Source of the DNA: Catonia carolina
Taxonomy: Eukaryota > Arthropoda > Insecta > Hemiptera > Achilidae
Reading direction: 5' to 3'
Length of the DNA stretch: 64,000 nt
Assembly: GCA_035578175.1 (NCBI GenBank)
Contig: JAQMRL010000001.1
Coordinates: forward strand, 369,637,720-369,701,719
Within the stretch, counting starts at the first letter, position 1; the number at the start of each line of letters is the position of its first letter. The notes below the pieces were generated by a model, which saw only the letters and a program-made list of their open reading frames with translations, did no database searches and was not told the origin of the DNA. Below, piece by piece: positions 1 to 64,000 of the stretch. The translations under genes were made by a program, and so were the position numbers.

Positions 1-1027
1 ACCTTTTTATCTTAATTTTATAACCTTTTTGACTAGGAAGCTTCTAATAAATAGAATCAGTTATTGTTTCTATGGCAAAAAAATTAACTATGTCATTGTT
101 AGTAAAAGGATGGTACATTCCTAAATTAACTTGTGTTGATATTTTTTTAATAGTATATTTTGAAAAAGAACTGCTGTAATATGATTTTTGTATATATTAG
201 AAATTTTATTTCTAGTTAGGATTATGAAGTAGATACAATGTTTATGTATCTTTTTGGACGTGAGCCAAACTTATTAAGGATAGCTGAAACAAAATATTAC
301 ATTAGAATGTTATTCTGTTTGACTGAATACCAATTTGGCACTGTTTTACAAAAGTATTGTTAGATAAACTTACGTGACTTTAAATCTGTTCATTTAAATA
401 ACATAAATTCCTCTTCCGGAAAATCTGAAAATTTTGTATCCTCATTCCACAACATTCCAATCTAAAGCTTGGTGAAAATTCAAAGTGACGTCTTTCCGGA
501 ATATATTTTAGATTCTCTTAGGAGCAATGTACGAAAGGAAGTATTTATAGAACGAGAAATATTATGTCCATTCCTATTATTATTGTAATCTGTACTTCTG
601 TGTTACCCAACATATAAAATATACAGAGTGTCATGCAAATACTAAATAACATGTGTGAGTTTGTAAATTATATTAATCGAAGTGTGAAATATAATTCATG
701 GTTTTAACTAACTTGAAGAAAATTGATTTTTATTATCAAAGGTTTCTGCTATGTAAAGAGAAAATACTAAATCGTGATTCAAACTTAATTTTTCTTATGA
801 TGTTTTTTATTTTGATCTAAGTCACATTTCCAGGTGTTAATATCATGGTCTAATTATCGCAAGTTTAGAATATTTAAAAATTGTATTCTTGTTCAATAGC
901 ATATTTTTCGTGCAAGTAACGAACAATTTGCAGAAAAATGTATATTACTGAATAGAACGAGTAATAAGTAAATATTATAATACAGTATTATGATTGTTCC
1001 AAAATTTTAATTTACAAATAACTTCAC
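1..1027. other. AT-rich intergenic DNA, nothing recognised
   Basis: No reading frame, tRNA-like box pair, terminal inverted repeat or tandem repeat was recognised here. Stops are dense in all frames. Confidence 0.5.
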
Positions 1028-1300
1028 AGACCAATCTGGACTTATAATGTCCAGCTCTTTGAAGCAGCGGCAGAGAGTAACTTAAAATTGATCCAGAGCT
1101 TTTAGTCACAATTCTTGAGACTTGCTCTTGGCGCTCCTCTTTATGTAAGCAATAAAACCACTACGATTTCAAAATTCCGAGATTAAAGAAACTAATTGCG
1201 TTCTTATATGGTAAATTTTTTGAACGATTACGTAACCATCCCAACCAACTAGCCTAGACGTAGCTAAAAGGAATTTCCCGGCTGTACGATGTCTAAAGCA
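1028..1300 (+). pseudogene. Jockey-like LINE reverse transcriptase, C-terminal fragment
   Basis: Reading from 1028 gives RPIWTYNVQL, then AAAESNLKLIQSF, a stop, SQFLRLALGAPLYVSNK, and then several stops. This is the conserved post-RT segment of Jockey-clade polymerases (PIWTYG-QLWG-A--SN---IQ-FQSK-LR), where nascent LINE copies commonly end up truncated. The same motif recurs near 3250, 20550 and 33090. The coding match fades after about 1190 and the 3' border is approximate. It is a dead 5'-truncated copy with no promoter or endonuclease. Confidence 0.7.
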
Positions 1301-2880
1301 AAACTGGAGCTGAGGCCTCTTATTTAGAATAACGGATAACACCTACAGTTCTAAACAGAGAATATACCACTGGGTACTTCTTCTCCTGAAAGTATAATCC
1401 CCCGCCTCCAATTGAATAAAATATCATGAACGAAAATTGTGCAGCTCATGGTACAATATCGTAATATAAAATAAAGATAGTAAAAAAAGGATTACTATTT
1501 CATTTCGGGCTATATATCTGAAACATAGAATTTTTGGGGTCTTTCTCTTCCAAACCAACTTGAAAACACTTTAAAATAAACCTTTTTAAGGTTACCGTTT
1601 TGCTTAAAAAAATTTGTAGATAACGTTCTTATGGATTTCATACAAACTTATCAGTTTATATTTAACCTGGTGTTCCTAATCGTTTCTAAGTGAAGAATAT
1701 TTCTGTCAACTAAGTTGGTAACGTCTAACATCCTACACGGAGGGAAGATAAAAATAAAAATCAGTTCTGATTTAGATATCACATGTTATAAAACAGTATT
1801 TATTTTGTAATAATTTAATTATTCATGTACTTATTTTTACTTTTAATTTTTTTTGTATTTTAACGACACAGCAACTGGTTAAATACGTGGTGAATTAGAT
1901 ACACCATAGCAAAATATTTGAATGTTATGTTAAATCTGTGGTAAAAAATATCTGATCATATTGGTAAGAAGTTCAAAAATAACGTGAAAATAGTTTTGTT
2001 TGCGGCTTGATAATAAAATCTTTTAGAATAAATTTATTATTAAAGTTATCGAATATGAATTCATTAATGAGAAGATCGCCCCCGTTCTTAGGGAATAAAT
2101 TATTTTTTACAAATGTTTACTGCAGGCTGTTCGTATGTATAACATCAACTGTGGGAAACTGGTTTCAGTAACGTTCAGAGGAATGAAAAGTTTCAGAATA
2201 AAATATTGAAGTCTACCTCTTATGCTACATGATTTATTAGAAATTACAGGGCTCATGAGTCTACTTTTTTCTAGGCATAAGTGTGTCGTACCTAAATAGT
2301 CTTGAAAACCTATTAAAGAAAACCTATTAGTCTACTAAATAATAGTGAAAATTTTGGAAGTTTAAGATAAGAGATATTTTAGACAAAACTAGTGAATTAA
2401 ATGAGATTTTTAAAAGACATATATTATTTTCTAAACAAACTTCATTAAGGCGACCCAAAATGCCTATCTCCGTAAAGTTAACGTAAGGAATATTTTCTCA
2501 AAAACTGTTGAGCTATTCTGTCCAATTTTCTTGTGGTTACTTTTCAGGCTATTCTACACCCACTGAGTTAGTAGCATCTAGATACATTGTTAGAAAAATA
2601 AAACTTTTTTGAAAATCATAGCTTTTTGCCTATTGAAGTGAAAGAAAATTTAAACACATTATTTTACAGTAATATTAACTCGTGCATTGAACTTTTGGTA
2701 TGAAAGGCTGTGCAAATATTTCATTAAAATCCATTCACAGTTGCCTGAGAAAATGTTCCTTATGCGTCGAAAGTTGCTATTTACGGGAAAAAAGAACAAC
2801 TGAAAGAGAACTCATTCGTTAAATAATTCAATATGTTATTTTTTACAGTTCAGAAGTTACTTTAATATATTCACAGGTGG
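1301..2880. other. AT-rich intergenic DNA, nothing recognised
   Basis: No coding, RNA or mobile-element signature was found over about 1.6 kb. The sequence is uniformly AT-rich with only short ORFs. Confidence 0.5.
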
Positions 2881-2904
2881 TCTGGTGCTAACTTAAATTT
2901 TTAT

Positions 2905-4612
2905 TTTTTCTCTTTAATTTTTTATTTACAACTGTAAAATGTTACAACAAGCAAATGTGATGATTATCGTGATTATGTAAATGACATGATAGGCATGAGA
3001 GGGGTAGGGCCTTCATTGGTGCCTCCCTAAGAATGAAATTTGTATATCAAATTAGCATGTCTCTACTCCAGCGTCTTTTAAGGCGTCTAGGAGGATTATC
3101 AGGTAAATGGACGGAGGAAAGTGAACGCACCAGGGGGTTCTCGTGTTCTTGTGACTTGTCGTGAAAGCGTTTGTATAGGTATTCAATGGAATTTTGTACA
3201 AGTGGTGTTTTCAAATCTGTATGTAAGATTTTGTTGCTAACGTAAAGAGGTGCTTTTGCTATAAGGCGTAATGTTTTTGACTGGAATGCTTGAATTCGTT
3301 GCAAGTTAGAGGGTTTGGTTGAACCGTAAATTTGGGATCCGTAGGTCTAAATAGGTTTCAAAAGAGAACAATATATGCGTAATTTTTGTGCCATTGGTAA
3401 TTTTGATCGTTCGTGAAGTAGGGAATATAGAAGTGTAAGTCGGGAATTCAGTAATAAACGTTTCCGTTTGATATGTGTGCTCCAAGTTAGTCGTTTATCA
3501 AAAGTCAGACCGAGATACTTGACCGTATCTGTTTTTGTGAGAGGTTCATTGTCTATGTATACTGGTGGGCAATCATCATGACGGAGTGTGAAAGTTACGT
3601 GAAGGGATTTTGTCGTATTAAGTTTTATTTTCCATGTTTTACACCATTCGTGTATAAGATTGAGATGATGTTGGAGTGTTAGTGAAGCGTGTATAGAGTT
3701 TTGATCTCGGGCAAATATCGCTGTGTCGTCGGCGTAGGTAGCAGTGAGGGTCTGGTGTAGGGTCGGTTGGTCTGAAGTGTATACAGAATAGAGAAGTGGA
3801 GCTAAAATTGAGCCCTGAGGCACGCCGACTAAGACAATAAAGAAATTTGAGTAGGACGATCCTAAACAAATTCTAAAGAATCTATCAGATAGGAAGGAAT
3901 TTATGATAAGGTAGTAGGTAAATGGTAGTATTTCTTTCAGTTTGTGTAAGAGACCTGTATGCCAAACTCTGTCAAAAGCTTGAGCGACATCCAGGAAACC
4001 TGTGGACACATACATCTTTTGTTCCATAGACGAAGCTATGTAATCAGTCACCCTGTGCAGTTGTTGTGTAGTGGAGTGTTGAGTGCGGAATCCGAATTGA
4101 TGTGGAGGTAGTATATCATGAACCAGCGGAAGGATGCGCTTGTAAAGGAGTTTTTCGAAAATTTTTGAAGGTTCTGAGAGGAGGCTTAATGGTCGGTAGG
4201 AGGAAGGTGTGTGAAAGGGTTTGTTCGGTTTTTGTATCATTACTATTTCTGTATACTTCCACTGTGTGGGGAAATGTGTCGTGCGCAATATACTATTGAA
4301 GATTGTAGTAAGGAGAACGAGCGCTTTCCGCGGTAAGTGTTTAAGTATGTCAGCTGTTATTAAATCATATCCCGGTGACTTCTTACGGGGTAATCTCGAA
4401 ATTTCAGATTTTACTTCGGAGGGGTGAAAGTATTTCGGCGGGAGGGATAATTGAAGCGGTTCATCTAGTGACTGAGTAACGCGTTGGTGATGTACAAATT
4501 GGATGTCATTATGGGGAGTGAATGTTTCAGAAAGATGTCTACCAAAGCATTCAGCTTTGTCGTCATCAGTTATTAGCCAGGGCCCGTCACCCACCCTAAG
4601 GGGCATCGATGT
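2905..4612 (-). mobile_element. 5'-truncated Jockey-like non-LTR retrotransposon
   Basis: Minus-strand LINE copy made of the RT-containing reading frame at 3047-4606, a 3' UTR of about 140 bp and an A/T-rich tail near 2905-2925. The endonuclease and first ORF are missing because the copy stops at about 4612, where the sequence changes abruptly to AT-rich DNA. This is the usual result of incomplete target-primed reverse transcription. No target-site duplication could be fixed because the 3' tail merges into T-rich flank. Confidence 0.8.
3047..4606 (-). pseudogene. Jockey-like reverse transcriptase (pol), broken by one nonsense codon
   Basis: The upper part (4606 down to 3350) has the RT fingers and palm in order: PRKKSPGYDLITADIL, then IQKPNKP and SSYRPLSLLS, then FLDVAQAFDRVWH carrying the first catalytic Asp, GVPQGSILAPLLYSVY, and the YADD active site (TYADDTAIFARD), followed by thumb residues TVKYLGLTFD. 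The frame stops at LLKPI-stop-TYG, where relatives have PIWTYG, so a Trp codon has become TAG. It then stays open to 3047, ending with the Jockey tail PPRRLKRRWSRDMLI. The endonuclease domain is absent. Apart from this nonsense codon the frame is intact, suggesting a fairly young copy. The role would have been reverse transcription of LINE RNA at a nicked target. Confidence 0.88.
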
Positions 4613-5100
4613 CGTGTTTTAAAATTTTAAAACAAAAAATATCGCACAAAATAAAAAAATATATATTTATTCGTTGTCATTAAAAAAAAATAGAGATGTT
4701 ATGCAAATAATAACAATTAAAATAACGTAAGGATTCAACACATTTTTAATTTTAAAAAAACCTGTAAAACCCCCCAACAAATTATACCTATATCGTTGGA
4801 TGCCGAATACTCTGAATTTTAATAATTTGCAAAATATCCGGTAATGTGAAAATTTTCAATTCAATTTTCAATTTAAATAGCAAATAAAATTATTTGTTAA
4901 ATTAAAATTTTATTAAAAACGTCTATTCAATCTAAAGCATACATTCTACAGAATAGTGCTTACATGAAATGATTTACTGGTTTGTCACCCATAAATTGAA
5001 TAAAATCTCATAAGTTTCTATTTCAGAAATTAACTTAGTCATTAGACTTATTCTGATATACAAATCTTAAAAAAACCTATAGAGGTATGATTTTTTTAAA
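4613..5100. other. AT-rich spacer, nothing recognised
   Basis: A/T-rich flank between the truncated Jockey copy and repeat A copy 1. No feature was seen. Confidence 0.5.
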
Positions 5101-5994
5101 TTTTACTTTTTAATACTTTCTTCTGCCTATGTGAATATATAGGACAGAAAGTACCTATTGTTTCCATGACGATTTTTCAAAATCGAGTTTTCACCGGATA
5201 TACACGTTTTCAGACCCCCTGAACCCAAAAAAACATATTTTTAACGATTGGTCTGTGTGTGCAAGTGTGTGTGTGTGTGTGTGTGTGTGAACAGAATTTC
5301 TCAAGAACGGAACATAGTACGAACTTGAAACTTAGATACCACTAGAAGACCCGACACAAACATAATCATCAAATCGGTCAACCGAAAGTGGTAGTTTATT
5401 CGTGTCATTTTTAACTTTTTTGCGATTTTCTCAATAACGGCTCGTACGATTTTTTTAAAAAATCACCTCATTTACTAAATTTGTAATGCTCTTCAAGATA
5501 GGGTAGGCGATACATCTGCGGAAACTTCTGGGAAGGTTGTTTTTTTATGATTGCGGCTTTAGTATGCATTTTAGCGCAAAAATGTGTAAATAAAAGTTGT
5601 AGAGTATTAAAACCCTACAACTATTATTTCCAACACTTTTTAACGCTTAGTTTAGCGGCAATGAGTAATTTCTGGTTTTTTTTCATGAAAATCTGTAAAA
5701 AAAATCGATATATAAGATTTCATCCTTAGTCTGCATTTTACGACAAAAGTGTATATAATTATATTTATAGGAAATAAAAAGTTCTACAATTTTTATTTTT
5801 AGCATTTTTCTCTGCATTTTAGCGTGAAAGAGTGATTTTCCGTATTTTAAACAAAACTGAGGTTGATTTTCCTTTAGAGTCTTTCACTCATCATTAAAAT
5901 AAGGTTATGTTTTTTGTTTATTACTATTGTAGGTTATATATTGTTCATTAGTTTCATTAGCAAGAAAAAGTCGTGTGAGTGTTTTACACCAGAT
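5101..5994 (+). repeat. Dispersed repeat A, copy 1 (about 0.9 kb)
   Basis: One of four near-full-length copies in the window (others at 11758-12664, 37892-38833 inverted, and 57254-58140). Shared landmarks in order: a start resembling TTTACTTTCTCTTGCCTATA, ATCGAGTTTTCACCGGAT, GCGATTGGTCTGTGTGTG, CGATTTTCTCAAAAACGG, TTTAGCGGTAATTAGC, AACTGAGGTTGATTTTC, and an end at GTGTTTCACACCAGAT. The left end and a site near the right end carry the inverted motif ACTTTCTCTTGCC / GGCAAGAGAAAGT in better-preserved copies. No frame is conserved between copies, so it is non-autonomous. This copy has a (TG)n run at about 5262-5290. Confidence 0.8.
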
Positions 5995-6982
5995 CGTATT
6001 TCCTTCAAGGAGTTCTATTGTTCATTTGTGTTTTTATTTTCTGTTTTTAACGTATAAATAATGGCGGTCGACATTATATTCCGTTTTGACATATGAAAAC
6101 CAGATCTCGTAATGACAGGAAAAAAGAAAAATTGTTAAGAAACTTCTTATGTAGAATTTTTTATAACAACTAGAGACGTTCTTGAAGATTTGATCGCATC
6201 GTTCATCACCTTCTGTTGCACTAGTAAATTTCATCCGACACACGTACACACCTGTATTCAATAAAAAGAAGATTGCTCTCTATTTCCTTCTCCGTTTTGG
6301 ATAAATTACAGGCTTTAAAAATTGCTTGAGTAGTCAACATTATATTATATTTTATATTCCTTAGCATATGGTGTATAATAAAATATGACACTTCTTTTTT
6401 TATCAACCGTACCAACGAAGAAAATATCAATAGTTAAATAACATATAAGTATCTCACTTTGTCATTAGATATAAACGTGTGCACGTTTATCTTTCTAATA
6501 CTGTAATTAAATATTTGAGGTTCTTTTCTTAACTTCTATTAATATAAAATATGAAATTACTATAAGAAATGTTTACGAATGTTCATTTTTTATTCTCCAC
6601 GAATAAAATACTTAAGTTTATAATTTTGTTGCCACAGAAATATGCAATGTGAACCAATCTTATGAAAGTTTGTGTTCAGGGATTTTCAAAGATTTCCTTG
6701 TTGGCTTCCATATTTTTTTTAATCCTGTTAAGTAAGAATTAATTAAATTTATTAATGTGGTTAAATAAAATTATTTTCAAGGAAACAACTCAAATAATTT
6801 TGGTGAATTAATATACTTTTTAAAATAAGTTGGTATACGTTGCACTTTGGGAAAACTCCAGGAAAGTCTCAAACTTTAATACTGTTTTCATTGCGGCTAT
6901 CAAATTTTTTTTGAAGTTACGTCCTCAGGAAGAATTTTATTGGAAATAGCGTACATATATTAAGCATAGAATATTAAATAAG
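5995..6982. other. AT-rich intergenic DNA, nothing recognised
   Basis: Overlapping short minus-strand ORFs of 69-75 codons occur here, but with no family resemblance, no promoter and ordinary AT-rich composition. They are treated as chance. Confidence 0.45.
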
Positions 6983-7372
6983 TTGTTGTTTAGGTCATCA
7001 GCCGAAAGACTGGTTTGAATCTGTAGAGGTTTTACTAAGTAAAACAAGGAGTGAGGTTGTTTTCCTTGCCTTCCTCACTGAGTGGAGAAGTATGCTTATA
7101 AGCATGCCGGGCCCTCTGGAAAGCACATATTTTCCACTCTGCAAATGACACCTTCACATCATTCACAACAGGGCTGTATAATGAAATTCATGACTTTCAG
7201 ACGAGATAACGCTGATAGTGTCTTTTACACCTCTACCTCTTCTGTTCTTAAATTACTCAGTCATTTAATTGGCTGACCTTGTGATAAAAAACAGAACTAT
7301 TTATTTTAGCCTGGAACGAACAGATTGAGTGTAAATAATTTGACACTCCATCTGTTTCTTATGTGCATAAAA
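6983..7372 (+). repeat. Dispersed repeat B, copy 1
   Basis: Begins with GGTCATCAGCCGAAAGACTG, runs through a segment ending in CTTCACATCATTCA and then a part reading AACGAACAGATTGAGTG, and ends at about TTGACACTCCATCTG. The same sequence occurs inverted at 9428-9836, and its second half recurs at 18878-19052. The opening core resembles a widespread insect SINE-like motif (TCATCAG...GACTGGTTTGA), which I recognise only loosely. No coding capacity. Confidence 0.6.
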
Positions 7373-8595
7373 ATACAATAACATAATAGTAATTAATTAT
7401 ACTTTAATATTATATATATATATATTAATATAATTATAATTTTATAATGGTAATTATAATTTAATTAATTGTAATTGTAAAAAATAAAATTAATAAAATA
7501 GGTTACTAAATAAAATTTAATTACCAATTAATTCCAATTAGTAAATCACAAAAAATAAGTTTATTGGGCTTGTTTTTAATTTTTTATTTAGAAAAATGTA
7601 TTTTTGTAATTAATTGCGGACTATAATTTCCTGTAAAAACGGGGTTTTCTGAATAAAACTAAAATTAATTTAAATATTTTAATAATGATAAAATTAAATT
7701 TATTTCCTTTGATATATAACATAATAACCACATTGCTTTACTGTTCATTGCAATTCAATCAATTTATGTTCTTAAAAATTAAAAAAATAAATAAAATAAA
7801 ATATTACTGAGTAATTTCTGAGATCTAAATTAAATATAAGAATACAAAAAAATAGAAAAAAATGAAACTGATAAATCAAATCTTTCTCTAGGATATAAAT
7901 AATTGATGATAGATATTGAAGATGACTCTTAAAAGAAAAGAGAAAACGAAGGGGCAACCGATAGTTTTAATTTGGTTTAACATTTTAGTTATTTAAGTAG
8001 TCACAATAAAAAAGATTATAGAGGTTTCTTGTGTAAACCGCGTTATTAAAAGGAGTCCTACTTCCTGTATAACTCAATATTAACGTTTTGCTTACCACAT
8101 TTAAGGACTATGAAAGACAGAGCTTCGTTTTTTTTTAAATTTTTTTAACAGATTCGCCTTCTTTAATTCCATATATAAAATAATTTATTGATTAAAATTA
8201 TACTAATTTTTTTTAAACAAAAACTGAATTCACTAGAAAAATCTCTAAAAGTTCGTTCTTAAAAAGTAAAGTAGATAACTCGATTTGCCCCCGTAAGGAA
8301 ATGAAATATGTTTAATAAACCCTAAATATTTGGGCACAGTAGGAGAGAAATCGGGTATAAAATATTTATGAATGGTAATTTTCTAACTCCCAGGTATTTA
8401 AAATTTTTTGACGACCAGGTATTTTAAATACCAGGAAGTCATCTTCGATAGGAGCCGAATAAGTGCAGCGGAAGTAAACAGCAAGATTTAGCAAGGGTGA
8501 AGGGTTATACGGCAGTTACATTCTGTCCTTTGGAGTAATAAAATATTGAAGGAGACAAAATTTTAAAATTTAAAATTTTTTAAGAGCTAAATTTT
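7373..8595. other. Very AT-rich DNA, nothing recognised
   Basis: Includes an (AT)n-like stretch near 7412-7440 and A/T homopolymer-rich sequence. No gene, SINE box pair or inverted-repeat element was found. Confidence 0.5.
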
Positions 8596-9047
8596 TATCA
8601 TGCTATCCTGGAGAGTGTGTGTACCTATTCTGCGGAAGTGTGGGTATTGACAAAGAGACAGAAGGATCCCCTAAAAGCGGTGGAGATGGATTTCTGGAGA
8701 CGGAGCTAAGGTGTGTCGCAGACGATCGAATTCCGAATTCTGAAATCAGGAGAAGAATTGGCGTTCAAGGAAATATCATGGATAATATCATGGAAATACC
8801 ACATCATGGAAATACCATATCCCGGAAACAGTTAAATGGTTTGGTCATTTGCAGAGGATGTAGGATGGTAGGTGGCTAAAGAGGGTTGGGAGTGAAAGCC
8901 AGCAGGTAAAAGAAGGAGGGGTAGCCCGGACGTGAAATGGTTGGATAGGGTACAGGAGGCAATGTCTTTGTGCGGCTCTCCGATGGGAACTGGCGAGGCA
9001 GGGACAATTATTGTAATTATTGTAATTATTGTAATTATTGTAATGAA
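8596..9047 (+). pseudogene. LINE 3' end, RT C-terminal fragment with ATTGTAATT tail
   Basis: Frames on the plus strand give YSAEVWVLTKRQKDPLKAVEMDFWRR, then EIRRRIGVQGNI, then pieces like KASR / PGREMVG / GEAG. They match, with stops and frame changes, the post-RT region of RTE-type LINEs, which have LYGAEVW-L-K-----L-A-EM-F-RR, then WFGH--RM, R-GRP--RW. The fragment ends in four copies of an ATTGTAATT-like unit (9003-9045), a microsatellite 3' tail typical of RTE-like elements. A small CATGGAAATACCA repeat near 8790-8815 interrupts the coding match. Confidence 0.65.
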
Positions 9048-9427
9048 TAATACGGCTGGGGCTGAAAATCCTCGCATAAATATATAGAATTACATATTTA
9101 TTTTTTTAAGAACAAATTCGTGTCACCACAGAAACATAATTTTGGTACTATTGGAAAGCATGAAGTTTTAACTCTATATTAGAGTATTGTGAGTTTTAAA
9201 GTCTAAGAATCTACTTTTTTAAACGTTTTCATGTTAGTCTTCCCTAAAATTTAAAGTTAAAATATTTAAAAACTAATGAAAAATCTATTTCGGAAAAATA
9301 AGCTAGCCTTAAAGGTCCAACGGTAAAATGTTAAACTGTACTATTGAAACCCCAAATTATTTTTCCCGTTCGAATCAAAAGAAATCTATTTTTTCACACC
9401 CAGAATTTCCTATATACACATTTTATG
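9048..9427. other. AT-rich spacer, nothing recognised
   Basis: Sequence between the LINE tail and repeat B copy 2. No feature was seen. Confidence 0.45.
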
Positions 9428-9836
9428 TCCGTAACAGGCAGGTGGAGTGTTAAATTATTGTTTACACTTGCTCTGCTAGTTCCAGGGCTACAAAGAATTG
9501 TCCTGTTTCTCATCACGTGGTCAGCCAATTATATGACTAAAATAGTTAAGAACAGAAGAGGTAGAGATGTAAAAGTCACTAGTCAGAGTTATCTCCTCTG
9601 AAAGTAATGAATTTCATTATACAGGCAGACCCTGTGGAGAATGAAGTGAAGGTGTCAGTTGCAGGGTGGAAAGTAGATGCTTTTCGGAGGGCCTGGCATG
9701 CTGATAAGCATAGGCTACTTTTTTATCCAGTGAGGAAGGCATAGTAAACCACTCATTCCTTGTTTTACTTAGTAAAGCATATATAGGTTTAAATCTGCCT
9801 TCGGACTGTTGACCTAAACAACACAATCCATGCGTT
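9428..9836 (-). repeat. Dispersed repeat B, copy 2 (inverted)
   Basis: Reverse-complement match to 6983-7372. It starts at 9428 with CAGGTGGAGTGTTAAATTAT and ends with TTCGGACTGTTGACCTAAAC, the complement of the repeat's opening core. Full length with many small differences, so an old copy. Confidence 0.6.
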
Positions 9837-10849
9837 TTTTTTTTGTATTTATTTAGTAATAACTACAACTTTATAATTATATAACCAGCAGTATTTGTGA
9901 TCGTGTTTAATCTCCTGTTTCTTCTGAATTGAGGAAATCAACTTGGGGCAAACTCTCGGCACTGTTGATACATGAGATCCCTATTTCAGCATCTTTTTAT
10001 CTTCTTTATGGATCTTGCGGTAGATGTGGGTGTGTCAATACTTTTGTATCTCTTGATTCTTGTAATTTTGCATTTTGAATGGAACCGTGTGTGTAATTTG
10101 CTAATGGTTGAATGTACAGTGTCCACATTATGGTCTCGATATACTCGTATGATAGAGTTTCGTACGTAGTACACATTCCATTGTGATTAAACGTGAAAAT
10201 TTCTTTTGAAAAGTTTGTATCCTGTTTACGTTTGATTTTTCGCCGAGCCATAAATTAAAGCTCCATACATCCACACTGGACGAATTAGAAGAAACAAATG
10301 CAAACAAATATAAAAGTACATGAGTATTAGTTTATTACATTATTAATCAATTTGTACGAAAGCACTGCCTAGTTTTGAAACTCCTTGCATGAAATACATA
10401 AGTAAACCAATTTATAACAGAGTTAACGAAAAATAACATTATTTGTTTATCCAACTGATTGTTTGCGTAAACCAAGATGTCAGGTACGAGAATTTTCATA
10501 TCGTAACGGCGTACTCTTCTGCACAATTTACATACCAAAAGTGAAATTTCTACTATTTACATTCCACATTTTATTTCAGAATACAAATTTATCAGGTTGA
10601 AATGCCAACAAATAGTTTCTTTTATGGTTTTAAAGTAGGTACCTGACTTGATTTAGATAAATGTTTATTCTTTGAAGATCTCTATACATATTTTTACACC
10701 TCGGTATCTCCGTTGTTAACTGCTCTTATACGAAGCCGATTCAATGCATTTTCAATTCAAGACTACGTGCAAAAGAATTTATAGACGTTACAGACCCACT
10801 GTTACAAAATTTTTGTGGTAGTAGTAATAGTTGTTGTTGTTTTATACCC
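9837..10849. other. AT-rich intergenic DNA, nothing recognised
   Basis: Overlapping short ORFs on both strands at 9972-10251 are mutual shadows with no family resemblance. No other signal. Confidence 0.45.
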
Positions 10850-11035
10850 AGCTTGTCAGTTGTCAGCCTCCATAGTGTGCTAGACTTTCACGTGGAGATC
10901 CCGGGGTCGATTCCTGACCAGAGGCTGGAAGTTTTCACAAGTTAAAACCCACTGTTACATATCCCACCGTAGTCGCTAATGATCGAGCTGTTAATGCAAG
11001 TTTAAACAAAATACACAAAAAAAATATTTTTTTTA
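10850..11035 (+). mobile_element. tRNA-derived SINE with I-like LINE tail
   Basis: A promoter-like head contains ATAGTGTGCTAGA (A-box-like) and GGGGTCGATTCCTG (B box, 10903-10916). A body with GTTAAAACCCACTGTTACAT follows. The 3' part reads GTAGTCGCTAATGATCGAGC, close to the 3' ends of the I-like LINE copies at about 50964 and 51612 (GTGGTCGCTAATGACCTCG). A-rich tail at about 11013-11022. A related degraded copy lies at 56440-56655. Confidence 0.6.
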
Positions 11036-11757
11036 CAGAAGCGTCGGACAGCCCCACTAAATCAAGGTTGGAAAAAATGATACACCAAACAAAGATGAAA
11101 AATTCTCATATTTTACTGCATGAATTTTTCCGTAAAGTACGCCTTAAGGTAATAATTGTGAAAAAATATTATTGATGCTGTTTTTCAACGTAATAAAATT
11201 AAAAGTTACTTTTGAACACTGCAAATGGAAAATACGATGTAAAAAAATGTAGCGTTTTATTTACCTTTTGTTATAGAACTTCCATAAAATGTACCGTAAT
11301 GTTGAACAAAATCAATTTATTTGGACGAAAGCTAAGCCTCTCAACAAATTTTCTCAAGAATAATACTTATATCATCTTACTGCTCCCGGAAAATTCTGTA
11401 AATAAGGGAAGTTAGATTGAAATCGTTACAGCCTCTTTTCAAAAAATTTAGTTTTTTTCACAAAAATATACTCTGCAGTATCTCGGCTATTTTATTTTAG
11501 GAGAAAGAAACAGCCTGCTCTGATTGATTATGTAGCTACGGTAAAATATTTGGAGAAAGAAATACAGGCAGAAGACGAGCCTCACGGCTGAAGAGCGTTA
11601 AAGGATGGTACTCCTTATCTATTCAGAGCAGTAGTGTATAAAGTCGAAATTTCTTATACGATAGTCAACCCCGATCAGGAGAAAGAAATCCAAGAAAAAG
11701 AATCTGGATAGCCATTTTCAATAACTTTCTCAGGGGTTCATCGAGAAAAACCTTAGT
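11036..11757. other. AT-rich intergenic DNA, nothing recognised
   Basis: No supported feature. The 67-codon ORF at 11212 has no recognisable content. Confidence 0.45.
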
Positions 11758-12664
11758 TTTTTTACTTTCTCTTGCATATACATGACTATACAGAAAAAAA
11801 GTATTGTTTTCATGACGATTTTTTGAAATCGAGTTTTCGCCGGATCTACAAGTTTTCAGACCGCTGAACCCAAAAAACATGTTTTTAGCGATTGGTCTGT
11901 GTGTGTTGTGTATGAACAAAATATTTATCTAGAATGGAACATCGTAGGAACTTGAAACTTGAAACTTAAGTTATCGAACCCGACACGAACACTTTCATTA
12001 AAATCGGTCAACCGGAAGTTGTAGTTTATTTGTGTCCTGTTTTACTTCTCTGCGATTTTCTCAAAAACGCCTCCTAAGATTTTTTTTAAAAATCGCCTCA
12101 TTTCTATGTTTTTTATACTCTATAAGATAGTGTAGGTGCCATATCTTCTGAAATTCTTGGAGGGCTGTGCTTCCGAAGAGAAAAGTGGTTTTTTTAGATT
12201 CCGGCTTTAATATGGATTTCAGTGAAATAATGTATATAATGAACGTTGTAGAGAATTTAAAATCCTACAACTTTTATGACAAACACTTTTTTGTATAACG
12301 ATTAGTTTAGCGGTAATTAGCAATTTTCTGTTTTTTTCTCACCAAAACGTGTAAAAAATTGATTTTTTTTAAGATGCCTTCGAATGCATTTTACGAAAAA
12401 GTGTGAAATCAAATTTCTACGAAATTAAAATATCTACAACAACATTTTTCTCTACAGAGCCTAATTTAACATGAAAGAGTGATTTTTAAGCCAAACTGAG
12501 GTTGATTTTCATTGTGTATCATTCATTCATAATTAAAATTAGGTTAAGTTTTTTGAGGTTAGTTTTAGTTTTTTCCACATGTTTTATTACTAATATTAGA
12601 TTATATTGTTGATTATTTGCATTGTCAAGAATAAAGTTGTGTAAGTGTTTCACACCAGATTTTT
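11758..12664 (+). repeat. Dispersed repeat A, copy 2
   Basis: Near-full-length copy with all landmarks of the family (ATCGAGTTTTCGCCGGAT, GCGATTGGTCTGTGTGTG, TTTAGCGGTAATTAGC, end at GTGTTTCACACCAGAT). It ends with TTTTTAAT. No reading frame is shared with the other copies. Confidence 0.8.
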
Positions 12665-13241
12665 AATTTCAGATCAATCGTTCCAATAGTTTTCACCCCA
12701 TATGAACATAGCCGGACGTCCTTGTAAAAACTCGCTTTTTTGGTTTCTAGAAGTCATGAAATGTGAATATCAGTTGAAATTCAGGCATCAAAAATGTTGC
12801 CTCGTTGCAATAAGTATTCTCTCATGCTACTGATTGTGTGCGTGATAGTAAATATTGTATAAATATTACATAGTAGGTACACTAATACGTAACTAATGCA
12901 TAGCTATGCGATGTAAATTTATTTTGTACCTCACATTGTTGCATGTGATATTTGATATCGATGAATTCTCTACTATGTCGGTACTTTATTGTCTTTATTG
13001 AAATTAATTATTAATCATTTGATATTACTTAATATGTTCGTAGTATCAAGTTCAGTGGAGAACGTTTGAAGTTTAATGAAATACTTGTTCTGTGCGTGTA
13101 CTGGGCAGGCCATTTCAGGTTATTCAAACACAATCTTACAAACAAATGGCGATGCGGGTACCTGTGACATTACCGTGTTAATTTAAAGTAGAGTGAAATG
13201 AAAAAACAATGTTTTTGTATTCGTAAATGATTGATATTTTC
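12665..13241. other. Intergenic DNA, nothing recognised
   Basis: Slightly less AT-rich than its surroundings, without recognisable coding or repeat content. Confidence 0.4.
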
Positions 13242-13278
13242 TTGAGCACCTAGTACATATTATGTACTAGGTGCTCAA
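13242..13278. repeat. Perfect 17-bp inverted repeat (hairpin)
   Basis: Arms TTGAGCACCTAGTACAT (13242-13258) and its exact reverse complement (13262-13278) are separated by 3 bases. It could be the junction of a collapsed palindromic MITE or a cruciform. No T-tract or gene next to it suggests a terminator. Confidence 0.8.
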
Positions 13279-13599
13279 AAATATTATATACGTATTATAT
13301 AATAAAATATGGAAAAAAAATATCTAATAGTCATTAACATTAATGAAATATTGAATATTTTTTAATTTAAAAAAATATATATAATCAGAAGGGTTGTGTT
13401 AAATTTGGTTTTGCAGACCACAATATGTAAATAAAAATAATATTATTTTTAGTACACTAGCAGTTTTAGAACGGCATCTGTTTCAGAAGGTATAGAAATA
13501 GTAATTTTTATTACAAGATAGCCTTTATCTGTTTTAAAGGCGCAAGTGGTCGTAATTAAAATTATTTATATTATTAGAACTGTAGAAATGTAGGGGAAG
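13279..13599. other. AT-rich spacer, nothing recognised
   Basis: Spacer between the palindrome and the mariner element. No feature. Confidence 0.45.
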
Positions 13600-13601
13600 T
13601 A

Positions 13602-14835
13602 CAAGATCTGTTCAGAAAATAACGGGAATTTTTAAATTTCGCAGGTTTGGAGCGTCCGATTGTCAAGATTTTATTTATTATGTTGGTATATTAGCCCCTG
13701 AATTATGATAAAATTTTCAGCTGTATTCATTGTTTACTTTGAATGTGGCAGCCGCTAAGGTTAGACGTGTTTGTATGAGCTCGGCGATTTTCGTTTGTTT
13801 AGCCCTTTTAGTTTTGGAAATAAGAAAAAGTTACACGGAGCCATGTCTGGCGAATGTGGAGGCTGGGGCATCGTTACAGGTGCATTATCATGGTGCAAAA
13901 GCCATGAATTGTTTTGCCCCAAATCCGAGCGTTTTTTTTTTTTTTGGATTGATTCATGCAAACAGTATTGAACTTGTAAGTAGTACTCCTTATTGACCGT
14001 TTGACCTCGTTGAAAGAATTCATGATGCAATGTGCTATTAAAATCGAAGAACACAGTGTGCATATCCTTCACGTTCGACCGCACTTGTCGAGGCTTTTTC
14101 ACTCTTGGCGATCCAGAATGCCTTCACAGGGACGATTGAGCTTTAATATCGACTTCATATCCGTAAACCCATGTTTCGTCACCTGTTATAACAAGTTTCA
14201 GTGATTCTGTATGGTTTTTGACTTCATTTAGTGACTCCTGAGCAACTTCTATTCACCGCTGTTTTTGTTCAAAATTTAAAAAAAAATTTGGAACAAATAT
14301 TGCTGCCGTGCGTTTCGAACCGAAAACAATCAAAAATGTTTCATGGTATGAGCCAATCGATATGCCAACATCATCACTGACTTCTCTGAATGTGTGGTTC
14401 GGCGATCGTTCATAACCATTAATTTCACTTCTTCCACGTTTTCATTGGTTGTTGATGTACTGGGGCGTCCGGGGTGTTCGTTATCTTCAATGTTTTCACG
14501 GCCATCTTGGAAACGCTTATACCACTCGTAAACCCTTGTTTTCCTTGTAGCAGACTCACTATAGGCCTTTGTTAACATTTTACGCCCTTTTTTCATTTTT
14601 TACACAAAATTTGTTACAAATTGCATAAGCCATTTTTTAACAGACGAAAATCGCCAAGCTCATAAAAACACGTCTATCCTTAGCGGCTGCCACAGACAAA
14701 ATAAAAAATGAATACAACTGAAAATTTTATCAAACTTAAGGGGCAAATATACCAACATAACAAAAAAAATCTTGACAATCGGACTCTCTAAACCCGCGAA
14801 ATTTAAAAATTCCTTTATTTTCTGAACAGACCTCG
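13602..14835 (-). mobile_element. Near-full-length dead mariner element with long inverted repeats
   Basis: Both ends carry TCTGTTCAGAAAATAA as inverted repeats (left from 13602, right to 14835). The inverted match continues inward for roughly 190 bp, through GCAGCCGCTAAGG and CGATTTTCGT. TA dinucleotides flank both sides (13600-13601 and 14836-14837), the Tc1/mariner target duplication. At 1234 bp it is close to the usual 1.3 kb mariner length. The interior encodes a broken transposase on the minus strand. Confidence 0.9.
13761..14596 (-). pseudogene. Mariner transposase, broken
   Basis: The N-terminal part (14596-14330) contains RKTRVYEWYKRFQDGRENIE and HPGRPSTST, the second helix-turn-helix and linker of mariner transposases, which bind the terminal repeats. 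The C-terminal part (14102-13761) contains a degraded HHDNAP and PPHSPDMAPCNFFLFPKLK, corresponding to the HDNAP and SPDLAP-D-FLFP-LK blocks around the catalytic DD(34)D triad. The position normally occupied by the third Asp reads CNFFLF, so Asp has become Asn. The middle part is interrupted by stops and frame changes. Not functional. Confidence 0.88.
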
Positions 14836-14837
14836 TA

Positions 14838-15310
14838 CATATAGAATGTACATAGAGAATTTCTTTAGGGTTGTCGCTTCCTTAGGCAATAGCAATCAAA
14901 ATGTAAATTCTTTAGTTTTTCTGTAAAACCTGTAATGAACGAATATGCTGAATTTTAGGTCTTTAAGTATTAGGAAGTTAAAAAATTAGTGATGTGAGAA
15001 TGCGTATGAGTGCCATTCATTAAGTCAAAGAGAGCATTAGCAGTTACATAGATATTTTACGATAGCTTTATGGCGCAGTATATAGGTTAACTTGATTTGC
15101 TGGATTCGATTTCGATGTTGCCATTTGAAAATACTCACCATGTTACTGCAGGAGAGTTTTCGATACTAAACAACAACGTACCCACGGAAGCATTGAGTTA
15201 TGAGATTATCGAAATACACGAAATTGTTTTGTTGCTAATTGAGCTAAACAGTACTACGTTTTAGACTGACGCAAAGTGATATAGTAAGTGAAAGTATTAA
15301 AGTTTTTAAT
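14838..15310. other. Spacer before the Harbinger relic
   Basis: May include the degraded upstream part of the Harbinger transposase, but no recognisable residues could be read. No terminal inverted repeat was identified. Confidence 0.35.
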
Positions 15311-15325
15311 TAGCGAACATTAAGA

Positions 15326-15685
15326 GTGCGCCGAATAATAGAAAATGCATTTGGTATATTAGCAGCAAGATTTAGGATTTATAAAACAAATATAGCCTTA
15401 AAACCGAAAGCTATCGAATCAGTCGTAACGGCAAGCTGTGTCTTGCACATTTATTTGATGACACGCTTGCCTACTCATTATGCTCCATCAGTAAGTTTTG
15501 ATATGGAAAACATAGAAGAAGGTACTGTGACTCTCGGGCTTACTAATACAGATTCAAGGATGGAACCTTTACAAAAAAGTCACTCGGATGTTGCTCCTAA
15601 AACGGCGAAAGAAGTTAGAGATGACTTCATTGCGTATTTCGTAAATGAAGGTAAAGTTCCATGTCAAAACAATTTCATTCACTAA
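15326..15685 (+). pseudogene. PIF/Harbinger transposase (DDE_Tnp_4), C-terminal fragment
   Basis: The frame begins RRIIENAFGILAARFRIYKT, the hallmark Harbinger block around the last catalytic Glu (R--VENAFG-L--RFRV), then ALKPKAIESVVTASCVLHIY (relatives have VLHNYL). It ends AKEVRDDFIAYFVNEGKVPC, the usual Harbinger C-terminus. The N-terminal two-thirds with the first two catalytic Asp residues are missing, so this is a fragment even though the remaining 119 codons are open. Polyadenylation-like AATAAA lies about 45 bp after the stop. It pairs with the MADF gene relic on the opposite strand just downstream, the classic two-gene arrangement of animal Harbingers. Confidence 0.85.
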
Positions 15686-15814
15686 ATTTATATACTCGTA
15701 CTTTTACTAAATATGTCATAAAGTTTTAAATAAATACAGTTTTATGAAATATACAATTTTGTGTAGATTATTTTTTACCTCATTTTCGTCTTCGCTCAAA
15801 TTGGATGTTGCACT

Positions 15815-16166
15815 TCTCGGGATTTCTTAATCACACAAGGAATCAAAAAGGTGAAAGCACCACAATTTGGGAGTGTATACCTCTGCAGAGCCTGCCCCCG
15901 TTTTCACAATTGGGTTTTATTTCTGCTCTTTTTTATGACATGTTCGGAGATTGTTTATTTTTTTTACAACAGTTTCTCTATTCGCTTTATGATAAATTTC
16001 TGTATACACTTCTATTAATGTTTTTGGTTGGCACGCTTCTTTTCTTGGCACGATCATGATAATGTTTATTTTTTATGTGCCATAGACAAGCTTCATTTCT
16101 GTAGTAGCATCAAATGAATGCTTCTAATTTTTCACGTTGCCGATCACTTTGTTCGTTTTTAGACAT
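15815..16166 (-). pseudogene. MADF-domain protein of a PIF/Harbinger element, broken
   Basis: Reading the minus strand from ATG at 16166 gives MSKNEQSDRQREKLEAFI, a stop, then CYYRNEACLWHIKNKHYHDR. This is the start of a MADF domain (LIE-YR--PCLW-VKSK-YHDR-K). After further stops and a frame change, the domain's signature end is readable as GAGSAEVYTPKLWCFHLFDS (relatives: GSGADDVYVPKLWYFDLL). In active elements this Myb/MADF-type protein binds element DNA and helps import the transposase. At least three stops and one frameshift make it dead. The two genes are convergent. Confidence 0.75.
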
Positions 16167-16619
16167 ACTTTTCTAATCCTTTTCAGATACGCCTGCAATA
16201 AGAACACTGCACTTGCAACGTAACTATGTCTGTAGCTATTACTTGTAAACACGTAAAATCAAACACCAGAATGAATTAAGATATAAATAAAAACACAACT
16301 TTCAAATTGTAAGATCGGATCTCTCTCTATTACACAAGTCACGCTAAAACTGCGCTGCCACGATCGACAACGATATATCTGTTGGAAAAATGCTACTATC
16401 TCGAATCAATTATGCAAACCAAAATATCTGCAACGATTGTCATCCACACGTCAGAATAATCGGACAGTTCCATCAGCAACGATCAATCACTGCGATTTAT
16501 CGCTACGGGTGAAGCAGCCTTTAAGTACTTCTTCTTTTGCTTCTTCTCTTTATTTCATAGGCTACTCAGCCTGTTCCACCATCAAAATATCTTATTTTTT
16601 TTATTCTAAATCTATAAAT
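16167..16619. other. Intergenic DNA, nothing certain
   Basis: Probably includes the unrecognised end of the Harbinger element. No clear inverted repeat partner was found for the segment near 16330-16370. Confidence 0.35.
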
Positions 16620-16935
16620 AAAATAAATTATTCCTAGTGTTGAAGTGGTATTTTTAAGCTTCTCTTTTCCTTAGGCCTGTATTCCAGAACACGTTTTGGA
16701 ATTTTATATCTATTCATTGAAGACGATCCATCCATTTTATGTGATAATAGCAGATTCTCTCATTTACTCTTACTGCCCGCAGCTCGTTCCTGATATTACA
16801 ATTTTGAATTCTGTCCTCCTCGTATAAAAGGCATCACAGAAGCTTCCAATATCTGTTTCTTTCTCCCTGCAGGAGCCCAAGTTTCGTTGTCAAACAAAAG
16901 TATCATAACTGCCATTACATCATAAAATATCATCA
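16620..16935 (-). pseudogene. LINE RT C-terminal fragment
   Basis: The minus strand reads LLFDNETWAPAGRKKQILEA, SVMPFIRG, then NIRNELRAVRVNERI, and RYKIPKRVLEYRPKEKRS across frame changes. This matches the post-RT part of RTE/I-type LINEs (LLYGSETW-L----------AEMRF-RR ... IP-KAL-YKP-GRR). Stops and frameshifts make it an old fragment without RT core or endonuclease. Confidence 0.6.
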
Positions 16936-17873
16936 AGTATATATTAGAGCATTGTTCCTTAGTGTACTTGCAATCGTTCCGTATATTCTTCGAAAACGAC
17001 GTACTTTTTGTCAATATTAAAATTTTTGTTTAAACTAATTTTGGAGCCCAAGTATTAAAAGTTCTGACCTGCTGAATAAGATATGAAACCTTCCGACAAA
17101 AGTATTAATCTTCTTTAGTTTTGTGCTAGTAGTAAATATTATATATACATATTGCATAGATTCTGGAAAAGAAACATTACTTTTTAGAAATTCTCTTCTG
17201 CCTCGGTTATACTTCTTAACATAAAGGTTCTTATAAATAAAATTCCAAAGTTAAGCACCAATTCCTATTTTATAATTAACTACATGTTCTTTTCGACATT
17301 ATATTTCATTTCCGTACATCAAATTTTATAACTAGGTTCATGTCCCGTTATTCCTTTAAAAACTGGAACGAAATTTCTCGGGAGTGTTTTCGAAAAATAT
17401 AAAACCATAACGGATTCTTTTAATTTATTTATTGATTTTTTTTAGTAAACATCACGTGAACGATGCCGAGTTATTCATAATTTTGTGTCTGAGTAACAGT
17501 TTGCCTAAACAAATGTATTTCAAAAATTGATGCATCCTAGTTTAGTCGCAACTGCCAAACCAGTAAATGATTGCAAGTTATATTATCATTAGATATTTTA
17601 ATTAATGCTTTATGGTATTAAGCCTACCACTCCACAGTAATTGTCTGAATATTGTTAATGCCTGTACGAATTTGTAATTTATTTTATATTTTGTTTCACC
17701 ATCCGTTCACACCTTTTGAACATTATATGCCTGCTTTCTTGTTTCTAAAACTGAACTGTTGCAATTAAAACGTTTTGGAATAAAAAAATGAAAAATTTTA
17801 ACTTTTGATAGTACGCTTTCAAAAAGTGCATTTTTAGGTAATGAACCTTCTAATTAGTTCTATTGTTTCATTA
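16936..17873. other. AT-rich intergenic DNA, nothing recognised
   Basis: No supported feature. Confidence 0.45.
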
Positions 17874-17875
17874 TA

Positions 17876-18388
17876 CAGGGGCGATTCTAAATTATGGCAA
17901 AATATTTTAATAGCCTACATGATTGTAGAGCTAAAAATAAGAAAAAACTCATATAAACATATAACTGCAACCGCTTTATTAGCGAGTTACAGCTAGCGGA
18001 ACATTTCGTCCCGGTTTCAGCTTCCGTGGTAAAATACAGTAATACTGAATTTTTGGGGCTACTTTTTGCAATAAATATGGAAAATCACCGAAAACACTAA
18101 TCAAACTAGTCTGGAAGCTATAGTGTTAGCATTTTTGAGAAAAATGATGAAATATGCAAAAATCGTAGAAGAAAAACACAGTCTTTTGATGCCCAATAAC
18201 CTTGTTAATGACCAAAAAACAAAAAAAGTTTTCCCAATGAAAATTGTAAAGAATTTAATTTAACGTTCCGCCAGCTGTAACTTGCTAATGAAGCGGGTGC
18301 GGACATATATGTCTCTATGAATTTTTTTTCTTATTTTAAATCTACCATCACGTATTAAAATATTTTACCATTATTTAGAATCACCCTG
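17876..18388. mobile_element. MITE with about 130-bp terminal inverted repeats
   Basis: 513 bp flanked by TA on both sides (17874-17875 and 18389-18390) and bounded by CAGGG...CCCTG. About 130 bp at each end are inverted copies: left CGATTCTAAATTATGGCAAA against right GATTCTAAATAATGGTAAAA (complement), continuing to the left TTAGCGAGTTACAGCTAGCG and its right counterpart. No coding capacity. The TA duplication points to mobilisation by a Tc1/mariner-superfamily transposase. Confidence 0.85.
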
Positions 18389-18390
18389 TA

Positions 18391-18877
18391 TATGACATTA
18401 TTGATCTTCAATGGAAAAACCACTTTCATTTATTTAGACTGCAGTCAGTTGAAGACGGTAGCTCAGTTTTTAAATATTTACATCTTATTTTTTAATTTCA
18501 TTGGGACATAATATGAAAATCACTGCACTGTCAACTTCCTCTTTTGTAATAATAGATGAATATTACATTATTGCATTTGAATTAAGTTAAACGTAGTTGT
18601 CAGATGTCGTAAAGTAAAAATGATACAATTTTAAACTACAACAAAAAATAAATATATAAATATATATATTTACTGTCAAATCGTTCACATTATCTTTGTG
18701 TGAAATACATTTTCAAATTAGATGTCAAACACAACATTAGTTCTGTTAACTTTATAAACAAAATATTATTCACTTTAGCACACTGAATAAAATACACCGT
18801 CAATCCCACATTTGTTTCCACAACAAATATTTATTCTTGTTTTATGAACTATATCACTGTAAAGTGGTATTTACTTT
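18391..18877. other. AT-rich spacer, nothing recognised
   Basis: Contains a short AT microsatellite near 18650-18670. No gene. Confidence 0.45.
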
Positions 18878-19052
18878 CAGAGAAGATAACTCTGATTAGT
18901 GTCTTTTACACCTCCACCTCTTCTGTTCCTAAATGATCTAGTCATTTAATTGACTGACCACGTGATAAGAAATAGAACTATTTATTTTAGCCCTGCAACG
19001 AACAGATTGAGTGTAAATAATTTGACACTCCACCTGTCTGTTGTAGGCAGTT
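18878..19052 (+). repeat. Dispersed repeat B, copy 3 (second half only)
   Basis: Matches the second half of copy 1 from TAACTCTGATTAGTGTCTTT through AACGAACAGATTGAGTG to CACTCCACCTGTCTG. The opening half with the TCATCAG core is absent, so this copy is truncated on its left. Confidence 0.6.
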
Positions 19053-20284
19053 ATCCACAGTATAAAGGAGGAAATTTACTAGAGGTCACGCTATTCTACA
19101 TCACAAGAAATATATTCGTTTGGTTTTGAATGATAGACCATTTAAACTAACAACTTTTCATTAAATGACAAGATTTATAAAATTCTAACTCTTACTATGA
19201 TTAATTCCATTTGAATGATTTTAATTCATAATGAAGCAGAGAATAGAAAAGTTTATACTCGTTGTTTACTAACAAGGTTCTCACTGGTAATATAGATATC
19301 CCAAAGAGATATAACGCGATGGTGTTCGCTTCAGTAGTTTACGATATATTGAGAGGCGGGGAGCGGCTGTTCGTTACACTGTTAAAGAATGATAAAGGGT
19401 ATTTTAGAGGACAATTTAACGGATAAATGGAAGCTGCTTTTAAAGTGGATGATCAATGCGGGTTGAACAATAGTTCACTTCGAGATGGAACCTCTTTTGG
19501 TTTCCTGATGACGTAAATTGTACTAAGCCAATTCACGGGGATTATATCTGAAAACTGTCCGTAACTATTCAATAAGATTTTATCTCATTCTTACTTTTGT
19601 TAGGCAAAGTGGGTTACGATACGCTAATATTTTTTGTCTCATAATAATCAGAGTATTTTTTTACTGATAGGCTTATGCCCATCATTTTTAAATTTCAATA
19701 TCTAATTCAAGCGACAATTAATTGTAATGGAAACAGCGTGGCTATATTTAGACCTCTTGAAATCTACCTTGTAATTTTAATACAGAAGAAATATATTTTG
19801 TACTTGAAATTCGTTTTTAACGACAACGCTTAGTTTAGCCAGTGTTTGTAATTTTATGTGAAAACCCACATTGTAAATAGTTTCTTCAGAATTTTTTTTC
19901 GCATAACTTTTTTTAATGCATAATCTATTGCATAACAATAAATGAAACTTATCCATTAGATTTAACTCATGAATAAATTACAACCTACTGGTGTAATTAA
20001 CAAGTTATAACATTAAAACATATTATACTGTTCTTAATTATTATTTACAATCAAAATCGGGTAAATAGTGTTTAAAAAAAATTACCGAAACCTCCTTTAA
20101 ACGAAAAAAAACAAAATTAGAAGTAATAGTAATAATAATAAGCACATGATTTCGAAATATATATGTACACTGAACTTTACTGAAGATAATTAAAATTATT
20201 CATTCAGTTATTTACAACAAACATTCACACTCAAACACGCCAGTCATCTACAGAATATTGACTTATTATTTATAATTTAACATC
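19053..20284. other. AT-rich intergenic DNA, nothing recognised
   Basis: A somewhat more GC-balanced patch at about 19310-19520 was read in six frames without recognising anything. Confidence 0.45.
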
Positions 20285-20290
20285 ACACTA

Positions 20291-20603
20291 TCAGAATCGC
20301 CCTGGAACATCCAGTACTGTAGCAAGTTTTAGTCTATGAACATCATTGCTGTAGTCTAAGATATTTAGTGCTATGTGATTTACGTGGTTGCTTAGACGTT
20401 TGATGTATTTACTTCCGAAACTTCGTATTTCTTCTCGTACCGTCTGCATATTCATATCACGATATATATCGGCGTTAGTAATACACCACGGTGCATTTAG
20501 TATGGTCCGCAAAGTTTCTGATTTAAACCGTTGCAGACTTTCGATGTTCGAAGCCGGTGCTGCGCCCCATAACTGAATTCCGTAGGTAATTTCTTCTGAA
20601 ATG
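20291..20603 (-). pseudogene. Jockey-like LINE polymerase, C-terminal tail
   Basis: Minus-strand reading gives YGIQLWGAAPASNIESLQRF, KSETLRTILNAPWCITN, then DMNMQTVREEIRSFGSKYIK and a terminal region with LATVLDVPGRF and a stop. This is the standard Jockey tail (YGIQLWG-A--SNI---QRFQSK-LR-I--APWY--N--I--DL). About 100 codons are uninterrupted, but the RT core and endonuclease are missing upstream, so it is a strongly 5'-truncated copy. Confidence 0.82.
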
Positions 20604-20978
20604 AAAGTTTTAAAATGCGATATACTACAAATATGTACATAAGAAAATTCATAGATAATTAAACAATACGTTACTGTTCATTTAAGATTCACTGTTGCAA
20701 TTAAATACTAAAATTTTCATGTCTTGATTTCTAGCAACTCGAATTCAGTCTAGGAACATAAAGAAATTCGATAAGGTATGTACATTTTTTAGGTTCTAGC
20801 TTTCTATAAAATCTTTCTTCCACAAATCCGGTGAGATATCCTTACAATATTAAAAAAAAAATCAATATCTTTGAATTCAGTAAATTTAAGTTTCTTAAAC
20901 TCACTGATTACTATAATTTATTGTTCGTCGGAGCTATTTGCCGAACTGCTCCTAAATACCCAAAAGAGCGTATATAAG
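20604..20978. other. AT-rich spacer, nothing recognised
   Basis: No feature seen between the Jockey tail and the AT microsatellite. Confidence 0.45.

Positions 20979-20980
<2 letters not shown>

Positions 20981-21013
<33 letters not shown>
20981..21013. repeat. (TA)n microsatellite at the Gypsy insertion point
   Basis: About 33 bp of TA repeats directly abut the left LTR. A longer (TA)n run abuts the right LTR (25145-25219), so the element appears to have landed inside one AT microsatellite. Confidence 0.85.
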
Positions 21014-21014
<1 letters not shown>

Positions 21015-21015
<1 letters not shown>

Positions 21016-21364
21016 GATATTTACAAATTAATTGCAATGACAATAGCAATCAAAAACACAATTGAAAATAATTTAATTATAATGATATTAAATGATATTA
21101 CCTTATTTAAATTGGAAGTATTAGATCTATTAAAAACACAATTGAGTTTCTCCTATTAAGAGAAACAACATTAAATGTTATTAATTTCAGTTGTTTCTTT
21201 AATTGTTTCACTTATCACTTTTTATGCTTGTTTTTTATATTTTACTTTTATACCATTGTTACAATCAAAATATCCCACAGCTGTTTATTTGTTTACATTC
21301 TTGTGTATGTTGTTTATGCCAACGCGGTACAATTCACTACAAGAAAAATATATTTTTCTTTACA
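21015..21364 (-). repeat. 3' LTR of the Gypsy-like element
   Basis: Left LTR in plus coordinates and 3' LTR in element orientation. Ends are TGATATTTAC and TTTCTTTACA on the plus strand. It is 350 bp, 4 bp shorter than its partner because GCTA is missing near 21100. Confidence 0.92.
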
Positions 21365-21386
21365 TCTCCCCCCCTAAGGAAGGTAA
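21365..21386 (-). promoter_or_regulatory. Polypurine tract of the Gypsy-like element
   Basis: Read on the minus strand, CCTTAGGGGGGGGAGA lies directly before the 3' LTR. Such purine tracts prime plus-strand DNA synthesis. The position next to the LTR and the purine content fit well. Confidence 0.8.
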
Positions 21387-21400
21387 AACAAGATGACCTC

Positions 21401-22440
21401 TTATTTACTTTCTTCTTGGTTTGCAAACTGAGAGACTGGAGTCAACTTCGAGATGTGGAAAAGATTCGATTCTGATCTTTTTTGGCCAGTGTATATCTTG
21501 TAAATTGAGTTCGATATTTTCTCTATAATTTTGTAGGGTCCGACTCTCAGTTCGTCGAGCTTTTTCCGATTCAGTTTGTTTCCATTGTCCACAAAAACCG
21601 TATCACCAATTTTGAAGTCACCACGTTTTCGATTCCTATCATAAACTGTTTTGTTGTAATTATGCGTTTTGATTGTATTTTCCAGAGCTCTTTCCCTGTC
21701 TCTAATCAAGTCAATCTCTGTCTTTTCAGGTTTTAACTCCTTTGGCAAAATTGTAACATCTGTACCATTTAGTAGATATATTGGAACATATCCAGTTATA
21801 GTGTGCACAGTTTCATTATAATTTTTTACACAATTTTGTGCTATGGTGGTCCATGCTGCTTTGCTGTCTTTTTCGTTAATCTTACACCTGATTTTATTGA
21901 CCAACGTTTGATTTAATCTCTCATTTAAACCGTTTGAGAATTGTGAATTCACTGCAGTGAAAATTAGTGGAATATTTTTATTATCCAAAAATGTTTTGAA
22001 TTCTCTAGAATTGAGGCCTGGGTACTGGTCTAAGAGGATTATTCCAATGTTGTCAGCTTCTGCGGTATTTTCCACTAGTTTGATAAAGTCCTTCGCATTT
22101 TGAGTCCTTGATGTCAAAATATAAGCGTATCTTGTGAAATGGTCTGATAGCAGGTGCAAGTATCTTTTTGTTGATCTTGAACCCCCAAAGCCTCCAATAG
22201 TATCAATGGAACAAATTTCAAAAGGCTTTGTGGCAGGACCCAGGTGAGACATCAACCCATATTTATTTTGTCCTCTTGATTTGTTTTTTATACATACTAC
22301 ACAGCTTTCGCAGACATGTTTTGTGTTTTTTGTCATGTTTTCTGCTGTATATGAGGAGCTGATCATTCTTTGCATTTGTTTAATTCTTATATGACCTAGG
22401 CTTATATGTACATTAATGATGAATTCTTTACTAAATTTTT
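21401..22440 (-). pseudogene. Gypsy integrase domain (pol segment 4)
   Basis: Inserts element cDNA into the genome. Upstream of the first Met the same frame holds HISLGH, then CESCVVC, an HHCC-type zinc-binding N-terminal domain. The catalytic core follows: ICSIDTIGGFGG (first Asp), ILLDQYPGLNSREF (second Asp), and NSQFSNGLNERLNQTL (Glu), an apparently intact DDE set. The C-terminal part has RKRGDFKIGDTVFV and LDELRVGPYKIIEKI, the GPY/F module typical of many Gypsy integrases. The domain is uninterrupted to its stop at 21401. It has no start of its own and would have been made only as the end of a polyprotein now broken upstream by a frameshift near 22490. Confidence 0.88.
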
Positions 22441-22467
22441 CTGATAGAATAATTTTTTCTTTTTTCT

Positions 22468-23172
22468 TTACGCTTTTGTAATAAACGTTTTTTTGGACAT
22501 TAGTTTTTCTCTTTGGTATTGTATCTTTTCATTTTGAGCTTGGTCTTTTAAGATATCCTCTAGTCTTATTAAGTTTACTACTTTTAATTGCTCATACAGG
22601 TACTCATTTGGCTCTAAGACAGGATTCCTGCTTAGGCAATCAGCTTCAATGTTGTGTCTCCCTGGAGAATATTTAATTTGAAAATCGTATTGAGATAAAT
22701 AGTAAGTTAAATCTCCTAATTCTTCATCCGTTCTTGATCTTATGTTCATATTCTCCAGCGGTTTGTGATCTGAAAAGACAGTAAATTTTCTACCCATCAA
22801 TAAATGCTGCCAATATTGAACACATTGTTTGATTGCTAGGCATTCTAGGTATATAGCTTTCTTCTTTTTCTGAACTTCATTCAATTTCTTTGAAAAGTAT
22901 GCAACTGGTTTTTCTTCATTGTTTTCTTGTGGTTGTTTAAGTACGGCTCCTACGCCTAGTATACTAGCATCTGTGTAAATGTGTATAGGCAAATTTGGAT
23001 CAAAAATAGTCAATATTGGTTGAGAGCATAGTAAATGTTTCATTTCATCAAATGACTCTTGGCATGCTTTTGTCCAGTTAAAAGTTTGCCCTTTTCTTAA
23101 AAGGTTATGTAAAGGGTCTAATTTTATTGCTATTTTTGGCACATACTTATGATAATATTTTATCTTTCCCAA
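22468..23172 (-). pseudogene. Gypsy RT connection and RNase H (pol segment 3)
   Basis: Begins in the RT thumb (GKIKYYHKYVPKIA, then PLHNLLRKGQTFNWTKACQE). It continues into the RNase H-like domain with PIHIYTDASILGVGAVLKQP (first catalytic Asp), KAIYLECLAIKQCVQYWQHL (Glu), KFTVFSDHKPLE (Asp) and QYDFQIKYSPGRHNIEADCL (final His/Asp region). RNase H removes the RNA from the RNA-DNA hybrid. The frame ends at 22468 because of an indel in a run of seven A (minus strand, near 22490) before the integrase spacer. At its other end it is out of frame with the RT segment because of a run of eight A near 23187. Confidence 0.88.
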
Positions 23173-23704
23173 AAATTTTCTTACATTTTTTTTGCGTTTT
23201 TGGAGTTGGAAAGTTTCGTATTGATATTAAGTTGTCTTTCAGAGGTTTAACTGAATTATTCTGTATGATATGACCCAGGTATTTCACAGACTCAGCTGCA
23301 AAAGTACATTTAGAGAATTTTAGTTTCAAGCCTTCATTTTTTATTTCTTGAAAGAGCTGTGTTAGATGTTTGATGTAGTCTGGGAACGTTTTTGAAAATA
23401 GCAAGATATCATCAATAAAGCTTACTGTAAACTCACCGAGTTTGTGTTTACGTATTATGTTACACATTATCCTTTGGAAAATAGCTGGTGAGGTTTTTAG
23501 GCCGAAGGGCAAACAAGTCCATTGAAAATGGCCCTCCTGTGTGACGAATGCAGTTTTGTGTCTATCTGTGACACGCAAAGGTATAGACCAAAATGCTGAG
23601 TTCAAGTCCAACGTTGAGAAAAACTTACAATCTCTTGTCCGTACCATTAGGTCCTCAATAAGTGGGAATGGTTGTGATTGAGGAATGACAATTTTATTTA
23701 GGTC
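23147..23704 (-). pseudogene. Gypsy reverse transcriptase core (pol segment 2)
   Basis: Contains FFSTLDLNSAFWSIPL (first catalytic Asp block), KTAFVTQEGHFQWTCLPFGL and FTVSFIDDILLFSK (IDD, the Gypsy form of the Y/F-x-DD active site), followed by GLKLKFSKCTFAAESVKYLG, typical of Gypsy RT. The frame is continuous with the protease segment except for one in-frame TGA at about 23703, right after CIDF, where relatives have Arg. A CGA-to-TGA change would explain it. Downstream the frame is lost in an A8 homopolymer near 23187. Confidence 0.9.
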
Positions 23705-24493
23705 TCAAAAATCTATGCACAATCTTGACTTTTTGTTTTCATCTTTTTTATAAGCTAATGTGACTGGAGCTGCAAAGGGACTATATGATTCTTCTATTAT
23801 ATTCCTTTCTAATAATTTCGCAATCTGTTTTTCAATCTCCTTTTTATCTTCAAATGTACAACGATATGGTATTTTACTGCAGTATTTTTCTACTGACAGA
23901 TCAATGTGTGCTTCATAATCCTTTACTGTTCCTATGTCATATTTATCGATTGCAAATACAGATTGATTGTTTAATATTAAGTCATCAATTTCTGCCTGCT
24001 TTTCATAGTCTAGATGATTTATCTGAATTGTTAAATTATCCTTGCTGAAGTTTTCATTGAAGTTAATTGAATTATCAGATTTTATTTCCTTAGAAATCTT
24101 AATATCTGGATTTTTAGTTTCCTTAGAAACTATTTCACATCTGTGTATAGGAATTTTCTGACTGATTCCTAAGTTTTTGTCTTGAACCAAGTAAACATTT
24201 TTTATGGAATCAAGCCCAATTAAGAAGTCATAATCAAAATTTTCTTTATCCACTACAAAGACTGGAATTTTTTTTTCGATATTAAAAATGCTCACGTCGA
24301 GTGTTACTAAGCCTTTTGCCTTTTTAACGCCATTAATTGTTTTTAAATTAGTATTATTGCAATGATTTGATTTGTTATTGTTCACCTTCAATAACCTTGA
24401 ATTTATCAATGACACATTTGAGCCTGAGTTATAGATTCCAAATATTTCAACCTTTTTATTCAATACTAATTTTACTTTAATTAATGGCGGCAC
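23705..24493 (-). pseudogene. Gypsy protease and RT N-terminus (pol segment 1)
   Basis: The N-terminal part resembles a retropepsin: GIYNSGSNVSLINSRLL stands where family members have D-S/T-G, so the catalytic Asp reads Asn. FLIGLDSIKN fits the later protease segment. From about residue 165 the linker and RT fingers follow (QSVFAIDKYDIGTVKDYEAH, then KIPYRC, KEIEKQIAKLLERNIIEESY, SPFAAPVTLAYKKDENKKSR, LCIDF). No ATG starts the frame. It lies in the -1 frame relative to the short upstream ORF and is best explained as entered by ribosomal frameshifting at 24499-24505. Confidence 0.85.
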
Positions 24494-24495
24494 TA

Positions 24496-24762
24496 TTAGT
24501 TTTTTTGGTCTTCACCCTGTAGTTCACATTCCAATTCGGAATTATTAACAAACTTTATTTGTTCTTGTCTTTTTTTTAACGTATTTTTCACTGTAACATA
24601 TGCTTTGGACTTATGGACATGTTCATGAAGTGATGCCGCTTGGTACTCGTCAGGAATTAGGAATGCTTTGTCATCTTGCGTGACAATTGAGGTTATGGCA
24701 ATATAGTTTGATTTTCCGTCTACTGTTGGTTTTGTTTGAAACGTAAATTTCAATTTTTCCAT
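24496..24762 (-). CDS. Short first ORF of the Gypsy element (gag position)
   Basis: 88 codons starting 28 bp inside the 5' LTR, in the place of gag. The sequence (start MEKLKFTFQTKP, end ELQGEDQKN) is charged and has no CCHC knuckle or major homology region, so I do not recognise it as capsid. It ends CAA AAA AAC TAA, which puts a canonical slippery heptamer directly before the stop. It may be the two ends of an internally deleted gag, or a genuine small ORF in a gag-less element that depends on helper capsids. Confidence 0.6.
   Translation of the reverse strand: MEKLKFTFQTKPTVDGKSNYIAITSIVTQDDKAFLIPDEYQAASLHEHVHKSKAYVTVKNTLKKRQEQIKFVNNSELECELQGEDQKN
24499..24505 (-). promoter_or_regulatory. 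-1 programmed ribosomal frameshift heptamer (A AAA AAC)
   Basis: On the minus strand the first ORF reads CAA AAA AAC TAA, so A-AAA-AAC sits in the exact zero-frame register of an X-XXY-YYZ slippery site, one codon before the stop. The protease/RT frame (CTA ATA GTG CCG...) is precisely the -1 frame after slippage. I did not fold the downstream sequence to look for the usual stimulatory stem or pseudoknot. Confidence 0.75.
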
Positions 24763-24790
24763 TTTCTAACAAAGAAATGTCGTTTTATAA

Positions 24791-25144
24791 TGATATTTAC
24801 AAATTAATTGCAATGACAATGGCAATCAAAAACACAATTGAAAATAATTTAATTATAATGATATTAAATGATATTAGCTACCTTATTTAAATTGGAAGTA
24901 TTAGATCTATTAAAAACACAATTGAGTTTCTCCTATTAAGAGAAACGACATTAAATGTTATTAATTTCAGTTGTTTCTTTAATTGTTTCACTTATCACTT
25001 TTTATGCTTGTTTTTTATATTTTACTTTTATACCATTGTTACAATCAAAATATCCCACAGCTGTTTATTTGTTTACATTCTTGTGTATGTTGTTTATGCC
25101 AATGCGGTACAATTCACTACAAGAAAAATTTATTTTTCTTTACA
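24791..25144 (-). repeat. 5' LTR of the Gypsy-like element
   Basis: 354 bp with TG...CA ends. About 98-99 percent identical to the 3' LTR by eye, with an extra GCTA near 24877. In element orientation it should hold the promoter; no clear TATA/initiator pair was singled out. Confidence 0.92.
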
Positions 25145-25145
25145 C

Positions 25146-25219
<74 letters not shown>
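25145..25219. repeat. (TA)n microsatellite
   Basis: About 75 bp of TA repeats with a short interruption (AAATAAATAAA) near 25168, directly after the right LTR. Confidence 0.9.
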
Positions 25220-25224
<5 letters not shown>

Positions 25225-26391
25225 TGTGAAGTTTATTGCTTAGTTCTTAGATTTTCTTAAACAAAAATTCATAAATAATTACAGATAATAATTACGTTAA
25301 GAAAATGTTTTAAATATACATTTTTTAAAGTAACATCTAATGTTCCTGGCCGCGAACCAAATACAGGACTTCGCAGTGCAGTGTAGTCTAGCACTCTATC
25401 CCTATTAGACTGTCAATAACATTGGTAATCTAACTTTTGAGTTATGACAAATACGTTTTTGGCAAGATACAGCACCGTTGCCAGTAAGGACGAATGACTA
25501 ACTCAAGATTTTTACATGAGGTACGTATTAAAGAGAATTATTTATCAATCGTTGTAAAATAAGTATCTTTAGGTAGGTCAAAATATGCGTCCATTACAGT
25601 ATATTCGTTATTTCATAGGTTCTACGGAAAGTCTTTAATCAATTTGTTAAATTTATCGAATAAATTAAAAATGTAATAAATGGTTGTTAATTAATAAGTA
25701 AACAAATTTTATGAAATTTGTATCTCATAAATCAATTAAAAATATTAGCATCAATTGCTGATAATGAATATACATTACGTTATTGTAATTGTAAATATTC
25801 ATGTAATGAAGTAAATTAAAGTTATTGTCAGTACAATTTCATTAACCTAATAACAAAAACTAGCTATTGTATTATTATTCCCTGAACAGTATTCCCTAAA
25901 CATTGACATTAATATTGAGCGATACGTAACATGAAGGAATATAAATAATGAACTACATGGATTAAAATATTAAAACCCTTTTAATTCTGCAGTGTATGAA
26001 AGAAGATTTAATAATAAATTATAGAGGTGGTGGCAACGGACTCGACAGTAATGCAAAATGTCTTCTTTTCGACTCCTAGGAAATTGTTGAACATTTTCAA
26101 TACATACAATGTTTTTCAATACATTGAAGCTCATGAGACTTTAAATTAGAATATAGCTTAAAAATAGGAAAATTCAAGGTTATGAACGCTAGCAGTGTTA
26201 AGTACATTCGGTATTTTTTGAACGAATTTTAATATTGCTCGAAATAGAATAATAGGTTTGGTAGCGGAGTAGGTAGGATAAAAAAGTTAGTCCCATGCGC
26301 TATGCAGAACAGCAAACAAAAATGTTTATTTCTTACTTGATTGAAAACATTAGTTTATTCCACTTAACATTGTTTTTGTTCTCATTGTGTA
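25220..26391. other. AT-rich DNA with one possible tRNA-like SINE scrap
   Basis: At 25345-25425 the minus strand has GATAGAGTGCTAGACTACAC and GGTTCGCGGCC spaced like an A and B box, reminiscent of the SINE head at 10870. It is too degraded to call separately with confidence. The rest shows nothing. Confidence 0.35.
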
Positions 26392-26557
26392 ATTTGCTAG
26401 GGTCTTTTCCGTTTTCTGTATGCCACTATCAAATCCGAATTCCCTAAGGGTTACACAATTCTCGCTTTCTGCGTCTAGGGCGCCAATTTGACTAGCAATA
26501 TTTCTGCGTAGTGTCAACTCCACTCTGATTTAACAGTTAGTTAATACACAGTCTGCA

Positions 26558-26668
26558 ATGAATTTTGTAGAGTTACTTAATAATATTCGGGCGGAGGAAG
26601 ATGCTGCAAAGTTCCTTCAGGAAAGGGGTTATTACATAATCCCAGAAGATGTGACAACTAAAAAAGTA
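26558..26668 (+). pseudogene. N-terminal scrap of a Merlin/ISXO2-like transposase
   Basis: From ATG at 26558 the frame reads MNFVELLNNIRAEEDAAKFL, then QERGYYIIPEDVTTKKV, and then runs into a repeat A fragment. Short N-terminal helices of the pattern 'E-xx-A--FLQ-RG-I--' are what I associate with Merlin-family transposases (ISXO2-like DDE). This is a motif-level resemblance, supported by the 8-bp duplication and inverted repeats around it. The catalytic part is missing. Confidence 0.45.
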
Positions 26669-26722
26669 TGTGTGAAACACACACGACTTTCTCTTTCCAA
26701 TGTAAATAATTATAAAATATAA
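26669..26722 (-). repeat. Repeat A fragment inside the Merlin-like element
   Basis: TGTGTGAAACACACACGACTTTCTCTTTCCAATGTAAATAAT matches the inverted right end of repeat A (compare 37902-37950). Only about 50 bp precede the LINE insertion. Sequence right of the LINE (about 30150-30200) may be the degraded continuation. Confidence 0.6.
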
Positions 26723-26740
26723 CGTAATGGTATCTTCTTC

Positions 26741-29695
26741 TCAGGGTGCCGCTCCGGTCCGGAGGTTGGCGATCATCATGGCGATGCGTACTTTATCTGA
26801 GGCTATACGAAACAGTTCCAGTGAGCTCTTCTCAAACCAGGTTCTTAGATTGGCCAGCCAGGATATTCTTCTTCGTCCCGGTTTTCTTTTCCCGTCAATT
26901 TTGCCCTGCAGAATTTGTTGCAGCAACTCATATCTGTGCTCGTTACGCATTATGTGTCCCAAATACTGAAGTTTACGTGCCTTTACTGTGTTAACTAACT
27001 CGGCTTCCTTGCCCATTCGACGTAAGACTTCCTTGTTGGTGATTTTTTGGGTCCAGGATATTCTCAGTATTCGTCTATAGAGCCAGAGTTCAAAAGCTTG
27101 CAATTTGTTAATTGTTGCCTGTGTTAATGTCCAGGCTTCTACTCCGTAGAGGAGGACTGAGAATACATAACACTTCAGCAGTCGTAATTTCATTGGAAGT
27201 GTCAAGTTATGGCTCTTGAAAACCGAACCCATGTTATTGAAGACACTTCTAGCCTTTGCAATACGACATTTTATTTCCTGCGAGTTATCCCACGTCTCGT
27301 TTATACATGTGCCCAGATATTGACATTGTGACACTCTTTCTATTCTAACCCGATTGACTACAATATGATCGTGTGCACCAATCTGTTGTTTGCTGATGAT
27401 CATCACTTTTGTTTTGTTAGGATTTATCTCCAATCCATATATTGCACTAACCTCTGTTAGCTTGTCCATTACTTTTTGTAGGCCTTGTATGGTGTCGGCA
27501 AATACCAGCGTGTCATCAGCATATCTTAAATTGTTCAATCTGATTCCATTTATTGATATTCCCTCCTCTATATTATGTAATGCTTCTCTGAAAATACGTT
27601 CGGAGTACAAATTGAACAGGATCGGCGACAAAATGCATCCCTGTCTCACACCTCTCAAGATTTTAACTTCATCTGTGTGGTCGTCTCCACATTTCAGTAC
27701 CGCCGTTTGGTTCCAGTAGAGATTTGTTATTATTTTGCGGTCTTTTGCGTCTATTCCTATCTCCTCTAGTATCGCCATCATCTTCTCGTGCCTGACACGA
27801 TCGAACGCCTTTTGATAATCAATCAGACAGGCAAAAACGTCGCAACTCACATCCCTACATCTCTGGAACAGTATTTGCACACTAAATAGAGCCTCTCTAG
27901 TCCCAACCGCATTCAGGAAGCCGAATTGATTGGGCGAAATTTGCTCTTCACAAATTTTATACATTCTTTTATGAATTATTTTCAAGAATAACTTTAGGAG
28001 ATGACTCATTAAGCTTATTGTCCTGTGGTCTTCACACTTCTTAGCACCTTTCTTCTTTGGTAAAGTTATAAATTCTGACTTCAACCAGTCCCTTGGAATG
28101 ATTCCTCTTCTATAAACGGTGTTGAAAATTGTAGTTAACCATTGCACTCGTTTTTCATCCATCAGTTGAATGATCTCTGCAGGAATTCGATCCAGTCCTG
28201 TTGCTTTTCCCTTTTTGAGCTGTTGAATGGCTGCTTCTACTTCTTCCTTTAAAATGTCCGGGCCATCTGTATCCTTGATCTCTGGCTCCACCTCCTGTCG
28301 TGCGTCATAAAACAATTTTTCGAGATACTGTTTCCAAGTGTCTTTCTTTTCTTCTTTATCAATTATTATCCTTCCGCTCTCATCTACTAATTTCCCATAC
28401 GTTTTCTTCCGAAACATTCCCGTTGCTTCCTTGACTTTGCGATGTACATTAAAGTCATCATATCTCTTTTGATATTGTTCTATTTCTTCACACCTCTCCC
28501 TTTCCTCCTTCTCCTTGGCTTCACGTATTTTCTTTCTTATAATGTTTTGCATCTTTTTATATTTCACTGGATGTTGTTTCAATTTTCTTCTTTCATCCAT
28601 TAGGCTCAGAATTTCCTCTGTCATCCACGATTTCTTCTTCCTTCTATCTACTTGTAATTGTTGTTGTTTGACTTCTTCCACAACTGCCTTCAAGTTCTCA
28701 ATCTCCGTTTCCACATTGAGATCGTGGCTCTCATTTACACAATCGTTTATTATTTGTTTAACTTCTTCTTTTATCACCGGATCATTCAGCTTCCTTATGT
28801 CCCATCTCTGTTCCTTTTTAGGTATTATCTTTTTCATTCTAAATTTGAAAGTACCAACCAGAGGCACATGATCGGATTGAATGTCTGCTCCAGGATACGT
28901 TCTTACATTTATACATCCATTCCTAAATCTCTTATTAACCAGTATATAGTCTATTTGATTACGTATTATTTGGTCAGGTTTATCCCTAGGTGACTTCCAG
29001 GTGTATAGTCTTCTTGGTGGTTGCTTGAACCATGTGTTCGTGATTACTAATTGATGTGTTTCAACGAACAGTTCCAAAGTGTCACCACGGTCATTTCTTC
29101 CTCCCAGACCAAAAGCACCCACCAACTCAGATGTCCTACCTTTCCCAATTTTTGCGTTAAAATCGCCCATTGTGATGAGTATTTCATGTTTCTTTAGTTT
29201 TTTGATAATGTCATTTATACTTTGATAAAATTCTTCTACTTCCTCATCTGTATGGTCCGCTGTGGGAGCGTATACTTGAATTACGTTGATATTAACTGGA
29301 GCCGCTCGAAATTGTACCAGCATTACTCGTTGTGATATGGGTACAAAGTTACTGATGCATTTAGCCATTTTGCCCGTCACAATCACTCCGACTCCCTGCT
29401 CATGTACTCCTGTTGATGTACCCGAGTACAACACAGTGTGTTCTGCAATTATGTTTACTCCTGTACTCGGCCATCGCATTTCACTAATGCCAAGTATATC
29501 TAGTTTCATTCTCGTCATTTCTTGTATAGCATTGCGTATTTTACCCGCTTGACTCATTGTTTTCACATTCCAAGTTCCGATTCTGATGTTTGCCTTTTGT
29601 TTAATCTTCTTCACTGCCGTGCTTATAACTGTCCCTCCCGGAGACCCGATTGAGGGACTTACTCCGGATGCTAATTTGGTTACAAGCATTGCCAT
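26741..29695 (-). CDS. LINE endonuclease-reverse transcriptase, intact
   Basis: 984 residues. An apurinic-type endonuclease spans about residues 36-285: RIGTWNVKTM, DILGISEMRW (metal-binding Glu), QVYAPTADHT, MGDFNAKIG and the SDHVPLVGTF end with its catalytic Asp-His. A coiled, charged linker (about 300-460) follows. The RT spans about 484-760: LKKGKATGLDRIPAEII, FITLPKKKGAKKCEDHRTIS, CLIDYQKAFDRVRHEKM (catalytic Asp), ILRGVRQGCILSPILFNLYS and LRYADDTLVFAD (YADD at 725-728). The C-terminal part has LLYGVEAWTLTQATINKLQA, YLGHIMRNEHRYELL and ELFRIASDKVRIAMMIANLR. The protein nicks target DNA and reverse transcribes its own RNA at the nick. All key residues seen are present and no stop or frameshift was found, so it may be competent. 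Closest named relatives in insect annotations are 'craniofacial development protein 2-like' proteins, a mislabel of such LINEs. Confidence 0.93.
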   Translation of the reverse strand: MAMLVTKLASGVSPSIGSPGGTVISTAVKKIKQKANIRIGTWNVKTMSQAGKIRNAIQEMTRMKLDILGISEMRWPSTGVNIIAEHTVLYSGTSTGVHEQGVGVIVTGKMAKCISNFVPISQRVMLVQFRAAPVNINVIQVYAPTADHTDEEVEEFYQSINDIIKKLKKHEILITMGDFNAKIGKGRTSELVGAFGLGGRNDRGDTLELFVETHQLVITNTWFKQPPRRLYTWKSPRDKPDQIIRNQIDYILVNKRFRNGCINVRTYPGADIQSDHVPLVGTFKFRMKKIIPKKEQRWDIRKLNDPVIKEEVKQIINDCVNESHDLNVETEIENLKAVVEEVKQQQLQVDRRKKKSWMTEEILSLMDERRKLKQHPVKYKKMQNIIRKKIREAKEKEERERCEEIEQYQKRYDDFNVHRKVKEATGMFRKKTYGKLVDESGRIIIDKEEKKDTWKQYLEKLFYDARQEVEPEIKDTDGPDILKEEVEAAIQQLKKGKATGLDRIPAEIIQLMDEKRVQWLTTIFNTVYRRGIIPRDWLKSEFITLPKKKGAKKCEDHRTISLMSHLLKLFLKIIHKRMYKICEEQISPNQFGFLNAVGTREALFSVQILFQRCRDVSCDVFACLIDYQKAFDRVRHEKMMAILEEIGIDAKDRKIITNLYWNQTAVLKCGDDHTDEVKILRGVRQGCILSPILFNLYSERIFREALHNIEEGISINGIRLNNLRYADDTLVFADTIQGLQKVMDKLTEVSAIYGLEINPNKTKVMIISKQQIGAHDHIVVNRVRIERVSQCQYLGTCINETWDNSQEIKCRIAKARSVFNNMGSVFKSHNLTLPMKLRLLKCYVFSVLLYGVEAWTLTQATINKLQAFELWLYRRILRISWTQKITNKEVLRRMGKEAELVNTVKARKLQYLGHIMRNEHRYELLQQILQGKIDGKRKPGRRRISWLANLRTWFEKSSLELFRIASDKVRIAMMIANLRTGAAP

Positions 29696-30133
29696 GTAGA
29701 TTACGAGGGCCTAAATTCATTTTGAATCTTTAATGAGTTGTCTGGGTCCTAATCAGTCGTACTCATCCCTATGCCGTTGACCGCTTTACAGCTCTTCCGC
29801 CTTGGGAGCCCGTTTCCAAACTCCAGGGCAAAGGGGTGCCCTTACTATTATTAGCTCATCCGCCCTAGACCGTTGGCCTCTAATAGTTGATTGTTTCTTC
29901 CGACAATCCTTCGGTTGGGTATAGACCCTGTATAAATTCGTCATATCTGACTACCCTCACTTGGTTTAGCCTGTAGGTCAATACAGTTTACCGGGGTGTG
30001 GCGCTTGGAGCCAACAAGTGAGAGTTGGTTGTCTCGTGAGGACCAGTTCCAAAGAACCTCCGCCAGTCATATGACTCTTGGAGTGACCGTTCTCAGAAAA
30101 AGGTACTACCTCTCCGACACAACCCTACACCCC
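29696..30133 (-). other. 5' UTR / internal promoter region of the LINE
   Basis: More GC-rich than the surrounding DNA, without a long frame. The minus strand starts GGGGTGTAGGGTTGTGTCGG and reaches the ATG at 29695. LINEs of this kind carry an internal promoter in this leader. No specific motif was identified. Confidence 0.6.
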
Positions 30134-30446
30134 AATGGTATAATGGTATAATGTTGCCTAATAGTAGGAAAAAATTTAATTGAAAAATATAACTTAATAG
30201 GTAGTAATGCAGTAATAGCAAAATAAAACAATCAAAATATACAACAAAATAAAACAACAGTACGTGTAACATAGTACGTACTTTAAACTGGGACTAGGAA
30301 GGACGTGTGTACGCGTGCGTGAGTACATCTGTCTCAGTATGAGTATTCAGTATGGCAGGGAGTGGGAGAAATGAACAAGTGTGCAACCCTTCAGGGAATT
30401 CGGTTTTGATAATGGCATATAAAAATTGGAAAAGACCCATTTGCTG

Positions 30447-32374
30447 TTTATCGGCTTTAATTATAAGTCCCTTAATTTATAATTGATATAGTTCTACTGT
30501 ACTATTTATATTATTAGGCTGGTTGTTTCGTTATTTGATATTCTAATTTGCAGTACATTTGAAACTACATGTTTTACAGTAACTACATTTATCACAGTAA
30601 TATTCTAAGTTATATTTGTAGTAATGTAGATTGCATTTGGTTCTACTGATAGTTCATTAGTTTCTATATTTTTTGTATTGATCGTTTTAAACTGATTAAC
30701 GTATGCAATGAGAGTTAGTTATAACACTAGCCTACTACAAATCGGGAAATATTTGAAACAGCATATTTTTGTGTAATACATAGTTACAAAAATAACTTAT
30801 TAGCGATTGAGGAAGGAAGTGAATGAAAAGCCAATTTTGTTAACAAAGTACATGAAAAAATAGATTTAGCTATTGTTTCCCAAAGTAGTGTTCATTTTAT
30901 CATTTTGAATGAAAATAAAACCAGTGTAAGTCAGGGTTTACTATACCTTAAAAAAATGACGTAATGAAACAAAATATCTGTCACAGACAGTATATTTACT
31001 GTCTGTAATATAAAATTATATTTACTAATTATATACTGTCTGTAAAATTATAGTTTTTACTAACAGTAGCATATCCGCCCCCTTACACAACTGACTGGAG
31101 TCACACTCTGTGTTACAAGGTTTCCCCTACATGTTTTACTTTTACTGTAACTTACATTAATATAAAATTATGCGCACAACTGTTTAAGTTTTTCAACTTT
31201 AAAAAATTTCAAGTAGATAAAAACCTTTTAATTGAAAAATTCGATTGATATTAAATTTTTATTTAACATTGACGATACTTCATTTTGGAACGTCTCTAAT
31301 GTCCTAAAATCATTCAATTAATGTTGAAACTGATATCCACAAGAATTTATTTATATTTGTTTATTAAGTTTTAAACTTCAGAAAATCATGTATTCCGGAC
31401 ATTTTCAACAATGTTATAAAATTAATGATCCTGATAAACTAAACTTACAAAATTTAATAGTTGTTTATTATTATTTTTTGTATTGTGTGTTTTTAATTAT
31501 AAGCTAATACTTTTTGTTTAAACATTATTAATTATTTAATTAATAATAATTATTATTATTGTTTATTGTAAATTAATTTCGCTTTGCTACACAATTGAAA
31601 GTTAGTTCTAGAAAGAATTCACGATGATTTATTAGAATAGAATATTTGTATTTAATTTTTATTTATAACAAATAAATACAAAATTCAAGGATCCTGCGAA
31701 GTTCCTATTGAACAATCCTAATAAATGGGTGGGAAACCTTTTCTTTGGATTCGGTATAGTAGCTAATACAACTTTTGGAAGTTTGTTTATTTCATACTTA
31801 TTTTGGGAAGAATTAAATTTTTGTGACTTAAGTACTTTTCTGTTTTCTTTTTTACTTTGGTCTAAGAAAGAAAAAAACATTATTTTTGTTTGTTTTTAAC
31901 GAGAAAGCCATTAAAAGGTAATTTTCTTGAAGATATTCACTTATTGTTTTTCAGATTCATTTTGAATTCACTTTTAAAAGCTATAAACATGTACATAATA
32001 TTCGTTCATTCTCCCATTCTTATAACGCATTTATGTGAGATGTGCACGGAGATTATTTGTACAACCAGAAGAGAAGCAAGAAAAGTTTCTTTTGTCTTTA
32101 TTTACAACAGGGGTGAGTTTGTCAGACTCAATGTTATAATGGAAAGCAAACAGCTCCGTATAATCTTAGATGCTTACTTTCTCGTTTTAGTATGACTCCT
32201 ATTTCTGCTTATTTTAGAGTTCCTCTAGGTCACTCTTTGTTTACTATTTGTATATCTATAATAAAAAAAAGTATGAAATATGTTTTTTTTACTATAGATG
32301 CAAATATAAATTAATATTAAAATCTTCCTTTTCATAGTTTGTGATATTATTATAATATATATTTGACAGGATTT
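30447..32374. other. AT-rich intergenic DNA with a small hairpin
   Basis: Holds ACAGACAGTA and its exact complement TACTGTCTGT at 30983-31006, and a partial TACTGTCTGTAA copy near 31036. Short ORFs at 31659-32195 overlap each other on both strands and match nothing. Confidence 0.45.
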
Positions 32375-32386
32375 CTGTTTAAATAG

Positions 32387-32557
32387 TTTTTTTTTGGTTT
32401 AACGTCCGACTGTTTTGCAAATTGCTGCTAATGCAGACGGTGAAGGATGAAATGAATTTTTTGTAACGTATGAAAAAATGCCATGCCCGAGTGGGATTCG
32501 AACCCAAGACCGCGTGATGAGAGGCGAGCACGTTACCAACATCGCCAACGCGGCCGG
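32387..32557 (-). mobile_element. tRNA-derived SINE (family S) with exact target duplication
   Basis: Flanked by CTGTTTAAATAG at 32375-32386 and 32558-32569, an exact 12-bp target-site duplication. On the minus strand the head is GCCGGCCGCGTTGGCGATGT with an A box, then GGGTTCGAATCCCACTCGG (B box). The body has the family motif ACCGTCTGCATTAGCAG, then AACAGTCGGACGTTAAACC and an A-rich tail (T run at 32387-32395). Not a tRNA gene: no acceptor stem closes and the body is SINE. Confidence 0.88.
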
Positions 32558-32558
32558 C

Positions 32559-32675
32559 TGTTTAAATAGTGGGTGTAAAAGCAAGAGTTCTTACGCTCAT
32601 ATAATATTAGGATAATGTTTAAATAGTGGGTGTAAAATTGTCCTAATATTATATGAGCGCAAGAACTCTTGCTTT
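32559..32675. repeat. 38-bp inverted repeat interleaved with a 22-bp direct repeat
   Basis: TGTTTAAATAGTGGGTGTAA(AA) occurs at 32559-32580 and again at 32616-32637. Between and after the two copies are the arms of a near-perfect hairpin: GCAAGAGTTCTTACGCTCAT...GATAA (32578-32615) and its complement (32638-32675), with two mismatches. The arrangement is direct, arm, direct, arm-reversed. It suggests template switching during repair or replication. Confidence 0.88.
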
Positions 32676-33071
32676 CAATTTCTTTCGGCTTAACATCCGC
32701 AAATATTTTTTGTGTGAAAAATCAAATATTCATGAGATAATATCGAGTATGTGAATAGGTTTTCGTATGAAAAAAGATAATCTATTAATCCTATATATTT
32801 TAATAACATCTGGAGTTATTTTTAATAACAGACAAAAATAAGAAATGATGTTTAAAAATATTTTTAACTTTAATTAGCCTACAAATAAAAAAGTCACGTT
32901 TCGATCTTAATCAATCTTCAGTATATCACCATTTATATAAAACTTGTAAATAAATAACGATTTTTTTAGCTCGTTCATTTTTATTAGGTGATCTCAGAAA
33001 CTATTGAATTTTTAAATTTGTAAAAATATAGTGATTATTAAAATGAAATCAAATTTTATTTTGCCTCTCAC
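32676..33071. other. AT-rich spacer, nothing recognised
   Basis: No feature seen. Confidence 0.45.
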
Positions 33072-33338
33072 AATACAACACTGAATATTCTTCAAAGACA
33101 CCAGTCAAAAACACTTAGAGCAATAACAAACGCACCTTTTTACGTAACCAATCATACGCTTCACAAAGACCTGAAAATATCAACGGTTCGAGACATTGTC
33201 AACGCAACATGCAACTCATTATACACAAAGACAATTGACCACATAAATCCAAATGTCCAATCTCTTTCAACTAACGATCTCCCTGTGAATAGACGACTGA
33301 AACGAAGGTGGAATAGGGAGCTTCTCCGACCACCATAA
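33072..33338 (+). pseudogene. Jockey-like polymerase C-terminal tail
   Basis: Reads NTTLNILQRHQSKTLRAITN, APFYVTNHTLHKDLKIST and a final NRRLKRRWNRELLRPP with a stop at 33336. Same tail motif as at 3047-3304 (PPRRLKRRWSRDMLI). Uninterrupted over this short stretch, but without RT core or start. The tail's role in Jockey proteins is not well defined; it follows the thumb and probably binds RNA or DNA. Confidence 0.8.
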
Positions 33339-33610
33339 AAATAACAATAAAAAAACATTTCACTTTAACTTGTCACGCCTGTTTCATTTCATAAAAATGA
33401 AAATCATCTCATAAAATATCATCTATCATAGTTTATAAATTGTTATCATTGAAATTGGCACCACATTCCTTGAAACATTTCACGCCGAAATCGGTCACTG
33501 GATCGATTCAAATTCCCGTCATTCCTCATTCATTCCACCTCATTTACTAGTTGTGCTTTAAAAGTTGTACAGTTGTAAATAAAAATTAAATTAAAGCCAA
33601 AAAAATAATA
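33072..33610 (+). mobile_element. Jockey-like LINE, 3' end copy
   Basis: Strongly 5'-truncated copy: 88 codons of polymerase tail (33072-33338), a 3' UTR of about 250 bp ending in ACAGTTGTAAATAAAAATTA and an A-rich end near 33605. The 3' UTR end matches the one at 2920-2945 (TTTACAACTGTA on the plus strand), tying both to one Jockey lineage. Confidence 0.8.
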
Positions 33611-34482
33611 TTTACTTTTATTTGTTTGGAATAAGGCTATTTTTTCTATACATCTATTATATTGTACATATTGTTTTGTATTATGCAAGTATCAGCCACG
33701 ATACAGTACCAATCTACAATATGAAATAATCATATACTCTTTCCAGGTATTCAGAAAAAAACGTCAAAACCGATTCTTACATAAAAAATTTGTTAAGTCT
33801 TTAAAATATCAAAGAGATCGTACCATTTTTTTAATAAATAGATTTAACACATTTTTAAGAAATAAATTGTATTTCTTATAACACAAATTCAAAATTATTC
33901 TCAGGTCGCACTTCTCCCCTTCCGCTGGTTTTGAAACTAATTGGTTTTATTTGTGCAGTCGTGATTTTGTTTTTAACATGTAAGATTGTGTGAGAGAGTC
34001 AAACGCTATAAGTTCAGTTTCCTGGAAGCGCAATTAGTGGGGGGGGGTTCTAATAAAAAAACTAATATAAATGCCAAAATTCTCAATCACATCACTAGTT
34101 TCTAAGTTTCCAGACTCTTGGATAAATGAAATTCGCCACATATCTTTTTGAGAATAGAATAAAAACCTAAATTACTTTTACTTTGACCTTGTTAGCGGGA
34201 AAAAGGTAAGTGTGTAATTAAAAATATAAACATATCCGCTCGTGTATTAATAGTAAATATATCGGACATCATGAAGTACAAAAAGGAGTAATCAAGTGGT
34301 TAATGGAATTAGGTAAAGAAGCAGTAGAAACAATGGTTCCATCAGTAATGCAATAATTTTGTGAGTTTGTCTACAAGTCTAATGATTAGTTTTTATAATT
34401 AGAGGATAAATTATTTTGTTTTCATACCTCATTTGTATTTTTTGGTATATTTTTTTGCATGTAGGCCCTATACACATATAAA

Positions 34483-34531
<49 letters not shown>

Positions 34532-36054
34532 GTATAGCAAAGTAAATACAAAAGGTAATTATACGTTAGGTAGGTATTATACGTTGCTGAAATATAATAA
34601 CATAATAAAAAATTTATATAAATAGTAAAATATAGTAACTACAAGTTACTAAAAGTAACTGCCAAACAGTTTTAATTATATCAACTCATAGGCTTACACT
34701 GATATAGTACCATAGTAGTTGCAATACACGAGAATACACACAGAAGCACTAAATTTTTCTATCGTTAAACATGGGTAACCATAATTGGGTAGAATAATTT
34801 TCCCACCACAAGATTAATGAATAAACAATTTTAGATTTATAAATTGTAATTGAAGAAATTAACATTGCATATTGATGATTTTTGAAATATAATAGGAACA
34901 TAAATACTGTTCTATGCCTTTCCGTAGCTCCTTTTTTTCAATTGGTGGGAATATTCTGCAAGTGATTTATAAAAAATAAGGGTTTTGAATTTTAACCTGC
35001 AGGGTAGAAAGGGGTAACTTAAAAATAAGAACTGAATATTATTAAGCCCTACTCATCAATCAATCAATCAATTATTACTAATAATAATTGATAATATTAA
35101 TAATTGGTTGTATACATGAGTATCTACCCAAAAATTAGTATTTCTAAATTATCAACATTAGTATTCCTAAACATACACTTAGAAAGATTAAAGTGTAGGT
35201 TCAAAACGGGAGATATAATAAACCAGTTAAAATAACTGATTTGTCTTTCCAGATTCCATTGTCATGATTTTCTGTACATATTTCCAACATAGCTGTTAAA
35301 AACTCTTTATAACTGATACGATTTTAAGCTCAAAAGAAAAATACCTAAAGTTTGATTTTTTTTAATGAGAAACTGTGATTCCTCCCAAACATCTAAGTTT
35401 AAATTTATACACTTTTTTAAAGTACCTTTTGTTTTGAAAAGATATTTATTGTAGTTTTTAAGAAGTTGCACTGCTACCTTTACAGATAAGAATTAACTAT
35501 TCCATTCCTTAAAAAGTTGCAAGTAAATTAGTTAAGCTATTTATTTATGTGGAAATCATTGAACAATTTATTATTAACTTTGAAATGTTAGAGTCTTTTT
35601 GAAATTTATAGTTATACTTTTTTCAGATCTTTTATTGTTTAGTTGTTGGAGTTCAGATTGTCAGCAAGTTCTTTTCTTTAGAATAAATAACTGAGCTTAG
35701 GTTCTACTGTAGTCTTGGTTCTCTAACCAATTGAGATATTTGTCAGAGAGATTTTCTGTAACATACTAAAATTTATAGCTAAACTCAGAGAAGTAAAAAT
35801 ATTAGGTGTCTGATTTGTAAAAAGGAAACAAGTAGACTTGAATTAATTTTATTTCATCTGAGAGGAAAATTGGTTGAATCACACATCATTGAATATAACT
35901 CTTCTAAGATAGTCATTGTATACATGAATGCAAAAGTTCTAACTGCCTCATTCACTTACTCACTTAAATTGTGTGATTCGTCGATCACCTTGAGCTCAAA
36001 TTTGATAAAACTTTTCCTAATGCTTGCGTAAGCCTTGGCTTACGCGTAGGTAAT
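33611..36054. other. AT-rich intergenic DNA
   Basis: Contains a G9 run at about 34037-34046 and a (TA)n microsatellite (listed separately). A (CAAT)n-like patch lies near 35050-35070. No gene or element recognised. Confidence 0.5.
34488..34531. repeat. (TA)22 microsatellite
   Basis: Uninterrupted TA dinucleotide run of about 44 bp. Confidence 0.9.
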
Positions 36055-36175
36055 GATTTGAAATGACACACGGATGAAATTTTTCAGACCAGACCGAAAA
36101 TCGAACTTTGGACTCTTTGCATAGAAGCCAGCTGCGCTGACCCCTACAATAATGAACCAGCCAACAACAGCCATT
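36055..36175 (-). mobile_element. Old tRNA-derived SINE copy (family S-like)
   Basis: The minus strand shows GTTGGCTGGTTCATTATTGT, GCAGCTGGCTTCTATGC, then AAAGTTCGATTTTCGGTCTG as a degraded B box followed by GTCTGAAAAATTTCATCCGT. Same head layout as the SINEs at 46633 and 55953 but with many substitutions and no tail. Confidence 0.6.
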
Positions 36176-37884
36176 GGAAATCAAATTTTGATACTTTCTT
36201 TAAATTTCAATTAATTTCAGTAATATGTACGACCCCGAATTTAATGAACTCATTTTACGGCTAGCAGTAAGCCGGAGCGTCATGTAGGCAAATCATCTAG
36301 ACAATTTAAAAATATTGTATAACAGTAATGTTATAATGAAACATTTTAATGACATAGTAATCAACAAATTATTATATTGAAATTAGGGTTAAACCACAAT
36401 ATTAAATTTAATTATCCTACTGAATATCACTCATATTACCAGATTTAATTGTAACATTTGCTCATTTACTTTCATGTTAACTGTGCTGTTTTAATGATCA
36501 ATATTATGTTTACATTATTCGATTACATTTTATTATTTCTGTTATACGTTTTTATTATACCAATATTAATAATACTAATTATACTTACGACTTCAAATTC
36601 TATTATGTACTGCACGTGCGTTAAATAATTTCACTGTAAAATTAACAGGTCTCTTTCTATTGATGTGTATTATAATCCCTTTATCAATTTGCTCCCTGTA
36701 CTCCATGTGGGATACTTCCAGCGCCAGTGGATGTTTCTTAGAATACTCAGTAAGTGGATGTCTAGATCTTTCGGTGGTGATTAATTTTTATCCTTATTAA
36801 TTTCTATTCATTATAAATCAACGTAAATTCTTCTCAGGTATTAATCAACGATATAATAATAGCACGCGTACAAAAATGTTCTCCTCTACTTTTAGTGATT
36901 GTGAATCCGTTATTATTATATGGGTTTTTGTAATTTGGGACTACTTACTATTTTGAGGTTGCATTCTAAAACTATAATTGTCAAGTTGCAGCCCAAAGAA
37001 AGTAATATAGGTTTTTCTGTAGAATAAATAAAGTGAAAAATACTCTCCCCTCCCTCCTAAACATACACGCGTAGAAAGATAGGGAGGCTGAATTCGTTCT
37101 TAAAATCAAATTGTTAATTATCAAGGTCTCGGTGGAACGTAAAGATCAGTAAAACCCAAGTGTTGAATTTTATTTTCTCTGACAAGTAGAGTTCTGTTGC
37201 AAAAACGTAAAAACATGAACTTTATCCGCAATTTATGAACAACGCAATCATTCAGTGTGAACCGTATTAGACGTGATTTAAGCTTTAATACTTAAATTTT
37301 ATTAAATTATTGTATTAGGAAGTATAAAATCATAGGTTTTTAATTTAGAAGTAATTCCACGTCAAGAAAGGGAAGGACTAGCTTTTTGGTCTTAGACCTA
37401 ATACAATGGGCCTACCATTGTACTGGCTGCTTGGGGTAAAATTCACATGATCAGTGTATGATAAAAATACAAACTCCTGCATTGCAGATGCTAAAACCTG
37501 TGTAAGCATATGTTGTAAAACTCTAGGGATGTACCAAAAAATGCGTTATAAAAATATAAACATCATACAACGCTTCAAAATGGGTTTCTAAGAACCATCT
37601 TCACTGCTCCTTGGTTTGTCAGAAAGTGCGTCCTCCACGTACACCTGCTAATTTCAGAGTTTCACAAAAAGCATGAGAGGGAAACTTGACAACAGCAAAG
37701 TAATATAGCTTCTTCAGAATGGGGATCTGCTACAAACACTTGAGTTTAAATAAAAGCAAAAAATTGCTAGTTTACTATTACTAACATGCAATAAAATTAA
37801 GTGAACATGATTTTTTTTTTATGTGTGATGTTAAATAAATCGAGAACCCCCTGTTATCATACAGCATTGTTAATAGTCGTTCAT
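36176..37884. other. AT-rich intergenic DNA, nothing recognised
   Basis: No feature could be supported. A patch at about 37360-37700 is slightly richer in GC but reads as nothing known. Confidence 0.45.
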
Positions 37885-37891
37885 GTTACAG

Positions 37892-38833
37892 AAAAATCCG
37901 ATGTGAAACACTCACGCGACTTTCTCTTGCCAATGCAAATAATGACCAATATAACCTATCAATAGTAATAAAATATTAAAATTAAACAAAAAAATTAACC
38001 TTAATAAGCATAACCTAATTTTAATCATGAGTGAATGATGCAAAATGAAAATCAACTTTAGTTTGACTTGATAATAAGGAAAATCACTCTTTCACGCTAA
38101 ACTAGGCTCTGTAGAGAAAAATTAATAAATTAAAAGTTGTAGATCTTTTAATTTCCTATAAATTTTATTGTAATACACTTTATGGTAAAACGCATACTAC
38201 GGCTAAAATTTAAAAAATCAATTTATTTAAAAGATTTTCATGAAAAATAAAAGAAAATTACTAATTAGGTAGGCTACCACTAAACTAAGCGTTATTCAAA
38301 GAAATGTCTGAAATAAAAGTTTTAGGTTTCTTGCATCAACAACTTAGATTATAAACACTTTTCCTCTAAAATGCACATTATGGTCCAATCCTAAAAAAAC
38401 ATCTTTTGCTACGAGGGCACAGTCTTCCCAAGAATTACAGCAAATATGGAACCTACCCTATCTTGTAGAGTAAAAAAAAATTTAGTAAATAAGGCGATTT
38501 TTAAAAAATCGTAGGAGCCGTTTTTGAGGAAAAAGCAAAAAAAAAATTAAAAATGACACGAATAAAGTACTAATTTTGGTTGACCGATTTTGATGAAAAT
38601 GCTCGTGCCAGGTCCTCTAGTAGTTTAACTTAAGTTTAACGTTTCAACTTCGTACGACATTTACTTCTTCAGATATTTTGTACACACACATACACCAATC
38701 GCTAAAAACATGTTTTTTTGGTACAGGAGGTCTGACAATGTGTAGATCCGGTGAAAACTCGATTTCGAAAAATCGACATGAAAACAATACTTTCCTCCCT
38801 TTACATTCATATAGGCAACAGAAAGTAAAAATT
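37892..38833 (-). repeat. Dispersed repeat A, copy 3 (inverted)
   Basis: Near-full-length copy in reverse. It starts at ATCCGATGTGAAACACTCAC, with GACTTTCTCTTGCCAATGCA just inside, and ends at CATTCATATAGGCAACAGAAAGTAAA. The motifs complementary to the other copies' landmarks appear in the expected reverse order (GGTTGACCGATTTTGAT near 38578, GATCCGGTGAAAACTCGATT near 38744). Confidence 0.8.
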
Positions 38834-38862
38834 ACTCCTTAGATTTTAGGCTTAGTCATATC

Positions 38863-39028
38863 GTAACATTTTATACGACGGGCTTCTACGCCGGGGTCCA
38901 GGGTTCGATTCCCGGTCAGGTCTGACATTTTTTCATCGCTCATTTTCATTATCATCATTATTCATCGTCTGAATTAGCAGAAATTGCAGAACAGTCAGAC
39001 GTAAAACCAACAAAAAGTAACATTTTAT
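38863..39028 (+). mobile_element. tRNA-derived SINE (family S), 5'-truncated, exact target duplication
   Basis: The SINE proper is 38875-39016, flanked by GTAACATTTTAT at 38863-38874 and 39017-39028 (12-bp target duplication). It retains CTTCTACGCCGGGGTCCAGG, GGTTCGATTCCCGGTCAGG (B box), the TCATTTTCATTATCATCATT segment, the GCAGAACAGTCAGACGTAAA end and a short A-rich tail. The A box is missing, so the copy is truncated at its 5' end. Confidence 0.87.
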
Positions 39029-39817
39029 TGTGTAACAATTACGAGCAATTAAATATTCTTTTTTTATAATCTAAATATTGGTAATTAAAAAATAAATTAT
39101 GTAGAATTCAAATTTAATTAATTTTCTGAAAAAAAACAACATTATAATAGGTTATTTTATTATTGAAAATATAAATAGTAATAGGAAGCTCTCTTGATTG
39201 AAAGTAAGCTTTATGTGTTCTACCGTTATTCAGTTTAATTTAATAATCCTTACTATAGTTAGTAATATAGGTAATATTAAATGTAATCCGTTATTAAATT
39301 CCAAGTGGTTTATTAAAAAACTTGAATTTCTCTGTACGATTCATCCCAGTCCCGATCACTCAGTCTGCCTCTTTCTCCCTCACTCTTTTGTTCCTCTTCA
39401 ATTTTCTCTCTCACCTCTCTAAGCAGAATACTACAGTAAATTTATTATCTTTCTCTCCCCGATCAACAGTACTATAGTATTTATTATATTAACAATTTAA
39501 CTACGCTTTTCAAAATTGATTGATGTGTATAATAGTAAATACCAGTGGAATTAATATGGATTTAAACTACTAGATCGTATACTAATTTCTAGTTGAAAGT
39601 CTTGATTATTATTTAGGTTACAATTAAAACGGATTATTATCAATTCACAAAATTATATCTTATGTAGAATTATAATTAACAGAGTTTCGTAAATTATTAT
39701 GTAGGTATTAATTTTGTACTAAAATGTATTTTAATATAATCCTGTTAGCTTTTAAAGGTGTGTACTAGGGAGACAAATGCAATGTATATTAAATTAGGCC
39801 TATAACAGCTTAAGACC
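39029..39817. other. AT-rich intergenic DNA, nothing recognised
   Basis: A C/T-rich patch at about 39340-39425 yields a short ORF without meaning. Nothing else. Confidence 0.45.
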
Positions 39818-39912
39818 AGTCCGTAGTTTAGTGGTTAGGACCACTGGCTTATACGCCAGGGGCCTCGGGTTCAATTCCACATCAGGTCTGGCATTTTTCT
39901 CCACGCATTTTT
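39818..39912 (+). mobile_element. tRNA-derived SINE head (family S variant)
   Basis: CCGTAGTTTAGTGGTTAGGA (A box), GGCTTATACGCCAGGGGCC, then CGGGTTCAATTCCACATCAG (B box) and GTCTGGCATTTTTCTCCACG. The tRNA-like head is well preserved but the copy lacks the CCGTCTGCATTAGCAG body. It could pass for a tRNA gene at a glance, but the arms do not close a cloverleaf acceptor and the 3' sequence is SINE. Confidence 0.7.
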
Positions 39913-41190
39913 ATACTGTGACAAAAGACAATATTTGAGACAAAACAACCAGTTACTAGATGGGTTTAGCAGGAGCTATTTAGTGATTTTCATAATTGCT
40001 GGTTCTTTTTTCAATATGATTGTTTTTCTAGAATAAGGTAGAATTTGATTATAATTTATTTAAACTTTTAATAAGTTAGTCATTGTAAAAATAGAGGTGA
40101 TACCAACCGGTGTTATTAGTGAACCATTGTGTCGGTTAAATGAAGTTGGTGTTGATCGAATTGAGTTCCTAAACCGGTTTTTGGGTACGGTGTTGCGATA
40201 GATTCTTGGTAACTGACAAATAATGTGCATTGGTAATTAAATAGTAAGTTAAGTTTAGTTTTTAATAACTAATGCTTAAGTTTAAAAAAAATAATCTACT
40301 ATTTATTTTTAAGTACCTAGTTTAATTGTAATATACCTTTTAACACTTTAATAATTAACATATTATTATTATTATAATTAACTGTAATTTGTTAACAGAC
40401 TGTTAAAAGTCTAAAGAGACGTTTATCATTTATCCATTTATTTATTTAGTTTAATATTATTTAGCCAGACCCTTAAAATAACCGAAAATAAATGTTGCAA
40501 TATTGTTCTGAGAATGATAATAGTAATATTCTTTGGTTTATCAAAAATAGCGAAATGTGTGTTTTCATGAATTTGTTGGATTTCGTTAATTTCAGAGAAG
40601 TTAAAAAAAATCAATGGAAAGTACATTTAAAAGTTACATAACCGCTAATATTGTAGCTATTGCATTTTTACATGAAAATGATGGTATTATATACCTTAAA
40701 CGATTTCATGAGCTTATCTTAAGTGACATCATAAAATATCGTTTTTAATCATTTTTTTTAAATTTCATGTCGTACCTATGTTTGGATAATTGTATGTAAA
40801 AAGTAGCCATTAGTTTTATTTATTAAGAATTTTTTTATTTAGGACCTATTTATAAATAACATCATTTTATTTCTGACATATGCTATTTTTATACTCTACT
40901 AATGCTATGTTTTGTTGATTGTAAATTTCATAATTGAATGGTACAAAGAAAATTCATTATCACTCTTCATAGTCAGACCTTTCTACAAATCTTTCCAGAG
41001 ATACCATTTACGACATATTTACAAGCCCTATTAATATACTAAATAAGTATTTGAGTTGTAATCAAAGAAAGTTGAGCTCTTTTAGGGAAAAACCTCATTT
41101 ATTAATTTTTGCATCAGAATACAGAATGGCCCATGTGTCGGTTCCCCAATATTTACGGAAATCAGAAGACAGGTTAATGGAATAAGAAAC
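39913..41190. other. AT-rich intergenic DNA, nothing recognised
   Basis: No supported coding, RNA or repeat feature. Confidence 0.45.
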
Positions 41191-41510
41191 CTATAGAGAA
41201 AAAAAAACAAATTTATTATATGAACTGTTTGTATATATTACCTTGAAAATGCTATAGCAGTTGTTAAAAATGCCTACCATGATAAACTTAATACAGCGAC
41301 TTAAAACTGATTCACAAATTTTCAACAGTAACGTTTTATCTTCATTTACATAGTCAAATGCAATTTCAATTGAACTTTTTAGTTTGTGCAGATTTTGTGG
41401 ATTGTAAGAATACACTAGATTCTTTACAATGCCCCACAGTGAAAAATCACATGGTGTTAAGTCTGGTGAGCGCGTAGGTCATTCGATTGTACTACGACAA
41501 CCAATCCATG
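41191..41510 (-). pseudogene. Tc1/mariner-superfamily transposase, C-terminal fragment
   Basis: The minus strand reads IEWPTRSPDLTPCDFSLWGI, then VKNLVYSYNPQNLHKLKSSI, and LSRCIKFIMVGIFNN. This matches the last catalytic block and tail of DD37E/DD-type insect transposases (W--RSPDLTP-D-FLWG-LK--VY---P-N--EL---I ... R---C---GG-FE). The upstream two-thirds were not recognisable and the element's ends were not found. Not functional. Confidence 0.7.
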
Positions 41511-43684
41511 CTTAAACTTTGGAATTTAAAACATTTTAAAAGTACCGTTACAATTGAGAAAATAGTAACTACATGGAGACGTACCTCACACTAGCCACTG
41601 TTACAGACAACTAATGAATGTTGTACGTGATGCTGCCAACATTACACCGTTACCATTTTATCAAGATGAAATATCCCATCTCATGGAAAAACCTACGTAT
41701 GGGCCACCCGGTATAATTTTTCTGTTGCACAACAAACTCCAAAACACTCTAGTGTTGGTTGAATTTCATTCTAATTTAAATTATGTTATACAATGCTCAT
41801 ATTTGAGCAAAAAGTCTCTAACGATATAGATATAAACTTCTTAAAATTGAGTAACATGAATGCTCATAATTATCTTTATTTACCATCCGAATAAAATTAA
41901 GAAAAACATCCGTTTTGTTTTCAAACAACTTATACAGATTACTAACGGTTTCACATCAATAGATGTAGTGTTAAAACAGCCATTAGGGAATAAGCCGTCC
42001 AGTGAAACAAAAAAAGAATAGAACCAACTTTAGTAAAGAGAGTAATTAGAAAAAGGCAATTAGCAGTACGTAGAACATCAGTCCTATTTCAGTATAAAGA
42101 GGCTACACTAATCAACAGAATTTGTTAGAAAAACTCTGAAAACGAAATTACTATAGGCTATATTATACTATTACCAAAGAAAAACTAGATTTTTTTTTTT
42201 AATGAGAAGCAGTTTTAAAGTTCTTTGTTTATGAAGTAACTTGATTGTTTATTTCTCAAGCTCTGTTTTTAGAATGAAAAAGTATTACGATGAGGCAAAA
42301 CGATGTGCTCTGATTTAAGGTTTTTATGGTAATGCCCCCCGAAGCCAAATATATAATATAATAAAATATATAGTATACATAATAAATGTGTCAGTGTTTT
42401 ATTTGGTTTTGAGTAGGAAATCGACTGATTGAGCTGTAATTTAGAAACTAATGGTTCTTCAATTAACCCCTTAGGGAATTTTGGAATCAGCTGTTGAGCC
42501 GTAAAATTTTACTCCAGAAAAAATTAATGGGGTTTACAAAGATATCAATCTGAACGGTTTGAATGATTTTAGTTAAACTTCCTTCATTTTTACATTAGCT
42601 GGACTCAAAGACTACGTAAGTGATAACTTGGAATATTCATAAGGTTGGGTCTTCTCTTGATTAGAAAATTTGTCTTCATCTAAAAGCACTAACTAATAAT
42701 TTATTTAAGGAAAAGTGCTTACCAAAAGTTAAAGTTGGTAAAAAATGCTATAATTTTTGAGTTTTACAATTTTTGGACGTATGGTAGTCGAATATACTGT
42801 TCTACAGCTTGCAACAATCTAACTCGCTTGTAAGCACAGTCTGATATACTTCGAAATATCAATATCTAATGCTTCTGAATAACTTGATAGATTACGTGTG
42901 AGATTATATTTCACACAATTACCTACAAATACGTTATGTTAATAATATAATTAAAGAATACAACATAACGATCCCACCGGAAAACTTAAAAACATAAAAA
43001 GTCAAATAAATTTGTATACTTCACCTACCTTACGTCCTACTGCGGAGGTTAAGAAGAAAATATAACAGACATTTAGTTCAGAATTAATATACATGAATAC
43101 ATCATTGCTGATCATAATTTTTACATTACTTTGCAGTAAACACCCACAAATTTGAAAAAAATTACACTTAAATGTTATAATAATGTGGAGCTTCATATGT
43201 GTGTTTAGCACCTTTACACCACTTATCCCAAACTCCTATCTCATCATCAGGAATATTTGTAGTTCTTTCATCAAGCAAAAACAAATTTAAAATATGTTAA
43301 AAGTACTACAATCTTTGAATAGGCTTTAATACTGTTTTGTTCTGACGCTTGCTTTATCCGTTATTTGTAATAATATTGTGTGATAAACTGCATAAACTTT
43401 GAGGTTTCTCTGAAAAGAGTAGCCTTTCAATGCATTTTATTGGAAAATGTAGGTACTTAATAAAAGTTAAAGATAATAAAAAGATCTACCTTTATATAAG
43501 TAAATTTTTCTTTACTAACGTTTACTTCAGATGCAATATGCGATGGTTGAAAAAATCTGAACGCCAATAATAATCTGAACCGGGTAAAGCCATCAAAACC
43601 ATCAAACCATCAAAATTCTGATCGTTCAAACGGCCTTATTGTTTTATCTACATAAATTATAAACTCAGTTATAATTCAAGATAT
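41511..43684. other. AT-rich intergenic DNA, nothing recognised
   Basis: May include unrecognisable remains of the flanking transposons. CCATCAAA triplication near 43590-43615 is the only local repeat noticed. Confidence 0.45.
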
Positions 43685-43910
43685 TCGTAACAAAAATGAA
43701 GATGGTTATGACACAGAAGATTACAACTACGCCGGTCCTGCACAAGCTGAAACACTTAATGTCATAGGCACTTCCATATCATGGTTTAAAAAACGTCCAG
43801 ACAGTACCTAAACACCTTTTTCCTTTTTCTTTTAAGGATTAAAGCTGCAAAAAAGAAAACTTCCAAGCTAATTCAACCTAAATTTAGTTACTTTTATTTA
43901 CGAAATTAAA
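43685..43910 (+). pseudogene. Tigger-like transposase C-terminus
   Basis: Reads KNEDGYDTEDYNYAGPAQAE, TLNVIGTSISWFKKRPDST, a stop, then IKAAKKKTSKLIQPKFSYFY after a frame change. Tigger/jerky-type transposases end with an acidic segment, A---LE-AL-WFE-Q, and an AAKK/QTKI-DFF tail, which this matches in order. The catalytic DDE core lies upstream in family members and is not recognisable here. Confidence 0.6.
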
Positions 43911-44440
43911 AAATGCTGTGAAATTTATCTACTTTGTTGTTTACTAAGGATTTTCAGCAGCTATAATATTCATTTTTTATTTTGTAATTCAATATTATTG
44001 TTTTATTAGTGAACTGCCCTGTTTAAGTTAAAACCTTTTAACGACCTTTAACAAAAGTACTATTTTTTTCATAGTAGGCTACAATATGTCAATATTGTAT
44101 GCTGAAATGCCATAAACGCTGGCATGTCATGGTTTGAAAAAACTGCTAGTTATACAGCTTCTTTTTTTGAAATAGATTAAGGAGCTAGCTGCAGAAAAGA
44201 GAACTTCCAAACTAATTCAACTTAAACTTAGCAAATTTTTCAAGGAAATTTAAAGACGCTATGAAGTTGATCTTCTTTGTAGTTTACTGAGAATTTTCAG
44301 TAGAATTTCATTTTTTATTTTTATAATTCAGTATTATTATGTTTTATTAGTGATCACCCATGTTAAGTTTAATGACCTTTAACAAAAGTACTATTTCATT
44401 TTCATAGTAGGCTTTAATATATCAATAAAATGTAAGTAAA
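43746..44440. repeat. Tandem direct duplication of about 350 bp
   Basis: 43746-44100 and 44101-44440 align throughout: both begin GCTGAAA and share AACTTCCAA-CTAATTCAAC, GATTTTCAG/GAATTTTCAG, GACCTTTAACAAAAGTACTA and CATAGTAGGCT. Both copies carry the WF-K C-terminal Tigger motif. Divergence is substantial, so the duplication is old. Confidence 0.85.
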
Positions 44441-44586
44441 AAATAAAATGTTTTCATTTTATTTGTTCGTATTTTAGAACTGCCCGTGAGTGCATCGTTA
44501 TTAAATGGTTGTTCGAAAAACTTAATACTCAATAATCCAAACTGGCTATGATTTCTATTAGTTCGGATGTTCGACGCTCTACTGTA

Positions 44587-46239
44587 CAACACTTCTCTTA
44601 GATAAGCGAGAAATTTTAGTACGGTTTACTGAACATTATTTAATTAGAATAAACTTAGATATTATTGATGAGGAATGAAAATAAACAAAGTTTTTATAGA
44701 CATATATACTCGTAAAATACATATCAGTGGTAAATAATAATTTACGAAATGCAAATCATAATGAATAAAGGTAACAAGAATTTTCTTTGAATTTATGCTG
44801 AACCGACTGCCAGTTAGCGATGAATGTGTCATGAATTTAGTTAGGTTAAGCTCAATAAAGTACGTGACAGTTGTATACATGCAGCATATAATATATCAGC
44901 TCAAAATTATTATATATGTTACATGACGGATGCAATGTCAGATTCCTCTGTATTAGAAGGTAACGAGAGGAGGAAATCTAATTTCTGATAAAAATTCTAA
45001 AAATATATTAACACAATTTATTTACATATTATTAAGTTAAGAAAATTTTATAATTTAAATATCGTTAATTAACCTTTGGGTTACCCGTTCATATCACCTA
45101 ATCATAAAATAATTTTTTTTTATTTCTTGCTCTCTATCTACAGTAAAGTATTGTGTTGAGACGAAATGTTCTGTACCTAGGTTTCAAACGAGTTTTACGT
45201 TTGATGACTTTCTAAAGTCACTTACGTATCTTACGTGGTTAAAAATGACCCTTAACGCTTACAGTGTCAGCTTCCTAATAATAGGATGTCAAGATTTTGA
45301 CTAAATAAAGCCAGTGTCCTTCTATTGGTACATAGATTAAAAAATTCATAGAATTTGTTTTTATATACCGGATGTCCACAGAATTTGAACCAAGGGAAAT
45401 ACCATTGATTTTTATTAGTTTGTTAATATTTTCTTCCCATGAATAAATGTTTTGAAATTATGTCTCCACAAAGGATTCCTAGACTGGTCAGACGTTACAG
45501 GCTAATTGGACGGTGTGATACGGGGCGACCGGTGGCTAGGTGGGTACAGCAACAGGTTCTGGGACCAAATTCTTGATTGGTGAAGAAGAAGTAGAAGAAC
45601 TATTGAAATATCAGTTTTTTCACGTATGATAAAATTCAGACGTAAATCGTTTGACGATGGTTTATATATTTTTTTTTAATAATAATTAAAAAGTTATGTA
45701 ATCCTCATTTAGAAGATGCTACTATGATAAAACGGTTCTCATACTCGAGTATCGCAACGTAAATGAGAATAAAATCTTATCATTTAAAAACCTGATGGTT
45801 AGCTGAAAATGTTCGAAAAGAAAAACCATATATCAACAAGTAAATTTTTTTACACCAGTTTCGTAGTTTAATTTGTTGTATTAGACGGTTAAGGAAACTG
45901 ATCCATCAAATTTGCAAAGAATATTTTAACGGTACTCGTAGGTAAAAAGCTTCGTACCCTTCGAGATTTTACTGAGTAACAGAAGAAATGAAGTGTTTGC
46001 TAATGGCTACCGCATTATATTTAAAAGTATGATTGCTTATCGGTAAACCAAACCTGAAAATCATTTATTTTTTTAACTGTAAATAGTGTTTTTCTACAGA
46101 GAATGGCTGCATAAGAAACTCTATTATTTTTAGATTAGATAGCTATGATTAATGTAACTAACAAATTGATCTCTTTTAGTCTGAAACTTTTTAATCGTTT
46201 CAACTAATACCAATTTACATAAAAGGATTTTTTAACTTA
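44587..46239. other. AT-rich intergenic DNA with a possible LINE scrap
   Basis: At about 45455-45593 a less AT-rich piece ends in GATTGGTGAAGAAGAAGTAG. This resembles the GAAGAA tail right after the stop of the LINE at 26741, suggesting a 3' scrap of a related RTE-like element. The coding match is too weak to list alone. Nothing else recognised. Confidence 0.4.
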
Positions 46240-46249
46240 TTTTTTTAAG

Positions 46250-46340
46250 TTTAAACGTGTATATCCAATGACAATTCGATTTCGAAAAATTGAGATGAAA
46301 ACACATTCTTTCCTCATATATTTTTATAGCGTAAGAGAAA
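46250..46340 (-). repeat. Repeat A fragment
   Basis: Matches only the left-end part of repeat A in reverse (ATTCGATTTCGAAAAATTGAGATGAAAACA, then TATAGCGTAAGAGAAAGAGAAA). Confidence 0.65.
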
Positions 46341-46632
46341 GAGAAATTGTAAATGAAACCCAGGTACAACAGACTCATTTTAACTATGACAAAGAATAAT
46401 TAAATATTCATTAAAATTTTCTAGTGCTCAGAATGTAGTAAATTATGCCTCACTTTAAAACTAAAAGACCAGGTTAATTAATGGCCGAAAAATAAATACT
46501 CTATATTTTGACCGAAAATCTATTGTGACCTCCTCTTGAATGACTGAATATAAAAAACGAACATATTCTTTTTCCTAAAATCAGAAAACAAGTGGTATTA
46601 GTATAAAATTTCACATCCATGTTATAGGCAAC

Positions 46633-46798
46633 TCAGCCGGCCAATTGGCGTAGTGTTTAGCGTAACTGGATTCTACGCCGGGGTCCCAGGTTTGATTCCC
46701 GGTCATGTCTGGCATTTTTTTATCACTCATTTTCATTATCATCATTATCCACCGTCTGCATTAGCAGGAATTGCAGAACAGTCAAACGTAAAAAAAAA
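46633..46798 (+). mobile_element. tRNA-derived SINE (family S), full length
   Basis: The best complete copy. Head GCCGGCCAATTGGCGTAGTG with the A box, then TTCTACGCCGGGGTCCCAGG, TTTGATTCCCGGTCATGTCT (B box), CATTTTCATTATCATCATTA, CCACCGTCTGCATTAGCAGG, GAACAGTCAAACGTA and A9. The body contains TCTGCA...TGCAGA, a small inverted repeat. No exact target duplication was found. Confidence 0.87.
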
Positions 46799-47400
46799 GT
46801 ATATAAGTTAAGCAACCCATTTTAATAGATTAATAAATTCTTATAGGTATTGTATATGATCGAAATTCATAGCATTAAATCGAATGAATACCCTAAAGAA
46901 ATTTGGTTTATTTATACAAAAGATAAGGTGAAAATAAAAATCTAACCTTATCAAAAAGCCTCGGTCAACTGGTGCGATGGACGATTCAAAGTTGATGAAA
47001 GCGTGGGCAAATTCATCTTTTGTCTCTTTATTAATGTTCTACTATACATCTACCCTACGGTGCGCCAAATCATGTATTGCTGATTGAAAGGGATGAGTTT
47101 TCATTAAATGGGTCTTGGTATCATGATAGATTCTGTTCCATATGTTCTGTATTCAATGTGTTGCGTACACTAGAGCCCACACAACTCATTGCTCGTTCTT
47201 ATTTCATGTGCTATCTTACTTGATATATTTTTCAATCGCTTTCTCTTTGTGCCGTTAGCAGTTCAGTTGCAAATGAAAATTCTCCATTGAATTGCTTCTC
47301 ATATACTCATAACAATATTTTAGAGCGATTCAGTCAACGGCCAATCGTTTTCTAGAGTTATTGACAAATTATTATCAATCTAATAACCGTTCTGTACATA
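46799..47400. other. AT-rich intergenic DNA, nothing recognised
   Basis: No supported feature. Confidence 0.45.
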
Positions 47401-47402
47401 TA

Positions 47403-47982
47403 CAGTAGAGCGTCAGTTATCCGAACTAATTGAGACCAAAGCGGTTCTGATAATCAAACACGCTAAACACTCTAATTTGATACATTGTACTAAAACAATG
47501 TAATATAATCTAAATGATTTATATGCTTTTTTTATCCGAGGCGGCGAGAAAAACTCATGTTCACTCCCTCGCAATGGGGGAAATAGTATTGGACTCAATT
47601 GAGGCGACCTCGTCCAGCCCCAAGGAGGCCGCAACCGCCTACCAACCAAAAACCCGCTGCCTGGCCACTAGATCCGACATCAGCAAAGAACCTTCCACCT
47701 GCCTATGTTTAATAGGTTAATAAAGCCAAACATAAACATAATAATTTTTAATTGAAAAAACACTAATTTTTTGCATTCATTGCAAATGTGGAGTAGCTAC
47801 TTACAATTATAAAATAACGGAAAATTGCAGAATTTTAAACTGAATAAATTAACGAAATAAACTTGTAAAAATCCTTTTTGAGATATTTTTTAACGCACTT
47901 GTACAATCTGTAAAGTCATTTTTATTGAGGGTCGAATAATTGACGGTTTGGATGGCTGACGTTCAGATAACCGACGCTCCTG
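47403..47982. mobile_element. pogo/Tigger-type MITE (580 bp)
   Basis: The left end CAGTAGAGCGTCAGTTATCC and the right end (complement CAGGAGCGTCGGTTATCTGA) form imperfect inverted repeats of about 30 bp. The left is preceded by TA; the right is followed by TT, so the TA duplication has decayed on that side. The left end shares CAGTAGAGCGTC with the Tigger relic ending at 44584, so that family could have mobilised it. The interior holds an unrelated GC-rich insert at 47530-47735. Confidence 0.78.
47530..47735 (+). other. GC-rich insert inside the MITE, ending in AATAAA
   Basis: About 200 bp with far higher GC than its surroundings, including GCGACCTCGTCCAGCCCCAA and GAGGCCGCAACCGCC. It ends GGTTAATAAAGCC, a polyadenylation-type signal, and then A-rich DNA. 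Frames are open on both strands for 60-78 codons but resemble no family I can name. Most likely the 3' end of a non-LTR element or a processed transcript inserted into the MITE. Confidence 0.45.
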
Positions 47983-48151
47983 TTTATGTATTTTTTTAAA
48001 TAATTTAGTTTACTGGTTTTATTTTTTATTTGTTTAAATAAAGTCGACAGAGCGTTTTAGGGCAAACATTTACATAGTAAATAATACAGTATGTGTAATT
48101 AACTAACATATTTGAATACTACGTGTGTTTTATAGACTTTTTCTTAAAGTA

Positions 48152-48308
48152 TTTTTTTGTTTACGTCCGATTGTTTTGCAATTACTGCTAATGTAATGGG
48201 AAGGGTGCTAGATGAAAATTAATGATGAAAAAATGCCATTCCTGACCGGGAATCGAACCCTGGACCCCGACGTAGAAGCTAGTTGTACTGACCACTACAC
48301 CAACGTCT
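48152..48308 (-). mobile_element. tRNA-derived SINE (family S)
   Basis: The minus strand has ACGTTGGTGTAGTGGTCAGT (A box), CTAGCTTCTACGTCGGGGTC, CAGGGTTCGATTCCCGGTCA (B box), AGGAATGGCATTTTTTCATC and an A-rich tail (T run at 48152-48158). The central CCGTCTGC motif is altered to CCATTACATTAGCAG. No exact target duplication. Confidence 0.82.
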
Positions 48309-49528
48309 CAAAGTCGTATCAATATATTAGTCATTGGCGACTGGTTAAGAAATGGTTAGGTTGAGTGTGTAATAGTTTTCCAGACACAAAATCCATACTT
48401 TTTTATTATTTTCTTGCAACGGTGCTCTTGAAATACACTATTAATTTCACTATTAATCACTATTAGTCACATTAATTTCCAAAAATAACCTTCAATTCTT
48501 CTACCATCTGATATCACAGGATGAAATGAGGTAGGTAAAATTTCATATATTGTATGAATAGCGTACTAAATATTGTGACACTTATCTCAAAAGTCCGTTC
48601 TGGGATCTGGGTAAATTATATAATTTACACACTAGCGTTTAAAATACAAGTTTTAATTACAATTAATAAAAGGTATAAAATATACAATTATCTAGATTAC
48701 AATTATCTTACTTATAATATTAATAAAAAACTAATTATAATTAACTTATAACAATAAATAAACTTAAGAAATTTATTAACGACTACTTACAAAAGATTCA
48801 GAAATAACACTAAACAATTAACAGTAATTCACAGTAACGTTGACATTTTCTAACGCACTGTAGCGCACTACGCAGTTCGCTCACTGAATCACAGACAAAT
48901 GAAACTCACTGACTCTAAATAAATCCCTTCGCTTGTGTAGGTGAATCTTATGGAGATTTCAAGAAAGACAGAGATTTCGATAAAATAATACAAATACAAA
49001 TCCTTCTGATGGCTTCTGGATAAATCTTAAAAAACTGTAAACAAATTAGGATTGAATAAAAGGTTTTACAAAAAGGCAATTATCTAAACAGGTACCCGAC
49101 TCTCTCACAATACTTGTACAACAATAGGTAGGCCTACCTGTACTACAAAAATCGTTTATATTGTACATAATATTCCTAACTATTTTTTGGAAACCATAAA
49201 TTCATCACTCTTGTTATTTACGTTAACATTTTTAAAACCAAATATAGCTTTTTAAAATACTGTTGCCCATTAGGCTAGCTCAGTTAGCCTTGTGGCTGGT
49301 AGAAAATAGCTTTTATTTTTTTCAATACCATTGCTTGTGAGAGGGACAAATTACCAGCTGGTAGTCACAGATGAACAAACTCTTTTAGAAGTCTTTGTTA
49401 AAAACATGTCTAATCCACGTTAAAAGTACAACAAAAATATTTTTTCTTTGTTTAACGTCCGAAAAATAACAAAAAACAACAAAAATAGCAAGAAATTGAT
49501 TGGTTATCAATAGTGTAACTGGAGATAG
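48309..49528. other. AT-rich intergenic DNA, nothing recognised
   Basis: The ORF at 48554 is low-complexity AT-rich sequence. Nothing else. Confidence 0.45.
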
Positions 49529-49531
49529 TAA

Positions 49532-49697
49532 TTTTCTTTTGTTTTACATCCGACTATTATTCATATTAATCCTAATGCAGACGGCAAAGGATGATAGATG
49601 AAAATGAGTGATGAAAATATGGCAGATCTGACCAAAACTCGAATCCGAAACCCTTGGCCTAGAAGCCAGGTGTTCTGACCACTACAACCTGGGCTAA
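49532..49697 (-). mobile_element. tRNA-derived SINE (family S)
   Basis: The minus strand reads CAGGTTGTAGTGGTCAGAAC (A box), CTGGCTTCTAGGCCAAGGGT, GGATTCGAGTTTTGGTCAGA (degraded B box), CATTTTCATCTATCATCCTT, GCCGTCTGCATTAGGATT and a tail at about 49532. All family landmarks are in order. Confidence 0.8.
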
Positions 49698-50334
49698 CCA
49701 TACAAATAAAATCTAATAAAATAACAAAAACTTATCGTAGTATTACTGAAACAATAAAAATAAAATAGTTGTGAACATGTTTACGTTGGATCGTACAAGA
49801 AATTAAAGACAAAGTTCTTCAACTGTTTTTATGAGCCTTTTAATGTCTACGGCTTAGGTTTTATCAGCTGTTACATAATCAATAACTTGGAAAATAATGG
49901 TGGAGAAAGCACTAAAATTCCGTACACAATCGTGTAAAAATATATCAGTATCTGCAGTTAATGTGGCTTTCACATTATGTACTAAAATGTTTTTATGGCT
50001 ACTTTATATTCAAAAAGATAGGGAAATAATTTGTAAAATTGGTTTTATTCAGTCATAACCAAAGACATTATTACATAGTAAAGTATTAGCAATTGCGCCC
50101 CAGCCGCAATATAAGCTGAGTCAGTTATCAAAATACGAGTATTAACAGCATCACTACGATGAGACACTCATACGTCTCTTCACCAGTGATTTATTTTAAC
50201 TTTTAAAAGACTAAAAAGTTTCTCATGGTTTTAAACGTTTCGTGAGACTGATTAGTTGCTCGCTTGCATGTAAACATAAAAATATATGAAAATTTAAGTA
50301 ATAGTTAGGCTTTTAGTGTCAAATACAAAAATTA
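49698..50334. other. AT-rich intergenic DNA, nothing recognised
   Basis: No supported feature. Confidence 0.45.
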
Positions 50335-51010
50335 ATAACCCAATTGAATTCGTATGGACCCCAGCTTACGTTAGTATATCAGGAAACGAGGTAGCAGACA
50401 ATACTGCCAAACAAGCCAAAAAAGGAGTTTTTCATGATCATGCTGTTTCACGTGTTGATTTGTCAAAATTTGTTCTCAATACGACTTAAGGAGTGTGAAA
50501 CGATGAATGGAAAGGACATCGCAGTAAACTACATGACTTCAGGGAAAACACACATGACGTATTAATATCACAAAGTAGCAGACAAAATCAAGAACTTATA
50601 ACACGCCTACGAATTGGGCATTCTAGTCTCACACACAAATACCTTCTTCAAAATACTGATGCACTGACCTGTTATTTTTTCAACGATACTACATTGACGA
50701 TAACACACTTACTCATAAAATGTCCAGAATAACGTAATCTACAAGGAAAGTATAACTTAACAGATAATACGAAAATCATGCTGACGGACATCAAGAGTGT
50801 ACAGAACGTGGTTTTGTATCTTACAGACTTACAGTTACACAATATTATTTTAATCCAAATTTTGTTCACACAAAACATTTTTAGTTTAAATTTTGTTCAC
50901 TCAAGACATTTTAATTCAAATTTTATGTCAATTTTGTTAATTTAAGATTGTTATGTAATTGTGGTCGCTGATGACTTTATTGTTGATGCGACCTTAAACA
51001 AATAAATAAT
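50335..51010 (+). pseudogene. I-like LINE, RNase H and 3' end, broken
   Basis: Reads NNPIEFVWTPAYVSISGNEV, ADNTAKQAKKGVFHDHAVSR, two stops, then NDEWKGHRSKLHDFRENTHD and QELITRLRIGHSSLTHKYLL. W-PAHVGI-GNE-AD is the final RNase H block of LINEs that carry their own RNase H (I, R1 and LOA types), and LR-GH--LTH--LL begins the following Cys/His segment. The non-coding end GTGGTCGCTGATGACTTTAT...GATGCGACCTTAAAC with an (AAAT)n tail at 50999-51010 marks the true 3' end. A 5'-truncated dead copy. Confidence 0.75.
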
Positions 51011-51024
51011 ATATATATATATAT
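51011..51024. repeat. (TA)n at the end of the LINE tail
   Basis: Short TA run continuing the A/T-rich LINE tail. Confidence 0.7.
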
Positions 51025-51214
51025 GAAAGTAGCGAGTTCAGAAAATATTCTCCTGTTAATGGTTTGTGCGTTCCCTCAAAGTATATGAAGAATATGACTC
51101 AACCGTTCTTGATATTAGAATTAACCATATGTTGTGATTATATACAATAATACTATAAGTGTTACATCAGGAAAAACATTTTTGAAAACCCTCAGCCTCA
51201 CTTGGAGCTTCGAA

Positions 51215-51660
51215 GGCATCAAGTTCTACTTACGCGGCTACGTATTGGACACTCTACGCTTACGCACAAACACTTACTGAAGAAAGAAGAACCACAAATT
51301 TGTACACATTGCAACACGCCACTTACACATCATCACAGACTGCCAAACCACACAATTCACACGAACAGTATTCAAAATTAACAACATTTTAGCACTTAAT
51401 TTAGTAGACAAAGTAGCGATTCAGAACACAATAAACTTTTTAAAATTTAACAAAATTTCAGATTTAGTATAGTTGTAAAACCACATTCGTTTTTTTTCAT
51501 TGTATCATTCTATTTTTTAGTTATTTCTCTGTTTTAATTGAACTTCACTAATTTTTCATTACGTATTTATATAATGTATCATGTGTATAATATAATGTTA
51601 TTATAATGTAACGTGGTCGCTAATGACCTCGTAGTCGATGCGACCTTAAATAAATATACT
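51215..51660 (+). pseudogene. I-like LINE, second 3' end copy
   Basis: Reads VLLTRLRIGHSTLTHKHLLK, then PQICTHCNTPLTHHHRLPNH and a stop. This is the segment following RNase H in I-like LINEs (C--C---LT--HIL--CP). The 3' end GTGGTCGCTAATGACCTCGT and CGATGCGACCTTAAATAAA is nearly the same as in the copy ending at 51010, so two independent 3' ends of one family lie about 650 bp apart in the same orientation. Confidence 0.75.
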
Positions 51661-51717
51661 ATAAAAAAAACTTCAAAATCATAATAATCCCTTAATATGC
51701 AACATGAATTTTACAGT

Positions 51718-51965
51718 CCTACCAGGAATCACACAAAGACGACTGAAACGCCGATGGAGTAGAGACACGATACATTAACTCAAACATTAATTATGTACAA
51801 AAATATAAATTAAAATTTAACACAATTATCGTTACCTGGAAAGACATCGCTGGATGGTGTCCTCTAAGCCGATAACGTGGTAAGGTTTTTGTTTAATTTA
51901 GTTGTAAACGTTTTTGCTGGTTGTTTTTGTACAGTTGCATAATACATAAAGTGAAAAAACAAAAA
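51718..51965 (+). pseudogene. Jockey-like LINE 3' end scrap
   Basis: LPGITQRRLKRRWSRDTIH and a stop matches the Jockey tail (RRLKRRWSRDMLI at 3047). The 3' UTR ends GTACAGTTGCATAATACATA with an A-rich tail at about 51949-51975. Extremely 5'-truncated. Confidence 0.72.
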
Positions 51966-51975
51966 CAAAAAAATC

Positions 51976-53370
51976 ACATCACGAATAATTTATTGTAGGA
52001 AACATATTTCTAGATCTATTAATATAAATGCATAATCCTCACTGTCTTACTTCAAAACTCACTAATTCTCTAACTTCGTGATAGTTTAGAAAGCTAAATT
52101 CACTTTATTTGTAAACTTACTTGATATATAAATTCACTTGATTTGAGAGTTGATATTTTTAGGGAGTAAACAGAGAAATTAAAGCATTTTGTGCTTCTTT
52201 TTTGTACTTTTCTAAAAAGCGACTGTTTTGTAATAAAACCTGAAAAAATGAAAGAGTTTGAATTTCAACAACTTTCTCGTAAAGTGTAATAGAAGAATAG
52301 TAACTACTGGGGTTATTTAGTCTGAATTTTTATTGAGAAAATTGAAATAGAAACCCATCTATATTACAAAAATTAATGGGTAATTTCATATCGTATATGA
52401 AATAAAGTGAAAGCTTATTGATTGATTTAAATAAACCTTTATAATTACCGAAATGAATCGCTTTTTCCAGGAAACATTACTTCTATATTCGTAACAAGGT
52501 AAAAACACAAATTATTATGCTTACGATAAAACATGAAATTCTGTCGGAAAATATCCATTCTGGTTATCTCTGTAATTATTATTCCAATGAAATCCAGTCA
52601 TGCAAAACCTCAATTCAGATGACTCTAAAATGCTGAAATTATTTCCTGATTATTTTTTGATTTGATATAACATTCTTTTTATTTATGTCTCCAATATTTT
52701 TATTATCTGTAGACATAAAAGTTGTACGATGTAATTAATTACTAAATTATTTAATAAAATACTTATTCCTTCTGGAAATATTTTTTTCTGTTTATACGGC
52801 GCAGCCTTTACTTAGGAAAGGGAAAGTTTATAATTAATAATATAATCACTTTGAAAAGATCTCCAAACGAATACTAAAAACTATTTTTGTTTATTTTGAG
52901 TCATGTTTTCGTTGTTGGCAACTATTATGGGTACCGAAAATTTGTGTAGTATTAAACATGATTAAAATGCAAATAATAATAATAATGGACTATTATTATT
53001 CATTTATTTATTTATTCATTCATTCATTTATTAATTCGTTCATTCGTTCGTTCATCCATTCCTTCAGTCATTCATTCATTTATTCATTCACTCATCCGGT
53101 CATTCATCCATTTCTTCATTCATTCATTTAATTTTTTTATCATAGTTTTTATTCGGGTAATATATTCCCATGAAAATAGAGTTGCTACATCTAATTCCTT
53201 CATTAAGTGTGTTTTATAAATTTACTATTTAGTTTATCAGCACATAATAATCTTAATCCATTTGTCAGTAGTTACTAGCATACGTTACAAGCAAAAATCA
53301 TCAGAACCAAAATTTAACTTAAAATAATAAAATTTGCGTTAAAGTGTAAAACTTGAATACATTAAACTTC
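51976..53370. other. AT-rich DNA with a CATT-type microsatellite
   Basis: No gene. A degenerate (CATT/ATTC)n run at about 52998-53130 is listed separately. Confidence 0.5.
52998..53130. repeat. (ATTC)n / (CATT)n microsatellite
   Basis: About 130 bp of tetranucleotide units with variants ATTC, ATTT and GTTC. Confidence 0.85.
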
Positions 53371-53372
53371 TA

Positions 53373-54288
53373 CACGTTGGGAACTCCAAAAAAAAAACTG
53401 TACAGAGAGCGCTGCCATTCGTAAACGTTGTAGAGAGTTCTCCTGCTAGATGGAGTTAGTAGACACTTCAACAAAAACTGCCCAGACGGTGTCAGTTTGT
53501 AGGTTAACGTTTGATCATTATTTATTGTGTTTCTTTTACTGTTGTCCTGTTTTGCCTGCGACGTCATTAAGACAGATTTAAAATAACAAGGAATGCGTTT
53601 GGCATTTTGTTTCCGGCTTGAAAAATCAACAACTAAACTTACCAAATGGTATAATAGGCTTTCAAGGAGGTTATGAGCCGCACACAAGAGTGTTCGAGTG
53701 GTTTGGGCGCTTTAAACGTGGCGAGATGAGTGTTAAAAGCTATGTTCTGGGTCTCTTTAACGTCTCGAAACTATGAAAATATGAAAAAACCCACTAAAAA
53801 ATTAACGAGGATCATCGTTTCACGATCGACAAAATTTTAAAAGAGACATGAGTGAGTTGGAGCTCGTGCCAGCGGATTTTGACTGAGGATTTTTAAATGA
53901 GACGTATTACCGCTAAATCTGTTTCTCGCCTTCTCAAACAGAATAAAAAAAACATTCCATTGAATTCGAGTCAGGACTTAAATGAAATTGAAAGTGACCC
54001 AAACGTTTCGACCAAAGTCACTATAGGTGATGAAAGTTGGCGTTACGGGTGAAACCAAGGAAGCTTCAAGCCAGCGGACGATGGCTTGACGCTTAATGAC
54101 GTCGCAGGCGGAACATGTCAACAGTAAGAGAAACACACCACTACGATCAAATGTTAACCTACAAACTGACACCGTATGGGCAGTTGTTTGTTGAAGATAT
54201 CTATGAACCCCATGTAGCGGGAGAACTTTCTATTACGTGTACGAATGGCAGCGGGCTCTCAGTCCGGTTATTTTAGGGTCCCCCTTTG
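53373..54288 (+). mobile_element. Dead mariner element with about 145-bp inverted repeats
   Basis: 916 bp flanked by TA (53371-53372 and 54289-54290). The two ends are inverted copies for roughly 145 bp, sharing CGCTGCCATTCGTA, AGTTCTCC-GCTA-ATGG and GGTGTCAGTTTGTAGGTTAA. Internal deletion shortens it from the usual 1.3 kb. A broken transposase lies on the plus strand. Confidence 0.88.
53590..54095 (+). pseudogene. Mariner transposase, broken and internally deleted
   Basis: Fragments across frames: KFCFRLEKSTTKL, then EPHTRVFEWFGRFKRGEMSV (paired-like helix-turn-helix), EDHRFTIDKILKE and MRRITAKSVSRLLKQ (second helix-turn-helix and linker), then IESDPNVSTKVTIGDESW. The last block is the start of the catalytic core, where VTGDESWVY contains the first Asp (I-GDESW here). 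The rest of the core is deleted. Several stops and frameshifts. Confidence 0.82.
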
Positions 54289-54367
54289 TATATTTGTAAT
54301 TTAAGTAGGCGTACATAAGTATATCAATACTTTGTTAATGGCCCTTCCCATGATCTTAGAACCCACA

Positions 54368-54703
54368 TTTTTTTTTTTTTTTTTGTAATTCCTAATGTGT
54401 GTACGTTGCAATCTGTTCAATTCAGAACAATAAGCAACCCCATGACCCAATGAGATGAAGATGATATGTATGATGTGTAAATGAGGTGTAGTCTTGTTCA
54501 GACTCAGGTCGACCATTCCTGAGTAGTATGGTTAATTGAACCCCAACCATCAAAGAACACCGGTAACCACTTTCTAGCATTCAAATCCATATAAAAGTAA
54601 CTACCTCTACTAAGATTTGAACCAGGAACCTTCGTCACCAAAAATCAGCTGTTAAACAGCTGATTTTGGCGACGACTTTACCTCTAGACAAACCCGGTGG
54701 GTT
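54368..54703 (-). mobile_element. tRNA-derived SINE (family T) with internal hairpin
   Basis: Flanked by AACCCACA at 54360-54367 and 54704-54711 (8-bp target duplication). On the minus strand the order is CCGGGTTTGTCTAGAGGTAA (A box), a hairpin around CAGCTG, GTTCCTGGTTCAAATCTTAG (B box), ACTTTTATATGGATTTGAAT, GTTCTTTGATGGTTGGGG, CAGGAATGGTCGACCTGAGT and CATACATATCATCTTCATCT. It ends with ACACATTAGGAATTAC and an A16 tail (T run at 54369-54384). I recognise the family as widespread in hemipteran-like insect genomes, from memory only. Confidence 0.85.
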
Positions 54704-54711
54704 AACCCACA

Positions 54712-55794
54712 ACATAAAAACAATAAAATTATTTAATAAAATGTTTGGTTTAAAGTTTGAATACGTAAACACATAAAAACTAATTCAACGATAATACATT
54801 TTTCTGTTGTTACTAAAATTAAACATTATAAAACAATTTAAACAAAGATTAAATTTATAAAGACGAAATTAAATCGTAGCTGTTCTGTCGCGACGGCATA
54901 GCAAATCAGTCGATCGTTCCGTCGAAAAAACCCTCGTATTCAACGTGGACAAAATGAAATAACACACCTCGTTAATTTTTTAATGAAAATTTACTCAAAT
55001 AGGAAGCCAGATTAGAATTTTTGTCTAATTCACCCCCTGCAAGTTATAAAACTATTATTAATTAAAGATTTAATTAAATAAAGTGGTTACAATATATATA
55101 TACGTTGGTAAATACCAACATTTATTGTATTTTTTTTTACAAAATTGTATGCAAGTTTTTCTAAAATAATAAGTAAACATATTTTATGTGTACCGATTTG
55201 GAAAAGTTTCGTTTTGTTGAACATTCCAGTAATAACTCTATCAATCAGGTGTTTGTTAATTTGGAAAAAAATATTTTGTTAGAACGCTAAAGTTTAATTT
55301 AAACTTTTTATAATATTCTAAAAAAATTAATCGAATTAACTTTCGTACAATAAAGTTCGCTGTTCATTGTAACGTAAACTAATGAAAATTTGATTTTCTT
55401 ATAGAATTTGTCGGTGTGTGCATTTTAAAAATTGACAGCACATTTATCATTTTCAACGTTTAGTTAAACTAATGCTTTTTTGTTGTTAAAATATCTATGT
55501 TAGGCGTAATATCCTTTTCAATACACTTTCCAAATTCCGCCTAAAACTTTATTTAAATACTATAACTTCCTGATCTTTATTGTCAATTAGTTAAAATGGT
55601 AACATTTGAGAGTATTCCTTTTTATACGATCCTAAAATGTGGAATATTTATTTTCATGGTAAGAAAAAATTATTGTGTGGATAATGTAAATATATCCTTA
55701 ACTGTTTTGTTAAGTTTTATTTGAAATCTTATCAACAGCTAGTTCATTAACGACTATTTTGGTTTAATGGATGGGTTCACATTTATGTAATAAT
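54712..55794. other. AT-rich intergenic DNA, nothing recognised
   Basis: No supported feature. Confidence 0.45.
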
Positions 55795-55880
55795 CTTCCA
55801 GACCCTAGTCGGGAATGGAATCCGTAACCTTCCGCTTTGCAGCGTAGCCTGCTAACCACTACGCGTTAGAGGCGCTCTAA
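55795..55880 (-). mobile_element. tRNA-derived SINE head, degraded
   Basis: The minus strand reads TAACGCGTAGTGGTTAGCAG (A box), GCTACGCTGCAAAGCGGAAG, GTTACGGATTCCATTCCCGA (B box) and CTAGGGTCTGGAAGATTATT. Head only. Related in layout to family S but with a different anticodon-arm region. Confidence 0.6.
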
Positions 55881-55952
55881 TGTGGTTTATTTTAATTTAA
55901 AACTGTGCTGATGTGCATTACTAGTTAATTTTTAAAAAAATTTATTTATTAA

Positions 55953-56117
55953 TTTTTGGTTTTACGTCTGACTGTTCTGCAACTTCTGCTAATGCAGACG
56001 GTGAAAAATGATGATAATGAAAATGAGTGATGAAAAAAGGCCAGATCTGACTGGGAATCGAACTCGGGGCCCCAGCATAGAAGCCAGTTTTACTAACCAC
56101 TACGCCAACCGGCGTAG
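55953..56117 (-). mobile_element. tRNA-derived SINE (family S), full length
   Basis: The minus strand has CTACGCCGGTTGGCGTAGTG (head and A box), ACTGGCTTCTATGCTGGGGC, CGAGTTCGATTCCCAGTCAG (B box), CATTTTCATTATCATCATTT, CACCGTCTGCATTAGCAGAA and AACAGTCAGACGTAAAACC, in the same order as 46633-46798. Confidence 0.85.
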
Positions 56118-56439
56118 ATAGAATAATATTTTTATAGTAAGAGAATTATATTTTTAACTAAGAGTAAATATTTTTACAGTTTTTTTTTAAGTTAAAGTTT
56201 GTTGAGAATACTTTTGCATTATTAAAACTCATGCGGTTACATTTTTAGTTTATTACAATACTTTATACTTACAAATTGATTACACTAAACCTAGAGAATT
56301 TATTTTATTTACGATCGAAATAATTCTAACCTTTGCTTTAAAGTATTATATTATCTTAAACTTACATTGTGCATGGGGTGCAAAATTACGTATTGCTTCT
56401 AAGCAATGTGAAATGGACAAATTGACTTGCGTCCACAAC
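56118..56439. other. AT-rich spacer, nothing recognised
   Basis: No feature. Confidence 0.4.
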
Positions 56440-56655
56440 ATAACCATTAAGGAATTATCAGCATACCTCAACGTGCTAGATTTCAAAGCAGAAGGCCTTG
56501 TGCTCGATTCCCGAATACTCCTGAAAATTACAAAAATTAAAACCCACTATAACAGCAGTAATAACTAACAATAGTTGCTAATAAACAAGCAATTGATAGG
56601 CTTTCAAAAAAGTTAAACAAATTAAAAGACGAGTTTTTTAAACACTAAACCATTA
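56440..56655 (+). mobile_element. tRNA-derived SINE, degraded relative of 10850-11035
   Basis: Shares CGTGCTAGATTTCAAAGCAG (A-box region), TGTGCTCGATTCCCGAATAC (B box), AATTAAAACCCACTATAACA and the shared tail-like TAGTTGCTAATAAACAAGCA with the copy at 10850. Confidence 0.55.
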
Positions 56656-57253
56656 ACAAATAAATAAACCCATCAAGGTAATTCAAAGGAAAATTTCTTG
56701 AAAAAATTCATGTTGCTTGAGTACAATTTTTAGTAAAAATTATCAATCAAAAGTAAAAATCACTAAATGACTGACTGAAAGAGTTATTCACGTTTTTCCA
56801 AGAGATAACAAATTAACCAAAGCTTTGAAATAGTTAACTTACTAGATAATGCTCCAATCAATCTAAATATGGTAATGTTGCAGAAACACAGTCAGTCATT
56901 TTACGAACACAGTGTTTCTAAAGTAAATTATTGTGATTCATTCCTAATTCTCCAAGTTAAGTATCCAATAAAATATTACACAATAACTTATGTATCTTTT
57001 ACGTCAATTACACATTCAAAAATTGTATCTTAGGTTTAGACGCAGACTTAAAAAACTATAATAATCACCTTTATATTCATTATATTCTCCCAATCCTTCC
57101 CAAATCGAACATAGATGACTGAAACACCGATGGAGTAAGACATGATACATTGATACTTTACTAGTAAAAATTTAATTGAAAATATCAATTCATAATTATG
57201 TAGTTTTTGAAGCACTGTTACTGAGTGATTACCTACTCTAACCCATTCATTTC
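56656..57253. other. AT-rich DNA with a Jockey tail scrap
   Basis: At about 57095-57160 the plus strand has AGATGACTGAAACACCGATGGAGTAAGAC, the RRLKRRWSR tail codons seen at 51740 with changes. The rest shows nothing. Confidence 0.5.
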
Positions 57254-58140
57254 ATTTTTACTTTCTCTTGCCTATATGAATATAAAGGAAGGAAATTATT
57301 GTTTTCATGTCTATTTTTCGAAATCGAGTTTTCACCGGATCTATACGGTTTTAGACCTCCAGAACCCAAAAAAAGTTTTTAGCGATTGGTCTTTACGCGC
57401 GCGCGCGCGTGTGTGTGAACAGAATATCTCAAGAATGGAACATCGTACAAACTGAAACTTGAAACTTAAGTTAGATACAACCGGACCCGACAAGAAACAT
57501 TTTTATCAAAATCGGTCAACCGGAAGTAGTAGTTTATTCGTGTTATTTTTCACTTTTTCTCAAAAACCGCTCTTACGATTTTTCTTTAAAAAAATCCCCT
57601 GATTTACTCAATTTTTAATGCTTTGCAAGATAGGGTAGGCGCCGTCTGCTGAAATTCTTGGAGAGGTTGTTTTCTCGTAAAAAATTTGTTTTTTTAAGAT
57701 TGCAACTTTAATATGGATTTAAGCGCAAAGATTTATGTAAAAGAAATTGTAGAGAATTTAAAATCCTACAACATTTATTTCAATTCTTTATTTTTTTAAA
57801 CCCTTAGTTTAGCGGTAATTAGCGATTTTCTGTTTCTTTCTCACGAAAACGTGTAAAAAATCGATTTTTTAAGATTGCCTTAGTATAATGTAGCCTATTT
57901 TACGACAAAAATGTGTATAATCAAATTTGTGGGAAACAGCCTAGTTTAGCGTGAAAGAGCGATTTTCCGTATTTTTAAGCCAAACGGAGGTTGATTTTCA
58001 GTTTGCGCCTTTCACTCATGATTAAAATAAAGTAATGTGTTTTGAGGTTAGTTTTTTGTTTATATCTAATGTTAGGTTATATTGTTAATTATTTGCATTG
58101 GCAAGAGAAAGTCTTGTGGGTGTTTCACACCAGATTTTTT
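57254..58140 (+). repeat. Dispersed repeat A, copy 4
   Basis: The best-preserved copy: TTTTTACTTTCTCTTGCCTA at the start, ATCGAGTTTTCACCGGATCT, GCGATTGGTC followed by (CG)n(TG)n, TTTAGCGGTAATTAGCGATT, and GGCAAGAGAAAGTCTTGTGG then GTGTTTCACACCAGATTTTT at the end. The inverted motif ACTTTCTCTTGCC / GGCAAGAGAAAGT is exact here (about 57259-57271 and 58099-58111). Confidence 0.82.
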
Positions 58141-58289
58141 TTTTATTACTTTATATATGTTTTTTTAATTTTTCTAATTTTCTTTGCATAGTTGTAAAAT
58201 TAAATTTAATGAATTAAAAAAATCGTACAAGGAAAACCCGAAGTTCATTAATATTGAATACTGGCGTAGCTGTGAGTAGGGGAAAATGG

Positions 58290-58600
58290 GGTTGTTCTAC
58301 CCAAAATGGTTTTGGATTTGTTTTATTTTAGTTTTCTGTTGTCAGATTGTGATTGTGATGGGGTTGGGTATCTGTATTTGTATTAGGTCTAATCAGCTCA
58401 GAAAAGTGTTTTGGGTTTGTTTAGGGTTGGTTGTCTTTGGTCAGATTATGATAGGTTTGGTTTTCTTTATTTGTGTTTGGTGTTATGGTCAGATTTGTTG
58501 TTGTTGTTTAGTTGGTTGGTTGGTTGGTTGGTTGGTTGGTTGGTTGGTTGGTTGGTTGGTTGGTTGGTCTTGTAGATGTTGGTGTAGTTTATGGGATGTG

Positions 58601-58634
<34 letters not shown>

Positions 58635-59130
58635 AGTGTTAGATTGTAGTCAGGTAGTCAGATTTTTTTTTTTATGGTCTTGTAGTCAGATTGTATAGTT
58701 AGTGAGAGATAGTCAGATTTTTTTTTAAGTCAGATAGTCGGATTGTATGGTTAGATAGTCAGATTTTTTTTTAGTCATGTAGTCAGATTGTGTGTGTGTG
58801 TGTGTGTGTGTGTGGTGGTGGTGGTCAGGTAATCAGATTGTATAGTGAGAGAGATAGTCAGATTTTTTTTTTAATTCAGGTAGTCAGATTGTGTGTGTGT
58901 GTGGTCAGGTAGTCAGATTTTTTTTTTTAGTCAGACAGTCAGATTTTTTTTTTGTGAGATATGCAGATCGTATAAAGATAGAGTTAGATTGTATGGTCGG
59001 GTAGTCGGTTTGTGTGTGTGTGTGTGTGTTTGGTGGTCAGATAGTCAGATTGTATAGTCAGATAGTCAGATTTTTTTTTTAGTCACGTAGTGAGATTGTA
59101 TGGTCAGAAAAAATGTATGTTCTCAAATAG
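58290..59130 (+). repeat. G/T-rich minisatellite with TAGTCAGATTTTTTTT units
   Basis: The plus strand is almost free of C for about 850 bp. It contains a (TTGG)n run (about 58508-58567), a T30 run (about 58603-58633), (TG)n runs at 58790-58812, 58890-58902 and 59010-59028, and about ten irregular copies of a unit like GTAGTCAGATTTTTTTT or TAGTCAGATTGTATGG. The same TAGTCAGATAGTCAG motif recurs at 60620-60640 between array units. ORFs across it are compositional artefacts. Confidence 0.85.
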
Positions 59131-59132
59131 GG

Positions 59133-59326
59133 TGTTTATTTGGATTTTTTTTTTGATTTGGTTTGTTGTTTAATTTGTATAGTGATTTGAGTTATTTAGT
59201 TATTTGTATTTGGATTTTTTTAACTTTCTGGCTCTTTTCTTCTTCTTATTCCAATACATAGTTGGTAACGATGATAATGATGATGGGTATATGTTTCATT
59301 TATATAAATTCTAATTTGGGAAGAGA

Positions 59327-59364
<38 letters not shown>

Positions 59365-59400
59365 GTGTTTGTGATATGGGGTTGAGAGTGTTATCTCTAG
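59133..59400 (+). promoter_or_regulatory. Conserved upstream region of array gene 1
   Basis: Repeated with small changes at 60652-60900 and, partly, 61805-62050. It contains TGATTTGGTTTGTTGTTTAA, TTTCTGGCTCTTTTCTTCTT, GATAATGATGATGGGTATAT, TTATATAAA and GGGTTGAGAGTGTTATCTCT. Here a (GA)n run of about 30 bp (59331-59361) lies 40 bp before the TATA box, much longer than in the other copies. GA runs can bind GAGA-type factors in insects. Confidence 0.6.
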
Positions 59401-59401
59401 G

Positions 59402-59433
59402 TATATATATAAAGGGGATGGTTGGAGATCAGT
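59402..59433 (+). promoter_or_regulatory. Core promoter of array gene 1 (TATA + TCAGT initiator)
   Basis: TATATATATAAA ends at 59413 and ATCAGT lies at 59428-59433, 23 bp from the T of TATAAA to the initiator A. TCAGT is the arthropod initiator consensus. Predicted start at A59431 gives a 25-nt leader. Confidence 0.7.
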
Positions 59434-59455
59434 AAATAGTTATTGTCGACGAAGG

Positions 59456-59839
59456 ATGTGCATGAAGAATTGCATGAAGATAAAGGAATTGTACATTTGT
59501 GATTCGTTACAAGATATCTCGTGGTGTACGATATTTAATACTTTATTGAATAAAAAAATGCCTCGCTACTACGATCTTGATATGGTGCGATTTTATGCAG
59601 AAAATCGTATGATCAAAGCAAGTGAATGTAGATTATATTGTATTATTACTAAATTTAACGATGAAGAATGGAATTGCCTAAAGTTGTTAAGCGTTTATGA
59701 CGTTTTACAAAAAAGAGTGATTTATAATTTGAAACGAAAAATATATAACTACACAAATAGGGTGTTTCTAAGACATGATGATGCTTGTAAATATTTAATG
59801 CGTTTAATTCGACGTAGAAAAATAATTAGTCGTATATGA
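59456..59839 (+). CDS. Array gene 1: small basic protein, unknown family
   Basis: 127 codons, intronless. I do not recognise the family. It shares with the three other copies: a leading YICDSLQ, SWCTIFNTLLNKKMPRYYDL (residues about 28-47), KASECRLYCII, a variable stretch of about 12 residues, LSVYDVLQKRVI, RKIYNYTNRVF and a basic end (RLIRRRKIISRI). It is rich in Lys, Arg, Tyr and Cys, has no signal peptide or membrane segment, and has no obvious metal-binding spacing. The start at 59456 is the first ATG after the initiator; a second in-frame Met follows two codons later. The N-terminus is of the 'KELYICDSLQ' type shared with gene 3. A role in nucleic-acid binding is possible from the charge, but that is inference only. 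Confidence 0.68.
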   Translation: MCMKNCMKIKELYICDSLQDISWCTIFNTLLNKKMPRYYDLDMVRFYAENRMIKASECRLYCIITKFNDEEWNCLKLLSVYDVLQKRVIYNLKRKIYNYTNRVFLRHDDACKYLMRLIRRRKIISRI

Positions 59840-60513
59840 TATATATATATATCTAACTTTTTTATAATCTAACTTTTTTATAATCTAACTTTTTTTGTAG
59901 TTATAAAATCATATTTTAAATGTTTCTATTTAAAAAAAAACCAATATTTCGTATTTGTAAATACATATTTAGCTTGTAGTGAATGTTTCACACCAACATT
60001 TTTTACACTTATAATTTTTTAATGATACAATTGATAATTTAAAAACACAGGAAACTTTTTTTACTAAACTATATCTTACAAAAACATTATCAAAAGATTT
60101 ATTTATGTGGATAAAGATTGTTGTTGGTGAGTTTTCAAGATGATAATATTAAAAAAATAACCTTAAGATTTGTTAATAATATTTTTATGTTTTTATTTAA
60201 TTATTTTTCTTCTTATTTTAATATATATACTTATAAATAAGAATGGGTATAGGTGTAGTTTTATTTATGAATACAGATTGTTGTTGGTGGTGAGTTTTTT
60301 TAAAGATAATAATAAAATAATCTTTAGATTTGATGACGATAATAATAATAATGAAGATTTGATAAAAAATTGTAATATTTTTTGGACAACTAGTAAATGT
60401 GGTTATAAATATTTGGATAGTTTTATTTGCTCGTGTTTAGTGTTTGTTGTTGTTGGTCTGGTTATTGTTCTACTACTGATAAATATAATATTATAAATAT
60501 ATATATAGTGCCG
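59840..60513 (+). other. Spacer unit X between array genes 1 and 2, copy 1
   Basis: Repeats TCTAACTTTTTTATAA three times just after gene 1. The part from 59885 recurs nearly identically at 62738-63100 and, after the copy-4 gene, at 63509-63823. It contains a 108-codon open stretch at 60170-60496 with hydrophobic ends, but this has no ATG and the second copy has a 2-base shift near 63675, so it is not kept as a gene. Confidence 0.6.
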
Positions 60514-60630
60514 ATGAATAATGTTGTCGGTGTTGGTGAACCGATTAATTCTTCTTATTCAATACAGTTTATAGATAGAGGTGGTATTAGTGGTCCAACC
60601 ACAGTTACGCTTAAGTTGTTAGTCAGATAG
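60514..60630 (+). pseudogene. Truncated copy of the Gly/Asp/Val-rich ORF
   Basis: From ATG 60514: MNNVVGVGEPINSSYSIQFI, DRGGISGPTTVTLKLLVR and stop. It parallels the ORF at 63824-64000 (both begin MNNV, share VGEPIN, YS-QFID-GG and TVTLKLL), with the Gly-rich centre shorter here. It is cut at LKLL by a junction with the TAGTCAGATAGTCAG minisatellite, which supplies the stop. Confidence 0.5.
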
Positions 60631-60651
60631 TCAGTTTTTTTATTGGTGTGT

Positions 60652-60903
60652 GTTTATTTATTTGCATTTGGATTTTTTTTTTGATTTGGTTTGTTGTTTA
60701 ATTTGTATAGTGATTTGAGTTATTTAGTTATTTGCATTTGGATTTGTTTTTAACTTTCTGGCTCTTTTCTTCTTCTTATTCTAATACATAGTTGGTGACG
60801 ATGATAATGATGATGGGTATATGTTTTATTTATATAAACTCTAATTTGGGAAGAGAATAGAGAGAGAATTGTGTTTGTGATATGGGGTTGAGAGTGTTAT
60901 CTC
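60652..60903 (+). promoter_or_regulatory. Conserved upstream region of array gene 2
   Basis: Near-copy of 59133-59400, including TGATTTGGTTTGTTGTTTAA, TTTCTGGCTCTTTTCTTCTT, TGACGATGATAATGATGATG and GGGTTGAGAGTGTTATCTCT. The GA run is reduced to AGAGAGAG. Confidence 0.6.
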
Positions 60904-60933
60904 TATATATAAAGGGGATGGTTGGAGATCAGT
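60904..60933 (+). promoter_or_regulatory. Core promoter of array gene 2 (TATA + TCAGT)
   Basis: TATATATAAA at 60904-60913 and TCAGT at 60929-60933. The predicted leader from A60931 to the ATG at 60949 is only 18 nt. Confidence 0.72.
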
Positions 60934-60948
60934 AAATAATTATTGTCG

Positions 60949-61314
60949 ATGATACAGCATGGAGGATTATACAATTGTTATTCGTTACAAGTTATGTCGT
61001 GGTGTGCGATATTTAATACTTTATTGAATAAAAGAATGCCTCGCTACTACGATCTTGATACGGTGCTATATTATGCACAAAATCCTATGTTCAAAGCAAG
61101 TGAATGTAAATTACATTGTATTATTAAACAAAAATATGATGAATGTTATTCGATAGAAGAGCTAAGCGTTTATGAAGTTTTACAAAAAAAAGTGATTGAT
61201 CATTTGAATCGAAAAAAATATAACTTCTCAAATAGGGTGTTTGTAACATATGATGACACTCATAAATATATAATGCGTTTAAGTCGACGTGGAAAAATAA
61301 GTAGGCGTATATGA
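60949..61314 (+). CDS. Array gene 2: small basic protein, unknown family
   Basis: 121 residues from ATG 60949. The N-terminus is of the MIQHGGLYNCYSLQ type shared with gene 4. It then has MSWCAIFNTLLNKRMPRYYD, LDTVLYYAQNPMFKASECKL, HCIIKQKYDE, a variable patch, LSVYEVLQKKVIDHLNRKKY, NRVFVTYDDTHKYIMRL and a basic end (SRRGKISRRI). Nearly identical to gene 4 up to the last 15 residues. AATAAA occurs at 61418-61423, about 100 bp after the stop, as a possible polyadenylation signal. No signal peptide. Confidence 0.68.
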   Translation: MIQHGGLYNCYSLQVMSWCAIFNTLLNKRMPRYYDLDTVLYYAQNPMFKASECKLHCIIKQKYDECYSIEELSVYEVLQKKVIDHLNRKKYNFSNRVFVTYDDTHKYIMRLSRRGKISRRI

Positions 61315-61804
61315 TATATATTCAACACAGTAATTTTTTTTACTAACATATATCTCATAAAATCTTATCATAAGATTTTTTATGTGCGTACAAAGATTTT
61401 TATTGGTGAGTAAAACAAATAAATTTTTAATTTTTTTTAGACAAAAAAATACTAAATGAATTGATTATCACATCAATTAACTGAAATTAACCATATCCTT
61501 TTTTTTAAATATATATATATACATTGCAGTCTAGTAAAAAAATTATTAACAATTATAACTGTGAATTGGTGTATGGTAAACTATCACAAAATAAAATTAA
61601 TTGAAACAAAGTAAATAATAATTAACAAATTTAACAAAAATATATTCTACGGACCATTACAAATACCCGCAAAAAAAAACTCAATACAAATCCAATCCGT
61701 CCCACACAGAATAGTACAACACCGGGTACTTGTTCATCACTGTAGTGACACGAAGAGTCTACCCAAATAGAAAAAAAGATCACATATAAATTTTAGAATA
61801 TATT
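61315..61804 (+). other. Spacer after array gene 2
   Basis: AT-rich. Its end (about 61705-61800, AGTGACACGAAGAGTCTACC, then CACATATAAATTTTAGAATA) matches the segment after gene 3 (62565-62635) and the C-terminal codons of gene 3, showing how gene 3 acquired its longer tail. Confidence 0.55.
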
Positions 61805-62044
61805 TATGGGGTTTTTTTTTATAGTGGTTTTGGGTGTTTGGTTTGTATAGTGGTTTGGGGTGTTTAGTTATTTGTTTTTTTTTTAACTTTCTGGCTCTTT
61901 ACTTCTTCTTATTCTAATATATATATATAGTTGGTGAGGGTGATGTTGTTTGGGTATATGTTTTATTTATATAAACTCTAATTTGGAAAGAGGATATAAA
62001 AATTAAAAAAAATTGTGTTTGTTTGTGATATCGGGTTGAGATTG

Positions 62045-62069
<25 letters not shown>
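61805..62069 (+). promoter_or_regulatory. Conserved upstream region of array gene 3
   Basis: Diverged copy of the shared upstream region: TTTGTATAGTGGTTTGGGGT, TTTCTGGCTCTTTACTTCTT, GGGTATATGTTTTATTTATA and TATCGGGTTGAGATTGTTGT. The GA run is absent here. Confidence 0.55.
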
Positions 62070-62075
<6 letters not shown>

Positions 62076-62094
62076 GGGGGTGTTGGAGATCAGT
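62052..62094 (+). promoter_or_regulatory. Core promoter of array gene 3 (TATA + TCAGT)
   Basis: A long (TA)n run ends in TATAAA at 62070-62075, and TCAGT follows at 62090-62094. A predicted start at A62092 gives a 28-nt leader that contains an out-of-frame ATG at 62110 (14-codon upstream ORF ending 62154, overlapping the gene start). Confidence 0.7.
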
Positions 62095-62119
62095 AAATAA
62101 TTATTGTCGATGATACAGC

Positions 62120-62554
62120 ATGAAGAATTACATGAAGGAATTGTACATTTGTGATTCGTTACAACGTATGTCGTGGTGTACGATATTTAATACTTTATTG
62201 AATAAAAGAATGCCACGCTACTACGATCTTGATACGGTGCTATATTATGCACAAAATCGTATGTTCAAAGCAAGTGAATGTAAATTATATTGTATTATTC
62301 CTACAGAAAGGCGTGATGAATGGTATTGGATAAGGTCGTTAAGTGTTCGTGTTTTACAAAAAAAAGTGATTTATCATTTGAAACGAAAAATATATAACTA
62401 TACAAATAGGGTGTTTCTAAGACATGATGGTGCTTGTGCATATTTATTGCGTTTAATTCGACGTAGAAAAAGACTTAATCGTTCTTATGTATTCGAAACA
62501 ATAATCAAAAAGAAAAAAAAATCATATATAAATTATAGAATATATTTAGAATAG
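62120..62554 (+). CDS. Array gene 3: small basic protein, longest copy
   Basis: 144 residues. Like gene 1 it starts in the MKNYMKELYICDSLQ style. Shared core: MSWCTIFNTLLNKRMPRYYD, LDTVLYYAQNRMFKASECKL, YCIIPTERRDEWYWIRSLSV (this copy's variable patch), VLQKKVIYHLKRKIYNYTNR, VFLRHDGACAYLLRLIRRRK. It continues about 25 residues beyond the usual end (VFETIIKKKKKSYINYRIYL), because the frame runs into spacer-type DNA. One residue pair is missing in LSVRVLQ compared with LSVYEVLQ. Translation may be lowered by the overlapping upstream ORF. Function unknown. Confidence 0.65.
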   Translation: MKNYMKELYICDSLQRMSWCTIFNTLLNKRMPRYYDLDTVLYYAQNRMFKASECKLYCIIPTERRDEWYWIRSLSVRVLQKKVIYHLKRKIYNYTNRVFLRHDGACAYLLRLIRRRKRLNRSYVFETIIKKKKKSYINYRIYLE

Positions 62555-63100
62555 AATAGTACAACGCCGGATAATTATTCATTACTGAAGTGACACGAAG
62601 AGTCCACCCAAATAGAAAAAAAAAATCACATACCACAATTTCTGGATCGTATATGCCACAAAACGTAGGCGTATGTGATATGTATATATATATATTAATT
62701 TGTTGGGAGAATTAGTCAAAAGAGTGTTCAAACTTAATCTAACTTTTTTTTTGTAGTTATAAAATCATATTTTAAATGTTTCTATTTAAAAAAACCAATA
62801 TTTCGTATTTGTAAATACATATTTAGCTTGTAGTGAATGTTTCACACCAACATTTTTTACACTTATAATTTTTTAATGATACAATTGATAATTTAAAAAC
62901 ACAGGAAACTTTTTTTACTAAACTATATCTTACAAAAACATTATCAAAAGATTTATTTATGTGGATAAAGATTGTTGTTGGTGAGTTTTCAAGATGATAA
63001 TATTAAAAAAATAACCTTAAGTTTGTTAATAATATTTTTATGTTTTTATTTAATTATTTTTCTTCTTATTTTAATATATATACTTATAAATAAGAATGGG
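62555..63100 (+). other. Spacer unit X, copy 2, first part
   Basis: 62738-63100 is almost identical to 59885-60252 (shared AATGTTTCACACCAACATTT, GATGATAATATTAAAAAAAT). It ends at TAAGAATGGG (63091-63100), where the copy-4 gene interrupts it. Confidence 0.75.
63054..63100 (+). repeat. 47-bp direct repeat, left of array gene 4
   Basis: TTATTTTTCTTCTTATTTTA...AAATAAGAATGGG. An identical copy except one base (C to G) lies at 63509-63555. In the uninterrupted spacer (60206-60252) the sequence occurs once, so the repeat was generated when gene 4 was inserted. Confidence 0.85.
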
Positions 63101-63108
63101 TTATCTCT

Positions 63109-63137
63109 ATATATAAAGGGGATGGTTGGAGATCAGT
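63109..63137 (+). promoter_or_regulatory. Core promoter of array gene 4 (TATA + TCAGT), upstream region lost
   Basis: TATATATAAA ending at 63117 and TCAGT at 63133-63137, in the same spacing as genes 1 and 2. Homology to the other upstream regions begins only at about GTTATCTCTATATATAAAGG (63100), so the distal regulatory region is missing. Confidence 0.72.
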
Positions 63138-63152
63138 AAATAACTATTGTCG

Positions 63153-63548
63153 ATGATACAGCCTGGAGGATTATACAATTGTTATTCGTTACAAGTTATG
63201 TCGTGGTGTACGATGTTTAATACTTTATTGAACAAAAGAATGCCTCGCTACTACGATCTTGATACGGTGCTATATTATGCACAAAATCCTATGTTCAAAG
63301 CAAGTGAATGTAAATTACATTGTATTATTAAACAAAAATATGATGAATGTTATTCGATAGAAGAGCTAAGCGTTTATGAAGTTTTACAAAAAAAAGTGAT
63401 TGATCATTTGAATCGAAAAAAATATAACTTCTCAAATAGGGTGTTTGTAACATATGATGACACTCATAAATATATAATGCGTTTAGATCGACATCGAAAA
63501 AGACTTACTTATTTTTGTTCTTATTTTAATATATATACTTATAAATAA
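63153..63548 (+). CDS. Array gene 4: small basic protein with chimeric C-terminus
   Basis: 131 residues from ATG 63153 (MIQPGGLYNCYSLQVMSW...). Almost identical to gene 2 through KYIMRL, with few changes (H to P, A to T, I to M). It then follows the gene 3-like RHRKRL and ends TYFCSYFNIYTYK and stop. Those last 13 residues are encoded inside the 47-bp repeat at 63509-63555, which belongs to the spacer, so the protein end was captured on insertion. The promoter is core-only. Whether it is expressed is unknown. Confidence 0.65.
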   Translation: MIQPGGLYNCYSLQVMSWCTMFNTLLNKRMPRYYDLDTVLYYAQNPMFKASECKLHCIIKQKYDECYSIEELSVYEVLQKKVIDHLNRKKYNFSNRVFVTYDDTHKYIMRLDRHRKRLTYFCSYFNIYTYK

Positions 63549-63555
63549 GAATGGG
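63509..63555 (+). repeat. 47-bp direct repeat, right of array gene 4
   Basis: Second copy of 63054-63100 with a single C-to-G difference. It encodes the C-terminal residues and stop of gene 4 and then continues into the second half of spacer unit X. Confidence 0.85.
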
Positions 63556-63823
63556 TATAGGTGTAGTTTTATTTATGAATACAGATTGTTGTTGGTGGTG
63601 AGTTTTTTTAAAGATAATAATAAAATAATCTTTAGATTTGATGACGATAATAATAATAATGAAGATTTGATAAAAAAAATTGTAATATTTTTGGACAACT
63701 AGTAAATGTGGTTATAAATATTTGGATAGTTTTATTTGCTCGTGTTTAGTGTTTGTTGTTGATCTGGTTATTATTCTATTACTGATAATTATAATATTAT
63801 TAAAAAAAATATATATAGTGACG
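63556..63823 (+). other. Spacer unit X, copy 2, second part
   Basis: Continues the spacer exactly where it was interrupted (matches 60253-60513), with a 2-base insertion near 63675 and other small differences. Confidence 0.75.
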
Positions 63824-64000
63824 ATGAATAATGTTGGTGATGTTGGTGATGTTGGCGGTGTTGGTGAACCGATTAATACTCATTATTCAGTACAGTTTAT
63901 AGATGGAGGAGGAGTTGGTGTTGATGTAGGTGGTGGTGATGATGATGGTGGTGGTGGTTCATCCACAGTTACGCTTAAGTTGTTAGAGATGCTCTACAGT
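63824..64000 (+). CDS. Gly/Asp/Val-rich ORF, start of a gene running off the window
   Basis: 59 codons open to the window edge from ATG 63824: MNNVGDVGDVGGVGEPINTH, YSVQFIDGGGVGVDVGGGDD, then a Gly run and STVTLKLLEMLYS. The GATGTTGGT-type triplets expand between the two copies (60514 and here), while VGEPIN, YS-QFID and TVTLKLL are kept, which suggests selection on the flanks of a slippage-prone linker. The remaining protein lies outside. I do not recognise it. TATATATAG lies about 12 bp upstream but no TCAGT follows, so the real start could be elsewhere. Confidence 0.42.
   Translation, partial: MNNVGDVGDVGGVGEPINTHYSVQFIDGGGVGVDVGGGDDDGGGGSSTVTLKLLEMLYS

What the first reader, a model, noticed from the sequence alone, without database searches (positions are those of the whole stretch)
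59133..63548. Tandem array of four intronless paralogous genes of unknown family, each with a TATA + TCAGT promoter
Four reading frames of 121-144 codons share a core (SWC-IFNTLLNK-MPRYYDLD, KASEC-L-CII, VLQK-VI, NRVF and a basic tail). Each is preceded by TATAAA, TCAGT 22-23 bp from the TATA T to the initiator A, and an ATG 18-28 nt later. Conservation of the frame and of the promoter geometry while spacers drift argues for real expressed genes. I know of no family with this signature, and TATA + TCAGT suggests strong, regulated expression, for example tissue-restricted.
Basis: partly seen in the sequence, partly recalled or inferred. Interest (0 to 1): 0.82.

Follow-up and report, generated by a model that had tools for sequence, protein, structure and literature searches.

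The report
Gene array inside a jumping insect provirus
Four look-alike genes at the end of this insect DNA window are most likely not ordinary host genes: they sit near one end of a large virus-derived mobile element, roughly 105 to 145 thousand bases long, that lies in many nearly identical copies across the insect's genome.

Summary
In detail: four ATG frames of 127, 121, 144 and 131 codons, each behind TATAAA and TCAGT, 22-23 bp apart. Searches found no convincing relative. The host-gene reading is most likely wrong. In the 1.47-Gb genome holding the window, copy 2 gave 150 scored matches, its own array included. The array lies about 1.1-5.1 kb inside one end of a dispersed element. That terminus recurs 14 times forward and 16 times reversed, controls 0; six convergent pairs bound 105-145 kb. 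Four of six pairs carry exact 6-bp target-site duplications; the terminal repeat is about 0.7 kb. Sampled pieces hold large-DNA-virus genes: family-B DNA polymerase, Rpb1-like subunit, deoxynucleoside kinase, NIF/DUF705, CHC2 zinc finger, BIR, Erv1/Alr-like. The polymerase has 26 full-length, stop-free copies at 99-100% identity. Best reading: an early-type accessory gene family of a nudivirus-like provirus inserted by its ends. The window holds an 11.5-kb truncated copy (58275-69775). dN/dS is near 1. The integrating enzyme was not found, and three of the six paired elements show no array match.

The parts
58255..58274 (+). host DNA immediately left of the insertion
   Evidence: Similarity to other element copies stops here; the left flanks read differ from copy to copy
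58275..59059 (+). left terminus (AGTAGGGG...; AGTAGGTGG... in the copies found by pattern) and GT-rich terminal inverted repeat; right limit approximate
   Evidence: Same terminus at other sites; the right end of the C58:138.3M element aligns to window 58275-58388 (79%) and 58402-59059 (82%)
59108..59137 (+). relic of the tail of a fifth array copy
   Evidence: 30 bp at 90% to copies 2 and 4
59138..59407 (+). upstream module of copy 1 (97.9% identical to that of copy 2 over 233 aligned sites)
59408..59433 (+). TATAAA (59408) and TCAGT (59429) of copy 1
59456..59839 (+). array gene copy 1, 127 aa
60514..60630 (+). shortened copy of gene B (38 codons, then stop)
60908..60933 (+). TATAAA (60908) and TCAGT (60929) of copy 2
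60949..61314 (+). array gene copy 2, 121 aa
   Evidence: query of the genome search
62070..62094 (+). TATAAA (62070) and TCAGT (62090) of copy 3
62120..62554 (+). array gene copy 3, 144 aa; starts at the second ATG
63050..63101 (+). left copy of a 52-bp duplication flanking the copy-4 segment
   Evidence: identical to 60197-60248; the right copy differs at 2 of 52 positions
63102..63504 (+). about 403-bp promoter-plus-gene segment, like copy 2 (98%), placed inside a spacer that is unbroken after copy 1
63112..63137 (+). TATAAA (63112) and TCAGT (63133) of copy 4
63153..63548 (+). array gene copy 4, 131 aa; last codons read into the duplicated spacer
63505..63556 (+). right copy of the 52-bp duplication
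63824..64000 (+). gene B (151 aa in full), runs past the window end to L031:279
   Evidence: no relative found with residues 2-59 or 1-59

Best explanation
The array is a small multigene family of a large double-stranded DNA virus that lies as a dispersed, transposon-like provirus in a hemipteran (probably psyllid-like) genome. Paired ends bound elements of 105-145 kb; the inverted repeats are about 0.7 kb and begin AGTAGG; insertion makes 6-bp target-site duplications. The sampled gene set is nudivirus-like (Naldaviricetes-like). Where present, the array sits about 1.1-5.1 kb inside one terminus. Its TATA + TCAGT promoters are the arthropod RNA polymerase II type that insect large DNA viruses use for early genes (recalled), so the host transcription machinery would read these genes first after infection or activation. 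The products are small, basic (pI 9.15-10.04), cysteine-containing and lack an obvious signal peptide, so they probably act inside the cell as dispensable, fast-changing accessory factors that meet host proteins or nucleic acid. The array changes by unequal exchange, gene conversion and short insertions. Shown: frames, promoter motifs, dispersal, termini, duplications, virus genes in sampled pieces, stop-free polymerase copies. Inferred: early expression, intracellular accessory role, and insertion by an integrase acting on linear ends, whether by transposition or by reinfection.
For: Dispersal: 150 scored matches of 290 candidates, with arrays of four or five copies on several contigs; C69 and C133 match the window's spacing within about 15 bp. 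Downstream DNA is 99.7% identical over about 6 kb between C1 (window), C69 and C111. Terminus: 14 forward + 16 reverse, backward-pattern controls 0 and 0; six convergent pairs of 105,195-145,000 bp. 6-bp duplications exact in 4 of 6 pairs, a fifth probable, the sixth absent; first 100 nt of the two ends identical in two elements. TIR about 0.7 kb (ends of two different elements compared). Virus genes in paired elements: DNA_pol_B 8.6e-33 (C53:1.16M) and an Rpb1 domain 4.1e-5 (C58:138.3M) with a DFDGD motif; BIR 8e-9 (C1:56.76M) and Erv1/Alr-like 1.8e-5 (C53:8.93M); BIR 3.1e-15 (C2). In a copy with one end found (C69): dNK 2.2e-51. In the second lineage (L039): NIF 1.2e-16 with DUF705 above its cut-off, CHC2 1.4e-12; these stretches align at 80-82% DNA identity to a piece of the paired C1:56.76M element. 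Array at 1.1-5.1 kb and polymerase at 32-34 kb from the left terminus in the three paired elements that hold the array. 26 full-length stop-free polymerase copies at 99-100% and three at 84%; the three lie within about 17 kb of relatives of the array gene at 33-34% identity. One such relative lies between the CHC2 and NIF/DUF705 genes.
Against: Three of the six paired elements (C2, C53:1.16M, C53:8.93M) hold none of the 150 scored array matches (140 candidates were not scored). No transposase or integrase that would explain 6-bp duplications was found in the pieces read (at most about 27% of any paired element). PF00589 (tyrosine recombinases) gave nothing in the genome. Genome searches for LEF-8, P74 and PIF-2 models did not complete, and most element proteins scanned match no family above its cut-off. 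The Rpb1 and Erv1/Alr matches are just under their curated cut-offs. Some pieces (L060, L067, L072) hold no long frame. The TATA + TCAGT arrangement was not seen, by eye, in the 80 nt before two distant relatives or five other element genes; two of these five have a CAGT within 11-16 nt of a TATA-like run. dN/dS near 1 gives no support for purifying selection on the proteins. No expression data.
Confidence: 0.82

Rival explanations
1. Sub-question of the best explanation: repeated germline insertion by a circulating exogenous virus. Each copy is a separate integration of a linear virus genome, with no movement from one genomic copy to another.
For: 26 stop-free polymerase copies at 99-100% identity and 99.7% identity between loci fit recent arrivals; a virus-like gene set is kept.
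Against: The number of near-identical full-length copies in one reference genome is high for independent infections; a truncated copy (the window's own), a diverged second lineage and interrupted copies also point to long residence.
Confidence: 0.35
2. Host lineage-specific tandem gene family, for example fast-evolving effectors like the Hessian fly SSSGP genes, whose promoters are conserved while coding parts diversify.
For: Copies 1 and 2 are 97.9% identical upstream but 85.1% in the core (Fisher p 1e-7); the same pattern is described for SSSGP-1 (PMC2955719: abstract, section 4 part 1 and section 7 read).
Against: The array recurs with virus genes and the element terminus; no signal peptide-like start; copies 1 and 3 show the reverse trend (upstream 77.1%, core 88.5%), so the upstream match of copies 1 and 2 looks like gene conversion.
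Confidence: 0.04
3. Teratorn-like fusion: a piggyBac transposon captured the virus and moves it.
For: A 467-aa piggyBac-type transposase (DDE_Tnp_1_7, 2e-65) lies inside the C58:138.3M element.
Against: piggyBac makes TTAA duplications (PMC10175614 passage), whereas these are 6 bp with varied sequence. It was seen in one piece of one element and may be a nested transposon. The search that would decide it did not complete.
Confidence: 0.07
4. The frames are non-functional repeats inside the element, open by recency alone.
For: dN/dS 0.95-0.99 over 26 distinct cores, not different from 1 (only open frames entered). Pairwise ML 0.8-2.3, none significant.
Against: Three divergent cores all open in only 21 of 4000 neutral simulations; core indels all 3 nt; two inspected relatives at 32-39% identity keep SWC and YDLD and are open.
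Confidence: 0.15

Closest known systems
Endogenous nimaviruses of crustaceans as giant transposable elements (PMC10871703; abstract and section 12 read)
   Same: Large DNA virus genomes multiply integrated by defined ends; the sesarmid crab ones (265-285 kb) have terminal inverted repeats and a Ginger2-type integrase.
   Different: TIR there is 46 bp and the target (AT/TA)n; here about 0.7 kb with varied 6-bp targets, 105-145 kb, an insect host and a gene set with an Rpb1-like subunit and a DUF705 protein. No integrase found here. Nimavirus genes were not searched for.
Endogenous nudiviruses of Hemiptera (Nilaparvata, Aphis glycines, Melanaphis; PMC7916170 passages read)
   Same: Nudivirus-type genomes in hemipteran genomes, proposed there as their own clade.
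   Different: I saw no report of TIRs, 6-bp duplications and tens of stop-free near-identical copies for them in those passages or in the listings.
Teratorn (piggyBac-herpesvirus fusion, medaka; PMC10175614 abstract and passages read)
   Same: Giant virus-derived element with inverted ends and target-site duplications.
   Different: TTAA targets, 18-bp TIRs, herpesvirus genes.
Polinton/Maverick elements
   Same: Long TIRs starting AG and 6-bp duplications (recalled).
   Different: 10-40 kb in size and with protein-primed polymerase (PMC10175614 passages); here over 100 kb, with an exonuclease-bearing family-B polymerase (PF00136 + PF03104).
Ichnovirus rep genes (PMC1539012 passages read)
   Same: Multigene family, no introns, no predicted signal peptide, in an insect-associated large DNA virus lineage.
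   Different: rep motif is 540 bp; the core here is about 105 codons; no rep sequence was at hand to compare directly.

Membership tests
Naldaviricetes / nudivirus-like virus | family-B DNA polymerase of its own | tested here: met
   PF00136 8.6e-33, PF03104 1.9e-16
Naldaviricetes / nudivirus-like virus | virus-encoded RNA polymerase (LEF-9, Rpb1-like) | tested here: inconclusive
   PF00623 4.1e-5, 24.3 bits against cut-off 25.3; DFDGD motif in a 547-aa protein; LEF-9 identity is recalled
Naldaviricetes / nudivirus-like virus | 38K-type phosphatase | tested here: met
   NIF 1.2e-16 and DUF705 9.9e-6, both above cut-off, in second-lineage locus L039; homologous stretch in the paired C1:56.76M element; DUF705 = baculovirus 38K is recalled
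Naldaviricetes / nudivirus-like virus | P33 sulfhydryl oxidase (Erv1/Alr) | tested here: inconclusive
   PF04777 1.8e-5, 25.4 bits against cut-off 27.6
Naldaviricetes / nudivirus-like virus | PIF entry proteins, P74, LEF-8 | not tested
   Genome searches for PF04941, PF04583, PF04631 did not complete. The element proteins scanned against Pfam gave no PIF, P74 or LEF-8 match; PIF-like look of some ORFs is by eye only
Naldaviricetes / nudivirus-like virus | VLF-1 tyrosine recombinase | tested here: inconclusive
   PF00589: no match in the genome, controls rang; divergent VLF-1 could be missed
Transposable element with TIRs | same inverted termini at independent sites | tested here: met
   14 + 16 termini, controls 0 and 0
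Transposable element with TIRs | fixed-length target-site duplication | tested here: met
   6 bp exact in 4 of 6 pairs; one of 6 bp with an extra AGT, read by eye; one absent
Transposable element with TIRs | encodes its own transposase/integrase | tested here: inconclusive
   none found apart from a piggyBac-type gene that may be nested; only part of the elements read
Polinton/Maverick | protein-primed DNA polymerase, up to about 40 kb | tested here: not met
   PF00136/PF03104 polymerase, 105-145 kb; the protein-primed family itself was not searched for
Teratorn / piggyBac | TTAA target duplication | tested here: not met
   AACAAC, CACACA, ATTATT, CACACG
Hessian fly-type SSSGP effectors | signal peptide | tested here: not met
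   no hydrophobic start; best 11-residue mean hydropathy in the first 30 residues 0.95-1.42; no dedicated predictor at hand
Ichnovirus rep family | conserved 540-bp rep motif | tested here: inconclusive
   core about 105 codons; no match among 5.8 billion proteins, but that search is word-limited

The most novel reading that the evidence does not exclude
A nudivirus-like insect virus has become a self-mobilising giant transposon: a 105-145-kb element with about 0.7-kb inverted ends and 6-bp target duplications, still spreading (26 stop-free near-identical polymerase genes), that uses an unidentified integrase. A tandem, turn-over-prone family of early proteins of no known family sits next to its terminus as its host-facing module.
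Probability: 0.42. Interest if true: 0.9.

Novelty: new variant of a known kind. Interest (0 to 1): 0.77.

Why it matters
Endogenous nudiviruses gave rise to bracoviruses and are known in Hemiptera (PMC7916170 passages), but how such large virus genomes enter chromosomes is unclear. Copies with precise inverted ends, 6-bp duplications and stop-free genes make the integration chemistry and the virus-to-transposon transition directly testable in an insect, alongside the crustacean nimavirus and fish Teratorn cases. It also shows that a convincing 'host orphan gene array' can be provirus cargo.

Tried and rejected
Family and homology searches that led nowhere for the array protein: Pfam (best DUF7403 at 0.17), NCBIfam (best 0.015, below cut-off), PHROGs (best 0.0026 and 0.0037 to an unnamed family, copies 2 and 4), 5.8 billion proteins, IMG/VR, PDB (best 0.58). 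Gene B: none. IMG/VR had no relative of the polymerase. Rfam and the tRNA scan of the window: none. AlphaFold on the four-row alignment: mean pLDDT 38.9, so no fold search was made. PDB search with the 381-aa membrane-type protein: none.

Considered and dropped: positive selection as the headline. Copies 1 to 3 give 59.5 replacement to 8.5 silent changes against 4.0:1 expected, one-sided p 0.056, but ML tests are not significant and 26 cores give omega 0.95-0.99. The first neutral simulation was discarded because its majority sequence was not checked for stops and one search found one; one search replaces it. Hessian fly-type effectors and ichnovirus rep genes were leads that failed or could not be tested. 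Host segmental duplication was dropped because the flanks read differ and duplications are present. L036 first looked like a short inverted-repeat derivative; no right terminus was found in it.


Full report
WHAT IS IN THE WINDOW. Four ATG frames on the + strand end the window: 59456-59839, 60949-61314, 62120-62554 and 63153-63548, of 127, 121, 144 and 131 codons. They share a core of about 105 codons. Each follows TATAAA and TCAGT, 23, 23, 22 and 23 bp apart, and the ATG comes 25, 18, 28 and 18 nt after the initiator A. A run of TATATA precedes each TATAAA, so the TATA box may sit a few bases further upstream. In copy 3 the first ATG is out of frame. Frames of this length are uncommon by chance: at least one of 121 codons in 13-18 of 1000 Markov copies of the region, four observed.

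HOW THE ARRAY EVOLVED. Copies 2 and 4 are 98.1% identical in the core. Copies 1 and 2 are 97.9% identical upstream but 85.1% in the core, while copy 1 against copy 3 is 77.1% upstream and 88.5% in the core. Upstream sites group copies 1 and 2 in 41 of 46 informative cases; the coding part has no dominant grouping (19, 30 and 25). This looks like gene conversion or unequal exchange. Copy 4 is a promoter-plus-gene segment (63102-63504) inside a spacer that is unbroken after copy 1, flanked by a 52-bp duplication with 2 mismatches. A 30-bp relic of a fifth copy lies at 59108-59137.

SELECTION. Nei-Gojobori dN/dS is 1.96, 1.87 and 0.99 for pairs 1-2, 1-3 and 2-3, and 1.60, 0.44 and 0.87 for 1-4, 2-4 and 3-4. 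Pairwise ML gives 0.8-2.3, none different from 1. 26 distinct cores from 30 distinct open ORFs in the window and loci up to L037 give 0.95-0.99; only open frames entered, so this set is biased. Against pure neutrality, three divergent cores all stay open in 21 of 4000 simulations, and indels within the core are all 3 nt.

NO KNOWN FAMILY. Pfam, NCBIfam, PHROGs, PDB, IMG/VR and the 5.8-billion-protein set gave nothing convincing. The AlphaFold model is unusable. The proteins are basic (pI 9.15-10.04) without an obvious signal peptide.

THE TURNING POINT. After many unanswered attempts the own-genome search replied. The window is C1:369637720-369701719 of a 1.47-Gb, 142-contig assembly. Copy 2 gave 150 scored matches of 290 candidates, a lower bound that includes the window's own four. 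The rows are matched stretches, some of them fragments of one gene. 18 of 150 hold an internal stop; by my count 98 of 150 cover query residues 7-116 or more without one. Arrays of four or five copies recur on C69, C133, C106, C58, C111, C80, C53, C56 and elsewhere on C1; on C69 and C133 the spacing equals the window's within about 15 bp. DNA downstream of the window's array (63501-69775) is 99.7% identical on C69, and 63501-69503 is 99.7% identical on C111. The window copy parts from the C69 copy at 69775.

THE ELEMENT. On the left the similarity starts at a fixed terminus after unrelated flanks. A 27-base pattern of that terminus, up to 2 mismatches, occurs 14 times forward and 16 times reversed, with 0 and 0 for the backward control; the window's own variant terminus is not among them. 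Six convergent pairs bound 120,012, 119,673, 105,195, 145,000, 123,552 and 136,085 bp. Four pairs have exact 6-bp duplications (AACAAC, CACACA, ATTATT, CACACG). A fifth has ATCGCC with an extra AGT, my reading by eye. The sixth has none. In two elements the first 100 nt of both ends are identical; in the others 54, 78, 94 and 93 of 100 positions agree without gaps. The right end of the C58:138.3M element aligns for 678 nt to the left end of the C111 copy at 87%, so the TIR is about 0.7 kb. Termini 5'-AG...CT-3' with 6-bp duplications recall Polintons (recalled), but size and polymerase do not fit.

GENE CONTENT (pieces only, from several copies). In paired elements: family-B DNA polymerase and an Rpb1-domain protein with a DFDGD motif; an Erv1/Alr-like protein and a BIR protein; a SPRY protein; another BIR protein. 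In the C69 copy: deoxynucleoside kinase. In second-lineage and distant loci L039 and L038: NIF/DUF705 phosphatase, CHC2 zinc finger and BIR proteins; L039 aligns at 80-82% to a piece of the paired C1:56.76M element. A weak Baculo_PEP_C match (2.1e-6, below its cut-off) lies in a protein that also matches coiled-coil families. Retrotransposon inserts and one piggyBac-type transposase also occur. Pieces L060, L067 and L072 hold no long frame. The set resembles nudiviruses and their class (names such as LEF-9, 38K and P33 are recalled), but genome searches with models for LEF-8, P74 and PIF-2 did not complete.

COPY STATE. The polymerase protein gave 47 matches: 26 full-length, stop-free at 99-100%, three full-length and stop-free at 84%, the rest partial or interrupted. 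In the three paired elements with the array, array genes start at 1.1-5.1 kb and the polymerase lies 32-34 kb from the left terminus; in C1:56.76M the polymerase is in two pieces and only two array genes were listed. In two others the polymerase lies 42.8 kb from the left and 39.7 kb from the right terminus; in the C2 pair no polymerase was listed. Those three hold no listed array gene (positions entered by hand). The 84% lineage lies within about 17 kb of relatives of the array gene at 33-34% identity on the same three contigs. Two inspected relatives keep SWC, NTL and YDLD, and one lies between CHC2 and NIF/DUF705 genes. TATA + TCAGT as in the array was not seen before them or before five other element genes, though two of these have a CAGT 11-16 nt after a TATA-like run (by eye).

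HOST. The window's RTE-type retrotransposon is closest to psyllid sequences among named hits (Cacopsylla melanoneura 69%, Cyamophila 65%, Diaphorina 59%; an unnamed hit has 77%). A psyllid-like hemipteran is an inference; retrotransposons can move between species.

MECHANISM. Most likely the linear element end is joined to the chromosome by an integrase that makes 6-bp staggered cuts, as retroviral-type integrases do (recalled). The sesarmid nimaviruses are a published parallel with a Ginger2 integrase (PMC10871703, section 12). No such enzyme was found in the pieces read. The array near the terminus would be transcribed by host polymerase from TATA + TCAGT promoters; in Drosophila, TATA promoters show low background when inactive (PMC7863008 passages). 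Its products are most likely intracellular accessory proteins.

LITERATURE. Ten searches were made; three aimed at endogenous viruses and giant elements, listing 15 of 1,569, 7 of 7 and 20 of 71 papers. They showed endogenous nudiviruses in Hemiptera, nimavirus giant elements and Teratorn; no listed title or abstract start named a nudivirus-like element with TIRs and 6-bp duplications. The library holds only open-licence papers, so this is weak evidence of absence.

Noticed in passing
window 26741-29695 (-): 984-aa open RTE-type retrotransposon frame; nearest named relatives are psyllid sequences named 'Craniofacial development protein 2' by their source, which looks like a misannotation of retrotransposons.
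   Followed up: partly
window 3347-4606, 13761-14063, 21401-23647: Reverse transcriptase and gypsy-type pol fragments, and a weak (below cut-off) mariner-type transposase match.
   Followed up: no
L073:3560-4960 (-): piggyBac-type transposase (DDE_Tnp_1_7, 2e-65) inside a 136-kb element; could be nested or, less likely, the mobiliser.
   Followed up: partly
L061:85-825 and 1044-1784 (-): Two adjacent 247-codon ORFs in an element, identical in the first 110 residues printed: a second, recent tandem gene duplication.
   Followed up: no
L065, L067, L068, L071: Repeat arrays shared between pieces of different elements, and a 1065-codon open frame that begins with a short repeated peptide (L071:3558-6752).
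   Followed up: no
L036 (C1:129730000-129736999): One copy-2-like gene between stretches that match the element's left end in opposite orientations; thirteen rows, this one included, share the same 7-121 match at 95%, their surroundings not inspected.
   Followed up: partly
window 63824-64000 and L031:1-279: Gene B, 151 aa, Gly/Val-rich start, no relative found; a shortened copy lies at 60514-60630.
   Followed up: partly
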